From positions 8,526,001-8,590,000 of the forward strand of contig CM055907.1 of assembly GCA_029582155.1 (NCBI GenBank): a stretch of DNA of 64,000 bases, given 5' to 3'. This stretch comes from Panopea generosa. Lineage: Eukaryota; Mollusca; Bivalvia; Adapedonta; Hiatellidae. The position numbers and the translations under genes are program-made. This document shows positions 1 through 64,000 of this stretch, one piece after another. Position 1 is the stretch's first letter. The number at the start of each line of letters is the position of its first letter. The notes below the pieces were generated by a model. The model was not told where the DNA came from. It did not search any database and saw only the letters and a list, made by a program, of their open reading frames with translations.

Positions 1-3000
1 AATCAATGCTGAGTAAGTGGGTTGGGAGTTGTGTTGGAACATTTGCTCTATATTGGGTAAGTTGCTCAGTAAGTGTAGTGGAATATTTGCTTTATATTGG
101 GTAAATGGGTCGGGAATTGTGTCGGAACATTTGCTCTATGTTGGATAATTGTGTCGGGAGTTGTAGTGCAACATTTAATCAATGAAGAGTACGTGAGTTG
201 AGAATTGTGTTAGAACATTTGCTCTATATTGGGTAAGTGTGTCGGGAGTTGTGGTAGCACATTTAATCAATGCAGAGTAAGTGGGTTGGGAGTTGTGTTG
301 GAACATTTGCTCTATATTGGGTAAGAGTGTCGAGAGTTGTGGTGGCACATTTAATCAATACAGAGTAAGTGGGTTGAGAATTGTGTTAGAACATTTGCTC
401 TATATTGGGTCAGTGTGTCGGGAGTTGTGGTCGCACATTTGATCAATGCAGAGTAAGTGGGTTGGGAGTTGTGTTGGAACATTTGATCAATGCTGAGTAA
501 GTGAGTTGGGAGTTGTGGTGGAACATTTGCACTATATTGGGTAAGTGTGTTTGGAGTTGTGTTGGCACATTTAATCAATGCAGAGTAAGTAAGTTGGAAG
601 TTGTGTAAGAACATTGCTCTATAATGGGTAAATGGGTCGGGCGTTGTGGTGGCACAATTAATCAATGCAGTGTAAGTGGGTTGGGAGATGTGGAGGAGTA
701 TTTGCTCTAAATTGGGTAAGTGGGTCGGGAGTTGTGGTGGCAAATTTTATCAATGCTGAGTAAGTGGGTTGGAAGTTGTGTTGGAACGTTTGCTCTATAT
801 TGGTAAGTGGATCGGGAGTTGTGGTGGCACATTTAATCAATGCAGAGTAAGTGGGTTGGTAGTTGTGTTGGAACATTTGCTCTATATTGTGTAAGTGTGT
901 CTGGAGTTGTGGTGGCACATTTAATCAATGCAGAGTAAGTTGGTTTAGAGTTGTGTTGGAACATTTGTTCTATATTGGGTAAGTGTGTCGGTAGTTGTGG
1001 TGGCACATTAAATCAATGCAGAGTAAGTTGGTTGGGAGTTGTGTTAGAACATTGCCCTATATTGGGTAAGTGGGTTGGGAGTTGTTGAGGAGCATTTGCT
1101 CTATATTGGGTAAGTGGGTTGGGAGTTGTGGTGGCACATTTAATCAATTCAGAGTATGTGGGTTGGGAGTTGTGTTGGTACATTTGCTCCATGTTGTGAG
1201 TGTCGGGAGTTGTGGTGGCACATTTAATCTATGCAGAGTAGGTGGGTTGAGAGTTGTGTTGAAACATTGCTCTAAACTGAATAGGTGGGTCGGGAGTTGT
1301 GGTGGCACATTTAATCAATGCAGAATAAGTGGGTTGGAAGTTGAGGTGGAACATTTGCTCTAAAGTTGGTAAGTGGGTCGGGAGTTGTGGTGGAACATTT
1401 CCTCTATACTGGGTTAGAAATTCGGGAGTTGAGATGGCACATTTAATCAATGCAGAGTAAGTGGGTTGGGAGTTGTGGTGAAACATTGCTCTTTTTTGGG
1501 TAAATGGGTCGGGAGTTATGGTGTAATATTTGCTCTATATTGGGTAAGTGTGTCGGGAGTTGTGGTGGCACATTTAATTAATGCAGAGTAAGTGGGTTGG
1601 GAGTTGTGTTGGAATATTGCTCTATATTGGGTAAGTGTGTCGGGAGTTGTGGTGTCACATTTAATCGATGCTGAGTAAGTGGATTGGGAGTTGTGTTGGA
1701 ACATTTGCTCTATATTGGGTAAGTTGGTCAGGAAGTGTGGTGGAATATTTGCTTCATATTGGGTTAATGGGTCGGGAATTGTGTCGGAACATTTGCTCTA
1801 TGTTGGGTAAGTGTGTCGGGAGGTGTGGTGAAACATTTTCTCTATGTTGGATAAGAGTGTCGGGAGTTGTAGTGCAACATTTAATCAATGAAGAGTACGT
1901 GAGTTGAGAATTGTGTTACAACATTTGCTCTATATTGGGTAAGTGTGTCGGGAGTTGTGGTGGCACATTTAATCAATGCAGAGTAAGTGGGTTGGGAGTT
2001 GTGTTGGAATATTGCTCTATATTGGTTAAGTGTGTCAGGAGTTGTGGTGGCACATTTATTCAATGCAGAGTAAGTTGGTTGGAAGTTGTGTTGGAACATT
2101 GCTCTATATTGGGTAAGTGTGTCGGGAGTTGTGGTGCCACATTTAAACAATGCATAGTAAGTGGGTTGGGAGTTGTGTTGGAACATTGCTGTATAATGGG
2201 TAAGTGTGTCGGGATTTGTGGTGGCACATTTAATCAATGCAGAGTAAGTGGGTTGGGAGTTGTGTTTGAATATTGCTCTATATTGGGTAAGTGTATCTGG
2301 AGTTGTGGTGGCACATTTAATCAATGCAGAGTAATTGGGTTGGAATTTGTGTTGGAATATTGCTCTATATTGTGCTGGTGTGAGCATTTACTCCATATTG
2401 GGTTAGTGTGTTTGGAGTTTTGGTGGAACAATTAAGCAATGCAAAGTAAGTGGGTTGTGAGTTGTGGTTGAGCATTTGCTCTATATTGTGTAAGTGTGTC
2501 GGGAGTTGTGTTGGCACATTTAATCAATGCAGAGTGAATGGGTTGGGAGTTGTGTTGGAACATTTGCTCTATATTGGGTTAGTGTGTCGGGAGTTGTGGT
2601 GGAACATTTGATCAATGCTGAGTAAGTGGGTTGAGAGTTGTGGTGGAACATTTGCTCTATATTGGGTAAGTGTGTCGGGATTGGTGGTGGCCCATTTGAT
2701 CAATGCAGAGTAAGTGGGTTGGGAGTTGTGTTGGAACATTTGCTCTATACTGGGTAAGTGTGTCGGGAGTTGTGGTGGCACATTTAATCAATGCTGAGTA
2801 AGTGGGTTGAGGGTTGCGGAGGAGCATTTGCTCTATATTGGGTAAGTGGATCGGGAGTTGTGGTGGCAAATTTAATCAATGCAGAGTAAATGGGTTGGGA
2901 GTTGTGGTGGAACATTGCTCTTTATTGGGTAAATGGGTCGGGAGTCGTGGTGGCAAATTTGATCAATGCTGAGTAAGTGGGTTGAGAGTTGTGGTGGAAT

Positions 3001-4190
3001 ATTTGCTCTATATTGGGTAAGTGGGCCGGGAGTTGTGGTGGCACATTTAATCAGTGCAGAGTAAGTGGGTTGAGAGGTGTGTTGGAACATTGCTTTATAT
3101 TGGGAAAGTGGGCCGGGAGTTGTGGTGGCACATTTAATCAGTGCAGAGTAAATGGGTTGAGAGTTGTGTTGGAACATTTGCTTTATATTGGGTTAGTGTG
3201 TCGGGAGTTATGACGGCACATTTAATCAATGCAGAGTAAATGGGTTGGGATTTGTGTTGGAACATTGCTCTATTTTGGGTTAGTGTTTCGGGAGTTGTGG
3301 TGGCACATTTATTCAATGCAGAGTAAGTGGGTTGGGAGTTGTGTTGGAACATTGCTCTATGTTGGGTAAATGTGTCGGGAGTTGTGGTGGCACATTTGAT
3401 CAAAGCTGGGTAAGTTGGTTGGGAGTTGTGTTGGAACATTGCTCTATATTGCGTAAGTGTGTCGGGAGTTGTGGTGGCACATTTAATCAATGCAGAGTAA
3501 GTGGGATGGGAGTTGTGTTGGAACATTGCTCTATATTAGGTTAGTGTGTCGGGAGTTGTGGTGGCACATTTAATCAATGCAGAGTAAGTGGTTTGAGAGT
3601 TTTGTTGGAACATTGCTCTATATTGGGTAATTGTGTCGGGTGTTGTGGTGGCACATTTAATCAATGCAGAGTAAGTGTGTTGATGTTTTGTTGGATCATT
3701 GCTCTATATTGGGTTAGTGTGTCGGGAGTTGTTGTGGCACATTTAATCAATGCAGAGTAAGTGGGTTGGGAGTTGTGTTGGAACATTGCTCTATATTGGG
3801 TAAGTGTGTCGGGAGTTGCGGTGGCACATTTTATCAATGCAGAGTAGTGGGTTGGGAGTTGTATTTGAACATTGCTCTATATTGGGTAAGTGTGTCTGGA
3901 GTTGTTGTGGCACATTTAATCAATGCAGATTAAGTGGGTTGGGAGTTGTGTTGGAACATTGCTCTATATTGGGTAATTGTGTCTGGAGTTGTGGTGGCAC
4001 ATTTAATCAATGCAGAATAATGGGGTTGAGAGTTGAATTGGAACATTTGCTCTATATTGGGTAAGTGTGTCGGGAGTTATGGTGGCACATTTAATCAATG
4101 CATAGTAAGTGGGTTGAGAGTTGTGTTGGAACATTGCTTATATTGGATAAGTGTGTTTGGAGTTGTGATGGCACATTTAATCTATGCAGA

Positions 4191-4490
4191 GTAAGTGGGT
4201 TGAAAGTTGTGTTGGAACATTGCTCTATATTGAATAAGTGTGTCTGGAGTTGTGGTGGCACATTTAATCAATGCAGAGTAAGTGGGTTGAGAGTTGTGTT
4301 GGAACATTGCTCTATAATGGGTAAGTGTGTTTGGAGTTGTGGTGGCACATTTAATCAATGCAGAGTAAGTGGGTTGAGAGTTGTGTTGGAACCTTGCTCT
4401 ATATTGGATAAGTGTGTCTGGAGTTGTGGTTGCACATTTAATCTATGCAGAGTAAGTGGGTTGAAAGTTGTGTTGGAACATTGCTCTATA
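4191..4490. repeat. Internal duplicate block, copy 1 (pairs with 5110-5409)
   Basis: About 300 bases here match 5110-5409 almost base for base, including private variants such as the GTGTCTGGAG forms and an AACCTTGCTC variant. Neighbouring units differ from each other much more, so the pair reflects a recent block duplication about 919 bp apart inside the array. Confidence 0.8.
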
Positions 4491-5109
4491 TTGGATAAGT
4501 GTGTCTGGAGTTGTGGTGGCACATTTAATCAGTGCAGAGTAAGTGGGTGGAGAGTTGTGTTGGAGCATTGCTCTATAGTGGATAAGTGTGTCGGGAGTTG
4601 TGGTGGCACATTTAATTGATGCATAGTAATTCGGTTGGAAGTTGTGTCGGAACATTTGCTCTATATTGGGTAAGTGGGTCGGGAGTTGTGTTGGATTATT
4701 GCTTTATATTTGGTAAGTGTGTCGGGAGTTGTGGTGGCACATTTAGTCAATGCAGAGTAAGTGGGTTGGGAGTTGTGTTGGAACATTTGCTCTTATTTGG
4801 GTAAGTGTGTCGAGAGTTGTGGTTGCACATTTAAACAATGCAGAGTAAGTTGTTTGGGAGTTGTGTCGGAACATTGCTCTATATATTGGGTAAGTGTGTC
4901 GGGAGTTGTGGTGGTACATTTAGTCAATGCAGAGTAAATGGGTTGTGAGTTGTGGTGGAGCATTTGCTCTGTATTGGGTAAGTGTGTCGGGAGTTGTGGT
5001 GGCAACTTTAATCAATGCAGAGTAAGTGGGTTGGGAGTTTTGTTGGAGCATTTGCTCTATATTGGGTAAGTGGGTGGGTAATTGTGGTGGCACATTTAAA
5101 CAATGCAGA

Positions 5110-5409
5110 GTAAGTGGGTTGAAAGTTGTGTTGGAACATTGCTCTATATTGAATAAGTGTGTCTGGAGTTGTGGTGGCACATTTAATCAATGCAGAGTAA
5201 GTGGGTTGAGAGTTGTGATGGAACATTGCTCTATAATGGGTAAGTGTGTTTGGAGTTGTGGTGGCACATTTAATCAATGCAGAGTAAGTGGGTTGAGAGT
5301 TGTGTTGGAACCTTGCTCTATATTGGATAAGTGTGTCTGGAGTTGTGGTTGCACATTTAATCTATGCAGAGTAAGTGGGTTGAAAGTTGTGTTGGAACAT
5401 TGCTCTATG
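5110..5409. repeat. Internal duplicate block, copy 2 (pairs with 4191-4490)
   Basis: Near-identical to 4191-4490, with the clearest difference a T to A in the GTGTTGGAACATT segment. It consists of about 3.5 dimers of the 87-bp array. Confidence 0.8.
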
Positions 5410-5635
5410 TTGCGTAAGTGGATCGGGAGTTGTGTTGGAACATTTGCTCTATATTTGGTTAGTGTGTCTGGAGTTTTAATGGCCAATTTAATCAATGCTG
5501 AGAATGTGGGTTGGGAGTTGTGTTGGGACATTGTTTATATTGGGTAAGTGTGTCGGGAGTTGTGTTGGCACATTTAATCAATACTGTGTTAGTGGTTTGG
5601 GAGTTGTGTTTGCAACATTTGCTCTATGTTGGGTT

Positions 5636-7860
5636 AGTGGGTTTAGAGGTTTGGTGGAACATTTTCTCTATGTTGGGTTAGTGGGTTTGGAGTTTTGGTG
5701 GAACATTTGTTCTTTGTTTGGTAAGTTGGTTGGGAGTTTTGATGGAACATTTGCTCTTTATTAGGGTAGTGGGTTGTGAGTTTTAGTGGAACATTTGCTC
5801 TAAGTTTGGTATGTGAGTTTGGAGTTGTGATGGAAAATTTGTTAATTGTTTGGTTAGTTGGTTGGAAGTTGTGGTAGAAATTTGTTCTGTGTAGGGTAAG
5901 TGGATAAAAAGTTTCAGTGGAGCATTTGCTCTTTGTTGGATAACTTTGGTCGGAGTTGAAGTAAATATTTGCACGTTGTTGAGTTAGTGGGTTGGGCGTT
6001 TTTGTGGAATATTTGCTCTTTGTTGGGTTAGTAGGTTTGGAGTTTTGGTTGAACATTTGCTCTATGTTGGTTGAGCGGGTTTTGAGTTGTGGTGGAACAT
6101 TTGTTCTTTGTTGGGTAAGTTGGTTGGGAGTTGTGGTGGAACATTTGTTCTGTGTTGGGTAAGTGAGTCGGGAGTTGTGGTGTAATATTTGTTCTTTGTT
6201 GGGTAAGAGAGTTGAGAGTTATGGTGAAACATTTGCTCTTTGATGTGTAAGTTGGTAAGGAGATGAGGTGGAATATTTGCTCCATGTTTGGTAAATGGTT
6301 GGTAGTTATAGTGAAACATTTGCTCTATTTTAGGTAAGTTGGAAGGGAGATGAAGTGGAATATTTGCTCTATGTTGGGTAAATGGTTGGGAGTTATATTG
6401 AAACATTTGCTCTATGTTGGGTAAGTTTGTAGGGAGATGAGGTGGAATGTTTGCTCTTTGTTGGGTAAATTGTTGGGAGTTATAGTGAAACATTGGCTCT
6501 CTGCTAAGTAAGTTGGTTTGGAGTTGTGATGGAACATTTACTATATGTTGGGTAAGTGGGTTGGGAGTTATAATGAAACATTTGCTCTTTGTTTGGTAAG
6601 TTGGTAGGGTGTTGAGGTGGAACATTTGCTCTATATTGGGTAAGTGGTTGGGAGTTATAGTGAAACATTTGCTCTTTAAATGGTAAGGTAAGTGGGTAGG
6701 GATTGTTTGGGTTAGTAGGTTTGGAGTTTTGGTGGAGCATTTGCTCTATGTTGGGTTAATGGGTTTGGAGTTGTGGTCGAACATTTGTACGTTGTTGGGT
6801 AAGTTGGTTGTGGTGGAACATTTGCTTTGTGTTCGGTAAGTGGGTTAGGAGTTGTGGTGGAACATTTGCTCTATGTTGGGTACATGGTTGGGAATTAAAT
6901 TTAAACATTTGCTTTATGTTTGGTAAGTAGGTAGAGCGTTGTGGTGGAAAAATTGCTCAGAGTTGGGCAAGTGGGTTGGGAGTTGTAGTGGAATATTTGC
7001 TCTTTGTTGGGAAAGTTGGTAGGGAGTTGAGGTGGAACATTTTCTCTATGTTGGGAAAATATTTGGGAGTTATATTTTATCGTTTGCTCTATGTTAGGTA
7101 AGTGGGTTGGGAGTTATGGTGGAACATTTGCTATTTGTTGGGTAAGTGGATTGGAGATTATAGTTAAACATTTGCTCTTTGTTGGGTTAGTGGGTTGTGG
7201 TTTTTAGTAGAACATTTGTTCTATATTGGCTAAGTTGGTTGGGAGTTGTGTGACGGACCATTTGTTCTATATTGGATTGGAAGGTTTAGAGTTATGATGT
7301 AACATTTGCTCTATGTTTGGAGTTATGGTGAAGCATTTGTTGTTGTGGTGGATAATTTGCTCTGAGTTAGGTAAGTTGGTTGGGAGTTGTGGTTGGATAT
7401 TTGCTCTATGTTTGGTTATTGGGTTCGGAGTTGAGATGAAACATTTGCTCTGTGTTGGGTTAGTGGCTGGGAGTTATAGTGAAACATTTGCTCTTGTTGG
7501 GTGAATGGTTGGGAGTTGTGCTGGAACATTTGCTCTATTTTGGGTAATTGGGTTGGGAGTTGACACGAAACATTTTCTCTTTGTTGGGTAAGTGGGTTGG
7601 GAGTTGTGATGGGACATTTGTTCTATGTTGGGTAAATGAGTTGGGAGTTATGGTGGAATATTTGATCTTTGTTGTGTAAATGGGTTGTGAGTTGTGGTGG
7701 GATATGTGTTCTTTGTTGGGTGAGTAAGTTGGAAGTTGTGTTGGAATATTTGATCTTTGTTGGGTAAATGAGTTGTGAGTTGTAATGTGACATTTGTTCT
7801 TTGTTGGGTAAATGAGTTCGGAGTTGAGGTAGAATATTTGATCTTTGTTGGATAAATGCT
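5636..7860. repeat. Minisatellite, single B-type monomer (about 44 bp)
   Basis: The array continues but the A monomer is gone. Units read roughly GGAACATTTGCTCTTTGTTGGG plus TAAGTGGGTTGGGAGTTGTG. Units are more diverged than on the left and have indels, so open frames are shorter. The array ends near 7860. Confidence 0.9.
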
Positions 7861-8821
7861 TGGTAGTTAGGATGGTTATTGATTACAGCAAAGTAAAACA
7901 TATTATAGATAAGATCATGGGATTGCTTGAACATATATGTGATGAACATGACTGCTGTTACTATTTGTATGGAAAATGATAAGAGCTAATAAATAGATGG
8001 ATTAATCCAAAGATACACAGGATCTCGTCACGACGTACTCTATTACTGGTTTTTGCTGTTATAGTATATAGTGGTTTATATATGCTAAATAGCAAATCAT
8101 GTTAGAACAACTTTAGCGTATCGAACTGTTTGGTTGATTTCAATGAAAGACAATAGTGTGGGAAACATGACCGCATCTCGTTTGTGAAAATCATGTATAT
8201 ATGTATAATATTCCGTTGACCCTCTTACTTAGAACTAGTAATTTTGACGAGCAGAATAAGATGAATATTAAAAACATAAAAGTTGATTCTTGTAAATCTA
8301 TAGGATTGATATGAATGTGGATGGATTCTTATGTCTTACTTAAGTAGTTGAATACATCAAACTTTTTATTTGTGTATTTGGTGATTACTAAATTTAACCG
8401 CTATTGTTTTTTTTTATAATACTATATATATGGTCTAACTAGATGATTAAATTTGATTAATAGACTTTAATTTATTTTATTTTACCTTGTGTAGTCATAT
8501 AATATAAGCCAATAACCTATCGTTAGTATAGACCTATCAGCTCATCAGGTCTTAAACACCACGGGCGCCATGCAACTTCAAGTTTTAAATTTGATGTGAA
8601 CATAAAAATCAATCAGTGCTAAATATACAATCGTCAAATAAGGGTGCGCTTAATTGGTCAAATGCTTTGGCTCTGGTCAATATGAACGCTATGTCATCGG
8701 AGCGCTTCTCATTTTGTTGAATGTAAGCCAAATAATATTAAAAAGACTATCGATCCACACGAGTTTTTAAAATCCTTATACAAATATATTGTTTGCTTAT
8801 TATATTCTTGTACATTTTCAG
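7861..8821. other. AT-rich upstream region, no gene seen
   Basis: This is the 5' flank of the NLR-like gene. I see no open frame or RNA gene. A pyrimidine-rich tract ending in AG at 8820-8821, 21 bases before the ATG, looks like a splice acceptor, so a non-coding first exon may lie in this stretch. I could not assign a promoter. Confidence 0.4.
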
Positions 8822-8842
8822 TTTATCTGACAGACACATACA

Positions 8843-9349
8843 ATGGCGACATTGGAAAAGAGCTTGAACGTTCCTGAATATAGACAATGGATGAAAGGGG
8901 GTCTTGTGTTGAAACATCTCCAAGCTGGAATAGCAGACTATCTAGATGATGAAGTGAGAACTCTGCATGGAACGATACTGAATACTGTTAAAGCAAGCCT
9001 ACCGGCGGGAGTAGCTGTGCAATGTGTTGCTTGTAACAACAATTTAGCTAGAAAGAAAAAATGGACATGTTCTAGTCATAATATATGTACAAATATAAGA
9101 GATGAATTAGAAATTCAACATGAAAAAGGACACGGAAAGCTTACCATGGGCAACACAGACGTCAGTAAATGGACTGACGCAAACAAACATTGGGAGATCG
9201 GAAAGTGTTACTGTTCCCCCGGGTATACAGACAAACAGACGGTCAAGGAAATAGACTGTTCAGGTCTGCTTGGTCTGATCAGTAATTGTAAAGTAATCAA
9301 ACAGAAATTCTCAAACACATTGACGCAGCCATACAATTTGTTTGAAGAG
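8843..9349 (+). CDS. NLR-like gene exon 1: CXorf38/DUF4559-like domain
   Basis: 169 codons from ATG 8843, ending in TTTGAAGAG before donor GTATGT. The protein starts with a helical segment containing PEYRQWMKGGLVLKHLQAGI, then a cysteine cluster (CVAC, TC, IC), then a GN...W...WEIGK...DKQ...D..GLL.LI..C pattern. From memory, the same order and spacing occurs in the vertebrate protein CXorf38 (DUF4559), whose biochemical role is not established. The ATG is the first in the exon and follows a likely acceptor at 8821. Confidence 0.8.
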
Positions 9350-9767
9350 GTATGTGCACTTATATATATATGTTTATAATATTTTATAAGAATGAAATTG
9401 AAGTACATGTATCATTTTTATTCAGTTGAACTGAATCAGCCAATCGAATGAGAGAATGGATAAATGTAACCAGCTCATCTACTGCCATCTGTGACGTGCA
9501 TGTATACCATCTTTTTTTATGTCGAAGAAACTGAAATTGATCATTTTATCGGACATTGACAAATATAAAATACCGATTTTGTTATACATGTAGTTTATAG
9601 TAATCATATTTTTCTTGTTTATAATACAAATCTATATCTAAAATTCACGACATTAAAATTTATATTGAAGTTTTCTTTTAGTTTAGTGATAAACTGTTAT
9701 TATTTTAAACATATTAAATGATGTCTAAATTAACAAAACTTAAACTTTGACTTCACATCATGACCAG

Positions 9768-9926
9768 GTTCGAGATATTCGTAACAAAAAGATTATGCAT
9801 TCTTCCGACCTTGCTCTTCGAAACACAGATCTGGACGAACTCGTCAAGAAATCGATGGATATACTGCAGGAACAAAGCAAGGTGCTGACCAACAATGCCA
9901 CACTTGCATCACTCGCCAATAAACAT
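9768..9926 (+). CDS. NLR-like gene exon 2: end of CXorf38-like domain, RNKKIMH motif
   Basis: 53 codons between acceptor CAG (9765-9767) and donor GTATGT, phase 0 on both sides. It begins VRDIRNKKIMHSSDLAL, matching the CXorf38 family segment where R-N-x-x-M-H-S-S follows the LI..C region of exon 1. The R-x5-H spacing also fits the active-site pattern of HEPN-fold ribonucleases (R-x4-6-H, often with N after R). The rest is helical. Confidence 0.8.
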
Positions 9927-10240
9927 GTATGTAAAATGTAAACAAATTGAGTTTTTCTCAAAATGACAGTTTGTTTAAAGATTTAATATATATTTGAACA
10001 TGAAGATTGTAGACATTTTTTAATACTTGGAAATTTCAAATCATGACCTACGTGCATATATGTTACTTAAATAATTTAAACATATGAAGTCTTACTTGCT
10101 GCGGACAGCAAGTTATGGCTTGGTTGCTACTATTATTCACTATGTATGTAACACAATATTATTTTCAAATACCGAAGAAACATATTACTATGCAGCTACA
10201 AAATATTAAGTTATGTAATTATTACGTTAATTATTTTCAG

Positions 10241-10306
10241 GATGAAAATCAGGAATTCTTGAAAAAAGCTTCGTATATGGATGATGCCGGCCGTAAAATT
10301 GGTGAA
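10241..10306 (+). CDS. NLR-like gene exon 3: short helical linker
   Basis: 22 codons (DENQEFLKKASYMDDAGRKIGE) between TTATTTTCAG and GTATGT, phase 0 both sides. Its support is the strong splice signals, matching phase, and hydrophilic helical composition like exons 4 and 5. Confidence 0.7.
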
Positions 10307-11003
10307 GTATGTAAGACGTCTGGTTATTTAGAATTATATATTAAAGCAGGAAATAATGTAACAGTTCCTTGCAAATCAAGCAGCATATATATTACGCACC
10401 TCATATACATCTTAAATTTCTATATGGTTGTAAAATTGTATTCGATTTAGGTTCAAGGATTTATTCGAGTCGACATAGATGAAAATGGTTTTAATTTAAT
10501 ACACAGTGATTTAGTGATTTAAAATTAAGAAAACATTCTTAAAAACAGGAGACGTAACATCCACTATGACAGCAATGACATAAAATAGGTATAATAAAGG
10601 AATTTCAAATATACAAAAAACTAACCACATAGATTATCGCTTAGGAAACTGGAGATTAAATTTGGTTTGAAGTTATTTATAATTTATTCGAAAGAAGACG
10701 ATTGGATCTATTCGATAATAATAGTAAACGTTAAAGCTAGATTATATAACGTTGCGTTATAAACCAATTTAAAATCTGCCGAAGGACCAATACGTTTTTG
10801 TTTATTCCGAGATATCTGGAATTTTTGATTTAACAAATATAATTTTATGTGGAAAAAATGAAAATGATTACTTTATCTATGCATTTTATAGTATACATAT
10901 TTGATATTTTGTATGAATATTTTTATATATTAAGTTTATTCATGTATGTTTTGTTTTCAATTTATCTTTGAAAATTAAGTGCAAGTTTATCTTATTAACC
11001 CAG

Positions 11004-11255
11004 ATACACAGATCCGATTTCACGATAACGCTGGAAGACGAGCTTGAGGTACTTGGTGACAAAGTAGAATCGCTTAAAAAGAAACAGGTTCAACACGAAG
11101 AACAGGTCACCCAGCTGATCAATGACCACAAAGCAGCCATCGGAAAGAAAATGACGAAGTTAAATAACAAAAATAAAGATCAAAAGAAACGAATTCTAGG
11201 TTTGGAAACAAAGATAAAATTGGAAATAGACTCTAAACAAAAAGAAATGAAACAA
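11004..11255 (+). CDS. NLR-like gene exon 4: lysine-rich coiled coil
   Basis: 84 codons between acceptor CAG (11001-11003) and donor GTAAGT, phase 0 both sides. The segment LEDELEVLGDKVESLKKKQV and what follows have heptad spacing of L/V/I with K/E/Q elsewhere, typical of a coiled coil. It probably mediates oligomerisation between the N-terminal effector-like domain and the NACHT. Confidence 0.75.
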
Positions 11256-11605
11256 GTAAGTTAAAACATATAACAAAAGTGCCCGAGAGGCGGCCATACA
11301 AGAACCACCTGAAAATGAATCAGTTTTGTTATTTATCTACATTTTTATAAGACTTTAGATTGTTTATACCTTTAAGCATTTTGTTAATGAATTAAATAGA
11401 AGCGTAACCAAATTAAAGAATTGAGATAAGATAAAATAAAAACCAACAACAATAACAACACCCGTTTTATATTACCAATGCTTCATAGCTATATCCTTAA
11501 AACATAAAACAATCAATGATATATTGAGACATTAACTAACTTCTCCGTATTGTGGTAAATTATTATTAATATATATTAAAGTTGTATAAATTATCTATAT
11601 TTTAG

Positions 11606-11930
11606 ATAAATGAAATACTTAAAACAATAAATAGCAGCATAACCGTGAATAATGACACGACAGATAACTTACGATCAGAAATGGAAAAAGTAAGGAAAAA
11701 AAGTGAAGAAATATCAGCATGTATTGAAAGTCACCGACAATGGACAGAATCGGAAATAAAGACGATAAATACACGACTGCAGGAGATTGATACAAACGTA
11801 CAGAAACACGACATACACCTGCAGGATATTGACAGAAATCTTCATGATCAAGGCATACACATGCAGGATATTGACAGAAACTTACACGACGTTCATGAGA
11901 AAATACGTTCAAGAAACGTAAAAGAAAAAG
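11606..11930 (+). CDS. NLR-like gene exon 5: coiled coil with 14-residue repeats
   Basis: 108 codons plus one base, from acceptor TTTTAG to donor G|GTAATT (phase 1). The C-terminal part repeats HDIHLQDIDRNL / QGIHMQDIDRNL, a 14-residue (two-heptad) unit. Phase 1 matches the start of the NACHT exon at 14992. Confidence 0.75.
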
Positions 11931-12101
11931 GTAATTGAAATAAAAATGATTAATTAAGGGACGAATGTTTCTTTCTGTTACATTTATGTTGTAAGCTCAT
12001 AAATATTTATGTTGCCCTGGAACCGGTTTCCCTAAACATCATAACACATATTTAGACTAGTGTTCAATGTTAATAAAATTATAGCATTTCAAATATTTTA
12101 G

Positions 12102-12155
12102 TTGAGGAAAATCAAACTGCTTGATCATGAGAAAATAATTTTAAGAGTCTTAAAG
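12102..12155 (+). other. Candidate 54-bp cassette exon containing a stop
   Basis: AAATATTTTAG precedes and AAAG|GTAATTG follows; the donor context copies that of exon 5. Read in phase 1 from exon 5 it gives V-E-E-N-Q-T-A then TGA at 12122-12124. It could be a decayed duplicate exon end or an isoform-terminating cassette. There is no transcript evidence. Confidence 0.25.
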
Positions 12156-12331
12156 GTAATTGAGATAAATGTTGTCAATAAAGAGACGAATACTTCTTTC
12201 TGTTGCATTGATATTGTAAGCTCACATTGATTTTATTGTTCAGGGACAGGTTTTACTAAACATTTAAACCGATGCCTTTTCATCTCAAATAAAATGACCA
12301 GTACAGCCTACATGCATTTTAAATATTTTAG

Positions 12332-12343
12332 TTGAGAAAAAGT
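12332..12343 (+). other. Candidate 12-bp in-frame microexon
   Basis: The same AAATATTTTAG acceptor context as at 12101 is followed by TTGAGAAAAAGT and a consensus donor GTAAGT. Twelve bases preserve phase 1 and would insert four residues between the coiled coil and NACHT. It is speculative. Confidence 0.2.
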
Positions 12344-12399
12344 GTAAGTTAAGATATTTAGTGAAACTGGGGCATGTTGTGTTACATTTACAGGTCTCT

Positions 12400-13490
12400 G
12401 TTTCAAATGCGTGTTCGTGACATTTGCACATACGTCATCATCATTTATTTGAGTTTACTACTAATAGTTCAATTTTGATTGTTTGTTTCGTTTTTGAAAA
12501 TATAAAATACACAATCTATGTTGAATTTTTAATCAGTGGCAAAAGGCGTTAAATTAGAACGTAAACACAATATTCAGACATAATACTCTTGCATATCCAC
12601 ACACACTTCGAAATTGCATAACAGGTGTTTTAACACATCATCTTATCTGATATATGGCTTTGACTCCGTGTTGTTATTATTTATGATTTCTTGGAGTCAT
12701 GGAGACCATTCAGTGCTGTTTTATAATATAATACCGTTGAGGCCGGGGGTAAGGAACGTGAGGGGTGTTGAATGTTTCTTTACCTATTGCGAACATAATC
12801 CAACCGAGTCTGCTATTTTCTTCTTTTGGATACGTTCGAATACTAATATACAGTTATACCATGCACACTTTTTGGAAATGAACATCCTAAATCCGGCATT
12901 ATTTAGGATTCTGTTTGAGCTATAATCCTAAGATTTTGTCAGAAAAATGTTAATATTTCAATAATTTCATTATTTCATTATTATAACCGTGTAATATTAA
13001 TGCACTGCAATGTTAAAACATAACACAAGTTTATAATGATATGCATATGTAAATTAAACAGAAGATCAATCTGCTGCAGGTACCTTACAAGCGAATATTT
13101 AAAGAATAACAATAGCGCTTTGCTCTCTGTAAATAGCTTCTATTTCCTCCCAGTACCATTATCGTTCTACACGGGACAAGTGAAGGGGGCAGGTTACACA
13201 AATGTAATTTTTCCCATAGTCTGGCCAAGAGTGGTAGTCAGACAATGGCATATCGTAATTTAATCTAATAATCAATCATTAAGAAATCGCATTCTGAATA
13301 TCTGCAAATAATGACATAACTATTGATATTATTCAGAGTTTGACACATTTGATAATTAAACATATTGATATGACTCAGTAAACATTTATAACATATACAA
13401 CTCTCTAATCACTCAGGATAGCATAACCGTTATAATGTAACTCACTTATCATTGATGAAAAGCATCCGATACTTGTAACATCATTATAAT
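12400..13490. other. Intron sequence, no gene supported
   Basis: Open frames at 12614-12925 and 13036-13263 lack splice-phase fit or recognisable motifs, and I treat them as chance. The block near 12740-12850 has higher GC than its surroundings and could be an old interspersed repeat. Confidence 0.4.
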
Positions 13491-13494
13491 TCCG

Positions 13495-13985
13495 CATGTT
13501 ACTCATTATAATACAACCCACTCTTGTTACTCATTACAATACAACCCACTTTTACTCATTGTAATACAACCCACTTGTTACTCATTACAATACAACCCAC
13601 TTGTTACTCATTTTAATACAACCCACTTGTTACTCATTACTCATTACAATACAACCCACTTGTTACTCATTATAATACAATCCATTTGTTACTCATTATA
13701 ATACAACCAACTTGTTACTCATTACAATACAACCCACGTGTTACTCATTACAATACAACCAACTTGTTACTCATTACAATACAACCCACGTGTTGCTCAT
13801 TACAATACAACCCACCTATTACTCATTACAATACAACCCACTTGTTACTCATTATAATACAACCCACTTGTTACTCATTACAATACAACCTACTTGTTAC
13901 TCATTATAATACAATCCAATTATTACACATTACAATACAACCCTCTTGTTACGCATTAAAATAAAACCCACTTGTTACTCACCTT
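13495..13985. repeat. 26-bp minisatellite
   Basis: About 18 units of TTACTCATTACAATACAACC plus CACTTG, including one partial insertion near 13630-13645. It lies in the long intron before the NACHT exon. Open frames across it are repeat artefacts. Confidence 0.95.
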
Positions 13986-14991
13986 GGTTACATCATTATG
14001 ATATCACTCATTTGTCATTTATGATAATACAACGTACGTGTTACATATAAAATTTACTATCTTATATATCCCTTGTATACCTAACACCGCGATATAACTA
14101 TTACCGCCAATGCCCGTATAATAACAATCTAGGAAGACATGTGCAAACTTACGTTAGCGTCGGCATTTGTTTGCATTTCGTATCGTCAACCGTTTTTTAC
14201 TCGGCACACTTAAGCAACCTTATTACTGTTTAGTATTGATGCCATATTTACATAGTTGAACATTTGTTAGACTCGCAGTATTAGGTATGACCAGTATATA
14301 TATATTTAACATACCGGTTTATGGAAAATTATGCTTTCTTACAGTCTTTTCAAATGATGATTCTACGACCATTGTAACATTCATTCTGTGGCGTCAGTAG
14401 ATATGCAACACATTAACTAAACGAGTGCTACAAATAGAAATGATAATGTTTTTGTTATGCACGGTATTAAAAAAGAATTAGAATTGTCTTCTTAGAAAAT
14501 TCCATTTTAGTACGTTTCAAGAACCTATTACTTAAACCAGTCTATATAATTACTTCTAAATTATAAATTGGTAATTACTACATATTTTATTTTTTATAGT
14601 ACAATGAAATATTAGAATCAGTAGGAAACAATAACTTTGCAATACATGATTTTTAACTCATTGTTTTCCAATCAAAATCACATCCTCTCCTTCATAATTT
14701 TAAACTTCAACTGGCCAACTGTTTCTTAAAATATTTGAACTGTACTGATTGACAAATCAGAATACAGTGCATATAGATACAATGATTAATAGTCACACGC
14801 GCTACTGACTGTTATTGTACCTTTAAAATCAGTACAAAAGATTATTTCTCCATTCGGAATGGAACATTTACACTCCATTCTACAAATCTAGTTAAAATAT
14901 AATTTAACATGAGCTAATGACCTGTACTTTCTTCATCTTACAAATTGTTTTGTTATACTGCACTGTAAACACTTCATGTGTTTTATAACAG
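13986..14991. other. Intron sequence upstream of NACHT exon
   Basis: I see no exon or element I can name. The stretch ends in the acceptor TTTTATAACAG at 14981-14991. Confidence 0.5.
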
Positions 14992-17774
14992 ATATGGAGT
15001 CTCTACAGCAATGTTTACTTGAGATGTACGAGGACCTTACAGCTATTGTACCACTGACGCCCTTCTCTAGAGATGAAGGCCTTTCCATCCAGCAACTGTA
15101 CACACCTACCATCGTGGAAGAAGATTTATCAAAATGGAGAAAAGCTGCAGATAGTTCAAGCACTAAACCGGTTATTTCATATCATGACTTATTGTATCAA
15201 GGTAATAAACTTGCAAAACGTGTCTTTATGATAGGTTCTGCAGGGCGGGGTAAGAGTACATACTGTTTACGTATGTTAGATGATTGGAGAAATGGTATAA
15301 GGAAACGTAATACAAAGAAAGGTCTGATTACTAATTCTAAAATACAACATTCTGACGGCGAAGGAGAGTTGTCTGATGGTGAGAGAGATATGTTGGATTT
15401 CGACTACGTATTCTTTGTGTCATTACGACACGTTGACACATCTAGGATATCTCTTGTTGACATGATTTGCAACGACCTGTTATCTGAGCATTCAAAAAAG
15501 CGGGATACGGCTGAGCATGTCTTGGAAACTATGCCACAGCGATGCCTTGTAATTGTGGATGGGTTAGATGAATGGTCACCGACTTCAGAAGTTTGCTCGA
15601 AGTTATGTGATCCGGGTTTACCAAATAGGGATATGTTGAACGGGTGTCCAACTTTCATTACTTCTAGACCTTTTAAAATAGAGAATTTGAGAACAAAATT
15701 AAGTGTGTCTGATAAACTGGTCAATATTAAAGGTATAGCTGATGTTGAAAAACTAATTGAAAATGTACTCGTCTATCACTGCGATGTACCACACAAATCA
15801 CAAGAGCTCACGCAAAAAACAAAAGAGATTCTAAAAATGTCTAAAAAGGAAAGACTTTCAGATTTACTTCAGATCCCACTTATGGCTACATATTTGGTTT
15901 CTGTGTGGCACGAGTACGGCACGCTTGACGACTCACTGGTACGTTTGTTTCTCAGCATTATAAGGTGCCTTCTATGTAAAATACCTGACACAGACCTACC
16001 AGATAATGCATCGTCTGACATGTTAGGTCAATTGAAGTTAGACGGTTCACTTTCAAAGTGTATCCAACTGTTGAAAACTTTGGGTCAGGTGGCATTTAAA
16101 TCATTGACTGAAAACAATGCAACATTAGTGTTTTCAAAAAAGGAGTTCAAAGCCAAAATGTGTAAGCAACAAGTTAAATTGAGTTTGGAAATCGGACTAA
16201 TTTGTAAATCCAAGGTTCCAGGAAGGAAAAGTCCGAAGTTCTTCAGTGTTAATTTTTTTCATAAAACAATGCAAGAATTCCTAGCATCAGTCTGGCTAGT
16301 GTCTGATAGTAAATCATTTGAAACATTTTTAAATCAATGTTCAGATTCAAGAACAATTTTTTCATTTTCAAATATTATTTTGTTTACATCTGGTCTGGAT
16401 TACGTTTTAGGAAAGAGATTAACTTTGCACATCAATGATGTCATACATCATTTATATTACGAGGCTAAGTGGCATATGAATCGTGCATTCCCAAATATAT
16501 ATGGCTTGCAATGTGAGTGCTACCAAGAATGTGTTCTGAATGCTGCAGAAGAATTACATTCTTACCCAGTTGCATATGCTATAATCGACTATACAAACCT
16601 GAATACTTCGGCAGAAATTCTTAAACTAAATCAGTCGTATATGAGAGATGTGGTCGTAGAATTATCTAATAGTTATATGAAAAAATTTGATCTAGGTCTA
16701 TTAAGTAAGCTGAAGGCATTAAAACGTCTTATAATCAGCGGTTCTAATGAATACTGCTTTTCAAGTCCACTGTTGGACACAGCGATGATAAATACCAGTC
16801 CAGTAAAATTACATTTATCGAACAATCACAATCTGGAACGACTGAAACTAGAGCATATGGATATACATAATATCTATCTTCCGTTAGAAAGTATCGAGAA
16901 GATTAGCATCTTTGATGTATCTGTGATGTCAGAATGTGAGTTATTTCAACAGCTATATCAGTGTCAACAACTTACAAGGCTCGTAGTAGTATTAAAAGAA
17001 AGACGTTCAGAAGAATCTGTCTCTGTGATGTCGGATATACAATTAGTAGATTTAAACTTATCCAACAGTCGACGACTGGCGTATTTGAATTTGACGAATA
17101 TGCATATACAAAGTACCAATTTTCCGTTAGAAAGTATCGAGGACATTACCCTCCGTGATGTATCTGTGATGTCAGAATGTGAGTTATTTCAACAGCTATA
17201 TCAGTGTCAACAACTGACATCACTCGAAGTAAAATTAGAAGAAAGACATTCAGAAGAATCTGTCTCTGTGATGTCGGATATACAATTAGTAGATTTAAAC
17301 TTATCCAACAGTCGACGACTGAAGTCATTGACTTTGACAAATATGCATATACAAAGTACCCATCTTCCGTTAGAAAGTATCGAGAACATTACCCTCTGTG
17401 ATGTATCGGTGACGTCAGAATGTGAGTTATTTCAACAGCTATGTCAGTGTCAACAACTTACAAAGCTCGTAGTAAAATTAAAAGAAAGACGTTCAGAAGA
17501 ATCTGTCTCTGTGATGTCGGATATACAATTAGTAGATTTAAACTTATCCAACAGTCGACGACTGACATCATTGATTTTGTGGAATATGCATATACAAAGT
17601 ACCCATCTTCCGTTAGAAAGTATCGAGGAAATTATACTCCGTGATGTATCTGTGACGTCAATCTATGAGTTATATGAACATCTAGATCAGTGTCAACAAC
17701 TGAAATGGTCCACAGTAACATTAAAAAATAGACGTTCAGAAGAATATGACTCTGAGATGTGGGATAAACAATAA
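14992..17774 (+). CDS. NLR-like gene exon 6: NACHT ATPase plus first LRRs, to first stop
   Basis: The exon starts with AT completing a GAT codon, then ATGGAGTCT at 14994; that ATG could also start an intronless form. Walker A is GSAGRGKST (15234-15260). Walker B is LVIVDGLDEW (from 15543), followed by a sensor-like TFITSRP. These mark a NACHT domain of the STAND NTPase class, which binds ATP to switch between monomer and oligomer. Winged-helix and helical regions follow (the KTMQEFLASVWL segment is typical of animal NLRs). LRRs begin near 16800 and become 81-residue repeats from 16921. Each unit appears to hold three 27-residue LRRs. The frame stops at TAA 17772-17774, where sister units have TTA. 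Confidence 0.85.
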
Positions 17775-18864
17775 GTAGATTTAAACTTATCCAACAGTCG
17801 ACGAATGACGTCATTGTTTTTGACGAATATGCATATACAAAGTATCCATCTGCCGTTAGATAGTATCGAGGAAATTTTCCTCCGTGATGTATCGGTGACG
17901 TCAGAATGTGAGTTATTTCAATATCTATCTCAGTATCAACAACTGACAAGACTCGTAGTAGAATTAAAAGAAAGACGTTCAGAAGAATCTGTCTCTGTGA
18001 TGTCGGATATAAAATTAGTAGATTTAAACTTAGCCAACAGTCGACGACTGGCGTATTTGAACTTGAAGAATATAAATATACAAAATATCCATCTTCCGTT
18101 AGAAAGTATCGAGGACATTACCCTCCGTGATGTATCGGTGATGTCAGAATGTGAGTTATTTCAACAGCTATGTCAGTGTCAACAACTGACAAGGCTCGTA
18201 GTAGTATTAAAAGAAAGACGTTCAGAAGAATCTGTCTCTGTGATGTCGGATATACAATTAGTAGATTTAAACTCATCCAACAGTCGACGACTGGCGTATT
18301 TGAAGTTGAAGAATATGAATATACAAAATATCCATCTTTCGTTAGAAAGTATCGAGGACATTATCCTCCGTGATGTATCGGTGACGTCAGAATGCGAGTT
18401 ATTTCAAAATCTATCTCAGTGTCAACAACTGACAATACTCGTAGTAGAATTAAAAGAAATACATTCAGAAGAATCTGTTTCTGTGATGTCGGATATAAAA
18501 TTAGTAGATTTACATTTATCCAACAATTTACAACTGACGTATTTGAAGTTGAAGAATATGAATATACAAAATATCCATCTTCCGTTAGAACGATTACGGC
18601 ACATAAGCCTCCTTGATGTATGGGTGACGTCAGAATGTGAGTTATTTCATCAACTGTCCAAGTCTCAGCAACTAAATGTACTCAAAGTAGAATTTAAAGA
18701 AATACACTCAGAAAAACCTATCTCTGTGATAGCAGGTACAAGACCAGTTAATGTATATTTATCCAACAACCAGAAACTGGACATATTGCGCATGAAGAAT
18801 ATGAATATATACACTATCGATATATCGTCACGTGTTCTTCAGACACTTGAACTCACTAGTATTA
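16921..18864 (+). repeat. Eight in-register 243-bp coding LRR units
   Basis: The motif (C/T)(T/G)GTGA(T/C)GTCAGAATG or a close variant recurs at 16921, 17164, 17407, 17650, 17893, 18136, 18379 and 18622, exactly 243 bases apart with no indel. Units share long identical blocks such as GTAGATTTAAACTTATCCAA. The last unit is the most diverged. The exact period and high identity point to recent unequal crossing-over or gene conversion. Confidence 0.95.
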
Positions 18865-19055
18865 CTGGGCTAACATCTTGTAATTTATCTTAGAGTAGGT
18901 TTACAAACGAGATAGTATTACATGGTGTTAAGATGACTCCGTCTGGTTGGCAAACATTCGTAGACTTTGTTGCTAAGAACGCCCGAGTGTGTTTAATGAG
19001 CACCAATATTACTACCTCTTTGTCTCATGTACCCTCCAGATTTAGGATTACTTAA
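17775..19055 (+). pseudogene. NLR-like gene, LRR continuation and C-terminus after in-frame stops
   Basis: The same frame as 14992-17774 stays open to TAG 18891-18893, then again to TAA 19053-19055. The part after 17774 encodes four more complete 81-residue LRR units and a diverged final unit. The segment after 18893 reads NEIVLHGVKMTPSGWQTFVD, like the C-terminal cap I recall from mollusc NLR-like proteins. The single-base nature of both stops, with no frameshift over 4 kb, indicates recent inactivation, a segregating null allele, or base errors in the assembly. Translation could also begin again at ATG 17805, giving an LRR-only fragment. Confidence 0.7.
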
Positions 19056-19610
19056 TCAATTTATCGAAACAAACATATAAGGGTACTTGCTATAGTTTCG
19101 ATTTTGTCTTTCAATGCAATTCCGTATCTAAAAGTTTTTGTTGATATTCATATTAAGATCAGGTGCTCAGATTTAGGCGTTCAGATTTTTATAGGACCCC
19201 CAAAGGACAAAGAAAATTACTTTTTTGACAAAACTGAAATCGTTATTGTTCCATCTAGCTTATTGTTTAAAATAATATTTTAATAGAGTTTATTAAATAC
19301 ATATGAGAGAAAAGTACAAAAAGACACATTCACATTGGAAACTTATCTAGTTTGCACTTGGATTCATACTAGGATTTTGTTACGAATGTAACGTGCACCG
19401 AGCGGCGTGTACACACAACTACTAATAAATATGATATAAAAGAATTTTCCTTGGACTACTTGCCGTTTGATTTAAGATAAATGGTGAAATAATTTTCCTC
19501 AAGCTACTTTGCTTTATAATTGGATGACAAATGATTGAACAAATGATTCGTGTTTAAAAAAGAATAATCACGTACAATTAACTTATACATATAAAACCAA
19601 ATTAAAAAAA
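19056..19610. other. Intergenic, no gene seen
   Basis: This is AT-rich sequence after the NLR-like gene. An AATAAA near 19420 is a possible polyadenylation signal but is far from the stop and weakly supported. Confidence 0.4.
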
Positions 19611-19611
19611 G

Positions 19612-20290
19612 GTTTCGAACTAACGTTTCAAACACACGTTTCGCACAACGCTATGCCCAGAACTCTGTTTTAAATAAATAAAACTAGTCCTGCAGCGCAC
19701 CAAACTCAAATCTCCGAGCTGCACCAAAGTATCAGACTTACGTCTCAAACACTTGCTCAGGACTTTGTTTTAACTAAATAAAACTAGTTCTGCAGCACAC
19801 CAAACTCGAAACTCCGAGCTGCACCAAAGTATCAGACTTACGTCTCAAACACTTGCTCAGGACTTTGTTTTAACTAAATAAAACTAGTCCTGCAGCGCAC
19901 CAAACTCGAAACTCCGAGCTGCACCAAAGTATCAGACTTACGTCTCAAACACTTGCTCAGGACTCTGTTTTAACTAAATAAAACAAATTCTGCAGCACAC
20001 TAAACTCGAAACTCCGAGCTGCACCAAAGTATCAGACTTACGTCTCAAACTCTTGCTCAGGACCTTGTTTTAACTAAATAAAACTAGTCCTGCAGCAATG
20101 TTCCAAACCTGTCCCAACACTTGTCTGAGACAAACAATGGTACCCAACAGACTACGACCCGGAGCACTGTTCACAAGTTTCAGAGGGTTCTGCAACTCTT
20201 GAGTTGGAAACTGCGCTTCTGGGAATCCCTCGTTCACTTGTTACCTCGGTCCAAAGTCCTAGCCTGTATTACCAAATAATAATAATTAAT
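19612..20290. repeat. Element with four exact 100-bp tandem units
   Basis: TGCAGC(G/A)CAC recurs at 19691, 19791, 19891 and 19991, and the next TGCAGC is at 20091: four units of exactly 100 bases differing at a few sites. Each unit includes CTCCGAGCTGCACCAAAGTA and TTTTAACTAAATAAAACTAG. Non-repeated flanks of similar composition run from about 19612 and to about 20290, so the array may sit inside a larger non-autonomous mobile element. No coding capacity is seen. Confidence 0.85.
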
Positions 20291-21220
20291 TAATAAATTA
20301 ATTATGAAAAGTCTTCTTGGAGCTCCTTCTCCGTCGAGTTGTAACATCAGACTGACCAGAATACAGTCGGTCAGCTGGTTATACAGCAGAAGTCACATGA
20401 CCTAGTCACATGGCTTCAATCGGGCATCCTTAGTGTTGTACGACCACATAATGAAATTCGAGATAATGCGATTCAATTGAATTACCATCCTTAATCAAAT
20501 TCAATAAGCGTCTACCTGACAGTTTATTTACTACGTTTTCTGTACGTTTATTAATGTAACTTAATAAACAATAAGGAATACTTAGACTATTCATATATAA
20601 AAGGTAAATATAAAGTTACCAACCAACAAAAAAGTATAGCGGCGTAACAAAATACACCGATGTTATGGATTTCTATATGTACAAGGCGTTTTTCATCACA
20701 CGAATATGTTATAAGCAGGTTTACCATCTGAAAACCAGATGCTTAGAAGTAAATAATATCTCATAGTTTTTAAGTGTTGCAAATGTGCAATAATGCTCAT
20801 TAACTAATTTAAAGCTCAACCTTCAATTCTAAAAAATGAAATATCATGATTCTTTTAAAAGGAAAAGAAAAAAAAATGTGTTTTGCTATGTTTGTTTTAA
20901 TATATTTTTCTAAACGCCCATCAAAGAGTTAAGCGATATACTTAGCGTTAAATCACTAAATAGTCAGGTATTAATATCTAGTAATGTCATAAAAACGAAT
21001 TTGAATTTGAAACTTGCAAATAACTATCCCTAAAATGACAGTTAAAGGCCCGGCATTAAAATAACAAGAAATAACACCACCACCACCAACAACAACATAA
21101 AAAGGTTACGTAATTATTTACCTAATTGGTACATTAATCAATATTTTCTTGATAAGTTGAACACATTTCTCTTAGTTTTACACAGAGTGAATCATCTTGA
21201 GACCTTAAGTTTGTGAAGGC
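20291..21220. other. AT-rich intergenic, nothing recognised
   Basis: No open frame, RNA gene or repeat that I can support. Confidence 0.5.
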
Positions 21221-21223
21221 TGG

Positions 21224-21345
21224 ATAGTGGTGTAATGGTGTAGTGGATAGAGTGGTGGATGCTCACCAAATGGGTCGCGGGTTCGATCCCAGACTCGACC
21301 GTTTGTCCTATCAACAACTATTCGCAGTACTGTTTCTAACCAATG
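21224..21345 (+). mobile_element. tRNA-derived SINE head
   Basis: An A-box-like TGGTGTAGTGGATAGAG is followed about 30 bases later by a B-box GCGGGTTCGATCCCA, the internal pol III promoter layout of tRNA-derived SINEs. The fold is not a clean tRNA, and the downstream body differs from the other SINEs in the window. Confidence 0.65.
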
Positions 21346-21382
21346 CAGAAGGTGCCAAAAAAAAAATCCTTAACATCTAAAG

Positions 21383-21452
21383 TAAACAACAAACAGACAA
21401 TAATTACTGTAAGATGTGGATGTAAACAACAAACAGACAATAATTACTGTAG
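21383..21452. repeat. 38-bp direct duplication
   Basis: GTAAACAACAAACAGACAAT with ATTACTGTA following occurs twice, at 21383 and 21421. Confidence 0.85.
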
Positions 21453-22660
21453 GCTGTAGACAGTCGTGCTAAATATTTCGTGTTTTCATATCTATCCCTG
21501 TGTCACGTGTTCCTATTTCTTACTGCTTTGCGTTTTCGTAGCTCTTGAGTGTAAATAGAGAGAGATGTGTGTATTATATGTGTATTGGCCACATAGCGTG
21601 AGGATTTACGTATGTTATATATCTCAAATTTACTCTTGTGTAAATACATAGATACATGTATATTGCTCAGTTTGTATTAATACGTGAATTAGCGAGTTGC
21701 GATACAATACGTTCTCAATATATCATATTTGATTATAGTTTTTTTATACTGGATATATGGAAGATTATAGTACAAATAGTAATTATTTTCATTTTTGTAA
21801 TACATGTAGATCTATGGGATGGAATCTGCTAATTTCTTTATTGTTATAAGCAAAACGTAATACCAATAACATATACATTATAAACCATTATCAACTATTT
21901 TAAAATATACACAAACAGAAGGATGATTTTCTGGAATTTCAACTAATTTAAAAAAAAAGAAAACTGGGTAAGGGTAAAGTAAGAATATACATAAGTAAAC
22001 ATCTTTGAAAATATTGGAAAACAAAATATGCGATTGCTTGTACCGTAGTCGAACGTAGAATTAAAATGATCACGGGAAAAAAAAAAAATACGGTTTTCAT
22101 AGACAGGTAGTTTTTTCAACTGTTAAACGTCTGATTTATATCAAAATGCCAACAGCCTATGTTTAGACCAATAACGGAAAAGGAAATAACTTGAATGTGA
22201 TAACACCATATAAAATTTTACCGGGATAAATTTAAGCTCATACATGTTCAAAATTACAAAGATTGATTTATTTGATATTTTTTGTTTTAACTTGATACAT
22301 TCAACTAAACATTTGGTAAGTTTATGCATGTGCATGTGTCATTTGTTGTTACGTAGACTAAATCGTGAGCACTATCGATTTGTGGCATTTGAATGGATAT
22401 CGGCATCAAAATGGTATACTCAATGGCGGATCTTCTATTTAAAAAATACGGAGTCCGCCCCCCTTTACTCCTAAATATTATTGAACTTTACTAAATTACT
22501 ACTGGAAAATATATTTGGCCGTTCAGAATTTGTGTTGCGGCTCCTAAGAACACCCCTTCTAAATTGGAATCCTGGATCCGCCCCTGGAGCGGGCACTTTT
22601 CCACCGATATTTTGCACCACTCCATAGCATTAAATCACGTTGGTTCGCCACTGTATATAT
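21453..22660. other. Intergenic, nothing recognised
   Basis: AT-rich sequence with homopolymer A tracts. A weak repeat-like stretch at 22390-22660 leads into the SINE but cannot be classified. Confidence 0.4.
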
Positions 22661-22667
22661 AATGCTG

Positions 22668-22850
22668 TGGAGCGCGTAATACAGTGGTAGAGTATCCGGC
22701 CAAGGGCCGAAGAGTCGTGGTTTGATCCTCCGCCATGGCTGTGTTTGATGGTGTACTTGAGTAAGACACTTCATCCACATATGTTTAGTACAAGTGCTAC
22801 CCAGGAAGACTTATAGCGTGAGTTATAACAACTTGTTTCATGATCGATGT
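22668..22850 (+). mobile_element. SINE (family 1)
   Basis: The head GTGGAGCGCG...CAGTGGTAGAG...GTGGTTTGATCCTC gives tRNA-like A and B boxes. The body contains CTTGAGTAAGACACTTCATCC and GAAGACTTATAGCG. The same order (GTGGAGCGC, GTGGTA.AGCATC, GAATAAGACACTTTATTCGC, GAAGACTTCGAGCG) recurs at 46777 and, inverted, at 47070-47250. Confidence 0.8.
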
Positions 22851-23399
22851 AAAATGAATTTAGAAAATACTCACTGTATCATGTACTTGTACGCACAAAG
22901 TGTTCAATATTGTTTTTAATACATTTGAATTAAACATTAAATATAATTGCTGTTTTAGTGTATAGTAGTTTTATTGTTGTAAATACGTTAATTTAATAGT
23001 GCAATTTTGTATTAGTGTCTCGCCATTAGATAGGTTGTGTTAGGCGTTAATAAAGTATTAATAGTTCTGCCTTCAATAGGGAAAAAACATGGTTTGAATA
23101 GTTTCAGGCTACCATTTGATATGTAAATATTTTTTGTATATATTTTGTCATTTTTTTCTGTTTTATATTTATTAAGAATGAGTGTATATATTTAAGACGA
23201 AACCTAACCATTATTGTTTTGATCATAATATCGATACATGTGAAAATGTCCATGCTGGTTTATTTTTGGAAGACATGAGTGTGCGTTCAAGGAAGGTTTC
23301 TGCCGAATTGCCTACATATAATAGTACATTTATAAGTGAATTATATCTTGTTGACATGTACAATAATGCAATATATGTTGTAAAATAGATATACATTAA

Positions 23400-25067
23400 A
23401 TCTCAAATGTATGGTGTAAACATGTGAGGTTGTTAATAGCCATGTTAAATATGGCGTGAACATGTCATTTATTTAAAACCATTTTATATATGGTGTGAAC
23501 ATGGACTTGTATATATAACCATGCTATGTGTGAACATATAGTTTTATATATAACCATGTTATATGTTTTTGTTTATAACTATGCTATAAATAGTGTGAAC
23601 TCGTGGTTGTATCTATAACTATGTTATATAAGGTGTGAACATATAGTTTTATTTATAACCAAGCTTTATATGGCTTGAACATGTGGTTGTATCTATAACC
23701 ATGTTATATAAGGTGTGGACGTGTGGTTGTATCTATAGCCATGCTATATATATTGTGTGAACGTGTGGTTGTATCTATAACAATGTTATATATGGTGTGA
23801 ACGTGTGATTGTATCTATAACCATGTTATATAAGGTGTGAACGTGTGGTTGTATCTATAACCATGTTATATATGGTGGGAACGTGTGGTTGTATCTTTAA
23901 CCATGCTATATATGGTGTGAACGTGAGGTTGTATCTTTAACCATGTAATATATGGTGTGAACATGTGGTTGTATCTATAACCATGTTATATAAGATGTGA
24001 ACGTGTGGTTGTATCAATAACCATGTTATATATGGTGGGAACGTGTGGTTGTATCTTTAACCATGCTATATATGGTGTGAACGTGTGGTTGTATCTATAA
24101 CCATGTTATATAAGGTGTGAACGTGTGGTTGTATCAATAACCATGTTATATATGGTGGGAACGTGTGGTTGTATCTTTAACCATGCTATATATGGCGTGA
24201 ACTCGTGGTAGTATCTTTAACCATGTTATATATGGTGTGAACATATGGTTTTATTTTATAACCATGTTATATAAGGTGTGAACGTGTGGTTGTATCTATA
24301 ACCATGTTATATATGGAATGAACGTGAGATTGTATTTATAACCATGCTATATATGATTTGAACGTGTGGATGTATTTATAACGATGTTATATATGGTGTG
24401 GACGTGTGGTTGTATCTATAACCATGTTATATATGGTTTGAACGTGTGGTTGTATCTATAACCATGCTATATATGGTGTTAAGGTGTGATTGTATCTATG
24501 ACGATGTTATATATGGTGTGAACGTGTGGTTGTATCTATAACCATGCTATATATGGTATGAACATGTAGTTGTATCTATAACCATGTTATATATGGTGTG
24601 AACGTGTGGTTGTATATATAACCATGTTATATATTGTGTGAACGTGTGGTTGTATCTATAACCATTTTTATAAGGTGTGAACATGTGGTTGTATCTATAA
24701 TCATGTTATATAAGGTGTGAACGTGTGGTTGTATCTATAACCATGTTATATATGGTGTGAACGTGTGGTTGTATCTATAAACATGTTATATATGGTGTGA
24801 ACGTGAAGTTGTATCTATAACCATGTTATATAAGGTGTGAATGTGTGAGTGTATCTATAACCATGTTATATTAGGTGTGAACATGTAGTTGTATATATAA
24901 CCATGTTATATTTGGTGTGAACGTGTGGTTGTATCTATAACCATGCCATGTATGGTGTGAACGTGTGGTTGTATCTATAACCATGTTATATGAGGTGTGA
25001 ACATGTAGTTGTATCTATAACCATGTTATATATGGTTTGAACGTGTGGTTGTATCTATAACCATGTT
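23400..25067. repeat. 40-bp minisatellite
   Basis: About 40 units of TATATGGTGTGAACGTGTGG plus TTGTATCTATAACCATGTTA; GGTGTGAACG at 23834 recurs at 23874 as GGTGGGAACG. The left end is more degenerate. The right end is continuous with the inverted-repeat element starting at 25068. Confidence 0.95.
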
Positions 25068-25338
25068 ATTCTATTTATATACCCACGTGACCTTATGCTA
25101 GCGAATAACGTAAAAATCTTAGGAAAAACAGCAGCTTTAGTTTACATTTTTTGCAGATAACGTTCTTAATATTTCATTACAGTTTACGAAAAAAGACAAA
25201 CACCGTCTCTGTATAGAGATCAACAATCGGTACTATCACGTGACCATGCACAACGGAAGCTGGCACTTTTCCTTCCATTTGTTACACTACCCCATAGCAT
25301 TTGATCACGTGGGTTTGCAACCAGTATATAAATAGAAT
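25068..25338. mobile_element. Inverted-repeat element, long form
   Basis: ATTCTATTTATATAC at 25068 is a perfect inverse of GTATATAAATAGAAT at 25324. These termini match the shorter family copies between 26005 and 29753, but the 240-bp interior differs from theirs. Confidence 0.65.
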
Positions 25339-25724
25339 GACGCGGTGTTTCATTGACAATATAACATACATTATTATTGTATTATTATTCTATTAGTATT
25401 GCAGATTAACGTTTGTTAAACGCAAATTTGACGTACGGTAAAAACTTATGTTATTCATATAAATGGTACCACGCATGTTAAATATATATTTAACGTAAGT
25501 TTAACATACGATCAAATACGTATGTTTTTCATGGAGTACCACGCACGTTAAACACATATTTTGAAACGCATGTTAATCAAAATGCACGTAAAACATATGT
25601 TAAACATACGGTTAAAAATATTTTTTTCAACATATGTTTAAGATACGTGTTATTTTTTACCTGTGTACAAGTAATTGCAATGTATGCTATAGTGTAAATG
25701 AAACACTACTTCATTCTGCTTCTG

Positions 25725-25830
25725 CAGCAATGGTCTAGGGGAAGAGAGCCCGACTCGCCTGCGGAAGGTTGTGGGTTCGATCCCAGTCCGGGTCATACCA
25801 AATACTTGAAAAATGGTCCTCGAAACTTGC
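25725..25830 (+). mobile_element. tRNA-derived SINE head (family 2)
   Basis: The A-box-like TGGTCTAGGGGAAGAGAGC and B-box GTGGGTTCGATCCCAGTC have pol III promoter spacing. The downstream body is not shared with the family 1 SINEs. Confidence 0.6.
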
Positions 25831-26004
25831 TCGTTAAGCGCTAAAAATTTAGAGGATAGTTCTAGGTCTGGCCGGCCCGCTGTCAGTATACATTGACTAG
25901 ATTGGGTAACATATCAAGTGTCTGTGGCAATGATACTACAGTGTCTCAAGTAGACACCGTCGCGATATAACTGCAAAATTGTTGCAAAAAAACCCATACA
26001 ACAT

Positions 26005-26110
26005 CATTCTATTTATAGGTAGGGTTTACCATATAAGGGATGTTACGATATTATCGATAATGGTAATCAAAATATTCCCGTACTGGGCGAATCTGTCTAT
26101 AAATAGAATG
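26005..26110. mobile_element. Short inverted-repeat element, copy 1
   Basis: The left end CATTCTATTTATAGGTAG mirrors the right end CTGTCTATAAATAGAATG. The interior has GGGTTTACCATATAAGGG and CCCGTACTGGGCGAATCTG. TGACGTCA, a palindromic CRE-type site, straddles the right edge. Confidence 0.75.
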
Positions 26111-26434
26111 ACGTCAGTTTTGCAAGGAATATTAGTTGTTTTCTGATGTTGATAAGAAATTACTGAATAAAAACTACATTTTAAGATATGTATTATGATA
26201 CTTATATTGTTATAATACAAAAATTTATGAAGTATATTAATGTATTGGTTTTATTTTAACTTGTTTTTGCAGTTTATCTATGAATAATGCATATATTATG
26301 ATAAACAATTTTGAACTTTACAATTATATGTTTCAGTAATGCATTTGCTAATAATTCTACATTTATCAAACGGGTTACATACCTGTGTACAGTACACATA
26401 TTATGTATGCTGTAGTGTTAATGACAAACTACTT

Positions 26435-26564
26435 CATTCTATTTATAGATAGGGTATACCATATAAGGGGTTTTATGATATTATCGATAATTTATCTGTT
26501 ACACAGATTAGTTATTGTTATCACAATATTCCCGTACTGGGCGAATCTGTCTGTCATAAAAATG
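26435..26564. mobile_element. Short inverted-repeat element, copy 2
   Basis: The left end CATTCTATTTATAGATAG is intact; the right end is degraded (CTGTCTGTCATAAAAATG). The core CCCGTACTGGGCGAATCTG is conserved. Confidence 0.7.
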
Positions 26565-26829
26565 ATGTCAGTTTTACAATGAATATGTTTCCTGGTGTTG
26601 ATAAATAAATGCCTTGTTTTAGGATCTGTATTCTTAAATGTATATTATTATATTGCAATAATAATACATATATTATCAAATGCAGTTTATGTATGAATTA
26701 TGCATATATTATGATAGATGAATTTGACCTTATAATCATAACGTGTTTAATATTGGCTGATAAGTTACATGCATCAAACGGGTAATATATAATAGTTGTG
26801 TATGTTATTGTGGTATTGAAAAAGTACGT

Positions 26830-26951
26830 CGTTCTATTTATAGATAGGGTATACTAAATAAGCGATATTGTTGATTATTTATCTTTCCTACTGATCAGTT
26901 AAGATAAACACAACATATCCGTATTGGGCGAATCTATTTCTAAAAAGAATG
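26830..26951. mobile_element. Short inverted-repeat element, copy 3
   Basis: Left CGTTCTATTTATAGATAGGG; right CTATTTCTAAAAAGAATG. The core is TCCGTATTGGGCGAATCT. Confidence 0.7.
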
Positions 26952-27021
26952 ACGCAGTTTTTGTCTTTTCGATGTTGGTGAATAATTAAATATATAACAA
27001 AAATTCTATATTGTAAGAACT

Positions 27022-27155
27022 ATTCTATTTTATTGGTAAGTAGGGTATACCATGTAAAGGATGTTTGGATATTAGCGATAATTCATCTGTGATACAGACT
27101 AAGAACGGTTATCACAATATTCCCGTACTGGGCGAATCTGTCTATCAACATAATG
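27022..27155. mobile_element. Short inverted-repeat element, copy 4
   Basis: Left ATTCTATTTTATTGGTAAG (diverged); right CTGTCTATCAACATAATG followed by ACGTCAG. The core CCCGTACTGGGCGAATCTG is intact. Confidence 0.65.
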
Positions 27156-27456
27156 ACGTCAGTTTTGTAAGGAAATATTTGTTTTCTGATATTGATAAAC
27201 AAATGCCTATATAGAAAGTACGTTTTAAGATCTGTATTATTATAATTGTATTATAACAATACAAAACATTATAAATTATGTTAAAATATTGATAATACAT
27301 TAAATTATCAAATAGAGTTGACATAGATTTGACCTTATAATCATAACATGTTTGATTAATGTATTGGTTAATACGTTATACATACATCAAACATGTTGCA
27401 TACCATATGCAATATACAAACGTTATGTATGTAATGATGGTAAGGAAACAGTACGT

Positions 27457-27578
27457 CGTTCTATTTATATATAGGGTATACCAAATAAGGGATATCAACG
27501 ATTATTTATCTTTCATACAGATAAGTTATAATAAACATTATTTACCCGTACTGGGCGAATCTGTCTATAAATAGAATG
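27457..27578. mobile_element. Short inverted-repeat element, copy 5
   Basis: Left CGTTCTATTTATATATAGGG; right CTGTCTATAAATAGAATG followed by ACGTCAG, forming TGACGTCA. Confidence 0.75.
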
Positions 27579-27651
27579 ACGTCAGTTTCGCAAGGAACAT
27601 TTGTTGTTTCCGATGTTGATAACAAGTAACGTTTTAAGAATTTTATTAATA

Positions 27652-27850
27652 TAAATACACATACTTTGATATGCATGATAGTATATTAATGTATTGATGT
27701 AAATACACATACTTTGATATGCATGATAGTATATTAATGTATTGATATAAATACACCTACTTTGATATGCATGATAGTATATTAATGTATTGATATAAAT
27801 ACACCTACTTTGATATGCATGATAGTATATTGATGTATATTGATGTATTG
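27652..27850. repeat. 48-bp tandem repeat
   Basis: About four units of TAAATACACCTACTTTGATA plus TGCATGATAGTATATTAATG and TATTGATA, nearly identical. Confidence 0.9.
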
Positions 27851-27899
27851 ATACTATGTAAACGTATCAGTCGATCAAAAAAATTACGTCAGTTTTGTA

Positions 27900-28490
27900 A
27901 ATAATATTTGTTTTTTAAAACTAAGATCTTAATCATTATACGATCACAATTCTTACATTGCAGAATGAAATTCTCGTCGAAACAATACCATTACAAGAAA
28001 TTTGTGTTTAAACTTGTTGAAGTGCTTTTGATTACAAAATGTGTATACTGCAGCTTAAATAACAAATTATGATATATTCTCCTTCAAACCTCAATATCTT
28101 TAATTGAAGATGATTTGCTGATCGAAACATATTCAAACATCTAGGTTTACATACAACTTACAGTTTTTTTTACAAGAAATCAGTTGCCTGTGATTTATGA
28201 ATGATTAATTTGCAAATTATTAATACTTCGTGTGCTATTTCATCAACATTAAGTCAGTAGATTCAAGTTTCCTATCCGTCTATACAAGTCCTTGGTAAAG
28301 TATAAAAATACAAGATATTATAAATTATGATACAACATTAAATTATCAAATGCAGTTTACATAAATTTGACATTATAACAACTTGTTTGATAAAAGTATC
28401 GGCTGATACGTTATACGTGAATCAAACGGGTTACATAGTATTACCATGTGTAATATACAATAGTTATGTATGGTATGGTGGTAATAAAAA
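27900..28490. other. AT-rich spacer of the inverted-repeat field
   Basis: Begins with a partial copy of the flank (ATTACGTCAGTTTTGTAAAT near 27880-27905), and 28300-28490 resembles spacers between other copies (TGCAGTTTA, CTGATACGTTA, AATCAAACGGGTTACAT). No gene is seen. Confidence 0.5.
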
Positions 28491-28498
28491 AAATACAT

Positions 28499-28620
28499 CA
28501 TTCTATTTATAGATAGGGTATACCAAATAAGGGATATTATCGATTATTTATATTTCATACAGACTAGTTTAAATAAACACAATATACCCGTGCTGGGCGA
28601 ATCTGTCTATAAATAGAATG
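28499..28620. mobile_element. Short inverted-repeat element, copy 6
   Basis: Left CATTCTATTTATAGATAGGG; right CTGTCTATAAATAGAATG with TGACGTCA at the edge. It is the most intact copy together with copy 1. Confidence 0.75.
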
Positions 28621-28869
28621 ACGTCAGTTTCGCAAGGAATATATGTTGTTTTCTGATGTTGATAAACAAATGCCTATATAATTACTATTGTTAAATATCT
28701 GTATTATTTTACTTATAGTATAGTTATCCAAATAGTATATATTATGTTAATGTACTGGTAATACATGTATGTTAATTTATCAAAGCCAGTTCATGTCTGA
28801 AGTATACATTTATTATGATACATAAGTGACCGTATAATCATAATATGTTTCATTAAGTATTGGCTGATA

Positions 28870-29550
28870 CGAGGGGCGTTCAATAAAAAGCGTTTTATTG
28901 GTAATAACTTAAAACAATAAGAAATAGTATCTTCGTAGTATTTGGTTCATACCTTCAATGTTATCGCCTTTAACAGAAATGTACTTTTTTTAATACTTTC
29001 GAAACATGTCATCATAGTCTGTATCAGACGCTGAAATACCACACTTCCGTTGGCGTTGTAAGACCTTCGCCTGTCTTTCGTGGTAATAAATTGCTGCCAT
29101 TGTTTCTATGGGGCTCAAAACAGTGAACTTATGTTTAATATTCTTGCTATTTCCTTATACACAAGAAAATCTGCGATGCGTGTACTTCGATTATGCCACG
29201 CGCACTCATGCAGCTCCGTATGTGAACACATTTAGTAGCTCTAAATTATATTTAACTGAAGTGCATACGACTGTATGTGAACACATTTAATAGCTCTTAA
29301 TTATATTTGACTGCAGTGTATACGACTGTATGTGAACATTTAGTAGCTCTAAATTATATTTGACTGCAGTTTATACGACTGAATGTGGTCAAGACTACGA
29401 TAAAAACGTTTTCTGGAAGTCGCACGAGTTGTGTGTTGGTTTCTTCTCATGCATAACAAATTAATCTATATGTCCGTGAAATTTCACGATTTACATGCTC
29501 ATGGTTCATAATTTATGGGACGAATAACAGTATTTATTGAACGTCCTTAG
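28870..29550 (-). mobile_element. Degenerate mariner-like element
   Basis: The left terminus CGAGGGGCGTTCAATAAA and the inverse of the right terminus, CTAAGGACGTTCAATAAA, match at about 15 of 18 bases. The element is flanked by TA on both sides (28868-28869 and 29551-29552), the Tc1/mariner target duplication. Read on the minus strand, 28890-29100 gives scattered transposase-like fragments near the C-terminus (for example KKYISVKGDNIEG) broken by stops. At 681 bp it is about half the length of an intact mariner. It is inserted within the spacer of the inverted-repeat family, since neighbouring spacers have the uninterrupted GGCTGATA...AATCAAACGG order. Confidence 0.75.
29213..29390. repeat. 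55-bp tandem repeat inside the mariner element
   Basis: GTATGTGA recurs at 29218, 29273 and 29328 with TAGCTCTAAATTATATTTGA between. It lies within the mariner termini and explains the lost coding region. Confidence 0.85.
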
Positions 29551-29632
29551 TATATTACACATGAATCAAACGGTTTACATATCCTGTGTTAGGTACATTA
29601 TTTATGCTATAGTGTTAATGAAAAAAGTAAGT

Positions 29633-29753
29633 CATTCTATTTATAGATAGGGTATACCAATTAGGGTTATTATCGATTATTTATCTTTTATACTGTTTAA
29701 AGAAGATAAATCTAATATACCCATAATGGGCGAATCTATTTCTAAACAGAATG
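29633..29753. mobile_element. Short inverted-repeat element, copy 7
   Basis: Left CATTCTATTTATAGATAGGG; right CTATTTCTAAACAGAATG. The core is CCCATAATGGGCGAATCT. The right-edge site has decayed to GACGACAG. Confidence 0.7.
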
Positions 29754-29839
29754 ACGACAGTTTCGCAAAACATTTTGTTTTTCCGATGTTGATAAACAAA
29801 TAAATATATAAAAAATAGATATTGTAAGATTTTTTCTTT

Positions 29840-30535
29840 TTTGAATACCATATAATATTCCAGACGGTAAAAATAACCAAACACTCCCAAAAATGTGACA
29901 CTGTAATAGTTAACGCTTTATTTATAGACGTTACGTCAGTTACAATGACTGAACACTCCAGTAAGATCATCTGTTTAACGTTGCACCAGAAGCTAGAATC
30001 AGAATATGTCTTGTTTAATTCATCACGGTTGACAACAAAAATACCCCTATTGTGAGTGTTCCCAAAGGTCAAATACGCCGTCACAAGGTCATTTATCCAT
30101 CACTGTAAGTTTGTTAACATACACGTAGTCGATGAGTATACTCCGGTAAGGGGCGTCCGTCATGGTTTAAAGCAATAATACTGCTGCAGTTGTGGCGTCG
30201 AGCAAAGCTCAGTCCGGAACTGTTTGTGGAAATGTTTGCCAGTTACTTGCGGAAAGATGGCAGTCAGATCTGCTCAGATATATTCTGAGGTATTCACACA
30301 AATAATAATATATATCCATATATGATATGTCGTGTGTTCAAACATATATATTCCAGTTAATACATTTACATCTTAAGAAGGTGACCATTTACGTATAAAG
30401 CCATAATTTTATAATACACATATATTGTAGAAGCAGCAGCAAAAACTAACAATTCAAACAGACGTTCACTTAAAAAAAATAACTCAACAAAAAAAACAAC
30501 ATTTGATTAATTTTATTTAAATAACAAAACGAACA
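29840..30535. other. Intergenic, nothing recognised
   Basis: The open frame at 29677-30084 on the minus strand overlaps the repeat copy and shows no domain. I reject it as a gene. Confidence 0.4.
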
Positions 30536-30537
30536 AC

Positions 30538-30830
30538 ATGGTTTCTACTGATCGAAGTAGATGTCGTGGAAGAAGCATTATGTATTGTGTCTATAATGGT
30601 TTCTATTTTTCGAAGTAGATGTCGTAGAAGAAGCATTATGTATTGTGTCTATGGTGGTTTCTACTGATCGAATAAGATGTCTCGGAAGAAGCAATATGTT
30701 TTGTGGCTATAATGGTTTCTACTGATCGAAGTGGATGTCGTGGAAAAAGCAATATGTATTGTGGTTATAATGGTTAATACTGATCGAAGTGGATGTCGTA
30801 GAAGAAGTAATATTTGTTACAGTTTAGATG
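30538..30830. repeat. 58-bp tandem repeat
   Basis: About five units of ATGGTTTCTACTGATCGAAG plus TAGATGTCGTGGAAGAAGCA and a TATTGTGTCTATA tail. Confidence 0.9.
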
Positions 30831-30927
30831 TTAAGTGAAATCACAGAACCTGGAAGAAACATACATATATAAGTCACGGAGTGCTTAAATATATATACAG
30901 TATTAATGAAAGGCAACTTTTCTGAAC

Positions 30928-31220
30928 CAATTACCGAATATGATAAGTAGTTGCTCCCCTTTATGCTGCAAAATAAAGGCAACGTATTTGAACATTGCGT
31001 TGTTGCTTATTTTACTTTACAAATGAATACTCACACTGGTTAACTTCCCTGTGTTGAATGTTTTAAAAATACAACAAATAGTGTTACACTCTCGTTAAAA
31101 CATTGTGTTGGAAAGCCAATGCATTTCTCTTTCCAACCATTTTAATAAAGTGTATATATATATAACAGTAATCGTTAAGGAGTATAAAGGAGAGCAACTA
31201 TTGATCATATTCGGTAATTG
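30928..31220. mobile_element. MITE-like inverted-repeat element
   Basis: CAATTACCGAATATGAT followed by A.TAGTTGCTC.CCTTTAT at 30928-30966 is mirrored at 31183-31220 (ATAAAGGAGAGCAACTATTG...TATTCGGTAATTG). Arms of about 38 bp enclose 215 bp with no coding capacity. No clear target duplication was identified. Confidence 0.6.
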
Positions 31221-31792
31221 ATATTTGGGTCGAGTTCTACCCCTTTACGAAAATCTTTATTCGCAAATACAAACATGTTCTTATTTTTCCCCATTTGTTG
31301 GCGTTATAGAGCGTTTTGGGGGATGGGAGTTGGGTTGGTGGTATAGGGGATATTTGATAGGTGCCGTAGCCCTGTGGTTTGAAATACAGTTAAATCTATG
31401 AACAGGCCTAGAGATAAAAAAACTGTGAATTACTTCACATCATATCTACGGCTATAGATTTGCTTTCGCAAACCCTTATTCGCTGTAATGAAAATTCTAG
31501 TAATTCTTATTTATTCTTATGTTCTAATGGTGATATAAACAATTGCAGGCTGTTCACAAATATCATAGGGGTGCGTGAATTCAGCTATTTCTCACACGTC
31601 CTGCCATTTTAAGCTATATGGGTACAAAGATCAGCAGGATCTATCCTGTCGCGTTGTCTCCCACTTCCCATCACTGCATGCACGCATAGCGGATCCACTC
31701 GTGAGTGAAATGGTTGGTATATAGGAAAACAATTTTTGAGATTAACTATTATTTATTTCATGTGTAAAGTAGTAGGCTTGTAAACAAATATA

Positions 31793-31981
31793 CTGTACGG
31801 AACAGCTAACCCGCCACCTGACATGTTATTTACCGGGAATTTATTTAATCACTGACTTTTGCGCAATGTAAATTTAATACATACATGTCTGCTTATGTCG
31901 TTAACAAACTCTAATTACGCTACTCAATAGTTTTACGAAAAACTGGTTATACAAAAGTGGCGGGTTAGCTGTTCTGTTTAG
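31793..31981. mobile_element. MITE, Tc1/mariner type
   Basis: The left arm includes GGAACAGCTAACCCGCCAC and the right arm GTGGCGGGTTAGCTGTTC, inverted. The arms extend about 25 bp and are bounded by TA on both sides (31791-31792 and 31982-31983). The total of 189 bp and the TA flanks fit a non-autonomous Tc1/mariner derivative. Confidence 0.75.
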
Positions 31982-31983
31982 TA

Positions 31984-32690
31984 TGTAAACGTGACACATA
32001 CCATACACATCTCATAATGCCGTCCTTGAATAAATTTAATTATTAACTAAAAATATAAAATAGTAATTCATACAGTATATTTTTTTTATAGTTTTTTGAC
32101 CCGACATTTTGTGGGCTTAGCGCAACAAAGTCTATCTACATTTTTAGTTCATATTGGGCTAGTCTAGCCTTGCACTTAGCACGTGCTATTTAGGCTATAT
32201 ATATATTACAGGATGATGTTGCCCTAGATATTGTTCATATAAAACTTATTTTGTATAATATTAAACTATTAGCTGTAATAATCACATATAGGACGGTTTT
32301 CTTTTTTTACCAATAGACACTTAACAGCTAAGACATATCCATCAGTTGTGTTTGATAATGATAATTAAGGAAGATGTTTAGATTTTTCGGATCACAAAAC
32401 AACTGTATGTTTAAATATATTTCACATGTTGCGATACACCTTGCGAAGTTTTTAAACACAACATCATTCAAAAAGTCTTTGTGCGTTGCCATCATTGCTC
32501 TCGACGCTGCCTGCATGTAAATAGTTCAAGTCTCATAAACAATATGCTCCAAAGACAAATTTGAAATTCTTTCTTTGTACTGGTTACTAGCAAAGCTCCA
32601 TTTCCATTTTAGAATAGTAAAGTTTGCGTTATTCTGTCATAAAAAAACAAATAATATGTCCAGCAGGAGACGAAGCCATCACAACATTAT
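31984..32690. other. Intergenic, nothing recognised
   Basis: AT-rich. A minus-strand frame at 32328-32516 has no supporting signal. Confidence 0.4.
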
Positions 32691-34700
32691 AAACAATCAA
32701 CATATACCATAATCAAGATAAATACGACTTAAACACACAGACTGAGTGACCACCTGAGAATAAACAATCAACACATACCATAATCAAGACAAACACACAG
32801 ACTGAATGACCACATGAGCATAAACAATCAAAACATACCATAATTAAGATAAACACAACATAAACACACAGACTGATGACCACAACATCATGAACAATCA
32901 ACGTTTACCATAATCAAGATAAACACAACATAAACACACACACTGAGTGACCACAACATCATGAACATTCAACGCATACCATAATCAAGAAAAACACAAC
33001 ATAAACATACAGAGTGAGTGACCACAACATCATGAACAATCAAGGCATACCATAATCAAGGTAAACACACCATTAACACACATACTGAGTGACCACAACA
33101 TCATAAACAATCAAGAAATACCATAATCAACATAAACACAATATAAACACACAAACTTAGTGACCACATGAATGAGCATAACCAATCAGCACGTACCATA
33201 ATAAAGGTATATAACACAAACACACAGACTGAATGACCACATGAGCACAAACAATTAACACATACCATAATCAAGGTAAATGCAGCACAAACACACAGAC
33301 TGAGTGACCACATGAGCGTAAACAATCAAAACATTGCATAATCAAGGTAAATACAATTCCAACACACAGACGAAGTGACCACATAAGCATAAACAATTAG
33401 CACATACCATAGTCAAGACAAATACAACACAATCACACGGACTGTGTGACCACATGAGCATAAACAAGCAACACATACTATATTCACGATAAATACAACA
33501 TAAACACAAAGACTGAGTGACCGCATGAGCGTAAACAATCAACACATACCATAATCAAGGTAAATACATCACAAACACACAGACTGAGTGACCACATGAA
33601 CATAAACAATTAACACATACCACAATCAAGATAAATACAACACAAACACACAGACTAAGTGACCGCATGAGCATAAACAATCAACACATTCCACAATCAA
33701 GGTAAATACAGCACAAACACACAGACTGAGTGACCAAAAGACCATAAACAACCAACACATACCATATTCAAGATAAATACAACATAAACACAAAGATGAG
33801 TGACCGCATGAGCATAAACAATCAACACATACCATAATCAAGGTAAATACATCACAGACACACAGACTCAGTTACCACATGAACATAAACAATTAACACA
33901 TACCATAATCAAGATAAATACAACACAACCACACAGACTTAGTGACCACATGAGCATTAACAATCAACACATTCCACAATCAAGGTAAATACAGCACAAA
34001 CACACGGACTGAGTGACCAAAAGACCATAAACAACCAACACATACCATATTCAAGATAAATACAACAAAAACACTAAGACTGAGTGACCACATGAGCGTA
34101 AACAATCAACAAATACCACAATCAAGATAAATACAACAGAAAAACACAGACTGAGTGACAGCATGTGCATAAACAATCAACATGTACCATAATCAAGATA
34201 AATACAACATAGACACACAGAATGAGTGACCACATGACCATAAACAATCAACACATACCATAATTAAGGTAAATACAACCTAAACACACAGAATGAGTGA
34301 CCACATGAGCGAAAACAATCAACATTTACCATTTTCGAGATAAATACAACACAAACACATAGACTGAGTGACCATATGAACGTAAACAATCAACACATAC
34401 CATAATCAAGGTAAATACAACATAGACACACAGACTCAGTGACCACATGACCATAAACAATCAACACATACCATAATCAAGATAAATACAACACAAACAC
34501 ACAGACTGAGTGACCACATGAGCATAAACAACCAACACGTACTACAATTAAGATAAATACAACATAAACACACAGACTGAGTGACCACATGAGCATAAAC
34601 AACCAACACGTACTACAATTAAGATAAATACAACACAAACACACAGACTGAGTGACCACATGAGCATAAACAACCAACACGTACTACAATTAAGATATAT
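32690..34700. repeat. 71-bp minisatellite
   Basis: About 28 units of TAAACAATCAACACATACCA plus TAATCAAGATAAATACAACA and CAAACACACAGACTGAGTGA with a CCACATGAGCA tail. CAGACTGA recurs at 34502, 34573 and 34644. Some units are shortened on the left. Minus-strand frames (Cys/Val/Leu-rich) are artefacts. Confidence 0.95.
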
Positions 34701-35870
34701 AGATGCGCTTCTTCAAATAGGCAGTAACAAAGCCATCACTGAGGAGCTTAAACCAACCAATTACTATGAAAAACTTTATATTGTGCTTTATAATTTAACT
34801 TATGTTTTAAATTGGAAACAAACTTCAATCTTTATGTTCATTTCTAACAATTTTAACAAATCGTCTGTTAAAAACAAAAACCTGGTGTCTACCAAAATTT
34901 CCGAAAATATGGTTTTAAAATTCTTAGTATGATATCTTGTAAATACATATTGTCTCAAAATGTCAGCTTCATATCTTAATTAGTTTTGAAGATATTGATT
35001 ATAGATCAAACCTTGCATCTGAAATCTATCCGATTTCCACCTGCCAAAATCTTGTAGATGTAGATACTATATATTTTTGTCATTTATGCAACACATTTGC
35101 ATGCCAGAGTTTATCACCAGTGCATACAATATTTTGGTTTTTAACTACCAGAAAGAATTCGGTAACAAACCGAGAGACAGAACATGGTATATGATTATGA
35201 CAGGTTACAGCTTTAACATGTGACAACTCTAATCATCTCTACCATTTTGCTAAACCTAACAGCTAAAGATACACATGTCTACTTGTAAATAAATACAAGC
35301 AATATTCAGCCATACCCTGGTATTAAACAACAGAATTGTATGGTTGTGTGAGAAATAGTGAAAACGTCTGGTGTGGTAAAAACCAGTCCATATTGTTTGT
35401 AAATGAAACATTTTTAAAACAGGTATTTGACAAAAGAAGTGCAAATTGGTGTTGATAACCTGGTATATCAGATTTTATCTGACTTATTGTGTTGATGATA
35501 AGCAACGGTATTAACACAATCTAGAAAAATTTAAAAAGTGACACAAAATAATGAAATTTAAAGGTATGTAATTTTATGCATCACTCATTATTATAGATAA
35601 ATGCAATTAGATTAGTTTTTATTGTACTTGAAATAGATATTATAAATATATATACCAAAATTTCAATATTTATTTCTGTATATGTCAATTAATTTAGTTA
35701 ATTCATAAATTAAAATTGTACTTATACTGAATAATTATATTAATCATTATTATGGTCGCCGTAACACCTTTTGCTGTTAACGTGCATTTGTTCATATTAT
35801 AGAAGAATGATAAATGGTTAGTTTAAAATACAGAATTATTATCAAAAAAATTTTCTAGATGTAGCCAGTT
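34701..35870. other. Intergenic, nothing recognised
   Basis: Short open frames (34660-34932, 35256-35517) show no motif. TTGGTTTTTAACTACCAG-like phrases resemble sequences near 39310 and 39700, so both may be ends of a larger old mobile element spanning 35-39.8 kb. That is inference only. Confidence 0.3.
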
Positions 35871-35877
35871 GATAATG

Positions 35878-37400
35878 ATAACAAACTTCACACCTTTGCC
35901 ACACAGATAGAACAGTTTTTGGTTGAAAATGAAAGCATATTTGGAAATGAAGTAATTGCTGTAACAGAAAATACAAATTAATGTAACGATATAACAACCA
36001 TAAAAGAGAAGTTTGATATTGTAGTTGATGTAATCAAGAAAAATGAGTGTAACGATATAACAACCATAAAAGAGAAGTTGGATATTGTCAGTGTTGTCAC
36101 AGAGGAAAATGAGTGTAACGATATACCAACCATAAAAGAGCGGTTGGATATTGCACGTGTTGTCACAGAGAAAAATGAGTGTAACGATATAACAACCATA
36201 AAAGAGAAGTTGGATATTGCAAGTACTGTTACAGAGGAAAATGAGTGTAACGATATAACAACCATAAAAGAGAAGTTGGATATTGCAAGTATTGTTACAG
36301 AGGAAAATGAGTGTAACGATATAACAACCATAAAAGAGAAGTTATATATTGTAAGTGCTGTCATAGAGGAAAATGTGTGTAACAATATAACAACCATAAA
36401 AGAGAAGTTGGATATTGTAAGTGCTGTCACAGAGGATAATGAGTGTAACGATATAACAACCATAAAAGAGAAGTTGGATAGTGTAAGTGTTGTAACAGAA
36501 GAAAATGAGTGAAACGATAAAACAACCAAAATAGAGAAGTTGGATATTGCAAATGCTGTCACAGAGGAAAATGATTGTAACGATAAAACAACCATAAAAG
36601 AGAAGTTGGATATTGTAAGTGCTGTCACAGAGGAAAATGGGTGTAACGATATAACAACCATAAAAGAGAAGTTGGATATTGTAAGTGCTGTCATAGAGGA
36701 AAATGTGTGTAACGATATAACAACCATAAAAGAGAAGTTGGATATTGTAAGTGTAATAACAGAGGAAAATGAGTGTAATGATATAACAACCATTAAAGAG
36801 AAGTTGGATATTGTAAGTGCTGTCATAGAGGAAAATGAGTGTAACGATATAACAACGATGTATATCGTAAGTGATGTTACAGAGGAAAATGAGTGTTATG
36901 ATATAACAACCATAAAAGAGAAGATGGATATTGTAATTGCTGTCACAGATGAAAATTAGTGTAACGGTGTAACAACCATAAAAGAGAAGTTGGATATTGT
37001 AATTGCTGTCACAGAGCAAATTGAGTGTAACGATATAATAACCATAAAAGAGAAGTTGGATATTGTAAGTGCTGTCACAGAACAAAATGAGTGTAACGAT
37101 ATGACAACCATAAAAGAGAAGTTGGAAATTGTAAGTGCTGTCACAGAAGAAAATGAGTGTAACGCTATAACAACCATATAAGATAAGTTGGATATTGTAA
37201 ATGCTGTCACAGAGAAAAATGAGTGTAACGATATAACAAACATAAAAGAGAGGTTGGATATTGTAAGTGATGTCACCAAGGAAAACGAACGTGATGATAC
37301 AACAACCGTAAATGAGAAATCGGATAATGTTAGTACTGTCACAGAGGAAAATAAATGTTATGATGCATCAACCGTGAAAAAGAAGACGGGTTTTTAAAGG
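35878..37400 (+). pseudogene. Decayed coding region with 66-bp (22-codon) repeat
   Basis: From about 35893 one frame reads FATQIEQFLVENESIFGNEV, then IAVTENTN and a TAA at 35980-35982 where later units have GAG. It then continues through about 21 units of 66 bp encoding NDITTIKEKLDIVSAVTEEN plus EC. The frame is kept across the array but is broken by single-base stops (for example TGA near 36510, TAG near 36957, TAA near 37180). The units are charged and amphipathic, so the ancestral product was probably helical. The first lines before the array look like the seed of the repeat. I do not recognise the family. The minus-strand frames are shadows. Confidence 0.5.
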
Positions 37401-38015
37401 CTATCACAGAGGAAAACGAACTTGATGATACAACAACCATAAAAGAAAAGTCGCATAATGTAATACTGTCACAGAGGAAAACTAATGTAACAATACAACA
37501 ACCATAAAAGAGAAGTATATCACAGAGGTAAACTAAACTGCTAGAAACACAATGGAAAGTGAACTTGTAGATATAAGTGATAGTAAGAAACACTTAAATC
37601 CAAAGCGAATGCCTACAAGAAACAAAAAATACATTTCAAATTCTAATTAAGTGTACCAACCGGTACATTCCACATAATGAAAGTGATGCTGTAACATTTG
37701 CCCCGAACAAAAACACAAGGATAGCAGGATTGCAAGGCAGAGTAGCAAAGTTCACACCGGTACCTTACAATCAGTTATGTATACACCATGTTCACTAGTA
37801 AATGTGATGTATTGCATAAACAAATCGTGTTGTTATATCTTGTCTATATATGGTGCAGGTGGCAACAGCGCAGCATATTAGTTTTGATCAGAAATCAAAC
37901 ATTTCTATGTTTGAAGTTTGGAATCTTCAGTTGAACACATAATTCTATATTCAGGTGTATACCCTGGGCAAAGCAGAAATCTGATCACGGCCACACGTAT
38001 GTATACAATTCTGAA

Positions 38016-38050
38016 CCCCCCCCCCCCCCCCCCCAAAAAAAAAAAAAAAA
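38016..38050. repeat. Homopolymer pair C19-A16
   Basis: 19 C followed by 16 A, then an A/C-rich tail. It is prone to sequencing and assembly error, so its length is unreliable. Confidence 0.95.
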
Positions 38051-38099
38051 CAACAAACAAAACAAAACAAAAACAACAAAAAACAACATCTAACATCAA

Positions 38100-38605
38100 A
38101 ATAAATAACCATAAATGTCTTGAGAGTGGGCATAATGCACATGATGTGCGATTGTTTGTACGCAGCGATTGAAGTAAAAAAAGCCAAAATCATATATCTT
38201 CGTGACAAGCCAGTGGGACACTGTGGTATCTATGGCACAAAAAGTCCTTACTATGTAGTGACCCCGAAACATAAGGACTTCAAAAATGTCAGATATAAAC
38301 CAACCAGAACAACAACATGGAAAATTGGCAAAAAACAAAATGAACCAGCATAAAGTGGGTGCGAATCATAAAAGATGACCCAGATATGTGCCTCTTCAAA
38401 TACGATTTTGATGAATAAAGGGAATATCAGAAGTGAAGAAGATGCAATCTAGTCTAAAGAACAACTGCTGTATTTGTACAAAGCAAAATTACAAATATCA
38501 AGTGCCAAGAAAAAGGACACGATTGCATTGTGAAAGAATGGTGGAATACCATCAGAATTCAACGAGTACTTAAACTTAAAAATGTCCCATGTAACAGCAT
38601 ATATC
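38100..38605 (+). pseudogene. Transposase-like protein remnant (C-terminal part), frameshifted
   Basis: Three pieces in order but in different frames. First, KKAKIIYLRDKPVG followed by TKSPYYVVTPKHKDFKNV and TWKIGKK, to a stop near 38351. Second, RIIKDDPDMCLFKYDFDE. Third, KEQLLYLYKAKLQISSAKKK and, after TGA 38531-38533, KNGGIPSEFNEY. The order iY.P...Y.v...khkdF / W..i..DP...fky / L..lY...l.IS..KkkD..lc..g.IP..f resembles multicopy transposon-encoded proteins I recall from cnidarians and molluscs. The exact family is not certain. It may be the same decayed unit as 35878-37400. Confidence 0.35.
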
Positions 38606-38639
38606 TATATACAGATAATGGTAGAAGACAAGACAGTTT

Positions 38640-39890
38640 AACAGTGATATAAAAAATGTTCAATTAAATGTTCAGTTTTCATGTACTTAAAAATACTAAA
38701 CTCAATGTCTTAGTATTTAAACTGTTTGAAATTAGAAATGACCACGGTGTATAGGAAAAAAGATTATGATGATATCATGACCATGAATTGCAAAAAGGCA
38801 CGATTTCAGGTCTGATAGTAACACTATGTAATGGTATGTAAAATATGTTATAATAAATGTGTAATATTTTATTTCGTCATTTAAAGAAAATATGTCTAAA
38901 GCCTTATATACCTGAATTGCATGTCTGTAGATTACGACAAACATAATCACATTATGTGTGAAAATTTTATTTTAATTGTTTATGCATCTGAATGACTTTA
39001 TCATGATTATAAATGTTATTAACCCACAAGATAACATGTTTTGGTTTAAAAAGCCTCAGTATTACTGCGACTTCTGTTACAACAAGAACAGCATATGGCA
39101 ATTTACAATGTTATGTCTTTATCTTATTAGATTTTTGTTATCAAATTGAATTGCCATACATTGTATCCATGTATACTATTATATAGCAAAATAAAATAAT
39201 ATTTAACTCTTGCTTTTGTTAATGCCAAAATATTGTTTTGGTTAATACAATATTTTGCATCTCCATTCATATACAATTTGTTTTCATGTCCTTAAAGCTA
39301 AAGACTGGTATAGTTATATACTAGGTTCTGGCATAAAATACTTTCAGAAATATCTGTTTTTTACATGTGCTAAATACAAGCATCTATAGATACCAGGGTA
39401 AGGTTAGCTGAAATATAGAACACTTTTCATTTTGCTCAAAACCAGAACATCTTATCGGAAGATAAGATGTTGAACCTATACATAAATACTGCTTTTTAAC
39501 TAAATTTATTCTGCCAAAAACCAAAATAGCCTTATATGTCATCATTTGAAGAACCAATAATTTGAAACATATGTATAATACTAAAGCATGTATCGATGAG
39601 TCAAATTGCTAAGAATTTTATGTAAATATGATTTTTTTAACATTTGACAACGTTTTTTCATGTTCCTGAACAATTTCAAAAAACATAGATACCAGGTTCT
39701 GGTTTTTAACAGACGAATCATTTTTAACGAACTATTGCCTAGAGTATGATGTAAATCCTTTTACAATTCACAAATCATCTTTACTTTCGTAAATATTTAA
39801 CTATCAATATCATTTTTGTTTGTAAGAATAAAAATGAAAACACCTGTTTGTTATGTATAATTTAAAGGCGAATAAAGCACTAATTGACTG
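38640..39890. other. Intergenic, 3' flank of the receptor gene
   Basis: No gene is seen. TTTATT at 39505-39510 is AATAAA on the minus strand, about 380 bases past the receptor stop: a possible but unproven polyadenylation signal. Confidence 0.35.
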
Positions 39891-40037
39891 TTAATTATTT
39901 GAGCTCATACCGACTGAACCATCAGTGAGCTTGATTGAGTTAACCACTTTACTCAAATCACTGCACGCGGTAGGATTTACATTTCGCGTGTTTGAAGTAG
40001 AATCATTGGTGGCTACCTTCGTGAAGACAACATGTAC
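39891..40037 (-). CDS. GABA-B receptor-like, last coding exon (C-terminal tail)
   Basis: 49 codons from acceptor CAG to stop TAA (TTA on plus at 39891-39893). It begins VHVVFTKVATND and ends GSVGMSSNN; it is rich in N, S and T. It has no leucine-heptad coiled coil, unlike the C-tails of vertebrate GABA-B subunits, where the coiled coil drives heterodimer assembly. Confidence 0.85.
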   Translation of the reverse strand, partial: VHVVFTKVATNDSTSNTRNVNPTACSDLSKVVNSIKLTDGSVGMSSNN

Positions 40038-40169
40038 CTGTAATAAATATATACACATTATAAGTTAGAAACATGTGGCACCAATTTAATATTTAAGAAA
40101 TTTAAAGATGACATGTATAATCTAGCATTTGTTTGTTTTTGTTTGACTATTTGCGTCAGGTATATACAA

Positions 40170-40395
40170 TCGACGGCTAACAGATGATTCATTAACCTTA
40201 TCGCTCTCGTTAGACGTTTGACCAGTACCCGAACACACATATCTCCATAATAAACTGATAACTTTTGCACTTAATCAGCGGTAAAAGACTGAATAGCAAC
40301 GAGACGTAATGTCGCATATCAGTCACCACGGAGTCTGTGTCCGGGCAGGATAAGAATGCACGACCCCAGAATTGATAGTGAGAAGTTATCGGTCT
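40170..40395 (-). mobile_element. SINE-like repeat (family 3), copy 1
   Basis: It aligns with 44945-45175 through GGCTAACAGATGAT, CCAGTA.CCGA.CACAC, AACTGATAACTT, AATCAGCGGT, A.TGTCG and CCGGG. The B-box end is decayed here. It lies downstream of TM6-7, in the last intron. Confidence 0.65.
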
Positions 40396-40868
40396 CAGAC
40401 AATATAATATCAACGGAATAATATTGTTCAAATCATGGTTATTATCTATGATGTAATGCGTTACAATTGTGACTAAGTGTTCAACCTGATATTCTATCCA
40501 ATGTGAGTGCCATGATTAATTTTCTATCCAATGAGATTGCTTTAATTATCTATCCAATCAGATCACCTTGATTTGACTAAATCACGGGTTACGTAGATTT
40601 TCTATTAGAATCAGACAAAAACAATAAAATCGAACTGGACACCACACCATGTATCGCGAGGAAAAAAAAAAGTTTATGAGCCCAAGCACATCAACATGAA
40701 AGGAAGAGTCCATATCAGCTGAAAGCTTTATGTGCATTATATGGCTCAGATTGTTTCAATTGTTGAATACTTATTAATTTAAGTCAAGTTCCCCATCCCT
40801 ATGTTTGCTACGTTTTTGGAAACATCACCTAATACTGAATTATTAATAAATGTGTTTTGACCTTATAC

Positions 40869-41057
40869 CTTTGGCAGGAACACGACAATCTGTGTGACGG
40901 TTGTGCCGATGATGATACAGGCAGATGTTATGCCATACAGCATCACCACGTGCTGGCTCAGCAGCAGAGAGAAGGTCAGTCCAACAACACTGAGGATCAC
41001 AACGTTATACAGACACAGACCTATCTGACGGGAGTCATTCAGCGCCTCGATCTTAAC
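40869..41057 (-). CDS. GABA-B receptor-like exon: TM6-TM7
   Basis: 63 codons, phase 0, CAG acceptor and GTATAA donor. VKIEALNDSRQIGLCLYNVV leads into two hydrophobic helices, ending TQIVVFLPK. The F-x-P-K after TM7 is the class C GPCR signature. Confidence 0.92.
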
Positions 41058-42513
41058 CTGAAATCATTTCAGACAATACTATAGACAGGTGATCATTTAC
41101 ACTTCAGTGTGTATTAACTGGCAAAACGTGGTTTATACCACATTTAAAGTTTGTAACCAAATCTAAAGGCATCACTACATAGATGAGTCTTACTCTATGA
41201 TTTACATTAAAAAGAATCTAAAATTTCCTCGGTTAAGAAACCGCATAGAAAAAATTGTAAAATATTTTTGCTATAGCAGATATTTTTTTTTTATTTACCT
41301 GCTAATGAAATGCACAATAACAGGTGATTGATTAGCTTGTGTATATTTAAAACAGTGCAGTGACACTCCTAAGGCTCTAAAATATATTTGTCTACACTTT
41401 TAATTCCAGTGATTTCTTATTTGCAGTATATACAATACCTGTGTTTGTTTTGCTCATCTAAGCGAAACATCACAAAGGGAAAAACAGTTGTAGTGAAACA
41501 GAGGCCAGACCGTTTTTGAATTGACTTAATCTGTTTCAGATCAGATACACATATAATTTACGTTAAAATGTACGTGCACAATGGACTTAATCTGTTTCTC
41601 ATCAGATACACATACAATTCACATTAACATGTACGTGCACAAACATGTGATTGGTGTCTCAAACAATACCAACGCATTTACACGCAGCATGTAACAATTT
41701 ACTGTCAAAATTAATTTCGAATGAGTGTTTCAATATCATGATGATATTATCACTATCAAGGAGGTCAAACATGACTTGAAATCTTATCAAATCTGCTGAC
41801 CATACATTGAGTTCAGACCATTTAGGAACTGGGTATGTAGGCTGATATTTGAACCTTGTTATCCTTATACGAAGTTAAACAATGGAAGTTGCATTATTAA
41901 ATGGGGGCATCTAACTGACCCCACAGACCTCTAATTATTGCCACTAATGATTCCTGTTATCAATCGTAGTATTGTTTCGATACTAAGAATAACATATTTG
42001 TTTATATAAGCAAGTTCAAGGTGAAGTTGTATCTGTGAAATGTGGACTTCGACATTTAAGTGGCCGAGATTATGTATAAAAGAGAGCGGAGATCGGTTCA
42101 CGGCCGTCTCATGGATACGAGCTAGTATAGGTTTACTTTTCGTGTTTGGTATTTTTTGAAGTTTTTTTACGACGCTCTGCTTGTTTGAATATTTTTTTGT
42201 TTTGTATTTAGTATTTGAAACTTAGAAATTTCAGTGATAAATAAAATGATTAAGTGTACGAATTGAGACTTATTTTCTTTTAACCTTGACACATGTGTAC
42301 AAAAAGAATCCTGTGATCGAACACCATTCGGTCATGGGACAACTAAGGAATATGAAGACTTCCTGGAATATACTTCTACATGTAAATACAGTGGTTTAAG
42401 AATATTGTACAAACGCAATCTTAAAGATATTGGTTCGTTTTTCAAAGTTTATATTGAATAAAGTGACCGTATTCACAAACATGTTCATAAATATTTTTTT
42501 ATTTCAAACTCAC
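41058..42513. other. Intron of receptor gene
   Basis: Apart from the 61-bp duplication I see no exon or element. Confidence 0.5.
41523..41645. repeat. 61-bp tandem duplication
   Basis: GACTTAATCTGTTTC..ATCAGATACACATA recurs 61 bases apart (41523 and 41584), in an intron. Confidence 0.8.
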
Positions 42514-42660
42514 GTGTCGTGTTTCCCAGGCAAGAAAAGCTCCGAATGATAAAAGTGCACCCTCTATAATGTAAAATGTCCAACCGAACTGAACCGAATG
42601 TTCAGAATGACAAATACGAATAAACGGTTGAATTTCTGCGTCATTTCCCGTCATATATAC
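42514..42660 (-). CDS. GABA-B receptor-like exon: extracellular loop 2 and TM5
   Basis: 49 codons, phase 0, acceptor CAACAG and donor GTGAGT. The cysteine in IRICHSEH is the expected loop cysteine (family disulfide to TM3). FGWTFYIIEGALLSFGAFLA then WETRH forms TM5 and the start of loop 3. Confidence 0.92.
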
Positions 42661-43480
42661 CTGTTGAATAAATGCGTACACTGAATCAGACGTTTAATAT
42701 GCCACGTGTTTACCATTCAATATTGCAATACGTGGTTTATTGTGAAAACATTGTTTATCTCAATGTTTAAATTTCTGAATATTTGGATTTGTCACACTAA
42801 CAATACCCTTCTGTTCAACTATCTCAGTAACAATATATGCTACTTTAGTAATGGTTTCCGTCTGAAGAAATCAAACTCATCAACTATAACATATTTGTCG
42901 ATTAAAGGATATATTTGCAATGTTAAAATATTTCGGTAAGATTGATGCAGTAAGTAGCTTCCAAGCAACTCTTGGTTACTGTAATATACAATGAGTCATT
43001 TACTTTAAACATATTTTATCGCTTGTTTGTATACTTGGAATAGCGGAAGGGTTGTGATACAAATTACCCAAAATTAAAATAGGCTCTTCCCAACCAGAAA
43101 TTATTTACATAAACCATTCAGGCTCTAAAACCTATTCATACAGGAAGACAGATAATGAAATAGGGGACATTGTTTGAATATACGCATCCGATGTTGACCT
43201 GAATTGAGGATTTCAATACTAAACCTTAATAAGAGCTATTGTTTATCAAAACGTTTTCAGTTTGGACATTGTCAAATATATAAAATATTTTCATCGTCTA
43301 AGATATTATCATTCCCATGTAACACGTTGTTAACACTTAAAGGACGAAGGTGGCATGTAGCACGAAAAATACGAAATTGATCATTTAAAAAGGACATTAC
43401 ATGCAATAGTATTCGGTGTCCTCATTTTCAAACCCATATTTTTTACATATCGAATATGTTATATGCAAGTATCCCCTCAC

Positions 43481-43603
43481 CTCTTTATACAGTGTACTCG
43501 TGATGACGGTATGTGGCGCCACAATTTCCCACGTGACCAGAACAACCAACACAACACCAACTAGTGACAAGATGATGGCAACAAGTTGGTAATCTTTCAT
43601 CGT
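43481..43603 (-). CDS. GABA-B receptor-like exon: TM4
   Basis: 41 codons, phase 0, acceptor TTACAG and donor GTGAGG. TMKDYQLVAIILSLVGVVLV and VLVTWEIVAPHTVI match the GABA-B TM4 pattern K.(D/W).kL....gl...D...L..W..vdP. Confidence 0.92.
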
Positions 43604-44940
43604 CTGTAATATACACAATGTATGAAAGTGTACCATATGACTGGCAAGCAAGAATGATAATGCATTTTAAGTATATTAATGCGATAGGAATTTACTTACA
43701 TGTACCAAGCATCTTATAACTAATAACTATTTGTCTGTTTTCAAACTTCTTATGACTAAGCTTTATGGATCTTTTTTTACGACACTCACATTTGAATTCT
43801 ATCGCGTATGCAAGCAGATTGTCTAGTCAGGTTACATTTTGGTCTTTTTATATAACGATGGGAGAAAGTGCGAGAGTTAGTTTAACCAGATTTAAAGAAT
43901 TAGACAGAGAAACTATTAATTGAGATTTTGTGAAGTATCGCGTATTTACGTAAAGTCCCGTGTTTAAGTATCATTTTAATACTATTTTAACTTTTTAATG
44001 ATTCAAAATTATTGCTTTGTACAGTAAAATATAAATAAAACGAAACCGTTCTCAGAAATGGGTTTAAAATTGTTGGAGTACTTTGTACAATTTATTACCA
44101 TATATTGATGCTGCAAACAGTTACTAAAACACAATAAAATTATTTGAAATGGTAATGCAAATTGCAATGCTTAAATTCGACATAATTTTCCATGATAAAA
44201 ACATAAAATATCTAAGTTTATATTCAATTTAAATTCTATCTTGACGAAATCACTTACAAATTTAAATTCTAAATGATTAGTTTGCCAAATAGTTTTTCCC
44301 TAACAGGGCCAAAAAGTATCCGCTATAGTTACTTCGTCTGCAAAATCTGTAGAACGAACCCAGATTTCCCAACAACTGGGTACGTTATATAGCAGCATAT
44401 TTGAGCACGCTGATTGGTCTGTTGTTTCAGGGAAAAGTTTAATGACATCAAAGTTAAATAAACATTCAATAGCTATGACTTGTAGGATGTGCATATAATT
44501 TCCCTGAATCTATCGTCTGCATGTTGTGTTTTGACGGTGCTATACGTCCATTTGCTGTTGACACTTCTCATGTTGTCGTGTTTGTGTCCTTTGAGTTCTA
44601 CAACCCCTGGTGTCGTATACACCAACCATTCTTGAGAACATTCTTAAACTTTAGCTTGAAACTCTAAATGTCAACCTTAGCTATCACGTTTACCATAACA
44701 TACATACATACATATTGTGAGGGTTTGTATTTTAGATGTCCCGTCATGCTTGCAAATAATTTATTTTTGGTCTCTAAAATCGTCTATAAATGTGTTTTTC
44801 AAAATATATTCTTAAGTTAAAGTCAAAGAGTAGTCCTAAAAAACACACCTGATGTCTTTAGCAAAGTTTAGTGTTTTGTAATCCAAGAGATATTGAGAAA
44901 AAGTCACCTTCAACATTTAATATGATTGATTTATTGAATA
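43604..44940. other. Intron of receptor gene
   Basis: The minus-strand open frame at 44300-44494 has no motif or phase fit; no exon is seen. Confidence 0.45.
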
Positions 44941-44944
44941 TTTT

Positions 44945-45175
44945 GGATCATTGTTATGCCATCAAGAGCTAACAGACGATCAGTTAACATAACCACTTTG
45001 TTGGGATCCTGAGAGGTTAACCAGTAATCGAGCACACCCAATCTCCGCGACTAACTGATAACTTCCCCAATTAAATCAGCGGTGAGATATGAATGACAAT
45101 GAGACACAATGTCGTTTAGCAATCATAACGGAGATTGTTGCCGGGTGGGGATCGAACTCATGACCCCTAAATATT
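44945..45175 (-). mobile_element. SINE-like repeat (family 3), copy 2
   Basis: Read on the minus strand it begins GAGTTCGATCCCCACCCGG, a good pol III B-box, then a body shared with 40170-40395. It lies in the intron between TM3 and TM4 exons. Confidence 0.7.
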
Positions 45176-45849
45176 TAAAATGATAAAAAACATTTCCAAC
45201 AGTTACGAATTTAAGCGACGCAGTCAATGATTACACTATTCTTCTACATACGAAACAAATGGAAATAATGATTACACTTTGGATAGATCAGAAGCCAAAC
45301 TTGTTATGTCTCACTTCACAGTTGTGTTTTGTTCTTTGTTCTATATGAAATAAGGATTTAAACGTTAAAAAATAAATTGCACATATTCATTTCCATATCA
45401 GGAATGTATTCGCACATAATATGCCATAATAACTCGTAGGTTGATAAGTTTTCTTTTTTAAAAGACAGTGTAGTGACAATCCTATTTTTTTAAATAAAGA
45501 AGCCTTCAAATGTTCATAAAAACATCCATCTGTTAAAATGTCTTATTGCAGTATATGCTTTGCGAGCTTTGCTCTACTCATTTTCAGCAAGATATCACAG
45601 CCCGTATGATTCATTTTGAAATATTTTAAATAAAATAACATAATCATGTTATTATGTCATCGTGGCAAAATGCGACGTAACTGCGTAGTGAGACGTCGAT
45701 TTCTCTATGCATTTTTGTTAACTATCATATAGCAAACTACTTTCAGAACAAACATGTACGATATACGATAAATTAAAGCAAAATTACTTCTTATTTTTAA
45801 ATCGAATGTAAATTTAACAGCATTCAATGGTATATGAACAGAGTGTTAC
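45176..45849. other. Intron of receptor gene
   Basis: AT-rich intron sequence; nothing recognised. Confidence 0.5.
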
Positions 45850-45957
45850 CCTTTTTGAAAGTCTTTTGTTTGTGAAAATACGATACACTCGCCAAGTCTT
45901 GGAGAACAAGGCACCAAATGACAAGGTGAAACCCAGGGCGAAACAAAATGTTCGTGC
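45850..45957 (-). CDS. GABA-B receptor-like exon: TM3 and intracellular loop 2
   Basis: 36 codons, phase 0, acceptor TTTTCAG and donor GTAACA. ARTFCFALGFTLSFGALFSK then TWRVYRIF; the K-T-W-R-V signature of GABA-B subunit 2 lies in the loop that contacts the G protein. Confidence 0.92.
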
Positions 45958-46552
45958 CTGAAAAGGAATAGATGAGTACATTTTAATGTTAATATAATAT
46001 TCGGACAACATTCAATTTTAAAATAAATAACTAATGTCTAAGCTTAGTTTTGTTCTGTAACAAGTTGTATCAATATCTTTGTATACCGACTTTCGATGGT
46101 TAAATTGGCCGTTATGTATAGTATCACGGATCTATTTTCAATTTATTCTTATCACTTTTCTGTCCATCTTTAGCATGTTTCTAATAAATAATTGTAAAAA
46201 CTGTTTCTTAATCTTAAAGCCATTGATGATGCTAAATAAATATCGCTTTCAACTAATCTATTTTACATCGATTGTGAAACAAGTTCTTACAACTGTCTTA
46301 AATACACAGTTTTTGATAGTTGTATATGGGTTTACATGCATAATTTGATTGATTTATTAGATGGGTTGCGTTGACACTTTACTATTAGTCACGTGAACGT
46401 TCAGCAAACACCACATTCCCGCTATATAACGACACACATTTGAATTTGAATTTTGTTTCTGTCCTGTTAAAACGTTGGATGGAACACTACTTTTCATGCA
46501 GATTAAAAAGTTGCTTGTTTATAAAGTTTCGATGAACATAACGTATACTCAC
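45958..46552. other. Intron of receptor gene
   Basis: The plus-strand frame 46079-46348 is hydrophobic by chance and antisense to the gene; not supported. Confidence 0.5.
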
Positions 46553-46667
46553 CCAACAGAATGTGGCATTACTTGTTCCTGTAGTTTTTATGAACACGGT
46601 ACTATAACAAAGCACACATCCCAGTAGCAGAAGGTTGTTTATATTGGGCGACGACATCTTTACAATC
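46553..46667 (-). CDS. GABA-B receptor-like exon: TM2
   Basis: One base completing AGG, then 38 codons: IVKMSSPNINNLLLLGCVLC and on to ATFCW. Acceptor AAAG, donor GTGAGT. The SSPNxNN motif before TM2 is typical of the family. Confidence 0.9.
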
Positions 46668-46776
46668 CTTTAACACGTGGACAAATAAAAGAGAATATTC
46701 AACAAGAAGTCACGTATCAACACGTGGAATACTTTACTTTATGTTTCTATTGTCATTATAATAATTGGTTTTATTT

Positions 46777-46935
46777 GTGGAGCGCATGGTCCAGTGGTAA
46801 AGCATCAGATCCAGGAGCAGGGGTTCGTTAGTTCGAACCTTCACAATGGCTATGTGTAGTAACCTTGAATAAGACACTTTATTCGCATATTCTCATACTT
46901 GTTCTACCTATGAAGACTTCGAGCGTTATTGCTTT
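46777..46935 (+). mobile_element. SINE (family 1), second copy
   Basis: GTGGAGCGCATGGTCCAGTG (A-box region), TTAGTTCGAACCTTC (B-box), then GAATAAGACACTTTATTCGC and GAAGACTTCGAGCG. The body is colinear with 22668-22850. Confidence 0.8.
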
Positions 46936-47069
46936 GTTTTGGTTCACAATCGATATAGAATATATAAGTTTAAATTATAATACGTATTAACCATCATTCT
47001 AAGCATTGTTTACATGTGTGCTGTTGTGGTAGCGGTGTAAAATGTGCCTTGTATTGTTTTTATTTTTAT

Positions 47070-47255
47070 CCTTGGGAAGCCTCTTCGAATCCCCGCTCGA
47101 ACTCAGACACATCATGTTGGAAGTCTTTCTGGATAGAACCAACATTAAGCATATGCGGATAAAGGATCTTGCTCCAGACGTAAATACACAACCGTGGTGG
47201 AGGATGGAAACTCGATGTTCTGCCACTGGACCACTGGTCAACGCGCTGCGGTATT
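47070..47255 (-). mobile_element. SINE (family 1), inverted copy
   Basis: Read on the minus strand: CGCAGCGCGTTGACCAGTGG, GTCCAGTGGCAGAACATCGA, then GAGCAAGATCCTTTATCCGC and AGAAAGACTTCC, in the order of the plus-strand copies at 22668 and 46777. The open frames here are accidental. Confidence 0.75.
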
Positions 47256-47640
47256 AGATAAAGCTTACTAATGAAAGAACATATATTAGTAACTTATATG
47301 ATTGTAATATACTATTTCATAATGTAAACGTTTGAGATAAAGATACAATGTTGAAATAGTTAATTGCACAAACAACTCGGGAATATACTTAGCTAATTTA
47401 CCCGCAAGAATTAAAATGTATAGCAATACGAAACGCAGAGGTATTAAATTGATTTCAATAAAAGCGAGTCAATAGAAAAACACAGTAAAACTAAAAAGTT
47501 GGTGACAAAGTAGCAGAGTAAGCAAAACAATCATTTGTTGGGTGTGAATTTTGGACTTTTGAAATAATACCAGAATCATATCTGAATAGTACGAACATAA
47601 TTATGTTTTGTTTCATTCGACCGTTTAATATTCTTACTAC

Positions 47641-47791
47641 CTGTTGTTTTTATATTTTACATTGAATGCGAAAAGTGACGCCGCTATCATTATTCCAAAG
47701 CATGCCAGTGACGTCATAGTGATGTAAAGAGCAGGTGGTATCAGAACCTCCTCACGTGTTACGTATGTCGAATCACGTGGAATGTTGCCGT
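47641..47791 (-). CDS. GABA-B receptor-like exon: linker and TM1
   Basis: AC completing GAC, 49 codons, then AG. GNIPRDSTYV then PPALYITMTSLACFGIMIAA: the P-x-D linker and TM1, ending FNVKYKNN. Donor GTAGTA, acceptor CACAG. Confidence 0.92.
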
Positions 47792-48234
47792 CTGTGAACA
47801 AAAGCAAAATGGTATTAAACTGATTTGTTTACATGATATTATCTGAGTATACAGTCAAACCTGTAATAAACGTCAATAGAACGGGCAAAAGTGGCAGTTT
47901 AAAACAGGTTGTTTTTTAATACAGGTTTATTTGCTCTGTAAGAATAGAAATATGAAACAACAAATGAAGCTGGGTAAGACAAGTGATCTCTCAATATAGA
48001 TGACCTTATACAGGTTTGACCTTACCAGTTAAATAGGAATACTTTGCTATACTATCGCCCGGCTTAAAAATACCTGAAACGAAGTATTTAATATATCTTA
48101 AGTACTATTCTTAATTTTATTCATACGTGATTCCAGTAGGTATATAACTGAAAATAGATTAAAATCCTCCCTTCAATTATTACATGTAAGATCAAATCTA
48201 TAAAAACGATAAATGGTGAATTAACCTAATTAAA

Positions 48235-48720
48235 GAATATGTACTGGCTCTCTCGAATATATTGGTAACATTTTTAGAATTAAGTTCACCAAACTAGACA
48301 ATATGTACTGGCGTCTCCCAAATATATTGGTAACATTTATAGAATTAAGTTAACCAAACTAGACAATATGTACTGGCGTCTCCCGAATATATTAGTTACA
48401 TTTTTAGAATTAAGTTCACCAAACTAGACAATATGTACTGGCGTCTCCCGAATATATTGGTTACATTTTTAGAATTAAGTTAACCAAACTAGACAATATG
48501 CACTGGCGTCTCTTGAATTTATTGGTTATATTTTTAGAATTAAGTTAACCAAACTAGACAATATGTACTGGTGTCTCTCGAATATATTGGTAACATTTTT
48601 AGAATGAAGTTAACCAAACTAGACAATATGTACTGGTATCTCTCGAACATATAATATATTGGTAATTTGTTTTAAATTAAGTTAACCAAACTACAAAATA
48701 CGCGTTGATGTTTATCAAAT
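48235..48720. repeat. 65-bp tandem repeat
   Basis: Seven units of ATGTACTGGCGTCTCCCGAA plus TATATTGGTTACATTTTTAG and AATTAAGTTCACCAAACTAG with an ACAAT tail; the ATATG motif recurs at 48301 and 48366. Intronic. Confidence 0.9.
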
Positions 48721-48774
48721 ATATTATAAAAAAATACATGAGTGAAAAGCAATTGTGTGGTGAGACCTGTAGTC

Positions 48775-49290
48775 TTTAAAGAAATAAAACCCAATGTTTA
48801 ATGGGAAGAAATATTCAACGACCTCAACTGGAAAACTATTCATTGTCTACCTTTCAAAAGAACAATAGACACACAACTAAGATCATTTCAATACAAATAT
48901 ATTTTGAGACGTTTATCTACTAACCAGTTTTGATCTAAATGTAAGTTAGTTAATTCAAGTCTATGTGATTTTTGTGACAGACATCCTGAAACATTTGTTT
49001 TGGGAATGTCACTTTGTGAGAACTTTTTGGACAGAAGTTCATAACTTTTGTATTGCAAACAATCAAGCTTTTAACATCTATTATAAAAACATATCGTTCG
49101 GGTTATATAACTCATCAAACCTTAACTTACTAAACTGTATAATTGTACTTGCTAAATATTTTATTTTTAAAAATTGATACAAAGAAAACAGAAATACTTC
49201 TTGCAATCAACAATATCAAAATCAGGTCACATTAAATTTAATAGGGAAATATGTAAAACTACGAAAAATATAATGCATACAGCTTCTCGT
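48775..49290 (+). pseudogene. LINE ORF2 C-terminal fragment
   Basis: In shifting frames: a TIDTQLRSFQYKYILRRLST segment, then LCDFCDRHPET, then HLFWECHFVRTFWTEVHNF. The LR.FQYK.L.R.L.TN..L / C.FC....ET..HLFW.C..v..FW order is the zinc-knuckle region found after the reverse transcriptase of many non-LTR retrotransposons. It is a 5'-truncated, frameshifted copy inside an intron, on the strand opposite to the host gene. Confidence 0.65.
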
Positions 49291-49854
49291 AAATTCTATT
49301 TATTATCTTTTCTCCACTCTTGTTACTTTTTCTAAATCGTATATGCCTCTATAACTCTTTATACTAACACTTAAAACTGTTACTTGTAAGACATTGTACT
49401 GATGTTTTCTTATATACAATTACCATATAATATGTTAAGTTTCAAAATTACAGTGTTTGTACTGATACCTGGATAGTTTTGTATAACATTGTATTTATCA
49501 CATAAAATGATACCCTAATTATGATAAATGGTACCAATAAATCATAAGCATTGCATGAAGTGCAATGGTGTTATCTAACATAGCTTTGTCAGACTTGAAA
49601 CTATCGGCAGACATTTAATATGATCAGCAGAAATTATTAGCAGTACTATTAGTATTAGGGAAAATCAAGTTTATGTTATAACCTTTGTCTTCAATAGTTT
49701 GTGTCGACGGAGTAAAGAGCGAGGTTGGGTGCACCGGTAAACCTAGGGGCGATTCTGCTATTGATAATAACAACCAAAAGTTCCACGAGTAAATCTCTTT
49801 AATATATTAGATATAGCTGATTTTAAAAGTATTTAAACTCGTCAGTCTGTCGTT

Positions 49855-50465
49855 ACGATGTTATAAAAAAGAACGTTATTGTAAGAGTACATTTGATAAT
49901 ATTTGAAAAATCGTATTACATCTGATAACATTTTATAATATATGATAACAGCTGATAACATCTGATAACATCTGATAACCCTCGATAATAACACTCGATA
50001 ACATCTGATAATATATGATAACATCTGATAACACTCGATAACATCTGATAATATATGATAACATATGCTAACAATGGATAACATCTGATAATATATGATA
50101 ACATAAGATAGCATTTTATAACATTTGATAACAGCTTATAACAACTGATCACATCTGATAAGATTGGATAACATTTGATAACAGTTGATAACATCTGGTA
50201 ACATTTGATTATACCCGATAACATATGATAACAACTGATAGCATTTTATAACATTTTATAACATTTTATAACATATGATAATATGTATAACATCTGATAT
50301 CATTCGATAATAGTTGATGACATTGTATAACATCTGATAACATTTGGACACCTCTAATAACATTTTATAACATCTGATAACATTGTATAACATCTTATAA
50401 CATCTGATAACATTGTATAACATCTAATAACATCTGATAATATTTCATAACATTTGACAAAAAGA
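49855..50465. repeat. 10-bp satellite (ATAACATCTG)n
   Basis: About 600 bases of TAACATCTGA/TAACATTTGA-type decamers with one-base slips. Minus-strand Ile/Ser/Tyr frames are artefacts. Intronic. Confidence 0.95.
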
Positions 50466-50529
50466 ATCATTAGGAAGTACAAGATTCAACCAAAAGAAGA
50501 AAATAGAAGACTCGGTTTTATCGGAGTAT

Positions 50530-50772
50530 GGGCTGCGTTTCACATAAACACTTACGATAAAAATCGCCGTATGTTAATTTGACAATTACATGTTGTTTTT
50601 TTAAATTTTGATCGACATTTTAAATAATTATATTACCAGAAAATATATAAGTTTCTACAGGGATTAAGCAATTTTGGATTTATTTTGATTATTATTAAAA
50701 ATACTATCAATAAGTGTTGGCATACGTTTACGACGATTTTTGTCGTAAGATATTTTTGTGAAACGCAGCCCC
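50530..50772. mobile_element. MITE-like element, long inverted repeats
   Basis: GGGCTGCGTTTCACA...CTTACGATAAAAATCGCCGTA on the left is mirrored on the right (TACGACGATTTTTGTCGTAAG...TGTGAAACGCAGCCC). About 45-bp imperfect arms and 243 bp total. The target duplication is unclear. Intronic. Confidence 0.7.
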
Positions 50773-50867
50773 CGGTTATGAGAGGTAATGCGCGGCATTC
50801 AATACATGAACTAACATGATTCAGGGACTCATATATCAAAACAAAATCAAGGTATTTTAGTCATTAC

Positions 50868-50954
50868 CTTGCCATCGTATTCCATTGGTGATCCACTGGA
50901 AATACATAGGGCTTGCATCCATATTATACAGACCTACGTGTTCCCTTTCTCCAT
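50868..50954 (-). CDS. GABA-B receptor-like exon: end of Venus-flytrap domain
   Basis: AT, 28 codons, then G. GEREHVGLYNMDASPMYFQW then ITNGIRWQ. The R..VG.YN...... I.W pattern is the last strand region before the TM1 linker. Acceptor TTGTAG, donor GTAATG. Confidence 0.88.
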
Positions 50955-51061
50955 CTACAATTCACAAAGTAGATTTATTGGGATCAATAAATGATTTTTT
51001 TATTGTGGCTCTAAAGTTCCTTTGAGTATATGTACAATGCATAATATTAGTGATCCGAAGG

Positions 51062-51250
51062 GGTTTCAGGTATTTTTAAGCCGGGCGATGGCGTTGTGGA
51101 TAGTGTGTTGATCACTCACTAAGAGGTTTCAGGTATTTTTAAGCCGGGCGAAGGCGTTATGGATAGTGTGTTAATCTCTTGCGAAGGGGTTTCAGGTATT
51201 TTTAAGCCGGGCGATGGCGTTATATATAGAGTGTTGATCTCTCGCGTCAG
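51062..51250. repeat. 63-bp tandem repeat, SINE-like end
   Basis: Three units of GGTTTCAGGTATTTTTAAGC plus CGGGCGATGGCGTTATGGAT and AGTGTGTTGATC, starting at about 51062, 51125 and 51188. GTGGATAGTGTGTTGATC and a following CATCGATCCTAGTC are weakly A/B-box-like, so the unit may be a multiplied SINE head. Confidence 0.75.
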
Positions 51251-51529
51251 ATTCACTACATCGATCCTAGTCTCAACCCGTTGGTTTCTTAAAAAAACAT
51301 CAAATACTGAATATATCACGGAAAAGATTCGAGAGCGATTCACAAACATCTTTGAGTTTACATCGTGATCAAGTTTAACACATTATTAGGCACATTACTG
51401 ATTCTAGAGCTTCACTACGATCCTATAGTGTCCATGTTAGTATATCTAATAGGTCATAGATTTCCAACTGGTAAAACAACAATCAAATGCCAGAGTGACT
51501 ACAACAGCATAATCATACAGACGAAATGA

Positions 51530-53585
51530 CGACAGAGATCACCGACGTGCAACAGTTGGATGCAGAGATCTCAATAGGAAACTTGGACCTGGAATACTGG
51601 GTCATCTAACCTCGTCCCCTGTCGTCAGATCGTAAAACAGAGGAGATCACCGACGTGCAACAGTTAGATGCAGTACTCTCAATAGGAAGCTTGGACCTGG
51701 AATACTGGGTCATCTAATCTCGCCCCATGTCGTCAGATCGTAAAACAGGGGATATCACCGACGTGCAACAGTTACATGCAGTACTCTTAATGGGAAGCTT
51801 GAACCTGGAATACTGGGTCATCTAACCTCGCCCCATGTCGTCAGATCGTAAAACAGGGGAGATCACCGACATGCAGCAGTTAGATGCAGTACTCATAATG
51901 GGAAGCTTAAACCGGGAAAACTGGGTCATCTAACCTCGCCCCCTGTCATCAGATCGTTAAACAGGGGAGACCACCGACGCGCAGCAGTTAGACGCAGTAC
52001 TCTCAGTAAGAAGCTTGGACCTGGAAAACTGGGTCATCTCACCTCGTCCCCTGTCGTCAGATCGTAAAACAGGGGAGATCACCGACGTGCAACAGTTAGA
52101 TGTAGTACTCTCAATGGGAAGCTTACACCTGGAAAACTGGGTCATCTAACCTCGCCCCCTGTCAATAGATCGTTTAACAGAGGAGACCACCGACGTGCAA
52201 CAGTAAGACGCAGTACTCTCAATGGGAAGCTTGGAACTGAAATACTGGGTCATCTCACCTCGTCCTCTTTCGTCAGATCATAAAACAGGGGAGACCACCG
52301 ACGTGCAACAGTTAGATGCAGTACTCTCAATAGGAAGCTTGGACCTGGAAAACTGGGTCATCTAACCTCACCCCATGTCGTCAGATCGTAAAACAGGGGA
52401 GATCACCGACCTGCAACAGTTAGATGCAGTACTCTCAATGGGAAGCTTAAACCTCGAAAACTGGGTAACCTCGCCCCCTGTCGTCAGATTGCAAAACAGG
52501 GCAGATAACCGACGTTCAACAGTAAGATGCAGTATCCTCAATGGGAAGCTTAAACCTGGTATTCTGGGCCATCTAATCTCGCCCCCTGTCGTCAGATTGT
52601 AAAACAGAGGAGATCACCGACGTGCAACAGTTAGATGCAGTACTCTCAATGGGAAGCTTGGACCTGGTTAACTGGGTCATCTAACCTCGACCCCTGTCGT
52701 CAGATCGTATAACAGGGGAGATCACCGACGTTCAACAGTTAGATGCAGTACTCTCAATAGGAAGCTTAAACCTTGAATACTGGGTCATCTGACCTCGCCC
52801 CATGTCGTCAGATCGCAAAACTGGGAAGATAACCGACGTTCAACAGTTAGATGCAGTACTCTCAATGGGAAGCTTGGACCTGGAATACTGGGCCATCTAA
52901 CCTCGTCCCGTGTCGTCAGATCGTAAAACAGGGAAGATAACCGACGTTCAACAGTTAGATGCAGTACTCTCAATAGGAAGCTTAAACCTTGAATACTGGG
53001 TCATCTGACCTCGCCCCATGTCGTCAGATCGCAAAACTGGGAAGATAACCGACGTTCAACAGTTAGATGCAGTACTCTCAATGGGAAGATTAAACCTTGT
53101 ATTCTGGGCCATCTAACCTCGCCCCTTGTCGTCAGATTGTAAAACAGGGGAGATCAACGACGTTCAACAGTTAGATGCAGTACTCTCAATGGGAAGATTA
53201 AACCTGGTATTCTGGGCCATCTAACCTCGCCCCCTGTCGTTAGATCGTAAAACAGGGGAGATCAACGACGTGCAACAGTTAGATGCAGTACTCTCAATGG
53301 GAAGCTTAAACCTGGTATTCTAGGCCATCTAACCTCGCCCCCTGTCGTCAGATCGTAAAACAGAGGAGATCACCGACGTGCAACAGTTAGATGCCGTACT
53401 CTCAATGGGAAGCTTGGACCTGGTTAACTGGGTCATCTAACCTCGACCCCTGTCGTCAGATCGTATAACAGGGGAAATCACCGACGTGCAACAGTTAGAT
53501 GCAGTACTCACAATAGGAAGCTTAAACCTTGAATACTGGGTCAACTTTGACCCTTGTCGTCAGATCGTAAAACAGGATATACAAA
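51530..53585. repeat. 108-bp minisatellite
   Basis: About 19 units beginning GTCGTCAGATCGTAAAACAG and including CACCGACGTGCAACAGTTAG, AAGCTT and ACTGGGTCATCTAACCTCGC. GTCGTCAGAT recurs at 51621, 51729 and 51837. The GC content is well above the flanking intron. The period divisible by three explains the short open frames. Confidence 0.95.
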
Positions 53586-54337
53586 GGTTGTCCCACGCGA
53601 ATATTCTCTTATAAATGTCACAGCATGCATATGATATTTGGTATAACCACAAATACTATCGGATTAAAATATATTCACATCCATGGGACCTTTTTTCTAA
53701 ATATTGCGATTTTCGAACTATCGAATTCTGGTTCAAAGTGGCATGATAAACTGTCAAATCATGCATTTTTAAGATATTTCTCGCTGTTGACATCTGTTCT
53801 ACAAGTACATGCATGCTAAATAAAGTATAAAATTATCATTAGGAGTGTTTTGTTAAGATATTAATGTACAAAATCTGTATTCTGCAACCTGGTATTATAT
53901 CTCTGTTTACCCTTTAATAGAGACTCAAATCGATGAACCTCATTTTTAATCGCAAAAAAAAACAATATTTTTCATATCCTGAGGTTGATTTTTGTGTTGG
54001 TTAAATCCAACAATAAAGATACACATTGCATCATAGTGTTACTATTTAAAGTTTTTGTTTTAAAAATAGTGCCTTATCGTAAATAGGGCCAAACATTATC
54101 AGTCAGATCAAGCGAATCGCACAAGTGGTGAATATTCCAAGACTTGGCCCGAAACTGTAACAAAAGTATATAAATACATCTGCAATTAGGGCTTTAGGAG
54201 TAATTTGCAATCATTGAGTCTTTTCGAACTTCGAATCAAATAGGGAGCGTGATGAACAGCTGTACAAAAACCCAATAATAAACGTGTCCTTAAGTGTGCA
54301 AAAAGGATGCAAAATACTTGGAGAACTTTCGTAATAC
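53586..54337. other. Intron of receptor gene
   Basis: Nothing recognised; the plus frame 53625-53819 is antisense and unsupported. Confidence 0.5.
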
Positions 54338-54499
54338 CTTGGATCCTCTGGATGTACACGTTTTTCCTGGGATCAGCGCCTCCATCAAACATAATTTTTC
54401 CAGTAACACCTATATACGAGGTATTGCCCATGCATTCGAAAATTACCTCATTTATATCCGAATCACCATAGCTGAACATGTCCAATGACTTCAGGTGTC
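54338..54499 (-). CDS. GABA-B receptor-like exon: Venus-flytrap lobe segment
   Basis: GA, 53 codons, then G. HLKSLDMFSYGDSDINEVIF then ECMGNTSYIGVTGKIMFDGG: the FxYxD.....I...M..T.F.GVTG...F signature of GABA-B extracellular domains. Acceptor TTGCAG, donor GTATTA. Confidence 0.92.
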
Positions 54500-55221
54500 C
54501 TGCAATGTGTTTTTAAACACATTCTTCATATGTTTATATACAGTTAATCCGTACACTAGAGCCTTATTTCAATTAACAAAGTCAATTGCATACATTTAAA
54601 ATGTTTTCATCTCACTATCAAGTTGCGCCCACTTTTTAACGACGGTAGTAGGATTCTTGCGCTAAAATAAGAGTCCTATGTAATTTAGTTCGAAATATTA
54701 CAAAATGGTTCTTACTGCAGATGAGAATAGTAAATGCTAGCATGGCATATACTGCAATAAGACATCGTTTTTTGTTTGCTTGAGAACAGTTGTAAACATA
54801 ACATTTACCAACACAGGTAAGTCAGGTCTTGAATTATGAATTGGCTTCATGCTAAACTGCACCTACCAACTTTACTCTACCTTTACCGTACAATGATGGA
54901 CTTGCCCAATAATCAGTTACTTTGAATCGATAATACCTTATTGAACATTGTGTTTCAATATCTTACAGTTTGCGTATTCATACACATAGTAATTTGTTAT
55001 AATTGATCTGACGTGGGCTGTCAATCAAACAAGTCGATTATCCAATCAGTGATCGATATTGGTTGCTACCATGACGTTTTCCTAAGACAAGCGAACCGTC
55101 TCTAATTAAAAATTGCATTGTATTACATTGTATTTATTTGGACAAACATCGCCAAGTGGCCAATGGGCGGAGCTATTGTCGCTCCTGCGTAAGGTCAATT
55201 TAGAAGATACATAATGTTTAC

Positions 55222-55368
55222 CGTTATTTTTAAGGACTGTGTCTGTGCAGTTGAGGGCTAGGGCTGCTATCCATAAATGATCATAGCAACCGCCGGCGGC
55301 ATAATTAAAATGTGACATTGTGGCATCATACATCTCATCTTTAATGAGTCGCTCGTCAAACTCTTTTG
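55222..55368 (-). CDS. GABA-B receptor-like exon: Venus-flytrap lobe segment
   Basis: CA, 48 codons, then G. KEFDERLIKDEMYDATMSHF and NYAAGGCYDHLWIAALALNC. YD.lW..ALALN is the family signature. By my alignment, the glutamate that binds GABA in subunit 1 (a few residues before this YD) is replaced by alanine. Confidence 0.92.
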
Positions 55369-56048
55369 CTGATATGAAAAATATTAAACTTAGGGTTCCT
55401 TACTATCTGCAATGTTTTACGGCACTATTTGATGCTGGAGTCTCTATTGTATTTTTTTTTCTTCAATCAATGCTCTTTTATTATTTGAAATGTTCTGAAT
55501 AAACCATTTTGCTGTCTTTTATCAATTTTGCATATTTGGCCAAATTGAAATTACTACTAAACAATACGATAAAGTATATATGAAATATAAAATAACAGTT
55601 ATGGAAGCAGATTTACATAAGCTTCTAAAGTTTTTTTTCTGTATCCTTTCAACATAATTTATATGTATGACTTGATGCTTTATTGTTAAATGCATGTTAA
55701 ATATATGACTTATTTGAATAAAATATTGTTTAAACTAAGTTGTAAGTTTGTAAAAACAAATATTGTTCTTATTACCAAAATATGTTTTATTAAAAAAGAG
55801 CGATAATGCAGTGTACAACGTGTACACAGTGATGGTAGTTCACGCTAAAGGTTACGGGTACGCCCCTCAAACGTATTCCTATCAAACACAAACAATCAGC
55901 AGGAAGTGTATTTGAGAGTGGTGCATATACGTATAAACTATGAGTTTACTTATAAATAAATTAGTATAAACTAAATATGAAGTGAACCACACTCAATTCC
56001 TACTACAATTATTACATGGCTAAGATGAAGAACACAATTAATGATTAC

Positions 56049-56250
56049 CTGTTATATTTGCTATGCCCCTTTCCTCAACTGGATTACGAAAGACATATCC
56101 AAACAAAAAGGATCCTTCGATAACTTTTTCCATCTCTTCAACTGTACACCCAACACTCTCTTTGTCAAGATTAGTCCGCCAAAAGAATTCGCTATACCAT
56201 GAAAAAAGCAGCCACACGATCTTTGGACCAAAATATCCTAGTTTGTAGGC
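56049..56250 (-). CDS. GABA-B receptor-like exon: Venus-flytrap lobe 2
   Basis: 67 codons plus G. AYKLGYFGPKIVWLLFSWYS then GCTVEEMEKVIEGSFLF and GIANIT. It matches Y...l.G.kYvW...gWY...W / C...E...a.eG of GABA-B receptors; the GABA-contact tryptophan of subunit 1 (in the WY motif) is present. Donor GTAATC. Confidence 0.92.
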
Positions 56251-57635
56251 CTTAATATATTAAAACATTTTATTATATCTGATCTAAAATCATTAACAGA
56301 ACAATATACAACGCATATGAATCCATGTACCTGTTCAACCTTGATTAAATATATAACATACATTACTCAAGACAATGTAATAATAAACCTAAATACCTAT
56401 GATTATAAAATACTTTTTGGCTTTGCTTAAAGGACTCATTACACAGTTGTGCCCCTTTGTTGTCAGGTAAGCAAGATTCATGCACTTAAAAATAGTCCTA
56501 TGTAATTGGGTTTGATAGATGAGTAAAGCAAAACCGGCATAACACAAACTACAATAAAACATCACTGGTGTTAAATAGGAAGACTTAGGATTTCATTGAT
56601 TCACGTTTTGATGAGCGTCAATGGATTTCTGTTTTTAAAAAAATATATCTTAGGGTGTCACCGTACTGTCTTTTTTTTCTAATCAAGCTGGTCAACCTAC
56701 CAGTTATTGTGTATTTTTTATGCGGACATGTTCCTGCCATGCAAATCCTAGACCTTATTTCATTAAAACAAAGAACAAAAATCCACTGTGTAGTGAGACC
56801 TAAACTGCGTTCAATAACATTTATATCACTGGAAATACCTTTATTTTGCTTGATGAAAATGAATCTTTTTAAACAATGCTTCTTGACAAAACGGTCTTTA
56901 AAAGACTTAATCAGCGATTTCTAACATGCCACAGTTTTCCTCGTATATGTAGGTCTGCCCATAAATGATGTTGCTCATTGAAACGTTCAATATTATGTAC
57001 TTAATCAATAACCGTCTGATCAAAATGTCAATCACCGAATGAAACATTTTCACTTGTACAGTCTATTCAGTTTCGGTACCTTTCATCGCTTTTCACTTGT
57101 TTTTCAAACATTGACGATACCTATAGGCGGGTAAACCACAACCAACAAAGTCACAATAGGGCGGCGCTGATCTGGGTATTCAGAGTATAATGTGTTATCC
57201 ATATTGTTTTTCTAATGTAGTTAAAAAAATAAATCGAAATAAAATACACAACAACAGTTAAACTAATACATATGGTTGGCTTCAATCTTAGAAATGGTGC
57301 TTATTATGAATTATAAAGTAAATTATCAGCTCAAATTGAGTCAGGTAACCCTGGTAACGGAATAGCGAAACAAATAATTGTATTTGGTGTACATCTTAAG
57401 TGTACGATTGTCTGATGCTTTTTTTATATAGAAATGTTCATTTGAAATTCAAAATATAAAGCACGTACACGTTTACAATTACAAGCGCTTTGCATTAGAT
57501 CATGGACCCATTGTGTATTAGAGTTTAAATAACGAATGTTGTTACAAGAAACTTGTATACTTGATATAATTCAATTCTAGCAATTTCACGATTCTGCATA
57601 TGGAGTGTATGTTTTGGTTAAATAAAATTAACAAT
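56251..57635. other. Intron of receptor gene
   Basis: The plus frame 56655-56924 is antisense and shows no domain. Nothing else is recognised. Confidence 0.5.
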
Positions 57636-57639
57636 TATT

Positions 57640-59940
57640 GTAACAGTAATCATTTAAACACAATAAACAATTATACTTACTGTACACAATAAACAGTCAC
57701 CTCAACAACATGCAATAAAAGCAATAAACAATCATTGTAACAGCACACATTAAACACATTTAACAATTATCCTAACATCACACAATGAAGGAAATAAACA
57801 ATAATCCGTATAGCACACAGTAATGACAATACAAAATCATCCTGACAACACATAATAAAGGCAATATACAATTATTCTAACTGCATACAATCAAGGCAAT
57901 ACACAATCATCCGTACATTACACAATGAAAGCAATACCCAATCATCCGTACAGCACGCAATAAATGCAATACATTAGCATTCGTACAGCACATTATGAAA
58001 GCAATACACACTCATCCTTACAACACACAATAATGGCAATACACAATCATCCTTACATCACACAATACAGGCAGTATACAATCATCCTTACATCACACAA
58101 TGAAGACAATACACACTCATCCGTACATCACACAATAAAGGCAATCCTTAATCAGCATTACAGCACATAATGAAGACATTATAATCAATCATTCTTACAG
58201 CACATAATAAAGACAATACACAATGAACCTCACAGCACACAAAAAGGCAATACACAATCATCCTAACAGCACATAATGAAGACAATAAATAATTATCCGT
58301 ACAGCACACAATCAAGGCAATACATAATCATCCGTATAGCATACAAAAATGAAATTAAACAATCATCCTTTCAGCACATAATGAAGACAATAAACACTCA
58401 TCCTTACAGCAAATAATAAATACAAAACACAATCATCCTTACAGCATATAATGAAGCCAATACAAAATCATCCTCGCATAATGAAAGTAATACTCAATCA
58501 TCCGTACATAACACAATAAATACAGTACATACTCATCCGTACAGCACAAAATGAAGGCAATACACAATCATCATAACAGCACATAGTGAAGGCAATAAAC
58601 AATCATCCTTACAGCACATTATAAAGACAATACACAATCATCCTTACAGCACACAATAAAGACAATAGACAATCATCCTTACAGCACACAATAAAGGCAA
58701 TACACAATTAATCTTTCAGCACATAATGAAGACAATAAATAATTATCCATATAACACACGATTATGACAATACAAAACCATTCTGACAGCAAATAATAAA
58801 AACAAAAACAAAAATATTCGTACACCACATAATAAACAATCACCACAATCACACGCAATAAAAGCAAAAACACACTTATTCTTACAGTACATAATAAAGT
58901 CAATACACAATCATCCGTATAGCACTTAATAAAGAAAATACACAATTATCCGTGTAACACACAATAATGGTACATCAAATTCATTATTGCATCAAACATT
59001 AAAGGCAATACACACTCATCCATACAGCTCATAAAATGCAATATACATTCAACCTTACAGTACATAATAAAGGCAATACAGAATCATCCTTACAGCACAT
59101 AATAAAGACAATACATATTTTTCCGTGCAGCGCACAATAAAGGCAATATACAAGCATCTGTATAGCACACAATAATGACAATACAAAATCATCCGTTCAG
59201 CTCACACTCAAGGCAATATACAATTATCCGTTTAGCACGAAATAATGACAATACAAAATCATCCGTCAAGCACACAATAAAGACAATACACAACCATCCT
59301 TACAGCACATAATGACCACAATGCATACTTATCCTAACATCACACAATAAAGTCACGTATCTATTATACATACAACACGCAATAAAGACAATAAACACTT
59401 ATCCTGGCAGATCACAATAAAGGTAATACACAATCATCCGGACAACACATAATAAAGGCAAAACCCATTTTTCATGCAACATAATATAAAGACAAAACAC
59501 AGTTATCCGTACAGCACGCAATAAAGACAGTAAACAGTTATCCTTACAGCTCACAATAAAGGCAATACACAATCATATTTACAGCACGCAATAAAGACAA
59601 TACACTGTTATCCTTACATCACACAATACAGGCAATACACAATTATCAGTACAGTACACAATAAAGACAATACAAAATCATCCGTACCGCATACAATATA
59701 GAAAATAACGATTAACCTTACAGCACGCAATAAAAGCAATACAGAATTATCCGTACAGTACAGAATAATGGTAATACACAATTATCTGTACAACACACAA
59801 TAAGCGTAATAAACAATAATCCGTACAGCACAAAATCAAGGCAATACACAATTATCCGTAGAGCACATGCTAAACATAATAAACAATCATCTATATAGCA
59901 CATATTAAATTAAAACAACAGGCAACCTTACAGCACATAG
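57640..59940. repeat. 35-bp minisatellite carrying a repeated splice-donor-like motif
   Basis: About 65 units of AATCATCCTTACAGCACATA plus ATAAAGGCAATACAC; TCCTTACAGC recurs at 58641 and 58676. On the minus strand each unit reads TGTGCTGTAAGGAT, the same as the exon end and 5' splice site of the receptor exon at 59932, which falls in register with the array (previous unit 35 bases away). Intronic. Confidence 0.95.
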
Positions 59941-59997
59941 TATTTTTCTTGCCATATCCTCATAGCAGGCAACAAACACGATCCTGGCATCATGGTT
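59932..59997 (-). CDS. GABA-B receptor-like exon: 22-codon Venus-flytrap exon
   Basis: 22 codons, phase 0, acceptor TTTAG, donor GTAAGG: N-H-D-A-R-I-V-F-V-A-C-Y-E-D-M-A-R-K-I-L and C-A. It matches the (D/N)(A/V)RII...Y...A.K..C segment of GABA-B receptors; the tyrosine aligns with a GABA-contact residue in subunit 1. It is a tiny exon wedged between two tandem arrays. Confidence 0.9.
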
Positions 59998-60099
59998 CTA
60001 AATGGGGTTATTTCAAGCATGAGATTAAGATAATACATTTCGTAACATTTAAAGGACATTAAGGACACAGCAATAACAACAGTCAACAAATGGTATTTA

Positions 60100-61070
60100 T
60101 AAGTAAGTATGATAACAGGACTTTTCTACTTAGAAGGAGTAATGATAATACATTATATATTGATGGAACATGGTATGATAACAGGGCCTTCCTTCTTAGA
60201 TGGAGTTATAATAATACATTATATATTGCTGGAACGTGGTATGGTAACAGGGTCTTCCTACTTAGAAGGAATTATGATTATACATTATATATTGATGAAA
60301 CGAAGTATGATAAGAGGGCCTTTCTACTTAGAAGGTGTTATGATAATACATTATATATTAATGAAACGTGATATGATAACAGGGCTTTCTTACTTAGAAG
60401 GAGCTATGCTAATATATTATATATCTATGAAACGTGGCCTTCCTATTTAGAAGAAGTACTGATAATACATTATCTATTGATGAAACGTGGTATGATAACA
60501 GGGCCTTCCTACATAAATTGTAATGATAACACATTATATATTGATGAAACGTGGTATGATAACAGGGCCTTCCTACTTAAATTGTAATGATAATACATTA
60601 TATGTTAATGAAACGTGATATGATAACACGGCCTTCCTACTTAGAAAGAGTAATGATAATACATTATATATCAATGGAGCCTTGTATGATGTCAGGGCCT
60701 TCCGACTTAGAAGGAGTTAAAATAATACATTATATATTGATGGAACGTGGTATAATACTAGGGTCTTCCTACTTAAATTTAATGATAATACATTATATGT
60801 TAATGAAACGTGATATGATAACAGTGCCTTCCTACTTAGAAAAGTAATGATAATACATTATATATCAATGGAGCCTTGTATGATGACAGGGCCTTCCTTC
60901 TTAGAAGGAGTAATGGTAAAACAGTATATATTGATGGAACGTGGTATGATAACAGGGCCTTCCTACTTAGAACGAGTTATGATACTACATTATATATTGA
61001 TGTAACGTGGCTTTCCTGCTCAGAAGGAGTACTGATAATACATTATATATTGATGAAACGTGGTCAATAA
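60100..61070. repeat. 66-bp minisatellite
   Basis: About 14 units of TGGTATGATAACAGGGCCTT plus CCTACTTAGAAGGAGTTATG and ATAATACATTATATATTGAT with GAAACG. ACAGGG recurs at 60181 and 60247. Some units lack parts. The 22-codon period yields artefact frames. Confidence 0.95.
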
Positions 61071-61346
61071 CCAAATAATTGTATTGTTATATAATTTTTA
61101 TACATACTACAAGTAACATTAAGAATATAAATACATAAACTTAAAATAGATATAGAGGGGGTATTAACAAATTGATGAGCATGTTAAGACCCAAGTGTCA
61201 CTGGTTCTGTTTCCGGTTGGGTGACGTGTGAGGTGTTGCAAATGTCTTATTTTGTTGCAAGTTGCTGCATGTCGTTCTTCAAAGGGGATGTTAAACCGTC
61301 GGTCCTTTGTTCAGGAAAACAGAACCATGTGCACGTAAAATATCGC

Positions 61347-61414
<68 letters not shown>
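61347..61414. repeat. (ACAG)n microsatellite
   Basis: About 17 uninterrupted CAGA tetranucleotide units, so recently active in slippage. Confidence 0.98.
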
Positions 61415-61415
<1 letters not shown>

Positions 61416-61527
61416 TCTAACCTAACTGCATAATTTGTAACAAACATATCTTTTAAATAATACTCGTGAGATATATGAATATAACTATTAACAGTTTGTT
61501 TCTTTATATGGTCAACGACACGTTTAC

Positions 61528-61629
61528 CTTTAAGTTTTTCACCCGAGACATTGGGTCATGTTCAAAGATCTCTTGGGAAACTATGGTTTTGTTCGATGCA
61601 TGAGCTATCTTGACAAAATCATCAATCAC
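61528..61629 (-). CDS. GABA-B receptor-like exon: most 5' exon found in window
   Basis: 34 codons, acceptor CCGTTAG, donor GTAAAC. VIDDFVKIAHASNKTIVSQE then FEHDPMSRVKNLK; (D)DP.s.vk.LK precedes the NDxRI segment in GABA-B receptors, and the next exon (59932-59997) begins NHDARI. Confidence 0.88.
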
Positions 61630-64000
61630 CTAACGGAAAAAGAGATTATTACTATAATTATACTATTTGTTTACTTAAGGCAACATAACCTTTTAAATAG
61701 TATCGAAATATTTCTCAGAGTAACCTGAATGAAATAAGAAATCATAGATCAGCCAAGTGTTGACACAACTGCATTGCTGAACACCCGTGAGCGTTCATGG
61801 TCAACAATGCCTCTGTTTTACAAGGTGTTTCTTCGAGTTTATCTAAATACATGAAAACTTAACCTAATGTTGATTGGTTGCATAAATATATCTGATCAAC
61901 ATCAATGAGACGAAATGCTATTCCTGAGATAGGTCAAATTCTTGATCACTTAGATGCTATTTCTTTGAGTAAAGGGTTAAAGTTTATACTTGACAAGTTT
62001 TGTGAAATAGGAGCCTGTTAATCGTTCTCCGCAACATTGTCATGACATGTCCCAAACTGTACAACTTTCGTTTCATGTAAGATACAACGTACATTAGCAT
62101 TGAAGCAATATACATTATTTTACATAACACATATTTGTAAGACGATTATATATGATAATACATTTATAGGTAATTCAATTGCTATGAAAAAGCTAGAGCA
62201 CGATGCTTCGGGTTCTGTTTTATTTCTTCAGAAAATTGCATCAACATCATATCATTATTTAATTAGTGTATAACAATAATCGTTTTAGAAACAGAATTCA
62301 ACCATAAATAAGCGCAAAATGCTGACTTTCACCCATGTACAAGACTTATGGCCCATTTCCTAAAAAGAAACAATAGAAGCAAAATTAGACGTATGAGGTG
62401 TTTCAATTTCATAGTTTCACCATGTCTCTTTGTAGATATGATAAAAACCGTTTACAAATAGACAGATGTTAAATGCATTGATATTACCGTATGTACCTTT
62501 AACACGAAATCTGTATATAATTTTAGTTTCGTGCTATGCGTTCAAAACAAATTACAGTTACAATCATAAACTCAAATCAAATCTAAATGACATATAATTT
62601 ATTATCAAATTAGTGAATATTGAACGTGAGATAATTGACCTCTCTGATGAAGTGCTTGTAGGCAATAAGCACGTAATAATGAGTAAATTGGTCCAAGACA
62701 GTAATTTCTAATTACTTGCAAATGGCTTGCATTTGTGTTGACATGCTTTGTATAATATCGGTAGGTAACGTGTAATAGCAATAACCGGCCAGGTATGAAC
62801 TTGCTGAAATAATTAAGGTAATGATGCTATATTAGATTGATAACTTAACACCTGAACAGAATAGTTCCTGATAATATGTTTCATAAACTTCAAGATGTAA
62901 TTTGATCAAATCACACATTGTCACGTTCTCTGTTTCTTTGATATAAAATATTTTAATTTAAAACATCGTTATCTTATTTCAGATCATAAATTTGTTCATA
63001 CCATGAACGTTGATTGATTCAGCACATTTATGTAGTTGATCAATTCTGATTCAGTGCGTTATTTTGAGTAGTTCTGTACGTATATGGATTGTTTTAAAAT
63101 TACGTTTTCATTTCAATCTCATGAATACCTTGAATTTCTAAGTTAAGTAGACGAAGACGAATTATGTTTGATAATTGTTTGCTTTCTGTAAGCACATAAG
63201 TGCGTTTTATCGATGCAGCATTTCGGTTTAAAGAAGAGTTTTAGTCTTAACATACATTAACACGTACATCCTTAAGAGTTGTACAAAGTAACAGAATCCT
63301 GTTTGAACAAAGTCAATGGATCATGTAAAGGTTGTGTAATTTGACTGAATCCCATAAGTAATGTTATCGCGTTTGTGGAAGTCATTGAATTCCGTAATGG
63401 TTGATAACGACTTTACTAGTTCCTTGAAAGATCGACTTTCATGCACGTTTATCAAAAACGTTCATTTCATATATTTATATTAAAATAACTCTCAATCCAT
63501 TTCATCTTGGTCTGTTCAATAATTATTAAAAAACATACTAGCATCTAAAGTAAGTGTCTTGAAAAGAATAATAAGCCTAGCCTCTTTGTTAATAAAACAT
63601 ATTTAATTACAAATAATGTACAGTTACATGGAAGAAATTAAATATAAGATGTGCCTATATAATTGTGAAAGTCATTCAGAATAGAAGAAAATTTACAGCT
63701 TTTGTAAATATGTTTCCCTGGTGTTGCCTTTTGTACAGAGACAATACCGTAGATTGTGATATGTTATTATGTCAAGTAAAGTCTATAATAAAGTTTCGCC
63801 TTAACAAAGTTTCCTTTATATCGCAACACAATTCTTTATATGATACTAATTTTCGTTTCCACCCGTTCATAAAAAATATGTAAGTAGTTCAAACGTGCCA
63901 ATACTTTCCATGTATTAAAGATATACAAACAATGTCTTTTAAACAACAATACCTTTATGACAACAAGAAAACTTCATTGTGAAACGGAAAGCAACTAGGA
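61630..64000. other. Intron / upstream of receptor exons, nothing recognised
   Basis: I looked on the minus strand for the preceding flytrap exon and found none I could support. The plus frame 63665-63883 has no motif. The remaining 5' exons are expected to the right of the window. Confidence 0.45.

Follow-up and report, generated by a model that had tools for sequence, protein, structure and literature searches.

A predicted receptor gene of Panopea generosa joining a CXorf38-type HEPN domain to NACHT and leucine-rich repeats, its sister copy, and its genome-wide family

Results

Gene model of the locus

The window, that is, the whole stretch of 64,000 nucleotides that was analysed (C14:8526001-8590000 of the 1.47-Gb genome), contains a gene of six exons on the plus strand (8843-17774). 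According to the splice model, the exons join to one open product of 1363 residues. GT/AG ends were found throughout, and the entry phases of exons 1 to 6 are 0, 0, 0, 0, 0, and 1. The features of the locus are given below in the order of their position.

8843..9349, plus strand: exon 1, with the ATG at 8843 and the bulk of the DUF4559/CXorf38-type HEPN domain
Within exon 1, plus strand: a C/H-rich insert (C61, C64, C76, C82, H93) and the acidic residue D138 (9254-9256)
9768..9926, plus strand: exon 2, the remainder (end) of the HEPN domain
9780..9800, plus strand: RNKKIMH, an R-x5-H putative RNase active site (residues 174-180; R174, N175, H180)
10241..10306, plus strand: exon 3, a linker ahead of the coiled-coil region, gap-free in comparison with the sister copy L009
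11004..11255, plus strand: exon 4, a charged helical region
11606..11930, plus strand: exon 5, a coiled coil with 42-nt internal repeats; donor AAG/GTAATT
14992..17774, plus strand: exon 6, with the NACHT NTPase domain, a helical region, and the start of the LRR array; terminates at the TAA at 17772-17774
15234..15260, plus strand: Walker A, GSAGRGKST, in the exon 6 sequence
15540..15575, plus strand: Walker B, RCLVIVDGLDEW, in the exon 6 sequence
16878..18821, plus strand: eight tandem LRR units of 243 nt (81 residues) each, with variable positions on the exposed strand faces
17772..17774, plus strand: TAA stop in the frame of LRR unit 4; in the sister, exon 6 stays open up to the C-terminal end
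17775..19052, plus strand: LRR frame beyond the first stop, with the rest of unit 4, units 5-8, a TAG at 18891-18893, and a tail resembling the C-terminal end of the sister

The motifs GSAGRGKST and RCLVIVDGLDEW correspond to Walker A and Walker B. The NACHT domain of exon 6 matched its Pfam profile with 52.3 bits (cut-off 26.7). The short exons between the two large domains were evaluated by a codon score, for which non-coding sequence gave a mean of −0.17 bits per codon (sd 0.095, maximum 0.17). Exons 3, 4, and 5 reached 0.28, 0.29, and 0.14 bits per codon, respectively. They are thus coding on average, exon 5 only just, since its score is below the non-coding maximum and lies just inside the non-coding extreme. 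A hydrophobic period of 3.5 residues was detected in exon 5 (p 0.0005). Exon 4 does not display this period (p 0.19), but one of 3.6 residues (p 0.0005). The earlier note had described coiled coil, NACHT, and LRR exons in matching phase downstream of the first two exons, which agrees with the phases of the six exons, the NACHT match, and the eight LRR units.

Two repeats accompany the gene. A minisatellite of 7.8 kb (6-7855; 44/87-bp units, strong GC skew) ends approximately 1 kb 5' of the gene start. Intron 5 holds a 26-bp tandem repeat (13497-13981), which is apparently longer in the sister intron, as judged from the pattern of BLAST matches.

The N-terminal domain

Exons 1 and 2, which had been read as a CXorf38/DUF4559-type domain from the sequence alone, matched DUF4559 (PF15112, CXorf38 family) with 94.0 bits (E=1.6e-26, cut-off 27), in support of that reading. 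Exon 1 alone reached 70.2 bits and exon 2 alone 16.9 bits, which is under the cut-off of 27. With the whole product, the match extends over residues 9-331 (profile positions 3-300 of 305) at 83.9 bits, so that the extension is without gain in score. A comparison with HEPN profiles had been suggested as well and turned out differently: HEPN_Swt1, the sole HEPN-named Pfam match, covers residues 128-190 weakly with 18.1 bits, and no HEPN-named profile exceeded its cut-off (27.5 bits for HEPN_Swt1). The domain is assigned to HEPN because DUF4559 is the CXorf38 family, which was placed in the HEPN superfamily by Anantharaman et al. (2013; PMC3710099).

A sequence search of exons 1-2 against the PDB yielded nothing (best E 0.37). 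The AlphaFold model of exon 1 alone had a mean pLDDT of 30.7 and was unusable, and it was not taken to a fold search. Scans for viral-contig relatives with exon 1 and the NACHT part found none, the PADLOC and NCBIfam scans gave nothing meaningful, and the tRNA and Rfam scans had no result.

Candidate residues of a Zn ribbon (C61, C64, C76, C82, and H93) are present within the HEPN domain. The expected ribbon cysteines contribute unevenly to the DUF4559 score: C82A lowered it clearly (3.9 bits), the double exchange C61A+C64A by only 1.4 bits, and C76A by 0.1 bits. H93A cost 5.5 bits, and no loss was observed for H79A, C122A, and C124A.

The R-x5-H motif

The bare R-x4-6-H pattern was rejected as evidence for an active site. 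When the 222 residues were shuffled 5000 times, 53% of the shuffled sequences contained it (two or more copies in 16%), and a second instance, RDELEIQH (R86, H93), is found in the same domain as a decoy. Because the pattern as such is at chance level, the evidence lies in the position of the motif on conserved columns of the family. Exchange for alanine lowered the DUF4559 score by 4.5 bits for R174, 3.5 bits for N175, 5.6 bits for H180, and 4.8 bits for D138. The HEPN_Swt1 match was absent from the results (limit E 1) after R174A, N175A, or D138A and decreased from 18.1 to 13.2 bits after H180A. In the decoy, R86 costs 1.1 bits, H93 is as conserved in DUF4559 as H180 (−5.5 bits), and neither residue alters the HEPN_Swt1 match. 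Among ten control residues, nine shifted the DUF4559 score by −1.2 to +2.3 bits, and W117, which is itself conserved, by −5.3 bits; the HEPN_Swt1 match stayed between 16.1 and 18.9 bits in all ten. Two further features of HEPN RNases are present on conserved columns, namely the polar residue following the arginine (N175) and the upstream acid (D138).

The genome contains 85 DUF4559 exon matches; the genome-wide counts of the family are lower bounds, and their units are exons, not genes. For the motif, 24 distinct loci were examined (the window gene, L002, L005, L007, and L009-L028), whereas L001, L003, L004, L006, and L008 were left out because they repeat loci of this set. Exon 2 was recovered in 19 of the 24 loci, in 18 by search and in L018 (via L032) by eye among open frames, and it was not recovered in L007, L017, L022, L026, and L027. 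Some of the E-values are weak (L013 0.14, L014 0.036, L015 0.062, L019 0.0024). All 19 recovered exons carry the motif, with N following the arginine in 18 and H in one (L028). The spacing is Rx4H in 16 exons and Rx5H in three, which belong to the window clade (window, L009, and L021). The profile used for this search contains the motif, and independent support therefore comes from the fixed position of the acceptor: an AG lies exactly 12 nt 5' of the arginine codon in 19 of 19 exons, while 27% of random places offer an in-phase AG at one or another of six such positions. When the motif was left out of the seed, no exon 2s beyond the three closest were found, which makes this control uninformative for the distant copies.

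The comparison of the translated exons thus displays an R-N...H site conserved across the recovered paralogues. The conservation of the predicted HEPN part is also seen in the dN/dS of exons 1-2 versus L021, which is 0.25 for the window gene and 0.22 for L009. The proposal of the earlier note that RNKKIMH fits the R-x4-6-H pattern of HEPN RNases stands on the conserved columns and the 19 exons, the pattern by itself being at chance level.

The connection of HEPN and NACHT exons

The donor of exon 5 ranks 10th among 623 GT sites by U1 pairing, and the pyrimidine content of the exon 6 acceptor equals that of the best of the other acceptors. Both splice sites and their phase are kept in L009, where all six exons are present in order. 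Compared with the window, exon 5 of L009 lacks 42 nt and has 9 additional nt near the donor, and both lengths are multiples of three. These observations argue against two adjoining genes, i.e., a stand-alone CXorf38-like HEPN/coiled-coil gene ending just past exon 5 and a separate NACHT-LRR gene. Such a division would accord with the length of intron 5 (3 kb) and with the coverage of the DUF4559 profile, since exons 1-5 already account for positions 3-300 of 305. Unspliced, exon 5 would reach a stop two codons further on (11936-11938), followed by an AATAAA at 11939 and three more AATAAA by 12288, and an in-frame ATG is located 2 nt past the exon 6 acceptor in the window as well as in L009.

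The paralogues speak for a single gene. A NACHT exon was in hand for seven of them (L009, L011, L012, L023, L025, L035, and L036). In all except L009, the first Leu codon is preceded at a distance of exactly 2 nt by a phase-1 AG, and an in-frame stop is found 7-41 codons upstream with no Met between. In these six, the conserved stretch of the NACHT exon is consequently not preceded by a start codon, a later Met being possible. L009, the seventh, shares the in-frame ATG of the window.

Genome-wide, 51 NACHT matches were detected. A DUF4559 exon is located upstream on the same strand within 30 kb in 37 of them (within 15 kb in 30), downstream on the same strand in three, and on the opposite strand in none; 14 matches have no upstream DUF4559 within 30 kb. 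Viewed from the other side, 38 of the 85 DUF4559 exon matches are followed by NACHT within 30 kb downstream. At 21 loci (window gene and L009-L028), NACHT was present on the same strand in six, in eight after six loci had been extended, and never on the opposite strand. PF18738, the DZIP3-type HEPN family, has 126 matches in the genome, but it precedes NACHT by no more than 30 kb in only two of the 51 cases.

Proteins with both domains are, moreover, already in print (PMC3710099, PMC8298618). Judged by the Pfam matches, the same-strand pairing, and the six NACHT exons that lack such a start codon, the fusion of HEPN and NACHT proposed in the earlier note is very likely real and widespread. Two separate genes appear highly improbable, and the predicted order of HEPN, coiled coil, NACHT, and LRR, taken by itself, is close to certain.

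For the remaining 47 DUF4559 exon matches, no NACHT match follows within 30 kb; they may represent solo or differently fused HEPN proteins. Instead of NACHT, DUF4559 is followed in L013, L014, L015, and L017 by open stretches that are alike by eye and comprise 162-211 codons. In L028 (448-8373), an open frame encoding nSTAND3 (95 bits) and ankyrin repeats lies downstream of a DUF4559 exon (57 bits), both on one strand. Here, the same HEPN family is apparently joined to a different STAND NTPase.

State of the window copy in comparison with the sister copy

The whole locus is duplicated in inverted orientation 187 kb away. The duplicate (C14:8708700-8723143; L009, L029) corresponds to 8601-19300 of the window, and the sister gene is located on the minus strand (C14:8711829-8722161). 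The identity amounts to 94-99% in exon and intron stretches and to approximately 88% in the LRR region. In the window, the frame of exon 6 stops at residues 926, 1299, and 1353 (counted from 0), and a coding-like tail in the same frame follows the TAG past unit 8. The sister exon 6 is open for 1341 codons up to the corresponding tail, which results in approximately 1767 residues together with exons 1-5. Exons and frames of the gene as first described hold up to the first stop, while the breaks of the LRR frame at 17772-17774 and 18891-18893 had been missed.

Between window and sister, exons 1-2 have a dN/dS of 0.95 with few changes, and pN exceeds pS in NACHT (0.049 vs. 0.032). Both values are compatible with relaxed constraint. 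Together with the two in-frame stops and the open frame of the sister, they indicate that the window copy is probably a truncated or decaying one, provided that the stops are neither allelic nor errors of the assembly. The stretch 17775..19052 is probably not translated from this copy. With HEPN, NACHT, and about 3.7 LRR units kept, the window copy could represent a shortened receptor or a copy in decay. The stronger form of the latter, a pseudogene without functional product that leaves only the sister and the other paralogues at work, has a considerable chance of being correct, though somewhat less than even. The TAA in unit 4, the second stop (TAG) at an open sister frame, the dN/dS near 1, and the divergence of unit 4, which is the highest among units 1-7 in amino acids, are in line with it. 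However, splice sites and frames of exons 1-6 are intact up to the first stop, the shortened product would retain HEPN, NACHT, and nearly four LRR units, and the stops could be of allelic or technical origin (assembly errors).

The LRR array

In the eight units of 81 residues, conserved L-xx-L-x-L blocks alternate with variable positions. None of the Pfam LRR families matched exon 6, and a sequence search of this exon against the PDB had no match at E 0.01. The AlphaFold model of exon 6 alone is of low confidence (mean pLDDT 41.4; ten-residue blocks of the LRR 36-72, with poor values outside the LRR) and places strands at unit positions 8-12, 34-38, and 69-73, i.e., at the leucine blocks. Foldseek retrieved mostly LRR proteins with this model (top matches including TLR2, NRC3, SHOC2, and NAIP2/NLRC4) with low TM-scores, which is weak support for an LRR fold.

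The differences between the units are unevenly distributed. At 11 positions predicted to be exposed on the strands, 0.64-0.75 of the unit pairs differ, in comparison to 0.14-0.25 elsewhere (permutation p ~5e-5). When four positions of block c were added, the fraction was 0.51-0.61 (p up to 1e-4). Path-counted pN/pS was 1.2-1.5 at exposed positions and about 1 elsewhere; it was rejected as proof of positive selection, because pS is also higher at the exposed sites, which we attribute to codons with multiple hits. For this reason, pure synonymous differences and multi-nucleotide amino-acid changes were counted instead. In six units (all except 4 and 8), pure synonymous differences were equally rare at exposed positions and elsewhere (0.030 vs. 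0.029), whereas multi-nucleotide changes amounted to 0.333 vs. 0.018. With all eight units, the respective values were 0.026 vs. 0.042 and 0.435 vs. 0.071.

The exposed positions a, b, and d of the strands had been picked after inspection of the window alignment. The array of the sister (units 1-7) was therefore tested with positions fixed beforehand, a test that is not fully independent since both arrays share ancestry. Unit pairs of the sister differ in 0.606 of the cases at these positions and in 0.220 elsewhere (p 5e-5); pure synonymous differences were 0.000 vs. 0.008 and multi-nucleotide changes 0.303 vs. 0.036. In both arrays, amino-acid differences are thus concentrated on the predicted exposed face of the LRR units. 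The pattern looks like that of a diversified binding face and names no ligand; for an immune role, it is only indirect support.

Discussion

The combination of DUF4559 and NACHT is not new. It is already catalogued, a fact missed by the earlier note, whose account of the architecture was otherwise borne out. According to the accessible sections of Anantharaman et al. (2013; PMC3710099), CXorf38 is labelled as an active member of the HEPN superfamily, fusions of CXorf38 with NACHT and DEATH occur in cephalochordates and cnidarians, and an RNA-degrading role in defence was proposed. The window gene has the Pfam family, the R-x4-6-H site, and the NACHT fusion in common with these proteins. The same sections list no mollusc for the CXorf38 family; the mollusc exons described here are Rx4H in 16 of 19 and Rx5H in the three of the window clade. 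In the clam Corbicula fluminea, DUF4559 was found in 45 of 99 NACHT ('NLRP') proteins (PMC8298618), the same combination as in the window gene. The available text of that study lists DUF4559 among the domains and connects it neither with HEPN or an active site nor with LRR diversification.

A different HEPN family is present in the DZIP3/hRUL138-like HEPN (PF18738)-NACHT-LRR proteins of pearl oyster and cnidarians (PMC9646362, PMC8260672), and a DZIP3-HEPN version is also mentioned in the literature on Aplysia. The pearl oyster proteins resemble the window gene in their N-terminal HEPN domain with R-x4-6-H, central NACHT, and C-terminal LRR; in the genome studied here, however, PF18738 precedes only the two NACHT matches mentioned above. 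HEPN RNases in immune proteins of bivalves are also covered in a study on TRADD-N domains (PMC8195603), and in the accessible portions of two further articles, CXorf38 appears only in tables (PMC8545590, PMC8145272).

The layout of NACHT and LRR is shared by the window gene and vertebrate NLRs (NLRP3, NLRC4/NAIP), to which the low-confidence model of exon 6 has weak structural matches, as to other LRR proteins. Vertebrate NLRs have CARD, pyrin, or BIR domains at their N-termini. In contrast, the predicted N-terminus of the window gene consists of a HEPN-type domain and a coiled coil. The present data add three points. Beside NACHT, DUF4559 is much more common in this genome than PF18738, the other HEPN family tested. 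The predicted site is retained even in distant paralogues, and a diversified sensor end is combined with a conserved effector end.

We propose that the locus encodes a receptor of the NLR kind with a CXorf38-type HEPN domain, coiled coil, NACHT, and LRR, which is part of a genome-wide family. The LRR fan would recognise a foreign or altered molecule, upon which the NACHT NTPase would switch and oligomerise. Coiled coil and NACHT ring may then bring the N-terminal HEPN domains together as dimers. In other HEPN RNases, the dimer is the active form. The composite R-x4-6-H sites could cut RNA without metal, and in that case the receptor would respond by cleaving RNA, viral or of the host, instead of signalling through a death fold. 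As a complete chain up to RNA cleavage, this proposal is in our opinion probable, by a modest measure.

The main rival accepts the same fusion protein with a HEPN domain that does not cut, but binds RNA or acts as an assembly or signalling module. HEPN domains without the conserved residues have been proposed to be binders (PMC3710099). The accessible part of the open-licence literature on DUF4559/CXorf38 yielded no RNase test of a DUF4559 protein, and the sole experimental mention in it is a Dictyostelium protein with B-box, FNIP, and DUF4559, which is connected to autophagy (PMC4554924). The domain described here has the arginine, the following polar residue, the histidine, and the upstream acid on conserved columns, and all 19 recovered exon 2s retain the motif, which speaks against a non-cutting role. 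We regard such a role as rather unlikely and favour the predicted RNase.

If the HEPN end cuts RNA, the sensing of pathogens would be joined directly to the destruction of RNA within one protein. Vertebrate NLRs, in contrast, recruit caspases through death-fold domains, and the animal NLRs would be placed beside bacterial HEPN-NTPase defence and RNase L. The intact sister gene L009 offers a testable protein.

A wider reading, which we put forward tentatively and consider somewhat less probable than its opposite, would join these observations. The predicted CXorf38-family HEPN RNase would be the standard output of NACHT receptors in this animal lineage (37 of 51 NACHT matches) and would have been recruited separately from the DZIP3-type HEPN of pearl oysters and cnidarians. 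The LRR arrays, near-uniform at silent sites, would have been diversified codon by codon on the ligand face. Activation of such an NLR would consist in RNA cleavage triggered by oligomerisation, in parallel to bacterial HEPN-STAND systems, and the effector is apparently also carried by another NTPase (L028, nSTAND3 with ankyrin).

Other features of the window

On the minus strand, an exon at 56041-56259 is similar to GABA-B receptor subunit 1 (PDB phmmer E=8.3e-10), and further exons are perhaps located at 54189-55399. An open stretch beside it (55109-55399) is alike by eye, without such a PDB match. None of the three stretches of the GABA-B-like region had a Pfam match at E up to 0.1. A tandem repeat with 66-bp units (23.6 copies, 35975-37516) is open over long distances on either strand, the longest frame comprising 341 codons on the minus strand. 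Another repeat with 108-bp units (19 copies, 51535-53576) coincides with a stretch of higher GC content (0.446 at 52001-54000).
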